64,000 nucleotides of DNA from Polytrichum commune (lineage: Eukaryota; Streptophyta; Polytrichopsida; Polytrichales; Polytrichaceae). Position 1 is the first letter of the stretch. Every line of letters begins with the position of its first letter. The position numbers and the translations under genes are program-made. Location: the NCBI GenBank assembly GCA_950295325.1, contig OX485808.1, positions 13,890,501-13,954,500 on the forward strand, given 5' to 3'. A model generated the notes under the pieces. The model saw only the letters and a program-made list of their open reading frames with translations. It had not been told where the DNA came from and did no database searches. Positions 1 through 64,000 of this stretch are shown here, piece by piece.

Positions 1-2972
1 TTAAATAAATGAGAGGTGCCCTCGTATCTTTCCAAAGAAGAGAACAATCTTGGAGTTTTTGCTTTCATAACATTGGTGACATGGCTGCAACTTGTATTGT
101 CATTGTTGGTCTCTTTTTCAATTACACTCAAAACTATACATTGTGAAACATGGCTAACTTCTAGTTGATAAATGAAGGTGCATTGCTTTCAAATAAATGG
201 AGATTGCCTTCAAAATTATGCACCTTGTCAACGATGTCCAATTCGTTGTAGGTACGTTTATCCAAAACTAACTCTATATACCATAATCGTACATTTGGAA
301 GTTTCAAACTATATGATAGTGATTGATATTGTAGTTTTTAAGTTATGTGTGTTGGTTTTGGGCCTCCAGGCTCCTTTTGTTGTCATCCATCATGCATTTG
401 AATCTCGTCTCTAAAATTTATTGAATGGTTGAGCATTAATTCAACAAACTAAGTCCAAATTTACATGTTTGTTATTGGTCAAGGCTAAATATCCCACCTC
501 TTTGAACTAGGTACCCATCATTGAGATAAGGGGGTCTAGTAATAACTTGACCCCCATAGAAAATGGTTGATTCATCTCAAGTGGGTCACCCTAGACTAAT
601 TTGGGACCTTTGATGCTAATTCCGAAACTAAACCTTCTCAACAAATAAATATGCAAACTAGAATACAATTGATTGTGTGTTCACCTTGGGTGATAGTAGT
701 GGTGGGTATCTAGCTATGGCCTTTGTTAGTGGGCAACATTATTTAGGTGGCTATATTAAGACAACCCTTGCAATTTTAGTTGTTCCATCGCCCTTAATAG
801 TCTCCCAAGTGTAATAGAAAACATACAGCCAGATATTTGCTCATGGTCATCATAATGGCCCGAGGTTTGTCATTAACTTTCAATATTGAAGGGTTTTGGT
901 ACAAGGGAGTGCATTGAGTAAAGAGTCCAATTAAGAAAATCAAAATCAAATCAAAAACTTACATTCATCTTAGTTTCCCCCACCCTTTGCTTGATCAAAG
1001 TAAAGAATGTATGGTCGATAAGTCGCTTATAAAAAATTCGAGAGAGCCATCCTCATCACACTTTACAATAACTAGAAACTGTATTGTTTCATTGTAGGCA
1101 ATTCCATATATATGTATTTAGGGAACAAAAACTTCCAAATGGGATCATTTTGGAGAAAATTAAACAGTCATAGGGTTGCCAATGCCATGTACATGTGGAT
1201 AAAACAGAAATATTCTACAAAAGTTCTTTGACTCAAGGGAGTCTTCACTTATTTCAAAGAATGCTTACTAAATCATCTTTTCATGGATCAGACAGGGAGG
1301 GTTGGAAACAAAATCTGAGAGCTTAGTAAGCCGTGTGAGGTTTCTTTACTAGAGATCTCTCTACACATTGAAATTACTTCTTGATCGGAGACACTCATTG
1401 TGATTAGTGATCAATTTCACATAACTTAGGCTCTCTTCAGAACATTGCAACATGTAAAGGCATTGCAGGTGTTGAGAGAGAATCATTCAGTTTTTTTCTT
1501 TTTGGGGATCAGTAGTCCTTGTAGTAGAGTTGTAATCTTAGACCTATAGAGCTTGCAAGTCCAATAAATTATCACTTAATAAGAATTTCTCAAATCTATA
1601 AAATGGAATGGAAAGCAAACTTCAAGAAGTTTAATTCATTAGTTGAGCTCAAAAACAATCATAATCATGTTCAAGATGGAATCCAAATTTGACCACCAGA
1701 AAACCGAAAGGGGGCTCCCCCTCAGGCAAGTGTATGCCACTGATGTACTGAACAATGATCTCGAGGTGATTGATACTGCAGAATGCACATAACACGGTTA
1801 TACAATAAAAGATGCTCAATGCATAAGGAGAATTTATGCAACTTTTGAAACCTCACTGCATCACAAACCTAGACTCTCACATGGGAAGCATGTTAGTTTT
1901 TGGTCCACCATCAACTTTCACTAATGCACAACATTATGTGGTCACTCGTCTGAATAGGACACCTATAATCAAGTGGTGTGTGGAATTGCTTGTAATTAAG
2001 AAACAGACATCAAAAACACAAGTTTTACGATGAGAGTAGACTATGTGCTCAAAATATGGACACCATTCACCATATATCCTCAAAATGTGAACATAACTGG
2101 GAAGTGATGACTTCAGGAGGATGAGACTCCTCACTTTGACCTCTTCACCTATTATTTCTGCATCTCAACTCCAAATTGCAAACCAAATGACCCAATCCCC
2201 AATCCAATCCAATGGCCAGAAATGTCCCTGGGGTTATAAGTGCCCATCATAGGGCCACATACTTACGTCTCAGGTGGATTCATCCCAAGGAGCAATGTTG
2301 GAATGTAGTCGCATATATGCTCAAAGGTTTAAACGTGCCTCAGAAACTGGATTTTCCTGTATGGCATACACCCTGTGTGGAATTGTACCTGCAAAGTTTC
2401 TTATAATTTCATAAAAGACTGAATTTGATGGAAAAAAATCAGAGGAGACGAGTTAAGGAACACAGAATGCTTGAAATGATAGTCAACAGCATCATATCAT
2501 ATCACACAGAATGCTAACTGCTGAGAAATGCAACTTCTGTTGATCATCCACACAAATCATAAGACACAACCAACACATGCAAATACTATTAATTGTGTGG
2601 CACGAATAACAGATATTTATAGCATTTACAGTACCTGCCATTTGCAACTAAGAAGAGGAAATCCAAATATGTACAATAGAACAACTAATCTTGACTTCTC
2701 ACACACAAACTGGGGCTTCCTTGTGCCATTTGCCTTGGGGTTTCCTTGAGACCTTAGTGTTAACAGAATTTGTGGCACAGATGGAAGCCAATAGGCACTA
2801 TCTCACCATGCACATAGCCTTAGTCCTGAATCTTAGCCACCATAGGTTAAAATGAGGACCATAGCACCTATGCTGTAATAAGCTCACACTGCTTCACATC
2901 CTCGCAAACAAGATTAGGGCCACAAGCCCATGTCTCCATGTCAAGATTATGTGCTTTCTTCAGAGTGGAGTA
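1..2972. other. No gene seen; AT-rich intergenic sequence
   Basis: No open frame here has protein-like composition or a motif I recognise. One stretch (567-629) matches 9303-9362 in inverted orientation and is listed as a dispersed repeat. The start of the window (about 8-25) also resembles 9405-9420, so an old repeat family is probably spread across this flank. Confidence 0.5.
567..629 (+). repeat. Dispersed repeat, inverted partner at 9303-9362
   Basis: The segment containing CTAGACTAATTTGGGA followed by GCTAATTCC occurs here. It occurs again, reverse-complemented and with several mismatches, at 9303-9362, just upstream of the EF-1alpha leader. About 60 bp align by eye. The family is unknown; it is probably an LTR or MITE remnant. 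Confidence 0.5.
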
Positions 2973-3244
2973 GAAATATAACTCATACTTCATGGCTATG
3001 GCATAACACACCTTGATTCGTGAAAATTTTGAACTCCTGACACACTATTAGACTCTTCTTGCCTAGATGAGTTTATGTGAGATTGCGTGTCACCTCGTTA
3101 CCAAAATAAGGGTCCACGTCAATTTTAGTAGGTTTACAATGTATAATTCGTTATTATTTCACGTTGGACATTCAGGTCCGCTTCCCATGTTTTGCTGCCA
3201 ATGCATTGATTTACTCCTGAAGCACACACTATGGATGTGTAAAT
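2973..3244 (+). repeat. Direct duplication, copy 1 (partner 3269-3558)
   Basis: Both copies start with GAAATATAACTCATACTTCATG, share CTAGATGAGTTTATGTGAGA, the phrase CAGGTCCGCTTCC and the end ATGTGTAAAT, and differ by scattered substitutions and small indels. The pair sits immediately 3' of the DSS1 gene, which reads on the minus strand. It may include old 3'-flank sequence of that gene. Confidence 0.75.
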
Positions 3245-3268
3245 AATAGATACATAATGAGAAGACGT

Positions 3269-3558
3269 GAAATATAACTCATACTTCATGAATATGGCAA
3301 AAATGCCCTAATTCATGAAAATCTTGAACTCCTGATGAGCCACCGGGGACACAATGCTATAGTCTTCTAAACTAGATGAGTTTATGTGAGATTGCATGTC
3401 ACCTCATTACCAAAAGTGAGGCCCCACGTCAATTTCAGTGGCTTTACAATGTACAATTCAGTAGTACTTCACATTAGACATCAGGTCCGCTTCCGCTTCC
3501 CATAATCTGTTGCCAATGCATTCATATACTCTTTAAAGCACACTATGAATGTGTAAAT
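3269..3558 (+). repeat. Direct duplication, copy 2 (partner 2973-3244)
   Basis: Second copy of the roughly 280-bp unit. It carries a small extra segment around 3338-3352 (GAGCCACCGGGGACA) that copy 1 lacks, and a duplicated CGCTTC near 3491. The 24 bp between the copies are unrelated, so this is an old, drifted tandem duplication. Confidence 0.75.
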
Positions 3559-3666
3559 TTCTGATAAGACTGGCACACACTCTTGAGGGTGGAAAATCCT
3601 AACCCTAAAAGTGCTCCGACATACCATCATCGTCATCATCATGGAGAGTTTGCAATTCCGATCACT

Positions 3667-3894
3667 TCACTTCTCCGCCTCGAGCTCCTTCTTGAGCTGC
3701 ACAGAAAAATCGTCCGTGACATCGTCATCGTCCCAGTCATCCTCCCACTGCTGCACGGCGCCTTTCCCTTCGTCCTCGTCGTCCCAGACCTCGTTTTCGA
3801 ACTCCTCGAATTCGTCGTCGTCTTCGAAGACGTCGACCTTAGGATCCTCCGCAGGCGCATCCTTCGTGGTCGCCGCACCCGTAGCTCCTGCCAT
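3667..3894 (-). CDS. DSS1: DSS1/SEM1, small acidic subunit of the 26S proteasome lid
   Basis: The 75-residue acidic protein is of DSS1/SEM1 family length. It has both hallmark acidic clusters: [20 protein letters not shown] (residues 21-40) and [16 protein letters not shown] (49-64), then a basic helical tail ending [11 protein letters not shown]1 stabilises the 19S proteasome lid and also works with BRCA2 and the TREX-2 mRNA-export complex. The start is placed at the ATG ending at 3894: the frame stays open upstream to 4095, but the extra 67 residues (arginine and proline rich) are not family sequence and are probably 5' leader. The frame is uninterrupted with no intron. Many eukaryotic DSS1 genes are split, so an intronless gene or a retrocopy are both possible. 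It is intact and GC-rich, which argues for function. Confidence 0.9.
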
Positions 3895-3944
3895 GGCTGC
3901 TGATTGCAACCCCCTCTTCCTCCTTAATTTGGAGACAACTCGAC

Positions 3945-3954
3945 AAACCCTAAA
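3945..3954 (-). promoter_or_regulatory. Telo-box-like motif in the DSS1 leader
   Basis: AAACCCTAAA on the plus strand (TTTAGGGTTT in the gene's direction), about 50 bp upstream of the DSS1 start codon. Telo-boxes of this form are common near the 5' ends of plant housekeeping and translation genes. Function here is inferred from position only. Confidence 0.4.
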
Positions 3955-4939
3955 GCAAGCTCTCAAGCTTTCCAAAGCATTTGGCTTCGCCTCTCTCTCT
4001 CCCTCCCTCTCCTGCTCCCGTGGACTCGGAGGCTCCAGGGTGGATGAAGGTGGATGAATGTATGTCTGTTGGATAGAAGACTCTAGACCATTCACTCTCC
4101 TTCAATTCATCTCCACCATAGACCCTTCCCTAGAATATACACACTTTTCGATGTCTACGGTTTCTGAAGGTTCTAGGTTCTTGTCAATCTAAAGACTCAA
4201 CCCCCAATCTACTAACAACCATCAAAAAGTCTATAAATTACACCCTACCCTGTGCAATGTCACCTTCTGTAATGTCACTCCCTCTCTTGTATCCCAAAAC
4301 CCTAGGGAACATATGTGCTCAGTTTTAATCTTCGTCCTTGTTGTCACAATTCTCTCTCATATATCACGGGAGTTGAAATGAAAATAATCCACCAAGAATT
4401 GAAATTTTGAACTCGCAAACATCACGTTGTCAACTTTGTCATCATTGTCATTATTGCAATGTTGACTTTGTTTTATTCCATAATGACACATGTTAAATTA
4501 ATTCTACATTTCCATGCATCCATGTTAACATTGCAAACCTCCTTAATATCACGTCCACTTTGATTGACACATTCATGACATTAGGGAGGTTAGAGTCCAT
4601 AATCCTACAACACCAAAATGACCATGTCATGCGTTTTGACAACAAGACAAATCTAGTCTCCTATGTTATGTCAAACCTTAAAGGTCCCAAGGGTCCATTT
4701 TGGGCATGTAAGCATTATACAACCTAAAAGGTATTTAATGTTACTGACTATTATTTTGAGTTCAAATGTGATACTTATCTATGAAATCATCTCATTAATT
4801 AAATGCACAATCATTGAAATGACCACAGTCCTACATGTGATCACCATTTGTTGCATACAAATGTACTTTCAATTTCACTTTGTATTAGGTTGGCTCAAAT
4901 ATAATTTCACCGGGAAAATTGTCACGCAACCATTTCGAA
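3955..4939. other. DSS1 upstream flank; no further gene seen
   Basis: This holds the GC-rich leader and probable promoter of DSS1 (to about 4100), followed by AT-rich sequence without a recognisable coding region. Confidence 0.4.
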
Positions 4940-5137
4940 GACACTAAATATGATATTTAGTGTCACTTACTACTTGGAATTACACAATGCTATGTCTATT
5001 TAATGAATATTTCATATTTTACCAACAAATGTGAATTTGGTAATTTGGACATTACAGAACAATTACATCAATAGTAAAAAGCTATAGCACTGTTTAAATC
5101 CAAACAGTAAGTGACACTAAATATTATATTTAGTGTA
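4940..5137. repeat. 198-bp foldback with palindromic ends (MITE-like)
   Basis: Both ends are near-perfect palindromes built on GACACTAAATAT / ATATTTAGTGTC (4940-4964 and 5113-5137). Inside them AGTGTCACTTACT (4959-4971) pairs with its complement at 5105-5118. The whole unit can fold into a long hairpin. A third copy of the palindrome lies at 9758-9782. It codes for nothing. Confidence 0.6.
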
Positions 5138-6840
5138 GCTTGAAACAATTAAACCTCGTGTTTGACAGCTTCACCAACACCCACAAAGTCCTTAGCCACA
5201 AGTGGACTTCTGACCATATAAATATCACTCACTGAAGACAAGTTATCTTAGATCCATCAAGCTCTACCCATTTTAAAGCTCTAATATAATACAGTCAATG
5301 AGGTACGCACAATCAAAACCTAAAACCAACGCTATCTACCACTGTTGTACGTTGAGCAGTCTACATAGTGTTGGGTTTCGGACTAAGGCTCAGTGCTGGT
5401 TTTGGACGTTAGCTGGAAAATTCACAAGGCAATGTGACACTAAGTGTAATCACCGATCATCATCAGTAGAACAATATGAAACAGCGTCACTCAATGGATG
5501 CATTACCCTGCCTTAAACCCTAAACCCTAAACTGCATTTGGACATTAGTAGGTAAATCTTCCGAATCTGTTACACTCCAATTATATCAATCGGCAGAACA
5601 AACATTGTCAGGACATCTCACCATTTTCTATTATCACGCAAGTCAGTCCGCTTTAGGATACAGTGAGTAAAATATTAGCCAGTCCTGCAACACCCACTTC
5701 GTTACACAACGATGTGGGCAAACCAACACAAAGGATGCCTAAACCTTGCCTCCAAGGAACCAGTGTCTGGGTTGGTGGCCCCAGCCGTTACACAACTCAG
5801 TGGTGCAAACCTCGAGGACCAAACTAAAGCCGCAAGTAAAAGTTGTCTCGAAACTACCCCAGAATCTTATCCAAAATGTTCTCCTGGAACACCTAAAATT
5901 ACAAACTCTCGCGAGAAGTTCCGTTATAGACGCACATATCTCCAGAATCCCACACTTACCTTCTACGCCTTAGCGTGGATCCAACGCGCTTAAATCGAAG
6001 AGAACCGTGCATAAAACTTTGGAGCCACTACACAATCACGATCAACAAGGTTTCGGAATATACTTACCAAAACATAACCTTTCATTAGAATGTGCATCTG
6101 TTAGCTTAAATTCATCACTAGTTTATCTTCAATCATGAAAGGTAAATGATATTTCTAACGCTTCAGCTGTAACTTAAGCCCGTAACTCCAAGTTCACTGT
6201 CTAGCTTCGTAGTATTCTTGATAACAACCACAGACAACTCCCTCAGGGTTACCCCAAGTACAAGTACAATAGCTCACGCATATACAACCTACTGTCTTCA
6301 TGCAACACTACAGGAAAATTCACAGTTGGACATTGACATAGAATCAACCACTGCCACGATAAAATATCTGACTCAATCCCAACTTAGGAACAATCCAGCC
6401 AGTAAAACGCACCGACCCATTCCATCATATTACTCCATTCAAACGCAATCTTCACAATATTGGTTGATGACATTCCAATCTGGAATCGAGCCAAATCAGT
6501 CTACTCAACATGTGTCACATGGACAATGCAACCCACACACCAACTCATAACACCTCACCATAATTCATCCCTAAAATCCATTCATGCACGCACTCCATTT
6601 CTGTAACACCCTCCATACATAAATATAAAAATGAATGTCATCATCTTCCAAAAATTTATATATGTTTTATCAAAAACCACATCGGCCCTGCCATCGTCTG
6701 TCAAGCACCCAAGTCTGCCTCTGCCGGGCGAGCAACAAATGTATCGAACAAGCATGAAACAGACGAGATTGAACGGGACCCGCAACCAACGCCGCGGGCC
6801 ATCCGCCGCATCCACCCTGCTGCGGCTCCGTCGACGCTAT
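5138..6840. other. Intergenic, 3' flank of EF-1alpha; short telomere-like tract
   Basis: I see no gene. A short interstitial telomere-like tract, two and a half units of AAACCCT, lies at 5515-5531. The part nearest 6840 is the 3' untranslated side of the EF-1alpha gene. Small plus-strand frames at 5298-6550 have no recognisable content. Confidence 0.4.
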
Positions 6841-8425
6841 TCACTTCTTCTTCAGCGCCGCCTTCGTCACCTTCGCGCCCGACGGATCCTTCTTCTCCAC
6901 AGCCTTGATCACTCCCACCGCCACCGTCTGCCTCATGTCGCGCACCGCGAACCGTCCCAATGGCGGGTACTCGGCGAAAGTCTCCACCGTCATCGGCTTC
7001 GTCGGAATCATCTTCACGAACCCGGCGTCTCCGTTCTTCAAAAACTTCGGCTCCTTCTCAAGCTCCTTTCCGGACCGCCTGTCCACCTTCGTCAAAATCT
7101 CCGCGAACTTCACCGCGATGTGCGACGTGTGGCAATCCAGCACCGGCGCGTACCCGTTCCCGATCTGCCCGGGATGGTTCATGATGATCACCTGCGCCGT
7201 GAAGTTGGCCGCCTCGCGCGCCGGGTCGTTCTTCGAGTCCGACGCCACGTACCCTCTCTTCAGGTCCTTCACCGCCACGTTCTTCACGTTGAATCCCACG
7301 TTGTCTCCCGGGTGCGCCTCCAACATCGACTCGTGGTGCATTTCCACCGACTTCACCTCAGTCGTCAGTCCCGTCGGCGCGAAGCACACCAACATACCGG
7401 GCTTGATAACTCCTGTCTCCACTCGTCCCACCGGCACAGTTCCGATGCCTCCGATCTTGTACACGTCCTGCAGGGGCAACCTCAATGGCTTGTCCGATGG
7501 CCTCTTCGGCTCGAAAATGCCGTCCAAAGCCTCCAGCAGCGTCGGCCCCTTGTACCAGTCCAAGTTCGACGACCTCTCGATCATGTTGTCTCCCTCGAAT
7601 CCCGAGATGGGCACGAACGGAATCTTGTCGGGGTTGTACCCCACCTTCTTCAAGTACGAAGACACCTCCTTCGTGATCTCATCGAAACGGGCCTTGCTGT
7701 ACTTCGGGGTCGTGGCGTCCATCTGCAATCCACCAATTCCCAACAATTAACCCCTATACCTCCGTTTCCCAATGTACCTCAAACCTCACATTCACCTCCC
7801 AACACATAACCCACACCCCCACCGTCTCTTGTGCAGCCATCTCACTCTGCATTTCTTCCCATCCCAGCTAAACGAAACATAAATTCCAAACCCACAATCC
7901 ACATCTAACCCATTTCCAACCACCAACTTTCCGCGACTCTCCAACATAACTCCCACCACATACCTTGTTGCAGCAACAGATCATCTGCTTCACTCCCAAT
8001 GTGAATGCCAACAACGCGTGCTCACGCGTCTGCCCGTCCTTCGAAATACCGGCTTCGAATCCTCCCGTCGTCGAGTCGATGATCAACACGGCGCAATCAG
8101 CCTGTGACGTTCCCGTGATCATGTTCTTGATGAAATCGCGATGTCCGGGTGCGTCGATCACGGTGCAGTAGTACTTCGTCGTCTCGAACTTCCACAGAGC
8201 GATATCGATCGTGATACCGCGCTCGCGCTCTGCCTTCAACTTGTCCAGCACCCACGCGTACTTGAACGAACGCTTGTTCATTTCCGCCGCTTCCTTCTCG
8301 AAACGCTCGATCACACGCTTGTCGATACCTCCCAACTTGTAGATGAGGTGACCGGTCGTCGTCGACTTCCCGGAGTCCACATGGCCGATGACCACGATGT
8401 TGATATGGGCTTTCTCCTTACCCAT
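6841..8425 (-). CDS. EF1A: Translation elongation factor 1-alpha (eEF1A), two coding exons
   Basis: eEF1A is the cytosolic GTPase that brings aminoacyl-tRNA to the ribosome. Exon 1 (8425-7964) encodes residues 1-154 and exon 2 (7722-6841) residues 155-447 plus a TGA stop. The total of 447 aa is the standard plant length. Visible motifs are the P-loop GHVDSGKST (14-22), the switch region [13 protein letters not shown] (G3), and CNKMD (G4) formed across the splice junction; the C-terminus is [10 protein letters not shown]. The donor is AAG|GTATGT at 7963 and the acceptor GGATTGCAG|ATG at 7723; this intron position after K154 is shared by most plant EF1A genes. The coding exons are strongly GC-rich with C- or G-ending codons, unlike the AT-rich surroundings, consistent with very high expression. 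No frameshift or premature stop is seen. Confidence 0.97.
7723..7963 (-). other. Coding intron of EF-1alpha (241 bp)
   Basis: It begins GTATGTGGTG and ends GGATTGCAG on the minus strand. It splits the G4 motif: the lysine codon of CNK ends exon 1, and the ATG of [10 protein letters not shown] starts exon 2. Phase 0. Confidence 0.95.
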
Positions 8426-9060
8426 CTTGAATGCTCTGCACCCAACACATGCAATTCACCAAACCCCTCAATACCATAAACTAACAGAAAAAACAAAATT
8501 CAGTGCCAGGCATTTCAAACAACCCCGCCCACTGACATCCAACACCCAAGCAAACTATTCGACAAACTCTCCATGCGACATGTAAAACCCCACCTTCTGG
8601 ACGCCGCCAAATCCCAAACAACTCCCACCACAACAAAACCCCTCTTCTCACCGGCCTAGCTCAATTCCAATCCCCGTGCGAACACCGGACCGCCGCCACA
8701 CCGCTTCCAACAACCCCTCCCAAACGGAACCCTATCCAGCAAAACTAAACAAGCTGCACAAACCTCGTCTCGCGTCCACTCAACAAAGCAAAAAAAAAAT
8801 GCATACATGCGCACCGGAAGTACACGAGTGCATCTGCCGACGAACCTGAGTATAAACGACGCAGAGAGGATGTCAGCGAGATGAAGGCGTCGGGAGCAGC
8901 TCTCACACAGAGAGAGCGCCAAAGAGTGAAGGGAAGAGTTCAGCAGCGCCGCGGACTCTTAACCCTAGCTCCCTGCCTTCCTCCCCGTCGTCCCTGCCCC
9001 CAATCTCCCGCAGCCCACCGTCCGATCCAGATCATCTGACGGCGCCGGGCTGCGCCGCTG
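8426..9060 (-). promoter_or_regulatory. EF-1alpha 5' leader with probable leader intron, and GC-rich promoter region
   Basis: A good acceptor (TTGGGTGCAG) ends at 8437, so only the last 11 bases before the ATG would be leader exon 2. A donor CTCAG|GTTCGT lies at about 8848. That would give a leader intron of roughly 410 bp, a structure known in plant EF1A genes. Further upstream is a GC-rich block with AACCCTAG at 8961-8968, resembling the telo-box of plant EF1A promoters. I see no clear TATA box. Transcription start and intron borders are inferred. Confidence 0.6.
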
Positions 9061-10229
9061 TCTGCTCCTAATCAAGACGCAAATAGGTCGGTCTTGGTAT
9101 TTTAACTAACTTTTGCGGCACACTTAACTTAATTCCCTGTATAAAAGATCTCGGGAATAGATTAACTTAGTGACCTAACTAGCCATACTAGGTTGTGCAA
9201 CCCCGGTCCTCTTTTGATTAGTTAGACTAGGCCACACTATCTCAAATTGGTGGAAGCGTCATTAACCACTCCTAAGAAAATCCCCATTGTTACCTTGGGG
9301 TGTCTGGAATTAGCTTTACACATCCCAAATTAGTCTAGTCCAAGTCAATTCAAATGAATCACCCATGAACTCATCACATGTCTCAGTAGTTTTTACGTTG
9401 GATCCATGAGAGGTACGCTCTTATAAGACAATTCTCTCTCCTTTGAATGTTCGGTGTATTGCAATTTGCAAAGACCTTAGAGTTATTGCAATTATTGTCA
9501 TCCCAACTTACTTCTAGTTTACCCACTTTTGGTATGTTTTCCAATTCAACAAGTTGTGTAATGATACTATCATAGATGATTGAGATTTGAATGAAAAGTC
9601 ACTTAGGTAAGTGACAGTATTTGTCAATACTATAAATCCACAATCCCCAAGTTTTCTTTTAGAAAATATTTACAAATTATGTCAGGTTTACATGTAGTGT
9701 TGGTAACACTACACATGCGGTTTACCATTATCATTGAGCATGACATATATAAATGGTGACACTAAATACAATATTTAGTGTACACACAAAACAAAGGTTT
9801 GTGGCATTCTAATTGCAAGATTACTTTGAGTCACGTGTATTGTATCTCCTTGGGAATATGTTTGGAAACATTGTGATCATGAATCACTTAGTTGCATGGT
9901 CTATAATATTTTATAATATACCAAACTTTATGCTTGTAGAAGGCACATTGAATTTACAATTTGGAAAGTTATATCATACTAAGTCGAGACAAGTTAAATA
10001 AAATGACCAAAAACATTTTGATGGTGTTCCACGGTATAATTATTCAATTGTGTTGCCTCGATCTAGCAAGCATCAATAGCAATAGCAATTATGTTTCATG
10101 TGTTCATATTGTACACGCATAAACATTGTACTCTATACATGCTATGTTGGGGGTTGTATTAGCCACGATGGAGATGCTCTTACGGCACGCTTTCATGTGT
10201 CAATCAAGTCAACAAAAGTTACTAGATGA
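9061..10229. other. Intergenic with dispersed repeats
   Basis: No gene is seen. It contains the inverted partner of the 567-629 repeat (9303-9362) and a third GACACTAAATA palindrome (9758-9782). Sequence changes from GC-rich to AT-rich at about 9065. Confidence 0.4.
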
Positions 10230-10711
10230 CGCAAATTTGATCATGGCAAACTTGATAACAAAAGATTTTTTCGTGAATTTGAAGTGGATGATAAAATATT
10301 ACTGAAGGTAGCACCAAATCGATATGGATTGAAGCTTGGTAAGTCAAGGAGGTTATCACCTAGATTTTGTGGTCCATTTGAGATTGTGAAGAGGATAAGA
10401 CAAGTAGATTATGAATTAAAGCTACCAAAGGATTGGAAGATCCATGATGTATTTCATGTGGGCTTGTTGAGAAAATATGTGTTTGATTCTAACCATATTT
10501 TGCTTGGTCTTCCAAAAGCTACTCCCGAGGGAGAACATTTTGCTAAACTTGAGAATATTTTGAAGATGGAGAACCAACATCTAAGGAATAAGACATTTTG
10601 TAGATTCTATGTGAAGTGGAAAGATCATCATGAACAAGAAGCTTTTTGGGAAAGATAATTGATTTTAGAAGGGACTATCCTAATTTTGTCATTGAGGACG
10701 ATGACTTTTGA
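10230..10711 (+). pseudogene. Ty3/gypsy chromovirus pol fragment: integrase C-terminus and chromodomain
   Basis: The reading frame gives the integrase C-terminal region (APNRYGLKLGKSRRLSPRF, then GPFEIVKRI and HDVFHVGLLRKY) followed by a chromodomain (FYVKWKDHHEQEAFWER). The frame breaks near 10660, after which the expected tail (DYPNFVIEDDDF) continues in another frame to the stop at 10709-10711. The element is truncated at its 5' side: gag, protease, RT and the integrase core are missing. Chromodomains direct integration towards modified chromatin. A purine-rich tract and a 3' LTR follow directly, as expected for the end of pol. Confidence 0.88.
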
Positions 10712-10730
10712 TGGAAGAGGGAGACTATAA

Positions 10731-11389
10731 TGTAATTAGAGATATTGATGGATGATTGAATATTCTAACCACATGTGCCAATGTGTAAGTAGAGGATGAT
10801 GGGAGCAAGACAACTCCCAGTTGAAGATGGATAGACTAGAGCTAGACAACTCCACATTTAGTGCATTGGAATTAGATCACTCCAAATTGAGAACATGTGC
10901 ACATGAGTTAGACAGCTCTCGATGATGTGCATTGAAATTAGGCAATTCCAAATATAAGAATGGATGAAAGAATAAAGTTGGAATTAGATAGTTCCAACTA
11001 GAAAATTGGATGGAAGAATGAAGTTGGAATTAAACAGTTCCAACTAGAAGAATGCGATTGAGTTAAAATATGGGAGAATATTTTTAAAACAAAAAGGTAG
11101 AATATTCATAGTTGAATTAAAATATAGAGCTATGAATAGAATATTTGTATTATATGTGAAAATAAAAAGTAAAAGTAGTGTCTTTGGCATAAGAGGAAGC
11201 TAGGGGGAGGAGAGAGGATCTTTTTGTCTCTCTCCTATGGTCGGGTGGTTGAGCTTAGACCAATACCTACTTGGTCAATGATTGTAAATAAACATTACAA
11301 GGAAAATAAACAAAGTTCTTCAACTCATCATTTGGGTTGATAATTGTAATTATCAAAGTTGGTGGCAAACTTGTGGGAGGTTTGTTACA
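10731..11389 (+). mobile_element. 3' LTR of the gypsy chromovirus (659 bp)
   Basis: It begins TGTAATTAGAG right after the purine-rich tract GGAAGAGGGAGAC (10713-10725) and ends GTTTGTTACA, giving inverted termini TGTAA/TTACA. No 5' LTR partner was found in the window, matching the truncation of the element. Confidence 0.75.
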
Positions 11390-13394
11390 TTGTCTAAATG
11401 GTACGTGTACAAAATTTGACCCGTATAAACTTTATCTTATATGCCTCAATGTATTTTGACAAATCAAACAACTTACTAGAACATCATGACCGATACTTTA
11501 ATATCCTATCTACGTGATTGTGAACCACGAACTTCCACTTTGCGCATATGACTCACTCATGTTGGCAATGTCATAGGTCCATTTTCCTCTTGATAGATAT
11601 CAATGTTCCATTCCGGTAGGTCCGAGATGACCCTAAACTACCAAATGATCCTAGAGATGCACCCAAAACCGAATTGAATGGTTGGTGGTTCGATTCCCAA
11701 CGGTGAAATGTTTTCTCTACTTGACAGAAAAACTATCCAAGTGCCCATGCGCTTCCTATGTTCCAAAATAAAATAAAACTTACCATTCCAATGGTCCAAT
11801 TCTACTTTTCACACCCCAAAAAACTATGCCAACTACCATTGAACTTTTATCTCCACCTGGGCAAGCCTTTTCCAAGGGAAAGATGGGCCCATAGAATGCC
11901 AAATAGCTCATAGCAATTGGTTGGTAGTGCAAAGGCTGCAAAACTTCGTAAAATCCTAAAATATGATGCAAATTTGACTCGCAACACATAGGCTTGTGTT
12001 GATCCTCATCACACAACTCACAAAATATTGTCAAAAACAACTAGTCCATCTTTCAATGTGTTAACAACCAATACCAAGGGTTCCCCGTTTTATCAATTTC
12101 AACGCCAATGACACGACACATGTGAAATGTGCAATGAGAATAATGGTAGTATCCACCATAAGCTGCTACTTATGACAAATACTCCAATTATTCCATTATC
12201 ACCCGAAAGAGTTCATTTTTTTTTATCATTTTTTATACTTTCGGCACACATGTGCAAGACGATACTCTTAATGTTTTCCTAACCAAGACTTTGCTCGATC
12301 TTAGGTATCCCTATAAAAAATGATTTCTTAATTTCTCCATTCGAGGTTAGTTGAATTTGAAGCTTTCCTTTATCCAACGAGTCTAAACGTCTAAACTATT
12401 TGGTACATGATTCCCACTATCAATTTAAGTTCTATATACTACTCATGATAATGGTTGCAACTTGCTTTATGTTAACATTGTCTCATTTGAATATATCAAG
12501 AAAAATTTTGCAACAAAGTTTGTTAGCATATGTAGGCAACAACAAAATCACACTCTCTCGTAGGAAAATAAAAGGGGAGGTTAGCATCCTTTTTACATCC
12601 ACTCACCTATAGAGTTGGCATATAGAGCTTTTGATGTTGAGAAAATATTGATAATGTTCCCTCTTAACATGCGGCTTGTTGTTGATACATTGGCGGAGGC
12701 TCACTTGTATGCAACATATTCTTTGATTTGTGCAATTATGTTACCTCTCGTTAATTTACATACATTCTAGAAAAGATTCAATATATGCTCCTATAGTAGC
12801 AAAATATGTTGATTGTTTTTTCCTATTGCAATTGCTATGTGAAATTATTTAGGCTTAAAGCTACACTAGAGTACCACATAAACTAAAAAAACCAATATGT
12901 GATACTAGAAGTAATTGTGCAATGTTCTCATGGTGTTTGCATGTTCTTTATACTACCTTATAATTGTGTCTTGTTTGCAACAATATTTTTTTTCATTGTC
13001 TCCCCCCCCCCCCCAAAGACAAAGTTCCCAAAACATTTTGTTTGTGCACACTTTGTGATGATATACACATCCAATAGAGATTTGACATCAATCAATACGT
13101 AGCTTGATCTAGAGGAACTTCACCCTTAATTATTATTGAAAGTTAATAGGACTAGAGATCAGATTGCACAAGCATATACACATACACAACGGCATATGAA
13201 CAATGTTTGGAGTGAGATAGTCTCTTCCACCCCGTGCTTTGCCCTTTATTGCTCATTGTCAACTCGGGTCATATAAACAATATGGGATAACTCTTCTCCC
13301 ACTACGGACCAACCTTATTTCTTCTTCTAGTATTGCATTTTGATGACTACGAGCAATCTAATGCTCCACCTTCAACACTCCCACTTTGCGAGTA
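11390..13394. other. No gene seen; AT-rich, with a 13-C run
   Basis: Small frames (for example 11780-12040 minus and 12899-13102 plus) have no recognisable domain. An unbroken run of 13 C lies at 13002-13014. This is probably old retroelement debris. Confidence 0.4.
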
Positions 13395-14336
13395 CCGTAG
13401 GTTCATAGCTGGTTCGGCACAAAATATTTCTAAAAATAGATGCCGAACATTTTGGAATATTATTGGCATTTTTTGCCGAATATAAAATTAATTATTTTTC
13501 AAAATTGCCAAAAAGTAAGAAATTTTTACTTCTCACTAGAGTTTTACTTACAGTGGAAGCATATGTGAATTTTGAAAGAGAGAAGGTGCTCCTTTTGTAA
13601 TCAAGCTCACTTACATTAGTCCACAAAGAATATGGGTTAAGAAGTAGCAAGACTCTAGGTGAGGCTTTTCAAATGTGTTGTACACAAATTTTTGGAGTCC
13701 AATTGAGCATAGAAGATGAAGTTTTATAGAATTTTGTCCAACTAACAAAAGTTGAGAAATCAATCCTTCTTCCACCTCCAACAAGTTTTGTGTCAAAATA
13801 AGTCTTTATGCAAAAGATATGGACAAAACATTGCAGCCGTGTAAAGATCAAAAAATTAAAATGCGTTCATAACAGTTTTTCGGAGCTCATTTGTGCATAG
13901 AAGATCAACTTTTTTGGAATTTTGTTGGTCTAAGAAAAGTTTAGAAATCAAGTAATCTTTCACCTCCAACAAATTTTATGTCATTTGAAGACTCTATGCA
14001 AAAGTTATGCGTGTTATAAAAATGAAGTCTAACTCGGTGCTTCACCTCAAAGTTTACATATCCCATATGCATTGTTGAACACAACTCCACTCTACTTGCA
14101 TAAAGCACAGAGCATTCTCAACTCTTCACTCACATCTTACTTGTCATTCAATGCAAGAGAGATGTACAAGATATAAGCTTAAATAGAAGATAGAAAATGA
14201 ATTTAAGCCGAAATTTTAAAATTAAAAGAGAAAATTGCTGAATATATGAATATATTATTTTAAGGTGCCGAACCGACTTTTTGAAATTTAATTAATTATT
14301 CGGCTAACATGTGTCGAACTAGCTATGAACCTACGG
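13395..14336. mobile_element. Non-autonomous TIR DNA element, 942 bp
   Basis: The ends are inverted repeats of about 27 bp: CCGTAGGTTCATAGCTGGTT at the left and the complement of its near-copy (two differences) at the right. TA flanks both sides (13393-13394 and 14337-14338), suggesting a TA target duplication as in Tc1/mariner-like elements, though TA could belong to the TIR. Further complementary motifs built on GCCGAA lie inside each end. There is no transposase frame, so it would depend on an enzyme in trans. Confidence 0.78.
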
Positions 14337-14401
14337 TAGTCAAAGACAGGTAATGCTATTGAATTTCTTAGTTTTCAACCCTATATAGTGAGGTTCTAAC
14401 A

Positions 14402-15794
14402 TTGCCCATAAGTTTCCACATATTATGCATAATTGCTCAAAGGACGAAATTAGTGATGATGAAAAAAATATTAAGGAATGGCCAATTGGAGACAATATTG
14501 ATGAATGGAAACAAAAGAAAGTTCATTGGGAGGTCAATAAGACAATCAAACAAAAACAAGAGGAAGAGGGCGGAGACTCATGACAAAAAGAGTGTTACGT
14601 AGAAGAAGAAAAAAAGTGGCACAAAATCCAAGATTTGGAGCCCCAAGAAAGGGAGCATCCCAACCAAGACTTATACGAGGGTAAACAAAATCATAGAGAA
14701 TGTGATGAATAGCCAAACATATCAAAAGCAAACATTTTAATAGGGCACTTGCTGGAAATAACCCTTATTGCAAGAAACAAATATTGGTTGCACCGGTGAG
14801 CCAAGAAGATTTTTTTTTAAAAAAAAAAACCCAAATTTATCAAATAATGGCAAAGGCATTTGATGAAGAAAAACCCATGCTATCGGTTATCATGGAATAT
14901 TGGTGCTTACCAAACGCATCAATTGATGGTGGATCAGGGGTAAACAAAATCATGGAGACATTGAGAGGAAAGATGGGACTCAAGAAAATAGAGTATGCAC
15001 CTTTCACCATAAAAATGGTTGACCAAAGGAATGTCATGCCCAAAGGAATTATCGAGAACGTAGGATTGGATGTCGATGGAATTGTAATTCAAACAACACT
15101 TACTGTTGTAGATAAGGTAAGCTACTAAGCATCAAGGATTGTTATTCCTCATTGCTAGGAAGACCATGATTGAAGCCCAACATGATTGGCCCCTCAACAA
15201 ATTAACATTGGGACAAAGGGAGAATAAGGTGGAATTGACACCCAAAGAACCCCATTTTACCACTTGGCTAAGAAACCCCTCAATTGGGAAGATTGTCACT
15301 AGGGAATGGGTCTATGTGATGAAGAGGAGGCGGTATTCTAAGTAGCATTCCCATAATTATTACATATGGAAGATTTTGATTTGAATAATTTAAAGAAATT
15401 ACAAATACATAATCGTAACACGGTAGGTGTTGACACCCCCAAAAACCAATAAGGCCTAAAACAATGATAGGTGTAAATGAGTATCCTCGACCTTGAAAAA
15501 AAACCAAGAAAGAGCAAGAAGCCATGGAAGGAAAACATGTATACCCCAACTACTTCTATAAATTTAAGGAAGGGGACATAATGGTGGACAAGACCCTTGC
15601 CTCCTAGGTTGTCAATGGGATGGATTGTTGAAGATGAAGACTGTGTAAAAAGTTTGAACTTAGGATCTCTTGAAGATCCTAATTTAGTAAAGATAGCTAA
15701 AGATGTAGGCAAGTTTGAAGCAAAAATCAAGGATCTTTTGCTACAATTGAAGGATGTGCTTGCATTTACTTATAGAAATATGAAAGGGATACCT
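14402..15794 (+). pseudogene. Decayed Ty3/gypsy pol: protease to start of RT
   Basis: The frame at 14784-15128 carries the gypsy aspartic-protease region (SIDGGSGVNKI, then FTIKMVDQRNVMPKGII and DVDGIVIQTT). The next part (HDWPLNKLTLGQRENKVELT) is the usual stretch between protease and RT. The frame at 15597-15794 ends with LKDVLAFTYRNMKGIP, the segment just before the RT fingers. Several stops and frame changes show it is dead. Coding sequence stops abruptly at 15794 and resumes in the correct frame at 28116, because the large LINE has inserted there. Confidence 0.82.
15783..15794 (+). repeat. Target-site duplication of the LINE, 3' side (AAAGGGATACCT)
   Basis: The 12 bases AAAGGGATACCT occur here and again at 28104-28115, exactly flanking the non-LTR element. 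Skipping the interval and one copy restores the reading frame of the gypsy RT. Confidence 0.93.
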
Positions 15795-15812
15795 AGATAG
15801 ATAGATAGATAG
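15795..15812 (-). repeat. LINE 3' tail, (CTAT)4 microsatellite
   Basis: AGAT repeated four times on the plus strand, directly against the target-site duplication. Ending in a short tandem repeat rather than poly-A is usual for several non-LTR clades. Confidence 0.8.
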
Positions 15813-16245
15813 AAACTCCGGTCCCTTTTAGGGGCCGGCGTGAATAGAGTGTCCGTTCGTAATGCCAACAACCCGATGCCCACAGGACATGGCGAAGCTG
15901 GGACAAAACTACTCTCCTCTTTCGAGGATGGACACTATAGTAACCGAGAAACAAATAACGTGGGCCGATCATGGCCCACGGCGGTGCATGCCTTTTAGGT
16001 ATAATTAGTGTTTTTGTTATGAGAGTGAACGCCAAGTCATGATTCCTCGGTTGGTTGTAGGAGGATGTTTGAGTTAAGACGTTCCGGGTTCGATTTCAGT
16101 CGAGTCCGTATGATCGTCTAAAATGTAACGCGTGACTTGGTGCTGCAAGTGAGTAAAAGGCAGGAAATTTGTACCAACCAGCCGGCACCAATCCCTCCTT
16201 CTGAGCTGTAAATAGATACTAAATATAATATAAGTTTTTTGGGTT
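15813..16245 (-). other. LINE 3' untranslated region, with a tRNA-like box-B motif on the opposite strand
   Basis: Noncoding sequence lies between the ORF2 stop and the tail. On the plus strand, GGTTCGATTTC at 16087-16097 fits a pol III B box and is preceded by the A-box-like stretch GGTTGGTTGTAGGAGG (16049-16064). It may be a tRNA-derived fragment or chance. Confidence 0.45.
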
Positions 16246-16389
16246 TTATGGAGGGTCTAAGTTTTGGGGGAGCGGTTGGTGGTTTTCAATTCTCCTCTTA
16301 TGGAGGAGGATGGACATGGCATATTGTATTGCTACCGTATTAATGTTTTTAAAGGTATTTTTGATGGTAACCAGGGGTATTTTGAGATT

Positions 16390-16722
16390 TTCTTCTAGTA
16401 TTTTCATAGATGGGATGTGGGCCGTAGCTCGGGCCCCAGCTGTGATGACAATAAGTGGTTCGATTTTCCATCCTCTAGAAGCGATACTATCAATCAAAGG
16501 TTTGTATTTGTTGTTTTTTGCTTCTATTGTTTCTGGGGAAAATCTGTCGTGACAATATGTGAATTCAATAAATTGTATGGTGAGGTTAGGGTCAATGTCA
16601 ATGGGAGGGTCATTTTGATATGGTAATCCTTTAACGCAGAGTATATCAGGTCGAAATCTTGCGTTGCAATGACATATTTGTGTGTTACATGTGCAGGGGA
16701 GTAGCCAATTGGGGACTGTATT
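16390..16722 (-). other. Restriction-like (PD-(D/E)XK) endonuclease domain of ORF2
   Basis: In the 437-residue C-terminal frame (17559-16246), residues 303-305 are RPD. They are followed by FIEFTYCHDRFSPE (330-343) and the helix AKNNKYKPL (347-355), then GWKIEPLIVITAGARATA (363-380). This order (RPD, a strand with an acidic residue, HD, K..KY) matches the R2/R4-type nuclease that lies C-terminal to RT. The K of the E-X-K is T here (EFT), a variation or a loss. Such a domain usually replaces, not accompanies, an AP endonuclease. Confidence 0.72.
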
Positions 16723-16863
16723 TTCTTGGGGGTTATTATTGAAGGTACCGGCATTCATGAGAGTAAAACATCGGGATTTTTCGGACGAGATTAGAAGCTT
16801 CCTAATTTCTCCGACTGCTTTGTTATGTCTTTTAATTCGTAGTGAGTGTATATGTTGTTGGTT

Positions 16864-16920
16864 GCATTTCAGTAGAACATGTAGCCAAGTGTCTGGATCG
16901 TTTGAATTGCATATAGGGCA
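16864..16920 (-). other. CCHC zinc finger before the restriction-like nuclease
   Basis: CPICNSNDPDTWLHVLLKC gives C-X2-C-X9-H-X4-C (residues 214-232 of the C-terminal frame). This spacing is typical of the gag-like finger found C-terminal to RT in many non-LTR elements. Confidence 0.85.
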
Positions 16921-17289
16921 TGTGATAGAGGGGTACCTCTGGTGACCGAAGAACATTTGTTTTCTAGCATTACTCATGTATGTTCCTGTGCGGAATTTAA
17001 TAAGGCAGGATTTTTGTTTGTCTGTGATTAAGGGATTTGTCCAGAATTCGTTGGACAGTTCTTTGTCAATGTCTATATTTTCTGTCCATTTACACGTGTT
17101 GGGGGTTTGTGTGGCCATGATTGCTATATTGGTTTCCCTATCATATTTTTTAATTTGTTTTTCTAAGAATCTTACTGGGCCTTTGTCTCGGACGTCTGCC
17201 ATTGAGGCCCAGACGTCCTTTTGGTAATAGTACGGGATGGCGTGGGCATGTTCGTATGGGTGGATGGCAATTCTGTGTTCTAATTCTAA

Positions 17290-17706
17290 ACCGTCTTTTG
17301 CTAGTTTATCCGCTTTTTCATTACCGTCAATGTTGACGTGTGCTCTAACTTTGTATAGTGTGATTGGCTGTGTACGGTCTTGGAGGATTTTTACCATGGA
17401 GTTGAGTGTGGTTTGGTCGGGGTGACTATTATGGAGAGTGGGGTGCTTAATTTGTGTGTTGAGTAGGTATAATACGTTTAGACTGTCTGTGAATATGAAT
17501 GCGGGTTTATTAGGGAATTTTGTATTGATGATTCTTAGTGTTTTGTGTATAGCCATCATTTTTGCACGTAGTATGTTTTGATGCCCATGGAGTCTTTTGG
17601 CGATATTTAAGCCTTAGGGGCTATGGATACCGTATCCAGCTCTTTCTCTTCTCCATACCCCAGGGGCAATTTCTTTGGGTTTTATAAAGGATCCGTGTGT
17701 GTAGTA
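17290..17706 (-). other. RNase H domain of ORF2 (inactivated)
   Basis: Signatures in order are YYTHGSFI (17706), GYGIHSP, then after a TAA stop NIAKRLHGHQNILRAKMMAIH (with the catalytic Glu region changed), FTDSLNVLYLL (the third acidic site) and NIDGNEKADKLAKDG. The first catalytic Asp of the usual YTDGS is His here (codon at 17700-17698), and the stop at 17614-17616 splits the domain, so the copy is doubly dead. Confidence 0.82.
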
Positions 17707-20049
17707 GCTAAATTGGGGGTGGAATTTTAGCGGTAAATTAGTTTGGTAGTTTGGAAGTTGTGGGGTAGGGGTATTATTGTGTGGGATTGTATTTGGGTAG
17801 TTTGATTTGGCCCATTTTTTACTAGGGTTAACGGTGATGTTTGGAGGGGTGGGTGGTGCAGTTTGTGTGTGACTTTGTAGTATTTGGAGGTTATTTGTTG
17901 TGTCGTTTATTAATTTCATTTGTTCGTCGGTGCCTACGTTATTATTTTGGTGATGGATACAAAATATTTGCATGGTAGATGGTTCTTTTCTTGTGATATT
18001 GAGCTCGGGGGGTATTGTGGGTTCCTCATACATGATCGTATCAGCGGCGAAATGGGCAATGACGTGTGTGTCTGGGAATGGGCCTGTGTGTGGGTTGGAG
18101 TTTTGGTACCAATTAGTATCCGGAGATATAAGTATAGTGATTGTATATGGATCATTTTGGGCCGTTATGCGCGCCCAGTGAATAGCTTGTTGTAGGTCTG
18201 TTGTATTATGAGGGTGTGCGTAACCGATTCCTTGCCATTTATGGTCAAACGCTTTACCTAGGGATCCAAATATTATGTCTCGCGAGAATGGTGAGTAGAA
18301 TTGGGTGAATTGTGTGGGACATGTAACTGGGGATGAAAAATATGAGTGGTTAATATTGAATGTTGTAATCAGGAGATCTAATATTTGGGTTGGTATTGTA
18401 TATTGGGCTCGTTTGAGTGGGTCATTTTTTGGGATACGGTATTTATACCTTTGGTATAACCAAACAATTTCAGTTTCGAACGATTGGGTAGATGGTTCTA
18501 GACCGTGTGTGTTGTTTTTTGCCAATTGGTATTGTTTCCATAGCCATGTTAGTCTAGCTTTCGGGATGGTAATGAGATGTCGGCCATTGTCTTCGTATAT
18601 GTGAGCGACATCGAATTGTGTTTGGATGGTATCAGAGTTTGTTTCGATGTCGTTTTCTGGGTTGCATTCATTAATAGAGATATGTGCTAGTGGAATTATT
18701 GTGGTTGGTGTGACGTATCTTGTGTCTCTATGTTGTTCTGTGGAGAAGTAGGCATTAATTATGTTTAAAAAATATTTGTGTTGTCTTTCTTTGTAGTAAT
18801 GGATAAGTAGGTCTGTGTTGTGATTACATGTGTTGGCTTCACAGTAGGGGTATAGGTCCTTTTGAGTTCGCCATTTGTTATATGTGTTGTTATTTGTTGT
18901 AGTCCATTGACATAAGTACGACGTGACTGTTCTTTTTATTCCGTTATGGTCATTAGATTGTTTTTGTTTATGATCGATTATTTTCTGTATGGGGAATTGT
19001 CGGGGGTCTTTAAGCATGTTGTTGGGAGGAGGGGGTAGAGGGGGGATGGGGAGGTTAGGGGGGTGTATGGGGGCGGTTGGTGGGTGTGGTAGGATATTGT
19101 GGTGTCTTATTATATATTTATTTTTTAGGGATCTTGGTGGATGGTGTTGTTGGCATGGTAGGGGGCATTGATTACAAGGGGGGTGGCAAAATAATTGATT
19201 AGCTATGTTAAGTGCGCTTTTAATAAGTTTAGAAGGAGTGGAGTGGTAGATTTTGAATTCGTCCGGGTTCATTAGAGTGGTACCATTAGGCATGGTAATT
19301 TGGTTTAGTGTCATTATATTATGTACAAGTAGTTTGTGTAGTAATTTAAGTGAGGTGTTGGGATTTAGGCCATGAAGCATTTGTGCTTCCTACATCCATG
19401 CAGTTTCAAGTGGGGATGGGTTTAGTAGAAAATTGTTTATTGTACTTTTTAGGTGGACTCCGGCTTTATGTTTGAGCAAGAATAATGTTCTAGTGATGGG
19501 TGATCTAACACAGTAGTGGTATTTAATGCGGGTGATTTCCTTAGAGCCCCCATATTTGGCGAGTATGAATTGAAGTAGATCAACATATATTTTCCCAATT
19601 CTACCTATATCATTGAGGGCGTTTTGTAGTTGTTCTCCAATGCATCTTAAATAGGCATTTTGTAGTGAGAATGCTTCGATTCCGAATAGATTGTGTGGGA
19701 GTTGTATAGCGATGTTAGATGTGCATTTGGATATTCCGCATATCGTTTTGTGAAGTGCTATGATTTTTTTATCGAGTTTTTTGATAGTTGGTATGGAGTA
19801 TGACACTGCGTAGAAGCTGTATGCTATTCCAGCACATATGACTGTATCTGCCATGTTTATTTTTTGTTTCATAGTAGCTGGGCATATTACAAGGGTTTGA
19901 CACTGTTTTATTACTTTAGCTGTAGTGGTATTTATTTGTGTTTTCCATTTGAGTGATGGTGCAAGATTTATTCCTAGATACGTGTATGGTTCATGTCGGT
20001 TTAAGACTGGTATAGGTTGGTTTCTGTAGTTAATATTGGTAGATTAGAT
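17614..20049 (-). other. ORF2 thumb/connection region between RT and RNase H
   Basis: Two long frames (19872-19390 and 19380-17614) are in the same phase, split only by TAG. The first reads like a non-LTR RT thumb (VICAGIAYSFYAVSYSIP, then LDKKIIALHKTICGI). The second, 588 aa, is Pro/Thr/Asn-rich without a recognised motif until the RNase H start. Confidence 0.6.
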
Positions 20050-20840
20050 TAAGGCTTTGAAGGTTATGGGGTGACGTTTGGATTTGTTTGGGCATCCAGT
20101 TATTGTGCACTTGGGTATTCCAAGATCCATTCATGTCCAATCGCAGAATTTGTCTAGTTTGTTGAGTTGTGTTTGTAGTGTCTCTAGTTTATTGGCGATT
20201 GCTGCTAGGTCATCTGCATATGCTGCTGATGAGATTTTAAATTTAGATGTACCAAAAGTGTATCCATTATTCTCTTGTTGTAGCCATCTGAGGAGGGGTT
20301 CTAGGAATATGATAAATAGATATGGGCTAAGGGTATCACCTTGTATTGTACCTCTTTGAATGGGGATTGGTAAGGTTTTACCGAAGTGTTCACCAGTGAA
20401 TATTGTTGAGGATTGTGAATATATGTTTCCTATGAGATTTATGGAGTCAGTGGTATATCCCAGATCTTTCATTATGGCTAAAAGTCTGGCGTGATCAATG
20501 GAGCCGAAGGCGTTTTTGAAGTCAATGTAAAGGATATATATATATCTTGGTTCGTGAGTCTTGCGTCATCAAGCGCTGCGATTAATAATTGGATTTGTCT
20601 AGAAGTGTTTATCTCTGCTCTAAACCCTTTTTGACTATCGTGTAATATTTGGTATTTTTCTCCATACGCTGATAGGATAAAAGTTAATGTACTCGTGTAG
20701 AATTTATATATGGTGTTAGCTAGTGCAATAGATCTATGGTTTGTTAGTTGTGATGGGTTACCTTTTTTGTATAGTAAAACTATTAGACTGGTTTTTCATG
20801 AAGCAGGGTTTTGTTTTTGTTTATAACAATGTTTAAAAAA
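20050..20840 (-). other. Reverse transcriptase domain of ORF2
   Basis: RT motifs can be read in order: LLYKKGNPSQLTNHRSIAL, then SQKGFRAEINTSRQI, the motif-A Asp in DFKNAFGSIDHARLL (about 20,475-20,520), IQRGTIQGDTLSPYLF (20,360-20,314) and the catalytic YADD (20,220-20,209). The order and spacing fit a non-LTR RT. The region is interrupted by a frame change around 20,540-20,560 and a TGA after CDWT at about 20,131. Confidence 0.9.
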
Positions 20841-21800
20841 TAAGAAGAGTAATTTATGGAAGCGTAGAGGCATGTTTTTTAGAATTGAATTGGGTATTTT
20901 GTCTGGGCATGGTGCTTTGTTATTACTTAGGTTTTTAAGACAAAAATTGTATGTTTCTTGGTCAAAATACGTGTGTAGGGAGGTTTGGGGTTCTCCTCGT
21001 TTGTCAATGATGTATCCGTCTAAGTCATGCCATGGATATTGCCGGACTCCACATGTGCAGTGTAGTGGGTGTGTATTTTGATATTGGCATGTGGGAACTG
21101 TAGGACGGTTACTGATGGATTGTTGCGTGTATATTTCTGTTGCGATGTCTTGTGGGTTAGTTAATATATTGTTTTGTTTATCAATGATGGAGTCCAGGGG
21201 TGAGGTTTTAGTGTTCTTGAAGACTTTTCGATTTATCTTTTTGGGGTTTTTTTCATTTGACGGTATTTTGATACGGCCTTTAACATGCAGTCTGTGGTGT
21301 ATTTTGTGGTGATTTTCCTGGCTTTTTTATTTGCATTTTTTGCGATGGTTGCTATGGCATCAATCCATTCAGTGGGAGGTGCCGTTGTAACAGGTAGGTG
21401 TGGGATGTTTATGTGTTGGTGGTTTCGTATATCATTTAGGATGGGGTGTGCTTGCCAGAGTGGATCGTGTTGTGCAATGTATATGGTTTTCCTGATGAGG
21501 TGATATGTATTGAGGTGTCTTTTCCATTTTCTCGCAAGTTTGCGTGGCAAAATCCCATCTTGTTATGATGTTCTGTTTGAAAGGTTGGGTAGTGGGTCTG
21601 CTTTACAGGTTTATTCAATTGTTTCTGAGATTTTGTATACAATGTGGTCGAATGTTGTACAGGTTTCCGCCCATTGATCCGGGCTTAAGTGTTGGTGGTT
21701 TTCGAGTAGGGTGGCAAGGGCTTTTATTTGTGCAGAGTTTTCTTCGAAGAATGTTATGTTGAATTTTTCGATGTTTTATGGTGGTATTGGGTTTAGTATT

Positions 21801-22640
21801 CTAGTTGGTGACGTGTTTGTGGGGGGGTGGGGATCTGGCTATAAAGGTGTTGTGGAGGATATGTAGTACAACTGGATAATGGTCTGAGTTTAGATTCATG
21901 TTTGTGTTTGTGGTAGAAATGAATTTGTTGTTGTCTGGTGAGTGAATGTAGAATCCATCTATTAGACTTGTTGATGTGTAATTATAGCGTCCTTGTCTAG
22001 AGATGCTAGTGTTAGTTGGGATATATTCTAGGTTGAGTGATGCGGTGAAAATTTTCCATTGGTAATCTTGTTTTTGTGGAGGGGTGTTAATGTTGTTATT
22101 TTGTCTGCCTCTAAGTGCGATATCTCGGTTAAAGTCCCCACATAATGTATACATGTGATTGGGTGTATAGTGATTTCGTTAGTGATTTCGTTCTTAAGGT
22201 GTGGAATGAGGCATGTGTCTTCTAAGTGTGTAGGCATGTACATATGTATGATTAGCCAAGGTATTAGTGGATGGTTGTTTATTTTAATTAATTATTTGTA
22301 GGTATGGGGATATATTTACTGGCGTGGGAATTTTGGTGATATTCCCAGGGAATGCATATTTCTTGTGGATAAGTGTGAGTGAGCCTCCTCTTCCGGGGGT
22401 ATAAGGCATTCTTTGTTGTATGCATCTTGTGAGTGCATGTGTGTTGTTGAAAATGAGTTTAAATTCCGGAAATAGATTTTGTATGTATTTTGTAGATTTA
22501 TTTGCAGTTAGTTTGGTTGGATATGTATGATTGCTGTGTTGTTTAGCGAGTTGTTTATTAGGCTTTGTAGGTTTGGTAATGATGTGTTGAGTGATGACGC
22601 ATTCCATGTTATTATGTTTGTTTCGTGCTCGGTGTCGGTG
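21801..22640 (-). other. AP-type endonuclease domain of ORF2
   Basis: The signatures come from three frames: NIITWNASSL (about 22,618), RGGSLTLIHKKYAFPG (about 22,390), LCGDFNRDIAL (GDFN at 22,139-22,128) and SDHYPVVLHI (22,887 minus 1,000, that is 21,887-21,858). GDFN and SDHYP are the classic catalytic motifs of the APE/exonuclease III fold in LINEs. Frame changes between them make the domain non-functional. Confidence 0.88.
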
Positions 22641-23270
22641 TTAATTCTTGGGGTTGGTGTGGGAGTAGCTGGAGGTGGGGGTGGGTGTGAATATTCGTTG
22701 ATCCTTTCTAGGCATCGGAGTGCTTCGGTGATCAATTGATTTGGGAGGAAGGGAAATTTATTTTGAAGGGTGATTGGTGTTGATGTAGTATCTTGGTTGT
22801 GGATAAATTCATATATCTCTGTGTGTATTGAATTTTTTGGATATATTTTATCTTGATTGTTTTCTACAAAAGTTGTGTAGGGGTGAGGTGTTGATATATG
22901 CCTTTCGGGGGGGTTGGTGAGGTTGGCCAGTCTGATAATCAATGTGTTCGTCCATATGTTATTAAAGTGGTGATTTTGGGGTTGGGCTAGTATGTTATTG
23001 CATGTGTCTATTGAGGGGTGGATGGTGATGATTAGAGCGTATAACATATATATGGATTAGTGGTGATTGCCTTTGTGTTTGGATATATTGATGTAGATGC
23101 GGGTAGGTGGTTATTGCTTGAGGGTGTAGTGGGTGTGTGTTTTTTAGTATGGGGGCAAATGTGTTTGCTATGTGTTGGTATTCAGGTTGTAGTTTTATAG
23201 TGTTTGGAATGAAGTAGATGTTAGCTCTTTTTTTGTGTGTAGCAGGGTGTGTATGTAGGATGTTAGACAT

Positions 23271-23315
23271 TGGTCCGGGGTTGGGTTCTATGTCCCCGCA
23301 TTTTAGCAATTCTAG
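23271..23315 (-). other. 2A-like ribosome-skipping peptide at the ORF2 N-terminus
   Basis: Residues 87-101 of the ORF2 frame read LELLKCGDIEPNPGP, followed by Met. This satisfies the 2A consensus D-(V/I)-E-x-N-P-G-P together with the usual upstream LL-x-x-G. In 2A sequences the ribosome skips the bond between the last Gly and Pro, releasing the N-terminal product. Similar peptides are established at the N-terminus of ORF2 in trypanosome and some marine-animal non-LTR elements, upstream of the AP endonuclease, exactly as here. Activity is inferred. Confidence 0.88.
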
Positions 23316-23545
23316 TTTGTTAATAAAGTAGTATCCGTGGGAATGGAATGTTTTTGGGTTTTTCATGTTTGTTTTTAGATAGATTATGATTGTGAACTTG
23401 GTTGTAGTAAAGAGGTTAGGTATAGCAGGTATGATGTTTTCTATTTGTTTGGGTGAGAAGTGTGAGTTTGTATTTTTTATAGATTTTTGGCTTGTTATTG
23501 AGTTAGGTCTCCAGTTATTTATGAAGTGGTATGTGTTATTATTTG

Positions 23546-23568
23546 TGTGGCGAGGCCGGTAGGCCGAG
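23546..23568 (-). repeat. 23-bp repeat at the ORF2 start (partner 23846-23868)
   Basis: The segment containing GGCCTACCGGCC (minus strand) overlaps the first codons of ORF2 (encoding SAYRPRH). An identical 23-bp copy lies exactly 300 bp upstream at 23846-23868, and the flanking 15-20 bases are also similar. GGCC-TACC-GGCC can form a small hairpin. Confidence 0.8.
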
Positions 23569-23573
23569 TCCAT

Positions 23574-24110
23574 TGTATCTTTTGGGTGAGGTTGGTATTT
23601 TGAATGAGGGTTTAATAGGTGTTTGAAATAGGATTTGTGATGGTGTTTGATGTTGAGGTGAGGTTTATTTAAGGTGAGTAGTTTATATTTACTTTTTGTA
23701 AATAGATTAGATAAGGCAATTATTGTTTTTTGTGTAGTTTTTGGGAGGTAGTGTATAGGTTTAGTATGTTGGTGGGTAGGCTTTGTGATTGTGTTAATGA
23801 TGGGGTTGAGGGAGTGGTAGTGTATATATCTTGTTAGTTTTATTTTGTGGCGAGGCCGGTAGGCCGAGGCCGTATTGTGTACTTTGTTGTATTGGATAGG
23901 ATATTGTTATATTGTGAGTAAATATATTTGTTTTTGTGAGGTGTTGGGGGGGTTTTCTTTGTGAAATTTTGATGTTATAGTATTCATGAATACTATAGGT
24001 AGGGTTTTATTTTTAGTACATATTAATAATTTAATAATGTTTTTTGTTTTTAGTATATAAATATACTATAAGTTATTTATATTTGTACGCCGCCGGGATG
24101 TTTGTCGAAA
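23574..24110 (-). other. Spacer between ORF1 and ORF2 of the LINE
   Basis: About 540 bp of noncoding, G/T-rich (plus strand) sequence, containing the upstream copy of the 23-bp repeat (23846-23868). There is no ORF. ORF2 translation would need reinitiation or an internal mechanism. Confidence 0.5.
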
Positions 24111-25481
24111 TTAGTTTGTCAAGTCCATATTGTTTTCAATTTCCGATATGTCCGGATGAGCCGCTTCGATAGCATCTAAGGTAATCTTCATTTGCCTTTG
24201 AAGGAGTTGTATTTGGAGCTTGGAATTCTTGTTTGACTCCGCTTGCACATGGTCGGCATAAACCTTTGCCTCTTGCACAATCTCACCTTTAAGGTTCACC
24301 ATTTCCTTTCGTATTTCATCCGTCCATTTTTTTACCGCTGCTTCTACCATCTTGTTGAGATATTTGTTGGTGATGTTTTGGTGCGGTCCATTCTCCAGAG
24401 CTTGGATGGTGTTTGCAAGTGCGGTGTTCACGTCTGAAAATCTAAGTCTAACTAGCTCTTCTTTACTAGGTGCATTTATCCCGTCTAGACTTTTTGGATG
24501 GGGGGTAAATTCAACATATTTACCAAATATTTTTTCATTTTTCTTAACAAATTTCTTGTAGACAAACGAGTTGAGGCATTGGACATTGCATGAGCCCGTA
24601 TGCTTCCCGTTCTGAAGTCTAAAGTAAAAACCGAGAACATTTAGTTCTCCCATGCATTTTCGGATTCCTTCTTCGATTTGCATGGTTGTTTTTACCTTAT
24701 TGAGGTTACGGACAATTAGAATGAGTGCATTCTTTCGGGCTTTATCATCTTCTGAGAGTTTTTCGTTACTTGCAAAGTTTACATCTACTATTTCATTAAA
24801 AAATAAAAGTTTGAGTGCTTTAATTCTTTTGGCTTCCTCTGGAGAAGGTGCTTTAATCCAAGCAAACTCTGCATCCGCCGATTTTTGCACATTCGTTATT
24901 TCAAAGTCAAGGCCTCGTCGAAATCCATCTTCAACTATTTCTACAAACAAATCATACCATTCTTTATCCTTGATTGACGGGGTTGTGATTTTGACGGAGA
25001 GCATGGATGCAATTGCAATGGTATCAAAGGATTTACACACTTTGCCTATAGCATGTGTAAATCGGCCAAGCTTGAGGATGAAAGGTCTCAATCCACAGAG
25101 AAGGCCATATCCATCAATTTCAGGGTTTTTAAGGTGGAGTTTAATAATTCCACTCCATCTTTTGGTCCCATGAAAACAAAGGACAACTATGGGCTCTCCT
25201 AGGACTTCCCCGATCTCTATCCTCATTGTTTTTAGTCTATCCTTTGTTAAGGTGAGTATCACATCTCTATCCAATTCTATTTTTTCAATTTCAAAATGGA
25301 TAAATATGTGATAGTCCAAAGCAAATCCATGGTCACCCACTTCCACATCTGAAGGAATCTGGGTGAGATTGTAGTGCATTCCCTCCTTACCATCCGTTCG
25401 TATAGAAGGCCACTCTTCTTGGGCAACGAACGGAAAGGAGGGAGATGACTCCACCATTTCATGTGCTTCAGACTCACACAT
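24111..25481 (-). CDS. LINE ORF1 protein, 456 aa, open
   Basis: The frame is uninterrupted from the ATG at 25481 to the stop at 24111. I recognise no close family. Residues about 252-330 look RRM-like: a LILIVRNL strand, then GSCNVQCLN, then KYVEFTPHP. Residues about 370-440 are charged heptad-type sequence fitting a coiled coil (KMVEAAVKKWTDEIRKEMV, then QLLQRQMKITLDAI). An RRM-like domain plus coiled coil would suit a nucleic-acid-binding ORF1 of a LINE, and its position upstream of ORF2 on the same strand fits. Base composition is balanced, unlike the A/C-rich ORF2. Being open next to a shattered ORF2 is odd. It could also be an unrelated captured gene. Confidence 0.65.
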   Translation of the reverse strand: MCESEAHEMVESSPSFPFVAQEEWPSIRTDGKEGMHYNLTQIPSDVEVGDHGFALDYHIFIHFEIEKIELDRDVILTLTKDRLKTMRIEIGEVLGEPIVVLCFHGTKRWSGIIKLHLKNPEIDGYGLLCGLRPFILKLGRFTHAIGKVCKSFDTIAIASMLSVKITTPSIKDKEWYDLFVEIVEDGFRRGLDFEITNVQKSADAEFAWIKAPSPEEAKRIKALKLLFFNEIVDVNFASNEKLSEDDKARKNALILIVRNLNKVKTTMQIEEGIRKCMGELNVLGFYFRLQNGKHTGSCNVQCLNSFVYKKFVKKNEKIFGKYVEFTPHPKSLDGINAPSKEELVRLRFSDVNTALANTIQALENGPHQNITNKYLNKMVEAAVKKWTDEIRKEMVNLKGEIVQEAKVYADHVQAESNKNSKLQIQLLQRQMKITLDAIEAAHPDISEIENNMDLTN

Positions 25482-25731
25482 ACATTTTGACTAACTCAGT
25501 GAAAGAAGGTGTTTGAATGAGAGGCATGTTGGCAAATTTTGCAATTGTGTTCATAGTTTGAAAACCAAGCCAATAGGGGGGGGGGCGTGTTCTCTCAGTG
25601 GGTACTATTCCTTTAACTTTTTTTTGACTTGACAATACCACAGCAAGCATTGGACGTTTTCCACTTGTAGAATCTATTTTTTCATTTTCAAACAACTTAC
25701 GGGATGATGAGGTTGGAGTGATGGTTGCCAT
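25474..25731 (-). CDS. Short 85-aa ORF overlapping the start of ORF1
   Basis: It starts MATITPTSSSRKLFENEK and ends FTELVKMYV; its stop overlaps the ORF1 start by eight bases (ATGTGTGA). It may be the true N-terminus of ORF1 separated by one indel, or a separate upstream cistron with termination-reinitiation. A run of ten or more C on the coding strand near 25577-25587 encodes Pro residues and is a likely slippage site. Confidence 0.45.
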   Translation of the reverse strand: MATITPTSSSRKLFENEKIDSTSGKRPMLAVVLSSQKKVKGIVPTERTRPPPYWLGFQTMNTIAKFANMPLIQTPSFTELVKMYV

Positions 25732-28103
25732 TCTGATATAAGCAAAGCAAACAAACGTTTTGTACTTTAGTTTTGAATGAGGTATACTTCTTATTTTCTT
25801 TCCTCTAATTCATTTCCACAAATTAAGTTGTGGGCCTCCTAGGAATTGAGAGTGAAAGAAGAAGTGATTTGCATGTTCTAACATCATATGAGTACTAGTA
25901 TGAGTACAACTTGCATTCATCCTATGATAACACCTTTTCCTATTCATATGAATCTTCATATTAGTATTTACAAATTGGTTGTAAGTGCTCTTATGTAGAT
26001 TATGATTTGTCATAACTCTAACATTTCATACATCTCCTAAGCATTTGAGGCAAGTATAACTAAAAGCACAAGCATCTACCGTTACTACCACGGATCCATT
26101 ATTTCAAATGGAACATTCATTTATGATATGAACATTAAGGTTGTTATACCATACCTTTGGATTTATGACGTTCTTATATGTGTTTTTGAAGCAAGAGTTT
26201 GTAAGGCATTCCCATGTGGTATGAGAGTTGACACTATGAGAGTATATCCAGTATGGTGTGGCTAGTACTAGCCACATAATGATAACAAGGTAGGTTGCAT
26301 ATGCAACCTTCATTTTGCTTACTATCCTAACAAACCTATCAATGCTATGATGTGTCTAAGACTATGTGTGTGCCTATGTGCAAATAATGAGAAAACAAAT
26401 TAACGTGTAAACTTACTAAGCGGATGAAGAGCAGCAAAACGACAGTCAACAACAGTTCCAGCAGCAACACTTTGCCTTCAATCTCCTTGACTACTTGTTA
26501 TGTGTGTGCATCTATCTCTATGTGCAATAAGTGGTTAGGAGCCTTACATGAGGAACTTCTTTGGGTTTGGTAGTGTAGCAGCTTCACGATTTTGCAAGAG
26601 CTCTGAGTACGCTCCAGACAGCAGCTCGGCCTGCTGTTCTACCGCAACAGCTCCTCCAGTGTCTCGGCAGGCAGTTCCTTCTAACTGGCAGCAGCTCTTT
26701 CTCTGCTCGGTCAACTGTCCAGCAACAGTCTTCACAGCTCCTTCTCTGCTCGGTCAATTTTTCGACAGCAGCTGCCACAGTCTTCACGGCTTCCAGCAAC
26801 AATCTTCTCGGCTCCTCCTTTATTCGGTCAACTTTCGGCAGCAGCTGCCTCAGCTCCAACAATAATCTTCTTTGCTCGGTCAACTGTCAGCAGCAGCTGT
26901 ACCAATCTTCACAGCTCCAGCAGCAACAGGTCTTTGGTTGTATTGGTGCAGCTTGATAAGTTTGAGCAGTTTTGGGTAGGCAAGATATGCACTCAATCGT
27001 ACCCCTCATAAACCACTTCGGCGGCTTAGGGTAGTCTAGCGGAGATCTCAGCTAGAGAGTGATGCTTTGGACGGTGTAATCAGGGGTTCGGCAGTGTCAA
27101 GAAGTAAGATTTGAATGTTTCGAGAAGTAAGATTTGGATGTCAGGAGAACTTGTATCTAAACAGGGTGAGAACACTGTATAATCCGCTATCTACTTCGAC
27201 GCTTTTATACTAATATCTCAGTCGATCTCTCTTCCAGGGACGATTGTTGGCGATCTTCGGTGGGGAAGTAGCAGGCAGATCCTTGGTGGGTTCAAGAGGC
27301 GAGATTCGACACAGGAAGGGGTTGTGTCTAAGATCTTCGGTAACTGATGGTAATCAGAGATCTGTATCTACTTCGGCGACTTTTCTTCTAACCAATAACG
27401 TGGTCAAGATCTCAGCTAGGGACTGATGTTTCTAGAGAGTGGGATCCAGAGTTTACTCTACTTTAGTCTAAGTGAATGGAAGCAATTTCAGAAAGTGAGG
27501 TTCAAGACGTGAAGCATTCTGTCTCTAAGCGGACTGATAAACTATAAGGTGGGATCTAAGAATCCTCTGATTTCTCGCCTGGTATGAGATTGCGGCGGGG
27601 TTCGGGAGGGTGCTCCTGGTCTTCGGTGATGAGCAGCTTCGAGGTCTCTCCTTGCTGATCTCTGCTTCTTCTTCTCTGCAGTCTTGTTTGGCTGTTGCTG
27701 GCACTTCTTCGGCAGCAGTGGGGTGGTAGGCCGGTCCTTCGGCGGTGTGATAGTGAGTAGGTCCCTCGGCAGCGTACTTCTCCAACAGCCGTGTAGATCC
27801 TTGTGTTCTCCTTCGGCCGCACAGGTGTAGACAGTTTCTACAATGTCAGCAATGCTGGGTTGCGGGGGGCTTCGGGGAACGAGAGGTGAAGTGATAGTGA
27901 AGTGTTCTTCGAGAGGTTTTATACTGGGGTGGGGGTCGTGTAGTGTCCTTTCGAGCGTCGATGAGGTGGGTGGTCGAGGGGAAAGATCCAGAGGAGCAAC
28001 AAGCATGCTACTTCAACTTTGACTCTTTCCCCCTTACCTCCTAGCAGCCTCGCAGAATTTTGTCAAAGCTTCGCCGGCGTAGTGGAGCGCTCCCCTAGTG
28101 TCC
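25732..28103 (-). other. LINE 5' region with imperfect repeats; no convincing gene
   Basis: The part at 26430-28103 is GC-rich compared with 25740-26430. At 26590-26930 there are imperfect tandem units containing CTGCTCGGTCAACTGTC and CAGCAGCTG. Longer-range repeats include AGATCTCAGCTAG at about 27043 and 27412. Such repeats resemble promoter monomers of LINE leaders. A 154-aa Pro/Arg-rich frame (28006-27542) and overlapping frames have no recognised motif and I do not call them genes. Confidence 0.5.
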
Positions 28104-28460
28104 AAAGGGATACCTCCACACGTGTGCGAGCATAAAATTGAACTACAACCAAATGCGAAGCTAGTAGACAAAATTGTTACGGACTTGACCCTAATTGTGC
28201 TGCCAAAGTAAAAAGAGGTTATTGGCAAATACCTCGAAGCTCAATTCATCTACCTAGTGGACAAGACTAAATGGTAGTCAACAATTGTGATTGTATCCAA
28301 AAAGAACGGGAAACCTTGAGTATGTGTTGACTATTAGAAGTTGGATACAATCATTAAAATTAATCATTCTTTTTCTATATTTTACGGAATCAATACTGGA
28401 AGTTGTAGCTGGTCATAAGATGTATATACTAATAGGCTAGTACAGTGGATAATAATGATC
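28104..28460 (+). pseudogene. Continuation of the interrupted gypsy RT
   Basis: It starts with the second copy of the target duplication and continues PHVCEHKIELQP, then YLEAQFIYLV, VSKKNGKP-VCVDY-KLD and AGHKMY. These are the RT fingers and palm motifs of Ty3/gypsy elements in the usual order. At least five stops are present. Together with 14402-15794 it is one old gypsy element into which the LINE inserted. RT similarity fades after about 28460. Confidence 0.85.
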
Positions 28461-30431
28461 GCCATAGAAGGTTAGTTAAATACTTATTTTATGGATACCC
28501 CCACCAATCACAAAAATCAAACGTTTCATGGGACAACCTACATACCTTCAAAATTTTGATTCACGGGGGGATCACACCCCCTTACATTTCATAACCACAT
28601 GCGATAAAAGTTTGCTACCCTATATTACATGCCATAGATAATTTTTAAAATTATGATATTTTTTCTACATACACATAACCATTGATAGTATCTTTTGTAT
28701 ATTTTTTTGAAATTTCTAGTCATCTTCATTTTTGTAGTAATTTGTTTAGTTCAATGTTGAGTCATTCTAGTTAGAAACGGTATGTTTTATAAAAAAACAA
28801 ATCATCAAATTTGGTTACCAATTTTTACTATGTAATAGATACTATGTATATCTACTCATGAAAAAAAAATCATAAACTTTTGAACCATTTTGGTGATGCT
28901 TTATGTAAAAAGTAGATTTTGTTTTATCGCACGTGGTGTTCAACTTAACAATGTAGTGCACCCCCCGTGTTTTGATTGGATGTATGCTGAAATTTCTAGA
29001 CCTTCGTATTTATCATTAAAAAAAGAAGAAGTAAATGCCCAACCAAACGAGAAGCATTGAGGTAAGCCAACTAACCCTAGCCTTTCATTTAGGATTGGAG
29101 GGAGCACGGCCAAGGTGTGCATTTCTAAACCCACCCACCTATCTCGTAAGGTCAAGTGGTTCAACTACTTGACCGCCAGGGGGGGTACCCAACTCCGTTG
29201 TTTTTAGGGGCCCCTGGTATATTTTGTGGTAGTAGCTTGATTATTAGGAAAATTCCGTATGTGGTGAAGTCGGATTAATCACCGGCACGACCATTCTGCA
29301 TGTTGTTGGTGAAAAGGTGGGGTTAATGACCCACAAATTCATTATTGTGTTGTTGGCCCATAGATTGGGAATTATGGCCCCAATGTATGAAGATTGTGGA
29401 ATAAGTTGAACTTATAGGTTGCCCTTCACACTTGTTTCATGAATTTGCATTTCATAGCCTATCTAGTGTAAACACACTTAACGATTAAAAAACATAAAAA
29501 ATACATCGTGAATCCTTGTTGGCAAAAAGCCCGAATCGGGAACCAAACTCGGTGGGATAATACCACCCTTTGGACCGTTGAAGTCCGAAGGGTTTGACTT
29601 GTCACTCAGCCTTCAAGGGACTTGTACAAGGCCTTAGAAGGTTCTGAGGTAAGGGATGCACCAACCATTAAGGGGTGATGCCTAATGTATGAATGTAGTA
29701 AGATAAGATGTGTGAACAAAATTAACTAAGTAAGAAGGAAGTTGTATAAAGGGTGAGACTTAAGCCAAGTCCCCTTGTAGTTAATTTTTTGCTATGACTG
29801 AAAACAACAAACCCAGGGAACTAAATCTCCAGGAAGAATGAGATAGTGTTTATAAGAGTTAATGTCACATTGGATTAAGGATCACAATAACAACTTAGGA
29901 TTTTTCTTTCTTCATTCTTTCTTTATTCCACTTATTTTCCACTCTTATGGTTCTTTTGTGCTTTCTCTGTCGTGAGTGATTCCGTCCTATTTGCAGGGAA
30001 TTTTTTATCACTCTACGTCTTGACTTATTTCAATCGTGAAGCTCAAAAGCTTAGCAAATTGTCATTGGTAATTTGTCAGGACATAGTCCGGGGTAATGTT
30101 TTTTGTATGCCACATCGTCTTTGCATCTTAAAAATTAAGCTTTGTAGTAATTTCAAACTAATTCATTTTATTTCGACTTACAGTCATTTGGCCATTATTC
30201 TCAAAACTGTAATCATCATTTTCATCTTCAACTTATCTGGCAACTAGTCACCACCAACATCCACAAGATCATATATAATCAAAGCATCAACAATTTAGGC
30301 GGTATTCCTTAATTAAAGCCTAAATACATGTTAAGTTCAAAAAGATTTGCGTTTGGTAATGTATTATACTAAGTAGGCAACTCCCCTTCTTGAGATGGTA
30401 ATGTCTCTCGTAGCTTATAGCATGCTACTAA
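28461..30431. other. No gene seen; probable eroded retroelement sequence
   Basis: AT-rich with scattered short frames and no recognisable domain. KIKRFMGQPTYLQNF at about 28520-28565 is faintly like the gypsy RT connection, suggesting the old element extends a little further. Confidence 0.4.
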
Positions 30432-30458
30432 GGGCCGGTTTACACTACGGTGGAGAAG
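30432..30458 (+). repeat. Left terminal inverted repeat of the large element
   Basis: 27 bp, identical to the complement of 44537-44563. A related motif (GTTTACACTAGGTGAAG) recurs at about 30529, so the terminal region has internal copies. Confidence 0.8.
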
Positions 30459-30617
30459 TCCACCGGTCATGAAAAAAAGGGCGTTTCTGAATTGTGATTG
30501 GTCGAAAATGCAACTCTTGACCGGTGGGTGTTTACACTAGGTGAAGAAAACAATGGTGGTGAACTTTTCTCATGGATGATAAAATGACATGGCCGCCTAC
30601 ATGGCGGCACTTTTTGG

Positions 30618-30690
30618 AGTTGGGCTTCTCCTCCAGGGGAGTGCTATCTTGTGAGCGGTGAGCAGTGAGCGGTGAGCGGTAATTTGTGAG
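30618..30690 (+). repeat. Subterminal repeat with GTGAGCGGTGAGCA units, inverted partner 40225-40350
   Basis: AGTTGGGCTTCTCCTCC, then GTGCTATCTTGTGAGC, followed by five tandem variants of GTGAGCGGT. The same order appears reverse-complemented at 40225-40350, with GAAGCCCAACTC at its outer edge. Clustered short subterminal repeats are typical transposase-binding regions in DNA transposons. Confidence 0.7.
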
Positions 30691-31822
30691 CGGTGAAGAA
30701 AACAAAATATTTGGTAATAGGACCCAAAGTATCCTATAACCGTGGCCTAAAGAAACAATTTTTTAGGGTTCAATAATAAGAAGATTGGGGAGGACAAACA
30801 ATATGAATGCTAGATTGCAAGTAGTGAGCAATGAAAAATACCAATATGTACATGACTCGGGGTTGCTAGTATGTGAGCATGTGAGTGTGAACTTGTGAGC
30901 CTTCAATTTTTTCCCGGTTATGGTTTGTAAATCCGTTGGGGGCCTATGATTGTGGAATTACATGTAAGGGTCTATAGTCCAAATGAACAACAAATGAAAA
31001 TGTTGCTATAACAATTTTGTATAAAAAATGAACTAATATACATTCAACTGTTGAGATAATAATAATGTAATTGAAGATAATGTGTAAGCAAATTCATGTT
31101 GAAAACAAGTGTAGCATGTTAGAATGTCTCACTATAATACACATTAATGTAAAATTTGAATACATCATAATACCATCATGAGGGTGACATTTACGAAGTC
31201 CAAAACATAAAGAACAACAAAAGTGAATTGTAGATATAAATCGGGTAGTAGGTTTAAATTGTTGAAATTCTTGGAAATCAAATATCAAAAATAAAAAATA
31301 GTGGGCAAATGATCTATACCATCTGGAAGATAGTTGATGGACACATGCATATCAGTCACAGTAGAATCAAAGAGTTTTTCGGTCTCAATAGCCTACTGCC
31401 AAATACAAAATAAAGATTAAAAAAATTGAATGATTGGAAAAAAAAAATTTTCAAAAAACATAGACAAAAAATTATCACTTGAGCCCACCAAGTAGCTTTA
31501 TCAAGTCACTTAGGAAACTCTATATCATTGAATTTTGGTTTCGGAAACTTGAGAGCATCACGAAGAGTAGGTAAACTGTTCCACCTCTCAAGCCACTTAA
31601 TCTTCATAGATATATCAATTGCCAAAGTTGCTAACATCCAAAGTTTTTCTTAAGTCATCTTAGGATTTTCATCGTGAGTTTCATAATGAGACTTCACATG
31701 CTCTAAGAATATAGGAGAATGTCTAGGATCTGCAATGGGAAGTTGTTTCTTTAGTTCTGTAGATAGGTTTTTAGATTGGGTTCCAATTAAGAAAACCTCA
31801 CAGGGAAGACCAAATGAGTGTC

Positions 31823-34488
31823 AGGTGTTACATCTAGGGATCACCATTGACTTAATTGATAGATTACAAGAGAATTAGGATGTATTTAGGACAACAAACA
31901 CATGGAAGAAGACTTCTAGAGCGAGTTTTAGGATTGATTCAATTAAGGTTGAGGGTCACTCACCGCAGTACATGCAATTGATCAGTCACTCCCTCACAAC
32001 CCACTCTCATCAGTAACATCACTCTTATAATGTGTTTTGCAATTCAGGGAGTCACAGCTCAACAATTGTCATTTGGTTACGCCATAGTCTTAGAAAACCC
32101 AAGGCATGAACTCCTTGAGTGAACCATAGTCTCTTCAGTAAAGTAACCAAGTACCAAAAGGCCACACCACAATTAGTAAGGATATCATGTTCACACTTGA
32201 CTCCTCCTATGGTTAAGTGATTGATTTAATTAAATTAGATAAAGACCACAGAAATGAATTATTTCCTTAGTCAGTTTTAGACTTAACACTATCACAGTGG
32301 AATTGAATGCATTAAAATAAATTATTGAAATTAACAAAAGTCTAACGTGTGACAGTAACCTAGTGACCGAGTCTAAGCGAAGCGAACTGAACCGGAGCGG
32401 AACCGTAAGAGTTTAATCGGTAGGACCATAGTCTGCACGGCACGGCCATAGTCTAGTCACCAGTAACAGTCACAAGTAACCAGTGTCAAGTCACGTCTCA
32501 TAGAGAGGGCCATAGTCTTAGTATCCAGTAACCAGTAACAAGTAGCCAGTCACCAGTAACCAAGTCAGCGTCAAGTTCTCGAATGTGATGCTGGCCACTC
32601 CTCCTTTTATACTTGCCCTGTTAGCCTCACCCAAACCATATGGGTTAATGGGCGGCTTAGTTCTCGCTCACGGCTTCTTCCTCGCGATCAGCTGCGTCGA
32701 CTTCATCGAGACACTTTGTCGGGTAGGTTCTCTCGCCCTTCCTCGTCGACTCAACTGCTACCGCCAATCGGCAACCTTCACAGCTTTAATCTTTCAAGGC
32801 TTCAATTGAGCCGACGATCTTCGAACCCTTAATCTAGGAATGATTTTCGCCGAAAAGAATCTCTCCCAATATCAGGTTCCATTCCCCCTCTTTTCCTGAG
32901 AATGAAACACAGGCAAGCGAATGCGCCTCATTCCACGATCGGGGAAATCTTTGGAGTGTAATCAATTGAGATCCTAGAATCTGCAAATCCCACCAGTTAC
33001 AGAATGACCTCCCTCGGTTTTCCTTGATTGAGTTGGAGTGTATTCTGTGAATCCCTCTGAAGCGTTCGGTGATTTTCCTGCAGTCTTGAACTTCGACCCG
33101 TTATTTCCCAAACTCAACTGGATCATCTGTAACTACCTACTGGTTCTCTCCGATCATTATTTCCATAATCTCCATTTCTTCTCGAGAATTAAAACGCACA
33201 GCAAACTGGTTAGGATGCCCCCTCTTGAACTACTCGACTGGGCATTCCTATAGGTACAATCTTCCTTTCGCAAGATTTATATCTCAACGTGCGCACTTAT
33301 CGGAATTTCAGATTGGGTGAGAAGTTGGTGCTTAAGCATTTGCTCTGACTTCACATCAGGTATCTCAAGTTTGCCACAGCCAAGTCACATAGCCGAACAC
33401 ACCCGAAGAACAGTAGTGTCACTCCTACAAGCTTCATTCACTTCATTACCAAGGGGGACGACACACTACTCGACATTACTTCTCAACTTACTCATAAGAT
33501 TAAGGTTAGTTACTTCACTCCTTTCACAAGAGAAATCCACCGCACCATCATACTCAAACTCAAACAAATATTAGAATTCTATATCCGAGGTTTTCTCAGA
33601 TTGATTCTGCAAGACCACTTCAATGGGTGGACAATTATTCTCGACTAAAGTAGGTGTTCACACTTCTGAAACCTACGAATATGTTGCAACATCAACTGTA
33701 GTAGCACGGTGACAGAAACTCCCTCTGACATTCTATGCACCAGACAGAGGGACACTTACAAACTATCCCAATTTCCTTTGATAGGATTCAAGACACAACC
33801 CGTGTATCTTCTCAAACAAACTCCTTTCACCGGATTACATTGTTAAAGCACCTCCTCGTACTTAGATACATTCACAACACGACTTATTACAACTAGAGGC
33901 TTTCAGGACAATTCATGGAATTCCATTCACTTCAATGAACCCGGAAGGATCTCTTCCTTCTCAGAAGAGACTCAACATTCCCACAACCAATTCCTCTCAA
34001 TTCCCTTGAGAGAAACAACCACACATCAAGACTCACTCCCTTCACATGAATAAGGTATCACAAATTCAATCTGGATTCTTCCCGAACCAGGAAAGTACAA
34101 TTTTGATATAAACGATTCACGACCAGCACCAACACAACATATTTAATCCTCACACACACAAGTAATAATATAGCTTCACGCTTATGAAATTATGTAGAGT
34201 AAAATGTACATTCAAAAGGGCTTCACACCCAAGCTAGACTCGCTCAAAAACTGCAAGACAAGGGAGACTCTCTTCTCGAGAGGAACTACTTTCTCTTCCC
34301 CCTCTTCTCCTCTATATCCCCTGAACTAGCTTCCTTGCCTCTTGGGGCCAGATTTCATAAGGCTCTTCGACTTGGTCACATGTCTATTGCCCTGCCCAAA
34401 AGACTCTTCCTCTTGGAAACTATTTCATATGAACTAAATGTCTCACCCTTAGCTCATTTCGGATAATTGGTCACTAATAACTTACTTT
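31823..34488. mobile_element. Probable insertion inside the DGNHR pseudogene
   Basis: Homology to the coding blocks stops at about 31822 and resumes at 34495, and AGTGTC flanks both sides (31817-31822 and 34489-34494). The inserted sequence is less AT-rich. At 32350-32570 it has many GTAACCAGT-like short repeats. I could not identify termini or a class, and six matching bases could be chance. Confidence 0.35.
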
Positions 34489-35899
34489 AGTGTCCATTTC
34501 ACATTTCAAGTGTCGATATGAATTCACATCCTATCAAAATCCTAAAATGACTATTCTGAGACCAAAAAGTTGTACCACAAGTTCCAAATGGGAAGTCAAT
34601 CTCACCCTCTCCACAACTTTGGAAACAAATTCATCCACTGCATTTGAAGTCCAATGTGTAGAATCAGGGTATTTCTCATAAAAATTCCTTTGAGTAGTAG
34701 CAACAACATCTCCCAATTCTTGCTACACCAAGGAAAAAATATATAAGAGTATGATAAATCACACATAATAAAAATAAGATGTAATAAAACATATAGTTAT
34801 AGAATTCAAAAAAAAAAACAAATACAAATACAAAAAAAAACGTGAAAAACTAATACTTTAGGAAAATAACCTAGTATAGAAATCCATTAAGAGCCTCAAT
34901 AATAAAAGGCAACCAAGTCTTATATTTTGATTTTTGTTTGGCATCAGCGGCAGTAAGATCTTCTTTGGAGATAACTTTTTTTAAATATGAACGTGGTTGT
35001 CCACCAATGCTTTGAATGCGGAAAAACTCATGAACAAGATTCGTACAAACATGGGATTTTTGGTTCCTCATGACAAAATAAAACAACCAATGATAAGCCA
35101 AGGAAAAGAAATATATAATAAAAAAATAAACTTAAAATAAAACCAAATGAACCGAACAAATAAAAAGAGATAAATGAAGGAATTATCACTTCATGTAAAG
35201 CTGCCAACATGGTTGCAATATCTCCCTTGACGTCCAAAATAATACTTTCAACAACATAATGTCAAGCATGATCATGTGTATGATTTCGATTAATAATGGG
35301 CAACTATGCTTGCAAACGGTGGTTTCCATCCCACATCATGAATGTTTTTCCAGATAAAACTTTAAGGTCCTCATCAGTTTGCAATATTTTTTCAAAAGCA
35401 TCATTTGTCCGTACCCAATTTTCACTCCATGATTCAATGATAATATCGGTAACATGTATTGTCTTCCCCTCATTGTTTTCCAAGGCCATGTAGAAAAACC
35501 CATTGCCCTCCATATAACCACAAGCAACAAAATGTGCAGCCAGGTTTATAACGTTATTTTTCAAAAAAGACCTAACAACAGACAATGCAACCATTCGACA
35601 TAGTGGAATGTTGAATTTTAATTTTTCCCTTGGTTGATACCTTAACCATTCAAGACGGAAAGATGTATTGACAGATTTTTTTTTTAAAAATGTATGGAAT
35701 TGCAATTCCAATTGATCTTCAGAAAGAGGTACAACTTCCATATCTAAAGCACAAAATATCATCCATATGAAAGATAAAAATAAATTAAAAGAAATATATA
35801 CATATGAAAAAAATCACATATTCAAACTAAAATAATATATAAAAACATTTATGAAAGTGAGAGTATACATAAGGAAAAACCACATATGTAAAAAAAATT

Positions 35900-36420
35900 C
35901 AAATTTCAATAAAGGTGGTCGTTAAACGGCCATCCTTGTTGAAGGAAAAAAAGTAAAGAAATGAGTGCATACATGAAGAAAGAAACACACATAGAATAGA
36001 ATCTGAAATTTCAATAAGGATGGCCGTTATTGGCCACCCTTGTTGGAGGAAAAAAAATGAAGGAAATGAGTGTATACATGAAGAAAGAAACATATATAGA
36101 AAAGAATATGAAATTTCAATAAGGGTGGAAATGAGTGTATACATGAAAAAAGAAACACATATACCAATAAATTTGAGATGCAACCAGGGGTGGCCGTTAA
36201 CGGACACACTTTTAGATGGAACAGACATAAAAAATATATGTATATATGTAATTTTATTTCAAAGAAATTATGTTGTTAAATGAAGACTAAAATCCAAAAA
36301 GGGTACCCTAAATTAGAAAATAGAAGTTAGCATCATAAAAAGGGTGGCCGTTGACGGCCACCCTAAACTAGAACACAGAAGTTGGCATCATAAAAAATGT
36401 GGCCGTTAACGGCTACCCAT
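35900..36420. repeat. Tandem units with GTTAAC-centred palindromes in a DGNHR intron
   Basis: Five copies of a palindrome of the form GGGTGGCCGTTnACGGCCACCC occur at 35914-35935, 36018-36039, 36187-36209, 36342-36364 and 36399-36418. The first two lie in roughly 105-bp tandem units (TTTCAATAAGG, then AATGAGTGTATACATGAA). The last are in a 60-bp unit (AGAAGTTGGCATCATAAAAA). One unit near 36300 has GGGTACCCT in place of the palindrome, as if the hairpin had been excised. Confidence 0.72.
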
Positions 36421-36756
36421 TTGGAAGAGAAATACACCTTGATTTGAGTCACTTTCCGGAGTTGCTATAACGTTTTCAAATATCCTAATTTATATCCGAA
36501 AAAAATCAAGTGCATAGATTATAGCCTTGCCATTTACTCCAATTTTTTTCAACAATTTTGGAGATGATATCAATTTTCTTACAATTTCGTTTGTACAACC
36601 TACCTCCATCTCCGCCTCAGAAGATTGTTCTTTTTTTTCGTATTGTATGGCGTATTTCTCCATGGTTGCACGTGAACGTACATGTCTTTTCCATTGGTCT
36701 ACGAGCTTGGATAAGGTGACCCAAAAATATATCAAACCATCCTTGCAGTTTCAACA

Positions 36757-37739
36757 TGTCGCGCACCTCTCCATGAGGAGTGCCCGAAACACCATGGGCA
36801 CAAGGGGGACGCTGGAGTGACACCCGGGACTTGTGGCGCCGTTGGTGAGAGGGCCCAAGTGATCCTAGTGTGGGTGAGGGCCCCGTGCGTTGGGAACGCC
36901 TCCCACCCACGGCGACTAGGAGGCACAAGCGTTAGGCCATGAGCTATGCGTAGCTCATGGCGTGGTGATTCTAGAATGCTCAAGATCACCTCAATCGGAG
37001 GTGTGAGCTAGGAGTTATGGCAATTTGAGTGGGGCGCTGTCCCGGGACAGTGCCCTGGTACAGCAGTGCCTGGGAGTGATTCCGGAGACTGCCAAGGTTC
37101 AAACAGGCATAACTCCCTCAAGACTTGCCGGAATGGGGCAAGTGAGGAGTCCATTGGCATCTACGTGAAGCGTAGATAAAGATGGAGTGGTTGATAGTTA
37201 TGATCAAACATCATACAAGGAAGTTGTGATGGTCTGAAGCTCCTGGGGCTTCTAGGCCCACCGGCTAAAGGAAAATGTCCACTTGGCCCCAACTCTTGGT
37301 AGAGAGACAAGAGGTTGGTTGACGGTGGGGTAGGGGCCCCGTGTAAAGTCCTAGAGGCTTATATGGGTGAGGTGGTGTGGCCTCATCCACCCGAGGCCGA
37401 ACGGCACGGCCTCCTTGGGCATTGGCCCAATGTGAGGCCATAGTTGCCTAGTATGGTTCTGGTTGTTGTAATGTTGCTCCGGCAATGCGATGATCAACAT
37501 AGGATTGGACTTCCATGGATGGAAGTCCACATTTGGGAATTGGTTACCGATTAAGGGGTGAGTCCCAAAAGCAACATAGGAGGGTTGGTTCCCTCCTAGG
37601 AACTATAAGGTCCGGGATAGGAGGAGGTAACCATTAGCATGGCGGAATGCGAAGGGTTAGCGCTCGTAACCTTTGCTAGAAACGAAAATTGGCAAGATTA
37701 TTAAGGGGGGGCTAGCAAGGGTTGCGACACAACACAAGC
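36757..37739 (+). mobile_element. Solo LTR (983 bp) of the 48.9-kb gypsy family
   Basis: It starts TGTCGCGCACCTCTCC and ends GGGTTGCGACA. It matches the two 974-bp LTRs at 48918 and 54996 along its whole length with scattered differences. A perfect 5-bp duplication CAACA flanks it (36752-36756 and 37740-37744), so it came from a complete insertion reduced by LTR recombination. It splits the space between the DGNHR and SWIM genes. Confidence 0.93.
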
Positions 37740-37744
37740 AAATA

Positions 37745-39349
37745 TGCAAGGATTACAAAGACGCGAAAACAATGGACGATGCCGAGACTAAGTATCATGT
37801 GATTCGTTCTTGGTGGTTGTCATCCGGATCTGACTCGGAAGAAGGCATTATTTGCCTTTTAGAGTGGTTGGATTTTTGGCACTTTCGTTACAGACAATGG
37901 GGTGGTCATATGCTATTTGTAAATACATATCAAAATTCATTATTCAATGTCATTCATTTTTCTTCCATTATCATATATATCTTATATTTTTATTATCCTC
38001 ATATTTTTATGTTGTTCATAGAATATGACAATAGAACAACGTGCGGAAATGCCAACATGCAACCTTACAGAGACTATACACAAAAAATGGCTTCAATTAT
38101 CTGGCAACAAGATGATTTATTTATATTAAGCTACAGTGGACGACATGATCCATGCCTTCATGCAAATTGCAAATCACCGGACATGATTGAAAGGAAGTCT
38201 GATGGTAAAGGTCTTGATTCGGCATCCTTGAAATTCAAAGCGTCTGCCATATGTGGAGTCTTAAAAATGTTGGTTGATGCCATGAAGTCTTATATAGGGG
38301 CAGAAGACGTCAACACTAGAGATTGTGCATTGGAAGGGTCAGAGTTCTTTGGTTCCACCAAACGCAAACTCAACCTATCACCGGGTGTTGATTGTGACTC
38401 TCATCGACCCGACAAAGTGAGTTATTTCATTCCTCGTCCCAACACCCGAGCAACTCGTCAACGCATAGAGGAATCGTTGAATTCTGCAATTCATGGTGTG
38501 GCTCATACCACATCTGTGTTAGAGATTGATTGTTTTGTTTCTAAGTGGCACATTGCAAGATTGCCACCCAACTCAGCCAAACGATGTTGGACACTGCAGG
38601 CCATTACAGGGACTATGTGCAATAACAAAATCGGGATTGGGAAACATGGCACACCTGCTCCAACATACAAAAGGTTCAGGAAGGAATTTTACTCTCCCAA
38701 CAATGTGGAGTATGAATTTTGGTTTTGCCTTGACGATATCAAACATTATGTGAGTGACAGTAAGAAGAAATATGTGTTGGATTGGCCTATAGTACCCAAC
38801 ACGTGGCCGGTGAAGATAGGTACCAATCTATCGAGAGAGGAGGTTTTGGCACTTAAAAATGTTGAATTTCAACTACAGCAGAGGGAGGCATTGTCCCCTC
38901 GTCGTAGGCTTTCAACAATCGCAACTCTTCCCAACCCTCGCTCGCATTTTTGTATGCCACCAAACCCGGACGTCCACCCTACATTCAGGTTTGGGAAGAC
39001 AGTGCGTCGTAATTCAATAGCACCGCTGGCGGATCACAAAAACAAATGGGAGAACACCGGACTCATGGAAGATTACTATGTGGTTGGGGTCACTGCCATT
39101 CTATATCCAGGCTTTGGAGTGATAATCAACATTGTCTCCAAGTAGGATATCACCTACCATGTCACAATTGGCGACATCCTGCATTGCACATGCCCTTATT
39201 TCACGAAAATGTCATCTCATGTATTGGGAAAAAAAAGAAAATGGGTGTATTGTAAACATCTTCATTATGTGTTTAGATTTTTGTGCAAGGTGGATTACGA
39301 GAGTGACAAGTTCATTCATGCACCTACATATACCTATAATGAGGTAATG
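37745..39349 (+). pseudogene. SWIM zinc-finger protein gene, decayed
   Basis: An almost continuous frame runs to 39349, broken by TAG at 39143-39145. After that stop it reads on in frame through HCTCPYFTKMSSHVLG and YCKHLHYVF, a CxC...CxH SWIM finger (39185-39259). A likely intron (37919-38021, GTAAAT...TCATAG) joins to a frame reading CNLTETIHKKWLQLSGNKM and ATVDDMIHAFMQIANHR, typical of such plant proteins; that frame has a TAA and a TGA before the main frame resumes. Conserved-looking segments follow: KWHIARLPPNSAKRCWTLQA, GTPAPTYKRFRKEF and EFWFCLDDIKHYV. SWIM fingers occur in MULE-type transposases and in FAR1/FHY3. I cannot say which family this is, only that the finger is clear. Confidence 0.65.
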
Positions 39350-39510
39350 TGACTACTTGAACTTGCTGATATTGTAGAATGTGAGTAGTATTGCAAGTGT
39401 TCTATTAAGCAACATATATTTGAATGTCAATAAATGGCATGTTTTGGTTTGGATTATTATAATAAAAATTAGCTATGGACTGAAAGTATTTCAAATGATT
39501 CAGTAACTTC
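39322..39510 (+). repeat. Duplicated 3' end of the SWIM gene, copy 1 (partner 39893-40078)
   Basis: CACCTACATATACCTATAAT through TTTGGATTATTATAATAAAA and AAATGATTCAG is repeated about 570 bp downstream with roughly 85% similarity by eye. The phrase GAGCGGTTTGA is also repeated (39540 and 39869). A tRNA-like sequence lies between the copies. Confidence 0.7.
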
Positions 39511-39564
39511 AATTCTATTTAGACTACGACCCAACCGTGAGCGGTTTGATTGATTCACATGAAT

Positions 39565-39805
39565 AAATAATAACAAGTTTCTAAAAATAAAAAATAATCG
39601 AGAAGATTCTACGCACATCTGCGTAGTAACCTCTTCTTGGTATCCGCCTATAAATTATTCCTACTTTATCATTAGCTCAATTTGGGATAGCACCAGTCAA
39701 TGTAACCAACCGGATTCGAACCCGGGTTGATCCAGACCTAATACCAGTCTCTTACACAATTCGCATCTACAGGCGGATGTCTCAAAACCTAGTAGCTACC
39801 TACAT
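39565..39805 (-). mobile_element. Possible tRNA-derived SINE
   Basis: On the minus strand, GTAAGAGACTGGTATTAGG is followed by CCCGGGTTCGAATCCGG, which resembles a tRNA anticodon arm and a strong pol III B box (GGGTTCGAATCC at 39713-39724). A T-rich end, ATTATTTTTTATTTTT, is near 39580. I do not see a clear A box, and target duplications were not found. Confidence 0.45.
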
Positions 39806-40224
39806 ATTGACTATTTCTAATATCTAATTTCCTTGCTTTTGTAGATTGTGGGCCTTAACTCAGTCCATGAGCGGTTTGAGTGGTTCACAATTATGACACC
39901 TACATAAACGTATAATGAGGTTATGCACCTACTTGAACTTGTTGGTGTTGTGGAATGTGAGTAGTTGTGCAAGTGTTGGTTGTAACTACATGTATAAGGA
40001 TGTCAATAAATGACATGTATTGGTTTGGATTATTATAATAAAAATCAGCAATGGATTGAAAGTGTTTAAAATGATCCATGGCAATAGGGCCCTTTCACGT
40101 ATGCTTCATTTAAAATACTGGCAATTTACAATTGAAAATATACAATTAATTTGTCAAAATTCTGGTTATGTACCTTAAACCCGTGTGTCTTTACTAAATT
40201 TGGAGTCATTGCTCATATGTTACT

Positions 40225-40350
40225 GCTCATTGCTCATGTGTTACTGCTCATCGCTCACCACTCACTGCTCATCGCTCATAAGATAGCTTCCCTCTTCTAT
40301 GGAGGATGAGTTTATTGTCCGGCCTCAAGAGGCCGGAGAAGCCCAACTCA
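40225..40350 (-). repeat. Subterminal repeat, inverted partner of 30618-30690
   Basis: It contains GCTCATCGCTCACCACTCAC and related units, then AAGATAGC and GAAGCCCAACTC, mirroring the left subterminal region. If this was once near the right end, about 4 kb (40351 to about 44270) has been added between it and the right terminal repeat. Confidence 0.65.
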
Positions 40351-41434
40351 ATAAAAATTTAATTTTCAAAAATAGATCTGGACCATAGATTTCATATCTG
40401 GTTTTTTTCAAAACCTAAGGTGTTGGCAAGTTTTTTTTTTCTCTCTCTCTCTCTCTCTCTATACTTAGTTCTTACCATGCCTTGGATGAACAGATTGGGT
40501 AGAAAAACATAACCCTAATGAACTAAATGTTCTAGGGCATAGAAGTTTCTTTTACCTAAATGATAATAGCCGTGGATCTTACACTAAAGATCTACGGACA
40601 GGAGCATTTACCTAATCACATATGAGGTAAGAGGAAGCATGAGAGCCTCCTTTCAAAGGTTAAACCACTTATGGTGTTTACCTTAAGTAACTTCTTGGTT
40701 TAGGGTAAACTAGTGGAGATTGGTGGAAGGTGTACATCGCTTACCTCAATAGTGTACCACTAGAAGCTCAAATGGCCAGGGAAAAGGTAGTATACTTGAT
40801 TGTTCTAAGCATTCTTTGATACAAACCATATGATTTTACCGTTTATATTTGTGTGACATAGATAACAATTGGGTTCTGTTGATATTCACCTCGTGTACGT
40901 GACTAATCCTCATTTTGTGTTGGTTGGTTGCATGGGCACAGGTGAGGCAGACCCTTCACATTTTGAACGGCCATCCTAGGTTTTGTATCTTATCTTCATG
41001 CAAAAGTATTATGTGTACAATGCTTACTGTGAAGCATTTTTTACTTGTGAATGATACGTGAAGCTTGTATATACTTGAGTTTGGTGTGCACATACTTGAC
41101 TGAGAGCCATATACCTCTTTGACCATGTAATAGTATGTATCGGACATGTCATACATTGCATTAGTTTAATTATGAGCAATATGGCTTACAACCTTAGTAG
41201 TTTGAATACTCAAAGGTGTTAGTAAAAGTTTTAGACAAATACCAAGCGGAAATAGTTGTAAATATTTATAAGTAACTTTGCAATGGTTTGACCAAGAGGG
41301 ATGGTCCCACCCACCCTCCCGGGATTTGGAAGGTTTATTAGATATGCTATGGAATGATTTGGCCTTTGAACAAAAGGATGTTAAAAGAGGGAACTATGCT
41401 TGAAGGTAAGCATAGATCTGCTCAAGCAATGCCC

Positions 41435-41482
<48 letters not shown>

Positions 41483-43960
41483 CTACTTCTTGATTTATGG
41501 GCTCCCTTCTAAAAACATCAACGGGCTGCCCATGAAAGAAAGAATACAGTATATAAACGGGAGTTGGAGTCCCTGAAAGCACTTCCATAGGGGCTTAACC
41601 ACTACCCCTTTAGTTGATCTCTACAGTGCAGACTGACAGAGTACGCCGTGTAGACAGACGACTGTAAGGGAGGAGAGAGTGTATTTGCGTGAACAGTCTG
41701 AATGAGCAGGAGTGTCACAGCTGAATGTTTGTACACAGCCCTGAATTGCCGAAGGCTTCACAGTATTTGTGCTACTTCGGGTCTCTGCTCTGAGGAGTTG
41801 TGAATAGGGAATACAGTACAGGGTCACTGAATTTTTCAAGATGAGCAAAAACTCATCACCAGACGACTTTAAGGTGTAGAATCTGATGGTTCGGCCTTAA
41901 GTATACTTGAAGAAAGATCAGAATACATGGAGTATCAGTTTCTTGTACTTTGCATTTCTTGATTGCATGATGTTTTTTCATTATATGCAATCCAATATAT
42001 AGAGTATGATACTTATTTCCATGAAAGTAGCATTGCCTTGTTGACATCCATAACAAGTAAGATGGTCCGCCTACACCTGTTGTACGCTCTACTAATCTAT
42101 CTCGTGGTAATTGGGGAGCATGGGCACAGGTGAGGACCTCTTCTACAAGTGCAACGCACCTTCCGAAGAAATTGTCCAACTCATCACAATCTTTCTTGAA
42201 CTTTCTCTTTGAAACCCAGAAAATTGGTGATGAATATTATCATTCTTGATAATTCTTTTTTGAAATCTACTCTATGAACTGATAAATAAGTACTATGGCT
42301 GTCGATATAAGACGGTTGGAAGTAATGGCTATACTCTGAACAATAAGGGAGTCATAGAGAAATCCCATGATCTTTCTTGCTATTACTGTGCTCCAATATT
42401 CATTAGGCTGAACAATACATTTCTGGCCTGTTAAAACACTGATGCTAACAAAGCCGGACAGAGACAGAGAATAAATACAGTATCGGGAATGGTAATTCTC
42501 GGTCGTCTTGCTTTACTAAGAAATAATCATCAGAATCTGATGTTCAAGACAGTCATTGTGAGAACATAGAAGGTGCTACATATACTAATATTGTGGGCAC
42601 GACAGAAGTCTGGTTGCTACGGATGTACTTATGATAAGCGTCGATATTGGATATATGAATAAATAAGGGAGAGATGTATATTTCTGAGGAGTTTCTCAAG
42701 AGAAAACGACCCCGGAAACACACTTATAATCTCTACTGTTTATATATTGCTGGATGAGGGATGAACCAGGAATTCTGATGCTTCCTCCTAATGATATTTG
42801 GTCACATGACTATGAGGATTGCCTGATTCTCCATTTATTATCCATATACATAAGGTCTTATAGATGTATCTGACATCGAGTTATTGATACAGTCAGATTA
42901 TATGCGACCTTAATGATAACATAAGTAATACTGAGCTGTTTATTCACGGATTTGTCCTTCATATACGACTAATCTTTGAATACATGGGTAAGTGATTATT
43001 ATTGCAAAAGAATGAAGGATTCTAATCATACCCAAGAATGCTCTCAGATCTAATAAGAAAGAGAGAGGCTATGATAGAGTACAGACTTACCCACAAGCTG
43101 AAGTGGTAGTGTGTCCTTCTATAAAGAGCAATATACACAAATACGTTCAGGATTCGGATAAAATACATGAATAATAGGCGGTCCCACATAACCGTCTACA
43201 TAATTATGTGATTGTTCAGAAAATCCGAGGAAGTCTTTTGACTTACAGCAGATACTAGTGATTGGGATGGACTTAAAAGGATATACATGAGAAGTATAGT
43301 TGAGCTACTGGGAATAGCTCTGATCCATGAGATTCCATATATAAGTGACTGTAATATAAGAGTGAGTGATTAACTGGGCTGGTCCCAATAGCATATGAGG
43401 TTTTTCACTCAAGGAAAAAAGTGAACAGAGAGACGAATATCTACGGATAGTATGGTGAAAAGCGATAGTCCTCTTCTGTATTACTGAAGTAAGATATGGG
43501 TGACGCAATAAGAAGAGTTCGGATATACCCACTTGGGGGACATGTGTAACCGAAGTGATGGATACCTGTTATGAAAACAGAAGAACAAGGGTGAAAGAGT
43601 CCTATAGCTAGGATAGGATAATTCATTCTTGAAGAATGGTTCCTTCCAGAAATGAGTGTGATGATCCTGAATGAATAATAGATGATATACTTAATTGTAA
43701 TCATACGGTAACAGGACTTAATATAAGTTCATGTATCTTTACCGAGGGATTGTCTGTCAAAAAACACACAAAACATACTATACCTGGAAAATTATCAAGA
43801 CCCTGCACTGACAGGGATGTATGTTGTCAGTTACTTTACGTAACAAGACCACACAATAAGGTTGACATAACCAATTGTGACAAGACTCTAATCCGGACAA
43901 GATTAGTCAGCTCTCTTGTAGTAGCTCCTTAGCGATTTTTTTTTGTGCAATTTTTTTTTC
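40351..43960. other. No gene seen; CT microsatellites and unidentified sequence
   Basis: Pure CT runs lie at 40441-40460 and 41437-41480. GCATGGGCACAGGTGAGG occurs twice (40930-40947 and 42118-42135). From about 42180 to 43940 the sequence is of mixed composition with no long frame and no recognised motif. It may be an insertion within the large TIR element. Confidence 0.4.
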
Positions 43961-43963
43961 GCA

Positions 43964-44209
43964 ATGGCTGGTTACTCACAATTTCGGTTTGGTAGTAGCC
44001 AAGATGAGGATGACCTCATTGGTAGTGAGAATTATTTTGAGCCCTCAAGGCAATTTCCAAGAAGTGTTTTTAGGGCTTATGTTCAACACCCTTCTCCACT
44101 TGCAAGGAATTTGAGGGAAGAGTTTGAAGGAGGAAGAGAGATAGAGAAAGAGAATGATGTAGAAATTGTGGAACGGCCGATTGAGACCACAAGGATGGGC
44201 CAAACTTGA
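43964..44209 (+). CDS. Small acidic/basic ORF next to the right terminal repeat, unknown
   Basis: An 81-residue frame starting MAGYSQFRFGSSQDEDDLIG and containing PSRQFPRSVFRAYVQHPS. I do not recognise it, but charge patterning (EFEGGREIEKENDVEIVERP) is more protein-like than in neighbouring chance frames. It could be a first exon. A start 21 bases upstream is also in frame. Confidence 0.3.
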   Translation: MAGYSQFRFGSSQDEDDLIGSENYFEPSRQFPRSVFRAYVQHPSPLARNLREEFEGGREIEKENDVEIVERPIETTRMGQT

Positions 44210-44536
44210 GAATTGGCAATTTGACAATTTTCATTATCTTTTGAATAAAATTGAACATTATATTACACAATTATTATTAACACAATTCTTGTTGAAATCT
44301 TTTGATACAATGTGAATGTAGAGAATTATGGTTTTTTATCACAAAAAATCTTCACCATTAGGTGAACTTCTCTTCACCGGTGGACTTCTCCGCTAAACTT
44401 CTCCTCTAGGTGTTTAGACTTCAACCGGTCAAGACTCCTTAAGAAATATTTTATTGCCTTTAATTCTTCTCCGACACATCCACCATTTGCCTCATATAAC
44501 CATGTCTTGGCCAAACATTCTTGACCGACCAGAGGC

Positions 44537-44563
44537 CTTCTCCACCGTAGTGTAAACCGGCCC
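44537..44563 (-). repeat. Right terminal inverted repeat of the large element
   Basis: Exact complement of 30432-30458 over 27 bp, followed by TAA (44564-44566). Confidence 0.8.
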
Positions 44564-44689
44564 TAAGTATCTCCAACGTCCGCACTTCTATCATTAGCCT
44601 TATGCCAGCCACGTAATGTCTCGCAATTTCTTCCTGGCTATGTTATATCAATGTTATATCGGACTATGTTATATCTCATAATAAAATAC

Positions 44690-45090
44690 ACGGTAACCTT
44701 CATGATAACCGTTGAAGAAATCAACCTCCAATTTAGTAATATCACCCTTTAAAGTAGGACGCACAATAGGCATAGGAACCATACGACATAAAGGTACAAG
44801 CAAGCGTAATTTGGGTCCAACACGGATTGAAGAAATTGTGGCAGTAGAATTGACCTTTCGTTTGTCCGTAAGTTCTTACATTTTTCTTGATAGGTTTTAT
44901 TATAACTATCATTGTCTTCATCGAAGTCAAAATCATTGAGGGGTTCATGTAATTTTTTCTTTATCTTATTATGAAGATTTGATGAGATGCCCTAATCATG
45001 ATGAACTTGTACGGATGGACGATCTTGAGTTGAATTTTTGGTGGAATCATCATCAGTGGAATTAAGAACCATTTTCTCTACATCCATTGT
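44690..45090 (-). pseudogene. Second, partial DGNHR-family gene fragment
   Basis: The minus-strand translation at 44850-44700 (PKLRLLVPLCRMVPMPIVRP, then LEVDFFNGYHEGYRVFY) aligns with LKFNIPLCRMVALSVVR, then AAHFVACGYMEGNGFFY of the first copy. Upstream, a start at about 45086 (MDVEKMVLNSTDDDSTKNST) has an in-frame stop. It lies just outside the right terminal repeat of the large element and is truncated. Confidence 0.6.
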
Positions 45091-45224
45091 TTGGTTCTAA
45101 ATGCAAACAATGAAGTAAGTTATAGAAATCATTTTGATGAACTAAATTTTAGAATGTCAATAAAGATTGCAAAAGGGAACATAAAAGAAGAGGATGTAGA
45201 GAAATAAGAATACATGTAGCAACA

Positions 45225-45630
45225 ATAGATCCAATACCAACACGAGTGGAAGAAAAACACTACCAACAGAAACATAGCAGCAACAACAATACCAGCTCCA
45301 GCACAAGAACAATAGCAGAAACAAAGCCGAAACAACAACAACATGAACAGAGCCTGAACAACACCAACACCAGTAACAGAGCACCAACACCAACAGAAGA
45401 ACAACACCAATAACAACAACAAATAAGTAACTGAACCCAGTAACACCAACGCCATGAATAATACCACTACTAGTACTAGCAACAACAACAAAATATTAGT
45501 AACTAGACCTAGTAACACCAACACCAACACCAACACCACTATAAGTAGTAGCAACACATGAGCAATAACAATACAAGAGAAACAACAATAATAGTAGCAA
45601 CAACAACAACAACACACAACCACCAACAGG
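45225..45630 (+). repeat. CAA/CAG-rich low-complexity tract
   Basis: About 400 bp of AACAACAACA, ACCAACACCAACA and similar triplets. Long frames through it (poly-Val/Leu on the minus strand) are products of the repeat and not genes. Confidence 0.85.
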
Positions 45631-46307
45631 GGGAAGAAGCGGAAAAAATCCTAAGGTGTGATTTTGGTAGCTTAAGTATTGTTTGATTAGGGTGGCGGCT
45701 CACCCTAAACAACTAGGGTAGACCCCGTCCGTTAACGCACATGGTCTATGTGCCCAGCTGGAGGCCTAGCAAAGTTGCGCGCATAGACCTTGTGCGTTGT
45801 GGGAGCCCAAAAATCCAAGGAAGTCCGGATTGGCTCCATATTCGGATTAATATCCGGATAATACCCTGGGGTTGCTATTAAAGTAGGGCTTCCTAGGGTA
45901 GGTTAGTTGTTTTACGAAATAAGGTTCTAGGCATCCGCCTTACGCGTTAAAATGGTTAGAACGGATATTTTGGCTGGACCGGAACTTAATCCGGGGAGAC
46001 CGTTTAAAAACGGTCCGGTCCGGAAAATGGTTACACCGGAATCCGAACGGTTGCAACGGAATCTGAACGGTTGCGGAGGAAACGGTTACGGACCCAGACC
46101 CGTTAGAGGAAGAGGGAGAGAGTACTTAAGGGATTTTTTCCCCTTCTCCGAGCCATTTGCGCGAGCGGCATTGTTGAGAGAACGAGTGGTGAGCTGTTTT
46201 TTTCGAGTCATCAGCAGTTGCTTTGCTAGGGTTCCTTAATGGTTAGCGGATAGAATTCCGGAGGGAAGAACCCGGGGATTGTTGGAGGTTTGAGGGTGTG
46301 AAGCAAA
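45631..46307. other. 5' part of a retroelement; palindrome relic; no ORF
   Basis: CCGTTAACGCACATGG (45731-45746) resembles the palindromes at 62.5-63.2 kb. TGTGGGAGCCCAAAAATCC at about 45797 is like the start of the LTR family below (TGTGAGCCCAAAA), so a degenerate or partial 5' LTR is possible. From about 45950 the sequence becomes GC-richer and has many CCGGA motifs, leading into the ORF. Confidence 0.4.
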
Positions 46308-47093
46308 ATGCCGGAAGCACGAGAGGAAGATGAGAGGGAGCAGGTCCCAATTCCCGTGAAACCTGTATCGCCGGCCACCCCAAAGAGAGATTCCGAGGTG
46401 AAGGAGCTCATAGAGGAGCTTAGCCGGATGGGTTGCGAGGGATTACTCGCCAAGCCCTGGAACCTCCGAGCGGAAGCCACATTGCGGGAATTTCTATTCG
46501 AGAGAGGCAATCAGTGGTTTCGGACCATTAGGCAGGATCCGGAGAAATGGACGTCGGAGGTATGGGCTGGGGTTTACGGATTTCCGAGAGAAAAGGGCGA
46601 GGGCTGGGCTAGCCGCCGGGATAATTTTTATGTAGGGAAATTCCGAACGGATCCTGATCCGAAGGACGGATTCCATCCCGGGAATTGCCGGAACCTTAGA
46701 GAGCGGAGAGTGATAGAATTCATCCTCCCCATACTTAGTCCGGAAAAGCCTAAGCGGCTTAGCATCACTATGGCCAACACCCTGTTTGGAACGATGTCCA
46801 GAGTCCGACCCGTCAATTGGGGTAGATTAATTCAGGAGTATGTGGAGAAATCTCTCCCCCACATTTGCTGGAAACCCTCCTATCTCTTTCCCTACATCCT
46901 CCATCTCTATCAGCACCACGGTTGCGTCAACGAAGCGGAAGAGGATTTGCTGACGATAGCGGAAGACAAAGTGGTGTACAAGCTCGGTCCGGAAGTCGAG
47001 ATTCCGGAAACCGGAACAGAGGACTCGAGCGACACCGTGTTTCCGGAACCACCTCCCGCTTCGTCCCCACCGAAAGTCCGGAAACCAGCCTGA
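46308..47093 (+). CDS. 261-aa plant retroelement protein (putative plant transposon protein family)
   Basis: The frame is intact. It has an acidic N-terminus (MPEAREEDEREQ), a conserved-looking core (NQWFRTIRQDPEKWTSEVWA, then MANTLFGTMSRVRPVNWGRL and KPSYLFPYILHLYQHHGC), and a Pro/Glu-rich tail. The core order resembles the 'putative plant transposon protein' domain common in plant LTR elements, whose role is unknown; this match is from memory and moderate. The ORF is the only coding sequence between the possible 5' LTR and the 3' LTR that starts 51 bp after its stop, following the purine-rich GGAGGGA. Codons are GC-rich compared with the flanks. Confidence 0.6.
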   Translation: MPEAREEDEREQVPIPVKPVSPATPKRDSEVKELIEELSRMGCEGLLAKPWNLRAEATLREFLFERGNQWFRTIRQDPEKWTSEVWAGVYGFPREKGEGWASRRDNFYVGKFRTDPDPKDGFHPGNCRNLRERRVIEFILPILSPEKPKRLSITMANTLFGTMSRVRPVNWGRLIQEYVEKSLPHICWKPSYLFPYILHLYQHHGCVNEAEEDLLTIAEDKVVYKLGPEVEIPETGTEDSSDTVFPEPPPASSPPKVRKPA

Positions 47094-48268
47094 CCACCAC
47101 CACGACAGGAAGCCGGACCCAACCGGGAAGTGCCCTGGAGGGATGTGAGCCAGATTATGTGCCCACATGTGCTGTTAAGTTTAAACCACAGTAGAAATTA
47201 GGATTTGGATTTTTGTTGATTATTATAAAACATAAAAAGTGTGCGGTCTTGAGTGAAGTTATGGTTTTGACTTTGAGTTAGGGTGATGCCCTGTAAGGTT
47301 AGAAGGGTAAGGGGGAATTAATGGATTCACGGTCAAAGGATTGTTTCACTTAGGCTTTAGGATAAGAAGGAAGGGTTATTAGCCGAATTAGGAGCTGGGA
47401 ATGTTAGTTCAGAGCTTGGGACACTATGACCTAGACAATCACGGGACTGAGGAGGATCGGCAGTTGGGGAAGGCGGAGCTGGGTGCTCGGAGGAGGTGTG
47501 CTCTCAAAGACGGTAGGAGAAGGGGGATTAGAGAAAAACAGGCGGCAGGGGTACCAGCGCGGATGGGCAGCTAATCGCGAGGATGTGGATTCTGGTTCTT
47601 CGGGTCAGCAATGGCTAGATGGACGAAGAAGGTGGCCGGCATGGCTGCCGGATGAGGAATGGCCAGAATGAGGGAGCAGGTGTGGCCACCAGCCGAACTG
47701 AATGAGTGCGGCATTATAAGCTGGCAATGTGGGTGGCCGAAAGGGTAGAGCTACTGGGAGAATCGCCTCAGAGAGGAGGGTGAGGTTACTGAACTAATAA
47801 TATGGAAGGTTGCAATTCAGTCAAAATCTGTTGGAATGATACTGAGCAGTTGTGAATTCGAGGAAAGCACTGCCTCGGAAGGGTGGGCTTCCAGATGAGG
47901 ACCATACAAAGCTACCACAGTGAGCTAGCACTCAGAATTGATTCAAAGCCCCACTACAAGGAAATGGGTGTATAATTGACAAAAATGTGACACTAAAATG
48001 TCCGAAGTCACAAAATCAGCTCAAAGCTATGAGTTTTTGTCAATTCGGACAATATTCAAAATTTGTGTCAATTTTCTGTCATCAGATTTATATATTTCAT
48101 GTTTAACTTATTCCCTTCACCTGAGCATGTGTCTCATATTTATTAACAACAAAAGGTGTTACAAAAGGTGTTACAAAAGGTTTTTAAGTATTGTAATTAC
48201 TAGTATAAGTAATTAATATAAATAATGTATTTACTATAATTAATGTAATAACTAATTTAATTAATTAA

Positions 48269-48520
48269 TGTAAATACTGAAATTACCAATTTAAGTAAAT
48301 ACTGAAATTACCCTTTTGAGTAAATACTGAAATTACCAATTTAAGTAAATACTGAAATTTTCTAATTTAAGTAAATATTGAAATTTTCTAATTTAGGTAA
48401 ATACTGAAATTTTCTAATTTAGGTAAATACTGAAATTTGCTAATTTAAGTAAATATTGAAATTTTCTAATTTAGGTAAATACTGAAATTTGCTATTTTCA
48501 GTAAAATACTGAAATTATTG
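48269..48520 (+). repeat. Minisatellite, about ten 26-bp units
   Basis: The unit is GTAAATACTGAAATTTTCTAATTTAA with small variants. It lies within the CACTA element, where such AT-rich tandem repeats are common. Confidence 0.88.
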
Positions 48521-48747
48521 TAATTAATGTAGTTAAAATAATTACAATAATTACTGTAATAATATTTAGGAGTATTTTTGTAAATTGTTTTTAATACAAA
48601 TACAATACGTACTAATTAAAAACAGTAAATACATTAATTCTATGCTTGTTTTTACTTTCACTAATTAAAAAATATATATACATAAGTTTATAAGTCTTAT
48701 GGCTTCTTCATACAAAACTCTTACATACTTGGCCTATATCATGTAAT

Positions 48748-48917
48748 GAGCGGTGGCTTAGTGGCTAAGGCCTTCACACTATAGCCAAGAGGTTCAAGTT
48801 CGATCCCCTTGACCCCTCACCCTTGGCTTCGCCTAGGGTAGGTAGGTGGCTTTGTCCATTCGCCTAGGTTAGGTGAGGTGGCCCTTCGCCCTTAGACCTA
48901 TGTGAGTAGGCCCCGAA
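48748..48917 (+). mobile_element. tRNA-derived SINE (interrupted at its 3' part by the LTR element)
   Basis: A box TGGCTTAGTGG (48754-48764) and B box AGTTCGATCCC (48797-48807) are about 33 bp apart, as in tRNA genes and plant tRNA-related SINEs. The body that follows has GGCTTCGCCTAGG and GTGAGGTGG. It resumes after the retrotransposon at 55975 and may end in the T-rich tract near 56000. No target duplication was identified. Confidence 0.7.
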
Positions 48918-49891
48918 TGTCGCGCACCTCTCCATGAGGAGTGCCCAAAACACCATGGGCACAAGGGGGACCCCGGAGTGACACCCGGGACTTGTGGCGC
49001 CGTTGGTGAGAGGGCCCAAGTGATCCTAGTGTGGGTGAGGGCCCCGGGCGTTGGGAACGCCTCCCACCCACGAAGATTAGGAGGCACAAGGGTAAGGCCA
49101 TGAGTTATGCGTAGCTCATGGCTTGGTGATTCTAGAAAGCTCAAGAACACCTCAATCGGAGGTGTGAGCTAGGAGTTATGGCCATTTGAGTGGGGCGCTG
49201 TCCCGGGACAGCGCCCTGGTACAGCAGTGCCTGGGAGTGATTCCCGGGACTGCCAAGGTTCAAACAGGCATAACTTCCCCAAGACTTGCCCGAATGGGGC
49301 AAGTGAGGAGTCCATCGACATCTACGTGAAGCGTAGATGAAGATGAAGTGGTTGGTTGTTCTGATCGGACATCATACAAGGAAGTTATGATGGTCTGAAG
49401 CTGCTGGGGGGGTTCTAGGCCCAGCAGCTAAAGGGAAATGTCCACTTGGCCCCAACTCTTGGTAGAGAGACAAGAGGTTGGTTGACGGTGGGGTAGGGGC
49501 CCCGCGTGAAGTCCTAGAGGCTTATATGGGTGAGGTGGTGTGGCCTCACCCACCCGAGGCCGAACGGCACGGCCTCCATGGGCATTGGCCCAATGTGAGG
49601 CCATAGTTGCCTAGTATGCTTCGGGTTGTTGTAGTGTTGCTCCGGCAACGCGATGATCAACATGGGATTGGACTTCCATGGATGGAAGTCCACATCTAGG
49701 AATGGGTTACCGATTAAGGGGTGAGTCCCGAAAGTAAAGTAGGAGGGTTGGTTCCCTCCTATGAACTAAAAGGTCCGGGGTAGGAGGGGCTAACCATTAG
49801 CATGGCGGAATGCGAATGGTTAGCGCTCGTAACCTTTGCTAGAAATGAAAATTGGCAAGATTGTCAAGGGGGCTTAGCAAGGGTTGCGACA
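48918..49891 (+). repeat. 5' LTR
   Basis: TGTCGCGCACC...GGGTTGCGACA, with inverted termini TGTCGC/GCGACA. Confidence 0.95.
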
Positions 49892-49893
49892 CT

Positions 49894-49905
49894 TGGTATC
49901 AGAGC
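49894..49905 (+). promoter_or_regulatory. Primer-binding site (TGGTATCAGAGC)
   Basis: Two bases after the 5' LTR; complementary to the 3' end of plant initiator tRNA-Met, the usual primer of chromoviruses. Confidence 0.93.
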
Positions 49906-51400
49906 AGGGTTCCAAGTTTTGAGCTTGCACTTTGAGGGAAACATGGGTATAAAAAATGCGGGTTATGATGGTGAGCCCGGGGTTTCCAAAAGGTTGTGAG
50001 GCTCAAATTGGAACAAGGATCATGTGCAAGTGGAATTTGACCATAACATTGGTTCTAATGACAATGGTGGGCATGAGGGTGGATTTGGTAAGGAAAATGG
50101 AGGAGTGCTTTGAAAAGGGCTCCCGCAAACCTCAAAAAACATTTGGGGCCTAGAATACCGAAAGCACCCAAAACCTTGGAGGGCATTAATGTTGGATTGA
50201 AATTCCAATTCGAAATGCTTAGAAGGTGGTGATGTTGAAATGAACTTGGGGCACATGAGGCACGCGGGGTCTCTTAAGGCGTATATGTGCGAATTTCACA
50301 CCCAAATGAATGGTACATCTAGGATGGACGAGCTTTCTAAGAAATGCATCGTTTTAGGTGGGTTTCAAAATCGGGTGGTGAAAACCATGTTCAAGACCCC
50401 AAAGCTTCTTGAGGACGTTGTGCGAATCATAAAGATTTGAAGAGCATTGAAGCTGATGGTCCTAAGAAGAAGTTGGGTGGCACATCACCACAAAGTGGGT
50501 TTAGCTGAAAGAGGTCCCAAAGAAATGAGTGCAAATTGTTTGGTCCATTTTACTTAGGCAAAACATGTTGGTGCCGCGGACGGAATGTTGAAAGGTGGCT
50601 TTATGCTTCCAAAGCAAATCATACTTGTGCCGCGGACGGAATGTTGGGAGGTGGGTTTGTCCTACCAAGGCAATTCATGTTTGTGCCGCAGACGGAGTGT
50701 GGGAAGGTGGCTTTGTGCTACCAAGGCAAAACATGTTTGTTTTGCGGACAAACTATTAAAGATTGGTTTTGTGGCACCAAACCAATTTGTCCCACGGACG
50801 AAATGTTTAAAGTTGGCTTTGCGGACCAAGCCAAGCCAAGTTGCGGAGGACCAAATGTAAGACGATGGCATTGTGGCCAAGGCTAGTAGCCTTAATCCGA
50901 GGCCAAGTCTTTTGTATCTTGAGGCTCAAATGAATGGGAGAAATGTCTCATGGGTTAACAAAGAGGCAAGCCATTCCTTCTTGAGCCCAAAACTCACAAG
51001 GGAGTTGGGGTTTGCCGATTGATAGAGCGGGCAAGCCCACCAAGGTGCGGTTTGGAAAGGGCGAACCGCATGAGACAAAGGAGGCCGCGATGCATGTAAC
51101 CTTTCAATGTGGGACATTGGATTTTTGTCAAAATTTCACACCATGTGAAATAGATGAAATGCATGTCATTGTGAAGGCCGCCTTCTTTGAAACTCACATG
51201 ATAGATGTGAGGTGCAAGCCGGTGTGCTTGCGGTGCATTATGATGTGTCATAATGGCAATGAGTTGATGTTCAAATTGACAAGGACTCCTATGGTAGGAG
51301 GACCCAAGGTGAATTCGGTCTTAATAAACCAAATGAAAAATAAAAAACATAATGGTCGTGGTTCAATTGGAACAACTCCAAGGAATGTATGGGGAGGCTA
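49906..51400 (+). pseudogene. Gag and protease remnant with repeated zinc-knuckle-like units
   Basis: Gag frames are broken (50240-50440 retains a short capsid-like stretch). At 50530-50880 about five imperfect units of roughly 58 bp recur (GCGGACGGAATGTTGAAAGG and variants, each with CCAAGGCAA), giving Cys-rich translation such as KTCLFCGQTIKDWFCG. They look like an amplified CCHC knuckle region. The 51010-51400 frame, open for 129 codons, may be the protease region but lacks a clear D-S/T-G. Confidence 0.6.
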
Positions 51401-52520
51401 GGAAAGATGGGCCTCCCCCAAACCACATTGGTGGGATGTTGGTGAGATACAAGGATGTATTCACCAATGTGTTGCCCAAAAAGTTACCGCCAAGGAGTGA
51501 AAAATAACTTTGCTCAATGAGAAATTGAGTTCTTGAGGTATGTGGTGACAAAGGAAGTTGGTGGACGAACATGATGAATGTCAAGGCAATCCAAAAGGAG
51601 AATTGGCCTTTCATTCAAAAAGGGCTTAGGTCATTTGTTGGCCTAGCCAACTACTACCACCACTTCATTCGAGAGTTTTGAAGGTTGCTAGGACCTTATT
51701 CAACTTATTGAGGAAAATGGCTATCCCAAGAGTGGGATGAGCCTTGTCACCAAGCCTTTAGGAAGCTCAAGAGCAAGTTCTCTTCACAAGATGTGGTTAA
51801 GTTTTCGGATTTTCATAAGCATTTTGAGGTGCACATGGAGGCGAAGGACTTTACCATTGGCGGATGTTGATCCAAGATGGATGACCATTGCTTATGGGAG
51901 CATTAAGCTCCATGGTTGTCGAACCTTGTTCGGCTTGTGCAAGAAATGGTTATCCCAAAAGAGGGATGAGCCTTGCCACAAAGCCTTTGGGAAGCTTGAG
52001 AGCAAGTTCTCCTCGCTGCCCGTGCTCAAGTTTGCGGCGTTTGACAAACCTTTTGAGGTGCATACGGGGGCAAGTGACTTTGTCATTGGCAGATGGTTAA
52101 TGTAAGATGGATGGCCATTGCATATGAGAGCGTTAAGCTTGATGGTTATCCGACCTTATCCGACTTGTGGAAGAAATGGCTATCCCAAGAGTGGGATGAG
52201 CCTTGCCACCAAGTCTTTGGGGAGCTTGAGAGCAAGTGTTCTTAGACGCCCGTGCTCAAGTTCGCGGAGCTTGACAAACCTTTTGAGGTGCATACGGAGG
52301 TGAGTGACTTTGCCAATGGCGGATTGTTGATGTAAGATGGATGGCCATTGCATATGGGAGCATGAAGCTCGATGGTTGTCAAAGAAGACAACCAACTCAT
52401 GACAAAGAACTTCTTTGCCGTAGTGCATTGCTTGAAGATGTGGCGACACTATTTGGGGTCGCACAAAGCAAAGGTCTACATGGACAATGTGTCCTAAAAG
52501 AATTTTGACATTCAGGCGCA
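51401..52520 (+). pseudogene. RT/RNase H remnant with a triplicated segment
   Basis: VGLANYYHHFIREF at about 51,640 marks the RT connection. The following block EWDEPCHQAFRKLKSKFSS, then HFEVHMEAKDFTIGG, is the RT-RNase H junction of gypsy pol. This block is present three times in tandem, starting at 51717, 51946 and 52176 (spacings 229 and 230 bp). Stops and frame changes occur in each copy. Most of the RT core upstream (fingers and YxDD) is not recognisable. Confidence 0.8.
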
Positions 52521-53730
52521 AGTGAGCGCCAAGTCATTGCGGTGGCATGATAGTTTGGCGCTTATGAAGGTGGATTTGATCCACAAACCGGACCGTGGAA
52601 ATGTGGTGCCGGATGCGCGAAGTAGACCGGAAGAGTTCCAAGCAATGAGAACCATCCAAACCTTATGGCTAATGTGTGCCGGCGAAGGAAACTTGTGATG
52701 CAAGATACGGGAGGGGTAAATTAACTACCCCAAAGCACAAAAGCTTTTAGGTGAGCTTTGCAAGAGCAAGGTGCTCAAAGAGGTTAAGTTGGTGGACGGA
52801 TTGTTCAAGTGCAAGCAAAGTTGGGTGTATGTGCCACACGGCAAGTTGAGGCTATCAGTTTTGAAGGAGGAATATGATAGTCTTATTGCCGGCCATAGAG
52901 GAGAAAGGAAAAGCCGCCATAGAATGGTGTCAAAGACGTACCATTGGGGGTGCATAAAGGAGGATATAACCCACTTTGTGAAGGCGTGAATAAAGTGCCA
53001 AGGGAATCGAGCCTCTTACCAAAAGCAAGGCGGTTTCTTGCAACCGTTGCCTATCCCGTCGGCGCCATGGCATAGTATGTGCATGGACTTGATCACAAGT
53101 TTGCCGGAGTCACATGGGTATGATGCCATCTTGTTGATGGTAGAGCGGTTTGCCAAGTGGGCACACATGGTGCCGATTGTGGGAACCGCCACCGCGTTGG
53201 AGACCGCATAGCCTTTTCTCAAAAGATGGTTGAGGCACCACGCGTTGCCAAGAGTGATTGTGTGGGATCAAGATCCAAAGTTCACAAGTGCATTTTCAAT
53301 GCATTTCTCTAAGGAGGTCGGAATGAAACTAAGGTTTAGCACGGCCTTGCATTCCCAAATGAATGGGAAAGCGGAGCATGTGAATGGAGTCTTGAAGCAA
53401 TACTTGAGAAACTTGGTGGGGGCGGACCAAAGAGATTGGGAGGACTATATGGGTCCAGCGGAGTGTAATTGCAATGTAGCCACGCACTTGCCTACCAAGG
53501 GGTGGTATTTCGTGGTGGCTTATGGAGTGGATGCGCTCCAACCTATTAACCTTGCTCTCGAGGGGGCACATTCAACACTAGAGTTCAACCAAGATGGTGA
53601 GGACTTGGCCAAGGATGGTAAACAAGTCTTGGAGATGACCAAGTTGTTGGTGGAGAAAGCCCGAAGGTGCTACGAAGTGCAAATCAATGCCGGAAGACAC
53701 AAAGTGGAGTATGAGGTGGGCCAATAAGGT
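52521..53730 (+). pseudogene. Integrase remnant
   Basis: The H/C finger region reads AGHRGERKSRHRMVSKTYHW, then DITHFVKA, a TGA stop where the first Cys should be, then IKCQ. The catalytic triad is readable: D in MDLITSLP (53086), D in VWDQDPKFTS (53266) and E in NGKAEHVNG (53374). A second stop (TAG) lies between the first two Asp residues at about 53208. VERFAKWAH replaces the usual VDRFSK.AH. Confidence 0.85.
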
Positions 53731-54029
53731 GTTGTTGAATGTGGACAACTTCACCTTGGGGAAAGCCTTACTTCAAAGTTCATGTCCAAAATTGGAGCTT
53801 CGTTTTCCATTGTGGAACAAGTATTCAAGGACATGTATAAGTTGGAATTACCGCCGGAGATCAAAGTGCATCCGACATTTCATGTCTCATTACGAAAGTC
53901 ATTTTAGGACGCCACCTTGTGGCCCGATCACAAGCAAGTGATTAGGCCACGTCCCGACCTTGTAGAGGTCATTTGGAACATGAGGTAAGAGGGCAAGTGT
54001 AGGAAGCCCAAGTGAGAATGAAAGAAAAT

Positions 54030-54182
54030 GTACAAAGGAGTACTTGGTGAAATGGTGAGGATACCATGAGAAAGAAACCGCTTGGGTGGCGGCAAGAGAC
54101 ATGGTGAACACCAATGAATTGGTGAAGCACTTTGAACAAACTAAGGCTAAGGATTCCAATAAAATGAAGCGTAGGCATTGAT
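54030..54182 (+). pseudogene. Chromodomain remnant at the end of pol
   Basis: KEYLVKW, a TGA stop, then GYHEKETAWVAARDMVNTNE: the aromatic and W-positions of a retroelement chromodomain are evident. It ends at the first of two purine-tract copies. Confidence 0.78.
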
Positions 54183-54213
54183 GAGGACATCAATCTCCTT
54201 TAGTGGGGGAGAG
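54180..54213 (+). repeat. Polypurine-tract segment, upstream duplicate (partner 54962-54995)
   Basis: GATGAGGACATC, then TTTAGTGGGGGAGAG here; GATGAGGGCATC, then TTTGGTGGGGGTGAG directly before the 3' LTR. The 34-bp segments differ at five or so positions and enclose about 750 bp without coding sequence. Confidence 0.8.
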
Positions 54214-54961
54214 ACGCTAGTAGCACACTTAGCTTCGAGGCTAATTGCTCCACAACATGAACTTGTTCTTTGGCTTGAGGGAATAAAGTCCAAACTTTAG
54301 TGGTGCAAAGAGAAAAGTATGAGATGAGGTCCTAGTCTTGTACTTGTGCTTGGTTAATGGAAGAGGGAGAATAGATATGCCAAACTAGGTTGGGTAAGCC
54401 GAGTAATTGGGGGCCATGGCTTGGAGGGGTCTTGGATAAAACCAAGAAACTTCTTAGTTGTGGGCTTGTCCGGGCGGGGACAAGGTGATGGCGCGTGCTC
54501 ATAAAAGTGCTACCCGCGAGCTAACGAGAGTTGGCGCATGGGAGTCATGAACCCATGTCTCGAAAGAGCAAAGTGGGAACCGAGTCGGGCGGGACTTGGC
54601 ATCACCCCCGTGCGATTGAGGCGTGGCTTAACAATGGAAAGCCATCTCGGAGTTGCAACCGAGACAACTTAGTGGAAGCGTTGAGGTCTCGCCTAGATGT
54701 GTCACGTTAGGCTAGTGGAGCCTAACGGGGGAGGCCCCAAAGTAGGGGCAACCCAAGTGAGTCCCAAAGTAGGTGGGTCTAATATAGGTTAGGTCCTTGG
54801 ATGAGAGATCCAAGGTCGCTAACGGACCACCTAGAAACGACACCTTTGGGACTATGCCAAATTTGTAGATGCATTGTGGGGGTCGCGCCCTAAGGTAAAC
54901 ACAATGCCGCACCATAGAGGATGGCAACTTGAGAATTGGTGTGCCGACTACGAGTATAGTC
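54214..54961 (+). other. Noncoding block between the two polypurine segments
   Basis: No gene. It is not LTR sequence of this family. Its position suggests an extra 3' internal region gained by recombination with another element. Confidence 0.5.
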
Positions 54962-54995
54962 GATGAGGGCATCGACTCCGTTTGGTGGGGGTGAG

Positions 54996-55969
54996 TGTCG
55001 CGCACCTCTCCATGAGGAGTGCCCAAAACACCATGGGCACAAGGGGGACCCCAGAGTGACACCCGGGACTTGTGGCGCCGTTGGTGAGAGGGCCCAAGTG
55101 ATCCTAGTGTGGGTGAGGGCCCCGGGCGTTGGGAACGCCTCCCACCCACGAAGATTAGGAGGCACAAGGGTAAGGCCATGAGTTATGCGTAGCTCATGGC
55201 TTGGTGATTCTAGAAAGCTCAAGAACACCTCAATCGGAGGTGTGAGCTAGGAGTTATGGCCATTTGAGTGGGGCGCTGTCCCGGGACAGCGCCCTGGTAC
55301 AGCAGTGCCTGGGAGTGATTCCCGGGACTGCCAAGGTTCAAACAGGCATAACTTCCCCAAGACTTGCCCGAATGGGGCAAGTGAGGAGTCCATCGACATC
55401 TACGTGAAGCGTAGATGAAGATGAAGTGGTTGGTTGTTCTGATCGGACATCATACAAGGAAGTTATGATGGTCTGAAGCTGCTGGGGGGGTTCTAGGCCC
55501 AGCAGCTAAAGGGAAATGTCCACTTGGCCCCAACTCTTGGTAGAGAGACAAGAGGTTGGTTGACGGTGGGGTAGGGGCCCCGCGTGAAGTCCTAGAGGCT
55601 TATATGGGTGAGGTGGTGTGGCCTCACCCACCCGAGGCCGAACGGCACGGCCTCCATGGGCATTGGCCCAATGTGAGGCCATAGTTGCCTAGTATGCTTC
55701 GGGTTGTTGTAGTGTTGCTCCGGCAACGCGATGATCAACATGGGATTGGACTTCCATGGATGGAAGTCCACATCTAGGAATGGGTTACCGATTAAGGGGT
55801 GAGTCCCGAAAGTAAAGTAGGAGGGTTGGTTCCCTCCTATGAACTAAAAGGTCCGGGGTAGGAGGGGCTAACCATTAGCATGGCGGAATGCGAATGGTTA
55901 GCGCTCGTAACCTTTGCTAGAAATGAAAATTGACAAGATTGTCAAGGGGGCTTAGCAAGGGTTGCGACA
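54996..55969 (+). repeat. 3' LTR
   Basis: 974 bp, same termini as the 5' LTR and nearly identical to it; followed by the CCGAA duplication. Confidence 0.95.
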
Positions 55970-56778
55970 CCGAATGCGAGGGTGGATTACTAATCTAGGA
56001 TTTTTTTATTAGTATAACTTGGACATTAAACCACATCACCATGGGTAAATGACGAGGTAAAGAGAATCCAACATGGCAAGGGGGCCGGAGTAAATGGAAT
56101 CCTACGTGTATAATTGTCCCAGATGACAAAGAAATTGACAGAACTCTGTTAATTGTATGACCGAATCAAGGTGCCCTATATGACACCCAAATTAACAGAA
56201 TTTCGTCACATTTTTGTCAAATAGGTCATATAAACTCTTGTAGTGCCCAAACAACACAATGAATCAAGGCAGCAGGGCAAGCCTGGGAGATTAGTCTGAT
56301 CGAGACAGAGGGTGGCTACTTGCAGAAACGGTATGAAGGAGGCCAGCAAGCGTGTTGGACCAGGCTTGACGCCCCCTGAAGTGATCTTCTAAGCTGCCGA
56401 CTGGGAGGAAGCCTATTGACGAGCATTGACGGGCATGCACCGGTCACAAAACAACGTAGTTTCCTTGGCAGGGAGTCGACAATGTAGTAAGGAAATTGAG
56501 TTGTTAGGGAAGGTCTGGGACCTGGTTAAGTGAAGGGAAGGTAGCTGGGGCTCACGGAAGTAGGGTTAGGTAGTTAGAAACTTGGGAGCTAGCATTGGTG
56601 AAGGAAATATGAGGAGACTCATGACCTTGGAAAAGGGAGTGAAGTTTGAATGTGAATGGTGTGATTATTTAGAGTGTGATGGGTGAGAGTAGGGATGAAG
56701 AAGCATTCTTCAATGCTTGTGTTAGTATTAATGAAATAAAATGCACATGTTGATGTGACCATTGGGGAATTGGGACAA

Positions 56779-58492
56779 TGTCAGCCCTAAACCCCCACCC
56801 TTATTGCGTCCTAGTCCGGGTGAGAGCTAAGGCTAACATGTTCCCAACATGTATGTCTAACCTAGCATCTTTAGGTCACACTGTCTCTACAATGCAGTTA
56901 TTCATCAATCTCACAACTCTTTATTTAGAGAGCACAAGGTCATCAGTGTTTAAAAACACTCTCACACCTTGTGATCGCTATAACAACACATTTATTTCGT
57001 AAAACAATACATCACCCTGCTTGAATTATTACAATTCCCTTCACTCCCTTAATACCCACTTAACTAACTAATTCTAATTAATTCTACTGATGAACTTAAT
57101 GCCCTTGCTAATCTCAACTCTATTTTGATAAATGCTTTAGGTTCCATAGTAACTAATCCTAAAACCTTCCTACTGGTATCGATATGCTGCCCTCAATCTC
57201 CTTATCTGCTTCGAGAATCTACGTTGTCTGCATCAACCGGGAGCCTGTCAAAGACCCGTCAACCTGTCAAAGACCCGTCAACCTCTCAAGCACCCTCAAC
57301 TGCTGCCAATCTGGACCAGCCTTCACCGTTCCAGGCTACAGTTGCTGGACCCAACCTCTTAAGGCGAACTACCAAGTTCCCTTGTTTCGGCTTCAAGGCT
57401 CTCAGCTAGCTACCCCCTGGATGGCTAATGCTCACTCCTCACCGCACTTCAGAGATTGCCTCCTCCGCATCCATAGAATTAGCATTAGCCCAGCCTTGAG
57501 CCCTTCCCGCTGGCATGAGCTTCCCAGCCAACAACCAATTTCCCTCACCTTGTCTCCGTGCTACTCTGCTGTCTGCCTTCCTCAATTTCCGTTTCTGAAA
57601 CCATCCTCAACAACACCTAAATCCTTTGATAAGCGCAGTCTCAAATTTGCGACATTGAATCCCTGGTTTGAAGTCGTTCCCGCTCCTATAAAGCCAGTGT
57701 GATCTCAGCCTCATGGACTTCTTCCCCCCTTCAGTGAATGCAAACTCTCAACTCTTCCCTGGTTGATAACCACGGTGCATTCCCCAGTTCAAACTCACCT
57801 TCACCTACTAAAATTCAGGGCATCCTTCACTGAGATTTCATACCTTACACGGCTACTGAATCCAACACCTGACCACCAGCTCCCACTTCTGCCTCTGACC
57901 CTCAACGGCATCGTCTAACTTGCTTGCCCCCTCGCCATTCCTCGCCTTGCTCTTCCGACCCAGGTTCCCTTGGACCAATTTTTGATCTGCAGAGATTCCC
58001 TTGCCCATTCGCCAACTCAATGTGGTTGGCTCCTGATGCCACACCTCCACATGTTGCTGGTTGGCAGCTCTTTAGTCGCAAAATCAAAAATTGAACAGGG
58101 CCCTACCCATTGCGGCTGTCGCCGCTCAGCTGCTGGGAGAGAGAGAGTGTGTGAGGAGAGGACCCTCCTCTAACTGCCGCCCCTCCCAGTCCCAGGAATA
58201 ACTAGGGCATAGTGCCCATCACCCAAAACCAACAAGCACGGTGCCTAAGTCGGACATTAAACTCAAACTCTTGATGTAACAACATAATCCTCCTATCTAC
58301 TAACCAGCCTTTAGCACTCTTAACTAATTCCTTCCAACACTAAAATACCAAATCCGTAATTAACTGAATTCTAACCCAAGCTCAGTGCTTGCACTCTTTT
58401 TATATTTTTGTTGTTTTAACTCAAATTCAAATCGTAAGTCTTAATGACTTCTAATTCTAACACCCATGTGGGCACACTAACTTGGGCTCACA
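56779..58492 (-). mobile_element. Solo LTR (1,714 bp) of the TGTGAGCCC family, inserted in a relative
   Basis: On the minus strand it starts TGTGAGCCCAAG at 58492 and ends GGGCTGACA at 56779. A perfect 5-bp duplication GACAA flanks it (56774-56778 and 58493-58497). It lies head-to-tail opposed inside the 47144-58588 LTR. Small open frames inside (for example 57125-57702) are on the opposite strand and look incidental. Confidence 0.88.
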
Positions 58493-58588
58493 GACAACAA
58501 CAAGAGGTAAGAACGTGTTGGACTCGAATGTTACCCACAGGCTCTCACCCGGATTACATCGCATAAGGGTGGGGGTTTGTGGCTGACA

Positions 58589-59154
58589 TAAATGGTGTGT
58601 CCACCGGGAGTGAAGCGGGATTAGAGGATCAAGACTTGGAGGCACAAACTTGAGAGAGAGGAACAAGCACTTGGTGTGTGGTAAATGTTTCACACTAGTT
58701 TTTTAAGTTTTGTGTTTATTAGATTAGTGGCATTTCAATTCTTTCCTTGGAATGAATTGCATTTTCAATTATGCATTTTGTTTTGAGGAAGGAGCGCGGC
58801 GTGAGGTAATTTCCCAAACTCTCTTGGGAATGGCATAAGGACATAACACTAAGCTTGCGATCATTAGCTCACTAAAAATTTGGAGGGATAATTAAATTTA
58901 GGAAGAGTCAACTTCGACACTCACCTTAGGTGAGTCTCCAAGTTAGGGGATTTTTGAATTTGATGTGGACATACCGGATTAGGCATTAAGAAATGCCTAT
59001 CCGGAAACTTTTGGTGTTCGTGTGCTCCCACATGCGCTAATGCACAGGGTCTCTTCGTCTGGCTACATATGTTTTGAAAGTTGCCAGCGCAGACCCTGTA
59101 AGCCTCAAAACCCTACCCTGTCAGCGACATAGTCCGGGTAAGAGTCTAAGGCTC
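58589..59154. other. Internal retroelement debris, no ORF
   Basis: It contains CACATGCGCTAATGCACAGGG at about 59030-59050, a degenerate relative of the GTTAAC palindromes, and AGTCCGGGTAAGAG just before the next LTR, similar to the LTR-end motif of this family. Confidence 0.4.
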
Positions 59155-60871
59155 TGTGAGCCCAAAATGGTGCCCACATGTGGTGATTAACTCTTCGAAA
59201 CCAATTTTAGTTTGACTTTGATGTATTATGATTATTCACAAAACATAAAAAGAGTCAAGTGTGGTGTGGATTTAAGTTTAGGCATTAGAATGTGTTATGT
59301 GGTTATTTCAAGGTTTGATCTCAATAGGAGGATGCCTTGATAATGTGAGTAGGGGGTAAGGTGAAGCAAGGTGAGCTCCGCGGGTTAAATGCCCACTTTT
59401 GGATCCACCTTGGTAGTTTAGGAAGAAGGAAGCTTGGTGGAAGGGGATTAGTCCCTACTTTGAAGGTGAAGGTTAAGGGATTGTGATTGGAGGTGCTAAT
59501 CCTCTCACCTTATCCTCACCTCTCTCTCCCTCTCTCCCTCTCTCCCTCTCTCCCTCTTTGCTACTTAAGGTGTTTTCTCTCTCATTTTCCTCTCTCTTCA
59601 TCAAGCGCTCTCAAGGGAGCAAGCTCTTAAGAGCTTGAGCCACATGTGTGGATTGTTAGTTTCTAGTGAAGTTAGTTAGTTAAGCTCTCTCTCTCAATTT
59701 CTCCCACGGGAGTGAGCTCTTATAGCTTGAAAGCCACGTGTGTGGATTAGTTAGCCCTTAGTAATGTTAGGGAGCTAGTTTAGTTAATTAGTCCAAATCA
59801 TAGAAACCAAGTAGCAAAGTATTTGATTAGAGGCCTAGGGTCACCAAATTAGTTTGTAGTTTGAAATCCCTTTAGGTGGACTCCTAATTAGTGTGTTAGT
59901 TAGGGCCATTAATGACCTTGGCCAAACCTTAGTTGCAAATGTACTAAGCTCTGCCCATCAGGCTAAGGGCTTACCAGTTAGGCAAGCAGACTAAGGCGAC
60001 CTATTCGACCAGCAGACTAAGGTTACCGGTTGGGCCAACAGACTAAGGCTACCTGTTCGACCAGCATACTAAGGCTACTTGTTCGACCAGCAGACTAAGG
60101 CTACCGGTTGGGCAGCAGACTAAGGTTACCGGTTAGGCAAGCAGACTAAGGCTACCTGTTCGACCAGCAGACTAAGGCTACCTATTCGACCAGCAGACTA
60201 AGGTTACAGGTTGGGCATCAGACTAAGGCTACATGTTCGACCAGCAAACTAAGGTTACCGGTTAGGCCAGCAGACTAAGGGGCTACGTGTTCAACCGAAA
60301 TTACCACCAGATCAAGGGTGTACCAAGCCGAGCTGGGATTAGGAGATCTAAGAATTAGTTGGAGATTAAGCTAGTGAAACCATCAACTAATGAGTGATGT
60401 GGGTGACTTTAGAATTAGGACTTAGGGAGATGACTTAATGAAATTAATCAATGTGTGAGTTGTGTGGTTAGATAGCTAGGAGGGTGTGTGGTTTTTACAA
60501 GCAACTGTATTTGAGGTTAACCATTGAGGGAGTGTTTTTCAACACTTACATCCTTTTTGGTCAAAAATCAATCACTTATATAACAATGGAGAAAGAGGAG
60601 GACTCTAGCATTGGCAAGGTGAAGGAGAGGATAATCAAAGGCGCAAGGAGAATATCCTTGAGAGCTTGTGTCGCCAAGGCTGCCGGTTGGACTCTTGAGA
60701 AGGCCAATTCGGCCACAAACCAAGAGGTCACTACTAATAAACAAAGTGATTCAAAATGACATGAATGCCTTGGGATGTAAAGAGATCATTCTTTTGATAC
60801 GAACAATACATGTGATTCTCAACACCATCACCCGGACTAGGACGCTTAAGGGGGGTGGTTTTGGCCTCACA
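59155..60871 (+). mobile_element. Solo LTR (1,717 bp) of the TGTGAGCCC family
   Basis: It starts TGTGAGCCCAAAATGG and ends GGTTTTGGCCTCACA. A perfect duplication GGCTC flanks it (59150-59154 and 60872-60876). Length and terminal motifs match 56779-58492. It contains a CTCTCCCT microsatellite (about 59521-59558) and the 30-bp minisatellite below. A 91-aa frame at 60484-60759 inside it is probably chance. Confidence 0.9.
59958..60298 (+). repeat. Minisatellite, about eleven units of 28-31 bp
   Basis: Units read CAGACTAAGGCTACCTGTTC and variants joined by GACCAG or GGGCCAG. Two sub-types (with TGTTCGACC or CGGTTGGGC) alternate irregularly. It lies within the solo LTR. Confidence 0.88.
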
Positions 60872-60975
60872 GGCTCACATATAGCTCGTTGTAGTTTTTA
60901 ACCCCTTGGGATTGAGTCAAATTCCTTCCAATGACATAATTTCATCAACCACAATTTTATTCAAGCCACCCAAAG

Positions 60976-62497
60976 TGTCAGGTGCTTAGAAACACCCAAC
61001 CCCCTGATGGTCACTTTATACTGTAACTGCCCACATCAACTTCATTCCCTAGTGTTCCATCCTCTTCTAAGATCTAAGCCCCCACTTTCTCTAACCATTG
61101 TGCCCTTAATAAGTACCCACTACCATCTATTTAGTAACAACCCCTTGTTTACCCTAATGATCCGTCTATAAACTAATTACCCCTAGCTCCTAAATGCTAA
61201 TCCCCTACCCGAGAACTAATTCTCCAACCCTCAGTGTTGATCAGTCGGACAAAAATCTACGCTGTTTGAAGGAGCATGGGCCCGTCATTGCATGTCATCG
61301 CTCGTCGTTGCTCGTCAACCAACAGCCTTCAAGCTGGGCCTGTTGGCCAACTCTGTAACTGACCAGAAGCCCTCCCAGTGCTAGACCTTGCTCCAACCGT
61401 GGCCGACCTTAGTCTCTGCTTCACGCAAACGCCTCTGAGCCCCTGGTCCTCGTCCTCCTTCTCACTGCCTTTTCAGCTCTTGCTGATCATTGCTCAAGCG
61501 CAGTTCCCACTCTTGCAACCCAAGGAGCCCATCCAACTCAAAACAAAACCTTCAACCCTTTTGCAGCAATTTCCGATTCCCTCATAACCTCCCTGTTCTC
61601 CTCACAGTGCTCCCCTTAGGTCGGGTGAATACGACTCCAGATGCAACCACACCGCTTGCCTAATATCGATCTCACCAACCTCCTACCACCTTGTGCCTTC
61701 GCATTCATGACCAATTAACTTAGTCCTTCAGCAATTGACCCAGCTCCCTTGTAATTTGAGAGTGTTGTTCCGAAACTTGGAAATGCAGATCACCATAGCG
61801 TCCAGGGTTGTCTAGTTATGACCTTCTTCCAATATTCCTTCAACTTCTTTGTTCTTGCAATGTACCAGGCAGCTGCACTCACCTTCAAGATAGCCACCGA
61901 GGGTGGCAGTTCGCCCAAATCGCCGAATTGCTGCCTTCCAATCCTAGAATGCTACCTTAGCGCATCTACTAACCTCGCCCTTGGTCTGCTGGGATGCTAA
62001 CCTGCGGCTGTAGATTGATTTCCCTCCGACCAGTTCATGTTCGATCTCCACAAGCCCCTCCCTGGGCTCCCTCTCCGGCCCCCAGCCGCAAGTCTCCACA
62101 CACGTACGCCAGAGAGAGTGCTCCCCACCTCTGACTCCCAATTGTTGACCATCCCCAACCCGGGAAACACTAGGGTACAATCCCTGCCCCCCCCCCCCAT
62201 CACTAACAACTAACCTACCTAATTCAAACAACAACCCTGCCTAATTCAGCAGCTAAACCCAACCCTTTAAGTCGAACTTAATTCACACACTACTAATCTA
62301 AACTCCTACTTAACAACTTCAACTAATTCTTTAGCAATGCCGTTACCAAACATTAACTACTAAGCCTAAAGCTTAATCATTGAAACACACTCAAAGCCCA
62401 CTTTTTAAAGTTTTGATAAAGTTATAAAAAATCCAAACTTAAGTCTTAATAATTTCTAAGCTTAAAACACATGTGGGCACATGCTTTTGGGCTCACA
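60976..62497 (-). mobile_element. LTR-like repeat of the TGTGAGCCC family, minus orientation
   Basis: On the minus strand it starts TGTGAGCCCAAAAGC (62497) and shares the CATGTGCCCACATG box with the other members. A plausible end is CTGACA at 60976. No matching target duplication was found (CAAAG against GACCC), so this end is uncertain or the copy is part of a larger element. Confidence 0.6.
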
Positions 62498-62499
62498 GA

Positions 62500-63194
62500 C
62501 CCTGTGCGTTAACGCACAGGGTTCATATAAGAGATTTGATAAGTTTTTTAAAAATAAGATTTGATAGATTTGCCAAAACTTGTAAAATCTATAAACAATA
62601 CAAATGATGTCCAAAATATATATATATATATATATAGTATATTATCTAAATCTCTGTAGCTACAATACTTTCTTATATTTTTTTCTTGTTTGAAATCATT
62701 TCTCTTATTCATTCTTTTATTTATTTCATTGTTTTTGGCCACCTCGTAGCCTCTGTCACATATTGCATCAATATTTCAGCACAAATATTCCTCATTTTCT
62801 GCATTCTAACCCCATTTTTGCCAAATTCCTTGCTCCAACCCTCTATATGTCGATCCAAATTCATACAATAGGTATTTTTTTTACTTTTCGGCTCTCGAAG
62901 TCATTCGCACATACCTTGTGCGTTAACGCATAAGGTTTTCCCTCCTAAATTTGAAGTTTCTTTATTCACCATCACGTACATTATATATCAATGTACAGGG
63001 TTCTTCATTCTAACTTGTAACCTCTTTAAGTCGCTACCACATGCCTTGTGCGTTAACGCACAGGGTATATAGCAATGACTTCGAAATGTTATAAATTGGA
63101 ATGAAGAACCTTGTGCGTCAACGCACAGGGTTTTCCCTCCTAACTTCCAAGCTCTTTTATTTGCCCCACGTACCATGTGCGTTAACGCATATTG
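62500..63194. repeat. Cluster of five GTTAAC-centred palindromes
   Basis: Palindromes of the form CCYTGTGCGTTAACGCACAGGG lie at 62500-62521 (perfect), 62913-62936, 63044-63065, 63109-63130 and 63173-63194. Associated flanks (TTTTCCCTCCTAA, and GGTTCTTCATTC or its complement) recur, so the unit is longer than the palindrome. Spacing is irregular. Confidence 0.82.
62616..62635. repeat. (TA)n microsatellite
   Basis: Ten TA repeats. Confidence 0.9.
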
Positions 63195-63289
63195 TTCACA
63201 TCAGTAACATTTCCATCATTTTAAACTGTTCAACAATTTATACTTAAATATAAGTGTCATATTCTACCTCATTTTCATTCAATACACTA

Positions 63290-63583
63290 TCAAATTATAT
63301 GAAAGTGAAGCTGTCTTACCTTTTTGTTTGTTCTGTTTTTTGAACTCGTTTTCATTTCCGACTCCGATATACGATCGTCTGCATGTTTTTTGCTTTTTGC
63401 ACCTTCATCATCCTCCATTGTCATTGTCGATATTGTATCAAAATCCACTGTCTTCGCAGTTTCTTCTATCGTATTCAAAAGGATATTTTTCCTTTCTCCA
63501 CTTGCATTCTTCTTTCCTACACTCAGTCCGAACCTTTCTTTCTTAAAAGTAAAATACAAAGCTTTCCTACGCCTCTCTTCCAC
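63290..63583 (-). CDS. Possible exon of an unidentified, probably degenerate gene
   Basis: A 97-residue charged frame (MEERRRKALYFTFKKERFGL, then MTMEDDEGAKSKKHADDRIS). Just upstream on the same strand a short frame MKDALKQLGHWTPIATRMIV ends near a GT and could be another exon, but stops lie between. No family recognised; it may be chance. Confidence 0.25.
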   Translation of the reverse strand: MEERRRKALYFTFKKERFGLSVGKKNASGERKNILLNTIEETAKTVDFDTISTMTMEDDEGAKSKKHADDRISESEMKTSSKNRTNKKVRQLHFHII

Positions 63584-64000
63584 CTCACTGGTGTTTTCTC
63601 TACATCTTCCATCATCATCAATGTCTATGATATGTCCTCTACCACTCCACTTTCAAACATTCTTCTAGTGTTTATATCTCACATAAACCAAGCGCATATT
63701 ACGATCATCCGTGTTGCAATTGGCGTCCAATGTCCGAGTTGTTTCAACGCGTCTTTCATTCTACTTCTATTTTTATTATATTAGCCAAAATTCCCTGATA
63801 TCCCAACCTTCCACATCCACTTCGTTCTATTTATAATGGCCAATTATTTACTTTCCCGGCCAATTTTAATTGTTCATGTATCTACATCCAGCCTACATAG
63901 TCACATTTTAAAACTCTGCCAGCTTGTTTATTATTTGACGCCGTTTTCTCCATGATATCCGTACCCGCATTTCTCCTTTGTGGTAATCTTATATTACACA
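63584..64000. other. Window end; nothing further recognised
   Basis: AT-rich; only the short exon-like stretch at about 63674-63755 (minus) mentioned above. Confidence 0.35.

Follow-up and report, generated by a model that had tools for sequence, protein, structure and literature searches.

The element in the window

The window, which is the whole stretch of DNA analysed (64,000 nucleotides of the moss Polytrichum commune), bears on its minus strand a LINE copy flanked on either side by AGGTATCCCTTT. This element encodes two ORFs and is composed of the following features:

15795–28103, minus: whole LINE copy, 12,309 bp, bounded by target-site duplications; other copies align to 26490–15794 at about 97%
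28104–28115, minus: target-site duplication, 5' copy, AGGTATCCCTTT
15783–15794, minus: target-site duplication, 3' copy, AGGTATCCCTTT; first base ambiguous with the tail
25732–28103, minus: 5' region; the part beyond 26490 varies between copies
24111–25731, minus: ORF1, beginning with MATITP and about 540 aa long; split between two frames here, within a 747-codon open frame in three copies
16246–24135, minus: ORF2 region; interrupted by frameshifts and stops in this copy, open over 2625 codons in copies L009, L010 and L011
23271–23297, minus: 2A/StopGo-like motif GDIEPNPGP; position conserved in relatives
21870–22612, minus: AP-type endonuclease (APE; GDFN, SDH); Exo_endo_phos_2 2.6e-4, below the family cut-off
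19965–20760, minus: reverse transcriptase (RT); RVT_1 5e-18 here, 2.3e-29 in L009; ends approximate
17890–18681, minus: PCIF1/CAPAM-like methyltransferase-fold domain; ends approximate; GYAHPHN at 18205–18225
17287–17709, minus: RNase H; PF00075 3.2e-8 here, 5e-13 in L009; ends approximate
16864–16920, minus: CCHC zinc finger, CPICNSNDPDTWLHVLLKC
16297–16653, minus: restriction-like endonuclease (RLE), RPD...E...KxxKY; 3' limit approximate
15795–16245, minus: 3' UTR and (TATC)n tail

The motifs quoted in the initial annotation do lie on one strand and in order: on the minus strand, GDIEPNPGP is followed by GDFN (22122–22145), SDHYP (21870–21887), YADD (20206–20229), the RNase H motifs (17299–17706), the CCHC finger, RPD (16627–16653), FIEFTYCHD (16546–16575) and KNNKYKPL (16495–16518). 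The Pfam matches to RVT_1 and RNase_H, obtained from single frames of the window copy, argue against chance motifs. The claim of a single ORF2 stands for L009, L010 and L011 and falls for the window copy, where the first two thirds of ORF2 are spread across several frames and two in-frame stops follow further on. Its RNase H has also lost the first aspartate (YTHGS).

ORF1 and the PCIF1-like domain had been missed in that annotation. A 459-aa piece of ORF1 gave no Pfam family above cut-off. The stretch 24114–25490 was considered as a separate element and rejected, because it runs into ORF2 and moves together with it. A hydrophobic open frame upstream of the ORF1 ATG is not called coding because of its pN/pS of 0.59—versus 0.33 for the ORF1 core, by crude counting—and its flanking splice-like sites. 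Splice-like sites are also the basis for a possible 5'UTR intron within 25732–28103, ending just before this ATG. A weak Chromo match (0.13) was seen; ARAGORN found no tRNA, and all four Rfam matches lie below their gathering scores.

Copies in the genome

The C-terminal 455 aa have 92 further scored copies in the genome at 91–98% identity. Intact copies are present on three chromosomes (L009, L010 and L011), and each bears in one continuous ORF2 frame the 2A motif, APE, RT, PCIF1-like fold, RNase H, CCHC finger and R2-type RLE. A (TATC)n tail ends six of six copies, and inspection of six flanks by eye revealed no shared target site.

The pN/pS values given below come from quick pairwise alignments, in which L015 and L028 probably belong to one subfamily and hence do not count as independent. 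An all-pairs table was left out because L013, L016, L019, L021 and L025—probably rearranged or truncated—align to L009 at only 62–86%. For the window copy and L012 against L009–L011, high ratios on few changes were obtained for the PCIF1-like domain (0.67 and 0.55) and the RT (0.83 and 0.17).

Two endonucleases in one protein

The presence of both endonuclease types is borne out by motifs and Pfam for the APE and by fold for the RLE. N-terminal to the RT, GDFN is found in 16 and SDHYP in 15 of 21 sequences. In L009 the APE scores below the cut-off (Exo_endo_phos, 8.8e-4), whereas the related proteins P0015 and P0020 pass it; these two hold APE, RT, PCIF1-like domain and RNase H in single proteins, with the RLE in the same chains.

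The C-terminal RLE is recognised mainly by its fold, which in intact copies is that of the R2 RLE; virus cap-snatching nucleases and others are listed well below R2 in the Foldseek and VIA lists. The R2-type finger and RLE together are found by profile and fold, with most of the profile score coming from the finger: the nuclease stretches alone reach i-E values of 0.066, 0.082 and 7.1 in matches that begin downstream of both the PD and the E motif; with Bombyx R2, only the finger is matched. The moss RLE reads EFT, without the lysine of ExK, and its P, D, E and D residues are invariant across nine elements. Between diverged copies, pN/pS amounts to 0.11 for the APE and 0.06–0.10 for finger plus RLE; by these ratios, both endonucleases are under similar purifying selection.

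The 2A-like motif

The added 2A-like peptide of the initial annotation occupies the same position in 14 of 16 close relatives. GDIEPNPGP, which fits the core D(V/I)ExNPGP, was read in the window copy, and 14 of 21 sequences also have it. Among the relatives, 2A position 14 is E in only 5 of 14 and often Q, H or K in the others. The peptide upstream evolves nearly free (pN/pS 0.59–0.67). In 31 proteins with a PCIF1-like domain, many of which stop short of this N-terminal region, the motif was not found. A 2026 survey found no evidence that plant viruses use StopGo (PMC12846837); the moss element supplies a natural StopGo-like site from a plant.

The PCIF1/CAPAM-like domain

The domain between RT and RNase H has the methyltransferase core fold of PCIF1/CAPAM and lacks the catalytic NPPF. 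Instead, AHPH[NS] is found in 19 of 21 sequences (absent in L018 and L021) and AHPPN in L037 and L038; the one NPP[FYW] match, in L019, lies in an unconfirmed frame. Both the N and the aromatic F are replaced in the moss-type sequences that were read (AHPHN, AHPPN, AHPNN, AHPHS). The 31 proteins with this domain contain no NPPF, and N-P-E-Y at the site in 16. The literature searched yielded no paper combining Dualen and PCIF1.

Family placement and alternative readings

In the RT tree, L009, L034, P0008 and 17 other RTs form one clade of unnamed proteins with support 100/99, which lies outside human L1; the RT is also nearer to R2 (5.4e-26) than to L1 (2.2e-14). Neither an L1 (L1-clade RT and no RLE) nor an R2-clade element (RLE as sole endonuclease, RT in the R2 clade) describes what was found. 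An APE N-terminal to the RT, a C-terminal RLE, RNase H in the same protein and non-A short repeats at the 3' end—the latter a pattern of the family (PMC3747384)—point to Dualen/RandI, a membership that rests on architecture, tail type and the RT clade of unnamed proteins. The Dualen-like lineage in a land plant proposed at the outset is supported in this form: neither of the two outcomes named there as refuting it was observed, since the C-terminal block of intact copies has the R2 nuclease fold and the RT stays apart from L1, and the host comes out as a land plant closest to mosses. Very probably, the window element has decayed from a dual-endonuclease non-LTR retrotransposon of Dualen/RandI type, which is present in the moss in high copy number and was active recently. 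A common L1 or I-type LINE of plants, its C-terminal motifs being degenerate or due to chance, would equally bear APE, RT and RNase H, as described for plant L1 and I-group elements (PMC4640811) and, for the APE, for the L1 and I groups (PMC3636483); the RLE fold and profile, the RT placement and the low pN/pS of finger plus RLE make it highly improbable, and it was rejected. Even less credible is that an APE-LINE and an RLE-LINE were joined, either by nested insertion or in the assembly. The scattered frames of the window copy and the poor alignment of some copies to L009 might suggest such a composite, but continuous frames on three chromosomes and single-chain relatives led to its rejection.

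For the dual-endonuclease element, it is rather unlikely that one endonuclease is a relic and the other integrates alone: the missing ExK lysine and weak APE scores would fit this, while the similar selection on both enzymes and the unchanged RLE residues speak against it. As an active N6-adenosine methyltransferase, the PCIF1-like domain might mark the element's own RNA cap (m6Am-like), letting it evade decay or host sensing; the domain's homology to CAPAM and its matching fold, its purifying selection when diverged copies are compared and the near-NPPF N-P-E-Y are in line with this, yet NPPF is missing from all 31 proteins and the moss-type sequences read have replaced both key residues, so that such activity seems improbable. 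We tentatively favor that the domain may have lost methylation and might bind the element's own RNA at its cap or 5' end. A broader scenario is less likely than not: Dualen-type LINEs as a group might have acquired, between RT and RNase H, a domain that methylates cap adenosine, which mosses then made a non-catalytic reader of RNA 5' ends.

Proposed mechanism and significance

ORF1 would coat the element RNA. At the 2A peptide, the ribosome might skip one peptide bond, yielding a leader that evolves fast and, separately, the catalytic protein starting with proline. One endonuclease, presumably the APE, would make the priming nick, the RT would copy from the (TATC)n end, and RNase H would remove the RNA; an offset cut by the other, presumably the RLE, would give the duplication of about 12 nt—a putative order of cuts. 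The PCIF1-like domain, with HPHN for NPPF, may bind the element RNA at its capped or 5' end instead of methylating.

Two DNA cutters, RT, RNase H, 2A and PCIF1-like domain are a combination reported so far only partly, mainly from algae. The position of Dualen has served as an argument that APE LINEs arose by RLE replacement (PMC4640811). A land-plant family with intact copies allows each nuclease to be disabled separately, which makes it testable which enzyme makes which cut. A cap-methyltransferase-fold domain in a LINE would connect retrotransposition with RNA 5'-end recognition. If the reader interpretation holds, the integration machine would recognise capped, full-length RNA of the element among other RNA, and reader, two endonucleases and tunable 2A site would constitute a self-contained system licensing full-length insertion.

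Comparison with known systems

With PCIF1/CAPAM, a cap-specific adenosine N6-methyltransferase, the moss domain shares the methyltransferase core over about 220 residues, but it sits inside a LINE ORF2 and bears HPHN. The 2A-like motif in a retrotransposon ORF resembles that of 2A-bearing LINEs (L1Tc of trypanosomes, sea urchin and others); those of Odon 2013 are reportedly of APE type and different elements from the moss one. R2 retrotransposons are rDNA-specific and are not known to carry an APE, RNase H or PCIF1-like domain. The moss element shares their CCHC finger, restriction-like endonuclease fold and KxxKYKxL, and differs by carrying APE, RNase H and PCIF1-like domain. Dualen/RandI non-LTR retrotransposons occur in green algae and are also reported from cryptophytes; the original description is said to include a cysteine protease in Chlamydomonas Dualen, and no such Pfam family was seen in L009 ORF2. 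The moss element is like them in its APE on the N-terminal side and C-terminal RLE in one RT protein, its RNase H and its non-poly(A) tail repeats, and unlike them in its land-plant host, its 2A-like motif near the ORF2 N-terminus, its ORF1 of about 540 aa and its PCIF1-like domain, which is common to its unnamed relatives.

Structure of the window copy and its intact relatives

All motifs named in the initial annotation are present on the minus strand of 15795–28103 in the order that it gave, and its bounds are upheld by AGGTATCCCTTT, which stands at both 28104–28115 and 15783–15794. A (TATC)n tail closes the element at its 3′ end. Single window frames match the Pfam families RVT_1 (5e-18) and RNase_H (3.2e-8) as well as Exo_endo_phos_2 at 2.6e-4, under the cut-off of this family. 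The copy is decayed: its ORF2 runs through several frames across the first two thirds and then bears two in-frame stops. The claim of one ORF2 hence fails for the window copy itself, but stands for the genomic copies L009, L010, and L011—intact elements in which all domains sit within one uninterrupted frame (2625 codons).

GC skew on the plus strand is +0.33 to +0.60 across window 16001–24000, a strong strand bias; on the sense strand of ORF2, C is strongly enriched and A is enriched too. The ORF1 stretch shows no such richness in C. A weak chromodomain match (E 0.13) lies at and around window 18904–18924, ahead of the PCIF1-like domain. In the related proteins P0015, P0020, and P0022, PHD-finger matches under the Pfam cut-off fall between the RT and the PCIF1-like domain, and precomputed domain listings give a PHD finger for P0061, P0062, and P0068; none was seen in L009.

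Other features in the window
7868–8425, minus strand: Elongation factor Tu/EF1-alpha GTP-binding domain (PF00009, 2.8e-47)
37673–39145, plus strand: 490-aa open frame with zero Pfam matches up to E 0.1

The assembly searched (407.8 Mb; seven contigs of 42–78 Mb) holds at least 92 further copies at 91–98% identity besides the window's own, as found with the C-terminal 455 aa as query and 93 of 6300 first-look candidates scored. Twenty of the other copies were read over 10 kb each, five of them with extra upstream sequence. From 26490 (26420 in copy L020) to the 3′ end, the window and five copies share 96.9–97.2% identity. Past 26490, the 5′ regions vary, with short blocks of 70–84% identity and of at most 53 bases close to the junction; among the copies compared, only L009 and L011 match throughout.

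Where both ends were available (the window, L009, L010, L011, L012, and L020), the exact 12–13 nt from the tail/flank junction were found again upstream in six of six, within a searched stretch of 2.7 kb in the copies and 8.2 kb in the window. One to three of these bases may derive from the tail, which puts the duplication proper at ~9–13 nt. By-eye inspection of the flanks at these six sites revealed no common target.

Selection on ORF2

Selection was assessed with the diverged pair L015 and L028—probably one subfamily—which show 87% identity to L009 over ORF2.

pN/pS by region; the closer comparisons (window, L012) rest on few changes
Region; L015 and L028 versus L009–L011; window; L012
Before 2A; 0.59–0.67
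After 2A; 0.19–0.20
APE; 0.11
RT; 0.07; 0.83; 0.17
PCIF1-like domain; 0.08–0.10; 0.67; 0.55
RNase H; 0.12–0.13
Finger and RLE; 0.06–0.10; 0.16; 0.17

On the evidence of the diverged pair, constraint on the PCIF1-like domain equals that on the catalytic domains, despite its altered catalytic motif. We read the higher ratios of the window and L012 as neutral decay after insertion; by themselves, they are no sign of selection.

ORF1 and the 5′ region

The 459-aa window piece of ORF1 matches zero Pfam families above cut-off. Among its genomic matches (92 scored of 811), identity groups of ~92–96%, 85–87%, 58–67%, and 46–54% are found; hence, several lineages coexist in this genome. Directly 5′ of the ORF1 ATG, a splice-acceptor-like sequence (pyrimidine tract, CAG) occurs in two families, that of L009 and its sister family L034, and L009 has a donor-like CTTG|GTAAGT upstream of ORF1.

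Splice-like region, from sequence only
25705–26490: window
2360–3049: joined L029+L009
280–341: L034

This region is a candidate for a retained 5′UTR intron within a LINE. Ahead of the ORF1 ATG, ~200 codons are open in frame (joined L029+L009 2425–3048); this stretch, of doubtful coding status, has the hydrophobic start MKVAYATYLVIIMWLVLATPYWIY and several cysteines.

The 2A motif

Within the window's family, 14 of 21 sequences carry the strict 2A motif and 15 the looser one, some others being rearranged or truncated. Fourteen of 16 close relatives (P0024, P0037–P0051) bear it at the equivalent position; it is missing from P0038 and P0040. Position 14 is E in five of these fourteen, Q in five, H in three, and K in one. 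PMC12846837 gives >95% activity for H at this position in the contexts that it examined, and quotes earlier work with 56% or 26% for E14Q. The motif is found in none of the 31 proteins bearing the PCIF1-like domain, many of which stop short of the N-terminal region. An origin confined to moss seems likely, and is unproven because of these short proteins.

A 2A-like motif also occurs in P0058, another LINE. In L034, from the window's genome, the good motif GDIETNPGP is accompanied by a degenerate upstream YIETKPGP in another frame (L034:3526–5305), a pattern that would fit a duplication of the N-terminal part with its 2A. By eye, P0037, P0044, and P0045 have hydrophobic stretches close to their N-terminal ends and ahead of the 2A; these stretches recall the sea urchin 2A signal sequences (PMC4981915).

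Placement and comparison with known elements

The initial annotation had proposed a Dualen-like lineage in a land plant. The RT tree has 38 rows—a 20-RT clade, human L1, three R2 rows, and 14 further unnamed rows. Four of the 38 are long-branched, and two more sequences were left out because no RT could be read in them. L009, L034, and P0008 fall within the 20-RT clade (support 100/99), which excludes human L1 and all three R2 rows. These 20 RTs are called Dualen-like as near relatives of P0001, some being too short to show other domains. In direct comparison, R2 is nearer to this RT (5.4e-26) than L1 is (2.2e-14). As for the host, its plastid PsaB matches three Physcomitrium PDB sequences (8htu, 6l35, 7ksq) at 1701–1705 bits, the next entry at 1667, angiosperm entries at ~1630, and a Chlamydomonas entry at 1539, which makes it a land plant and most likely a moss.

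Among the matches listed, literature searches on fern, lycophyte, gymnosperm, moss, and land plants returned no land-plant Dualen-type element, and Dualen and PCIF1 were not found together in the literature searched; most subscription papers lie outside this scope, so novelty is not proven. Dualen/RandI is characterized by APE and RLE within one element (PMC4640811, PMC3636483), is given for green algae only in a 2015 survey (PMC4438587), and, as LINE/Dualen, was reported from cryptophytes in 2025 (PMC12747079).
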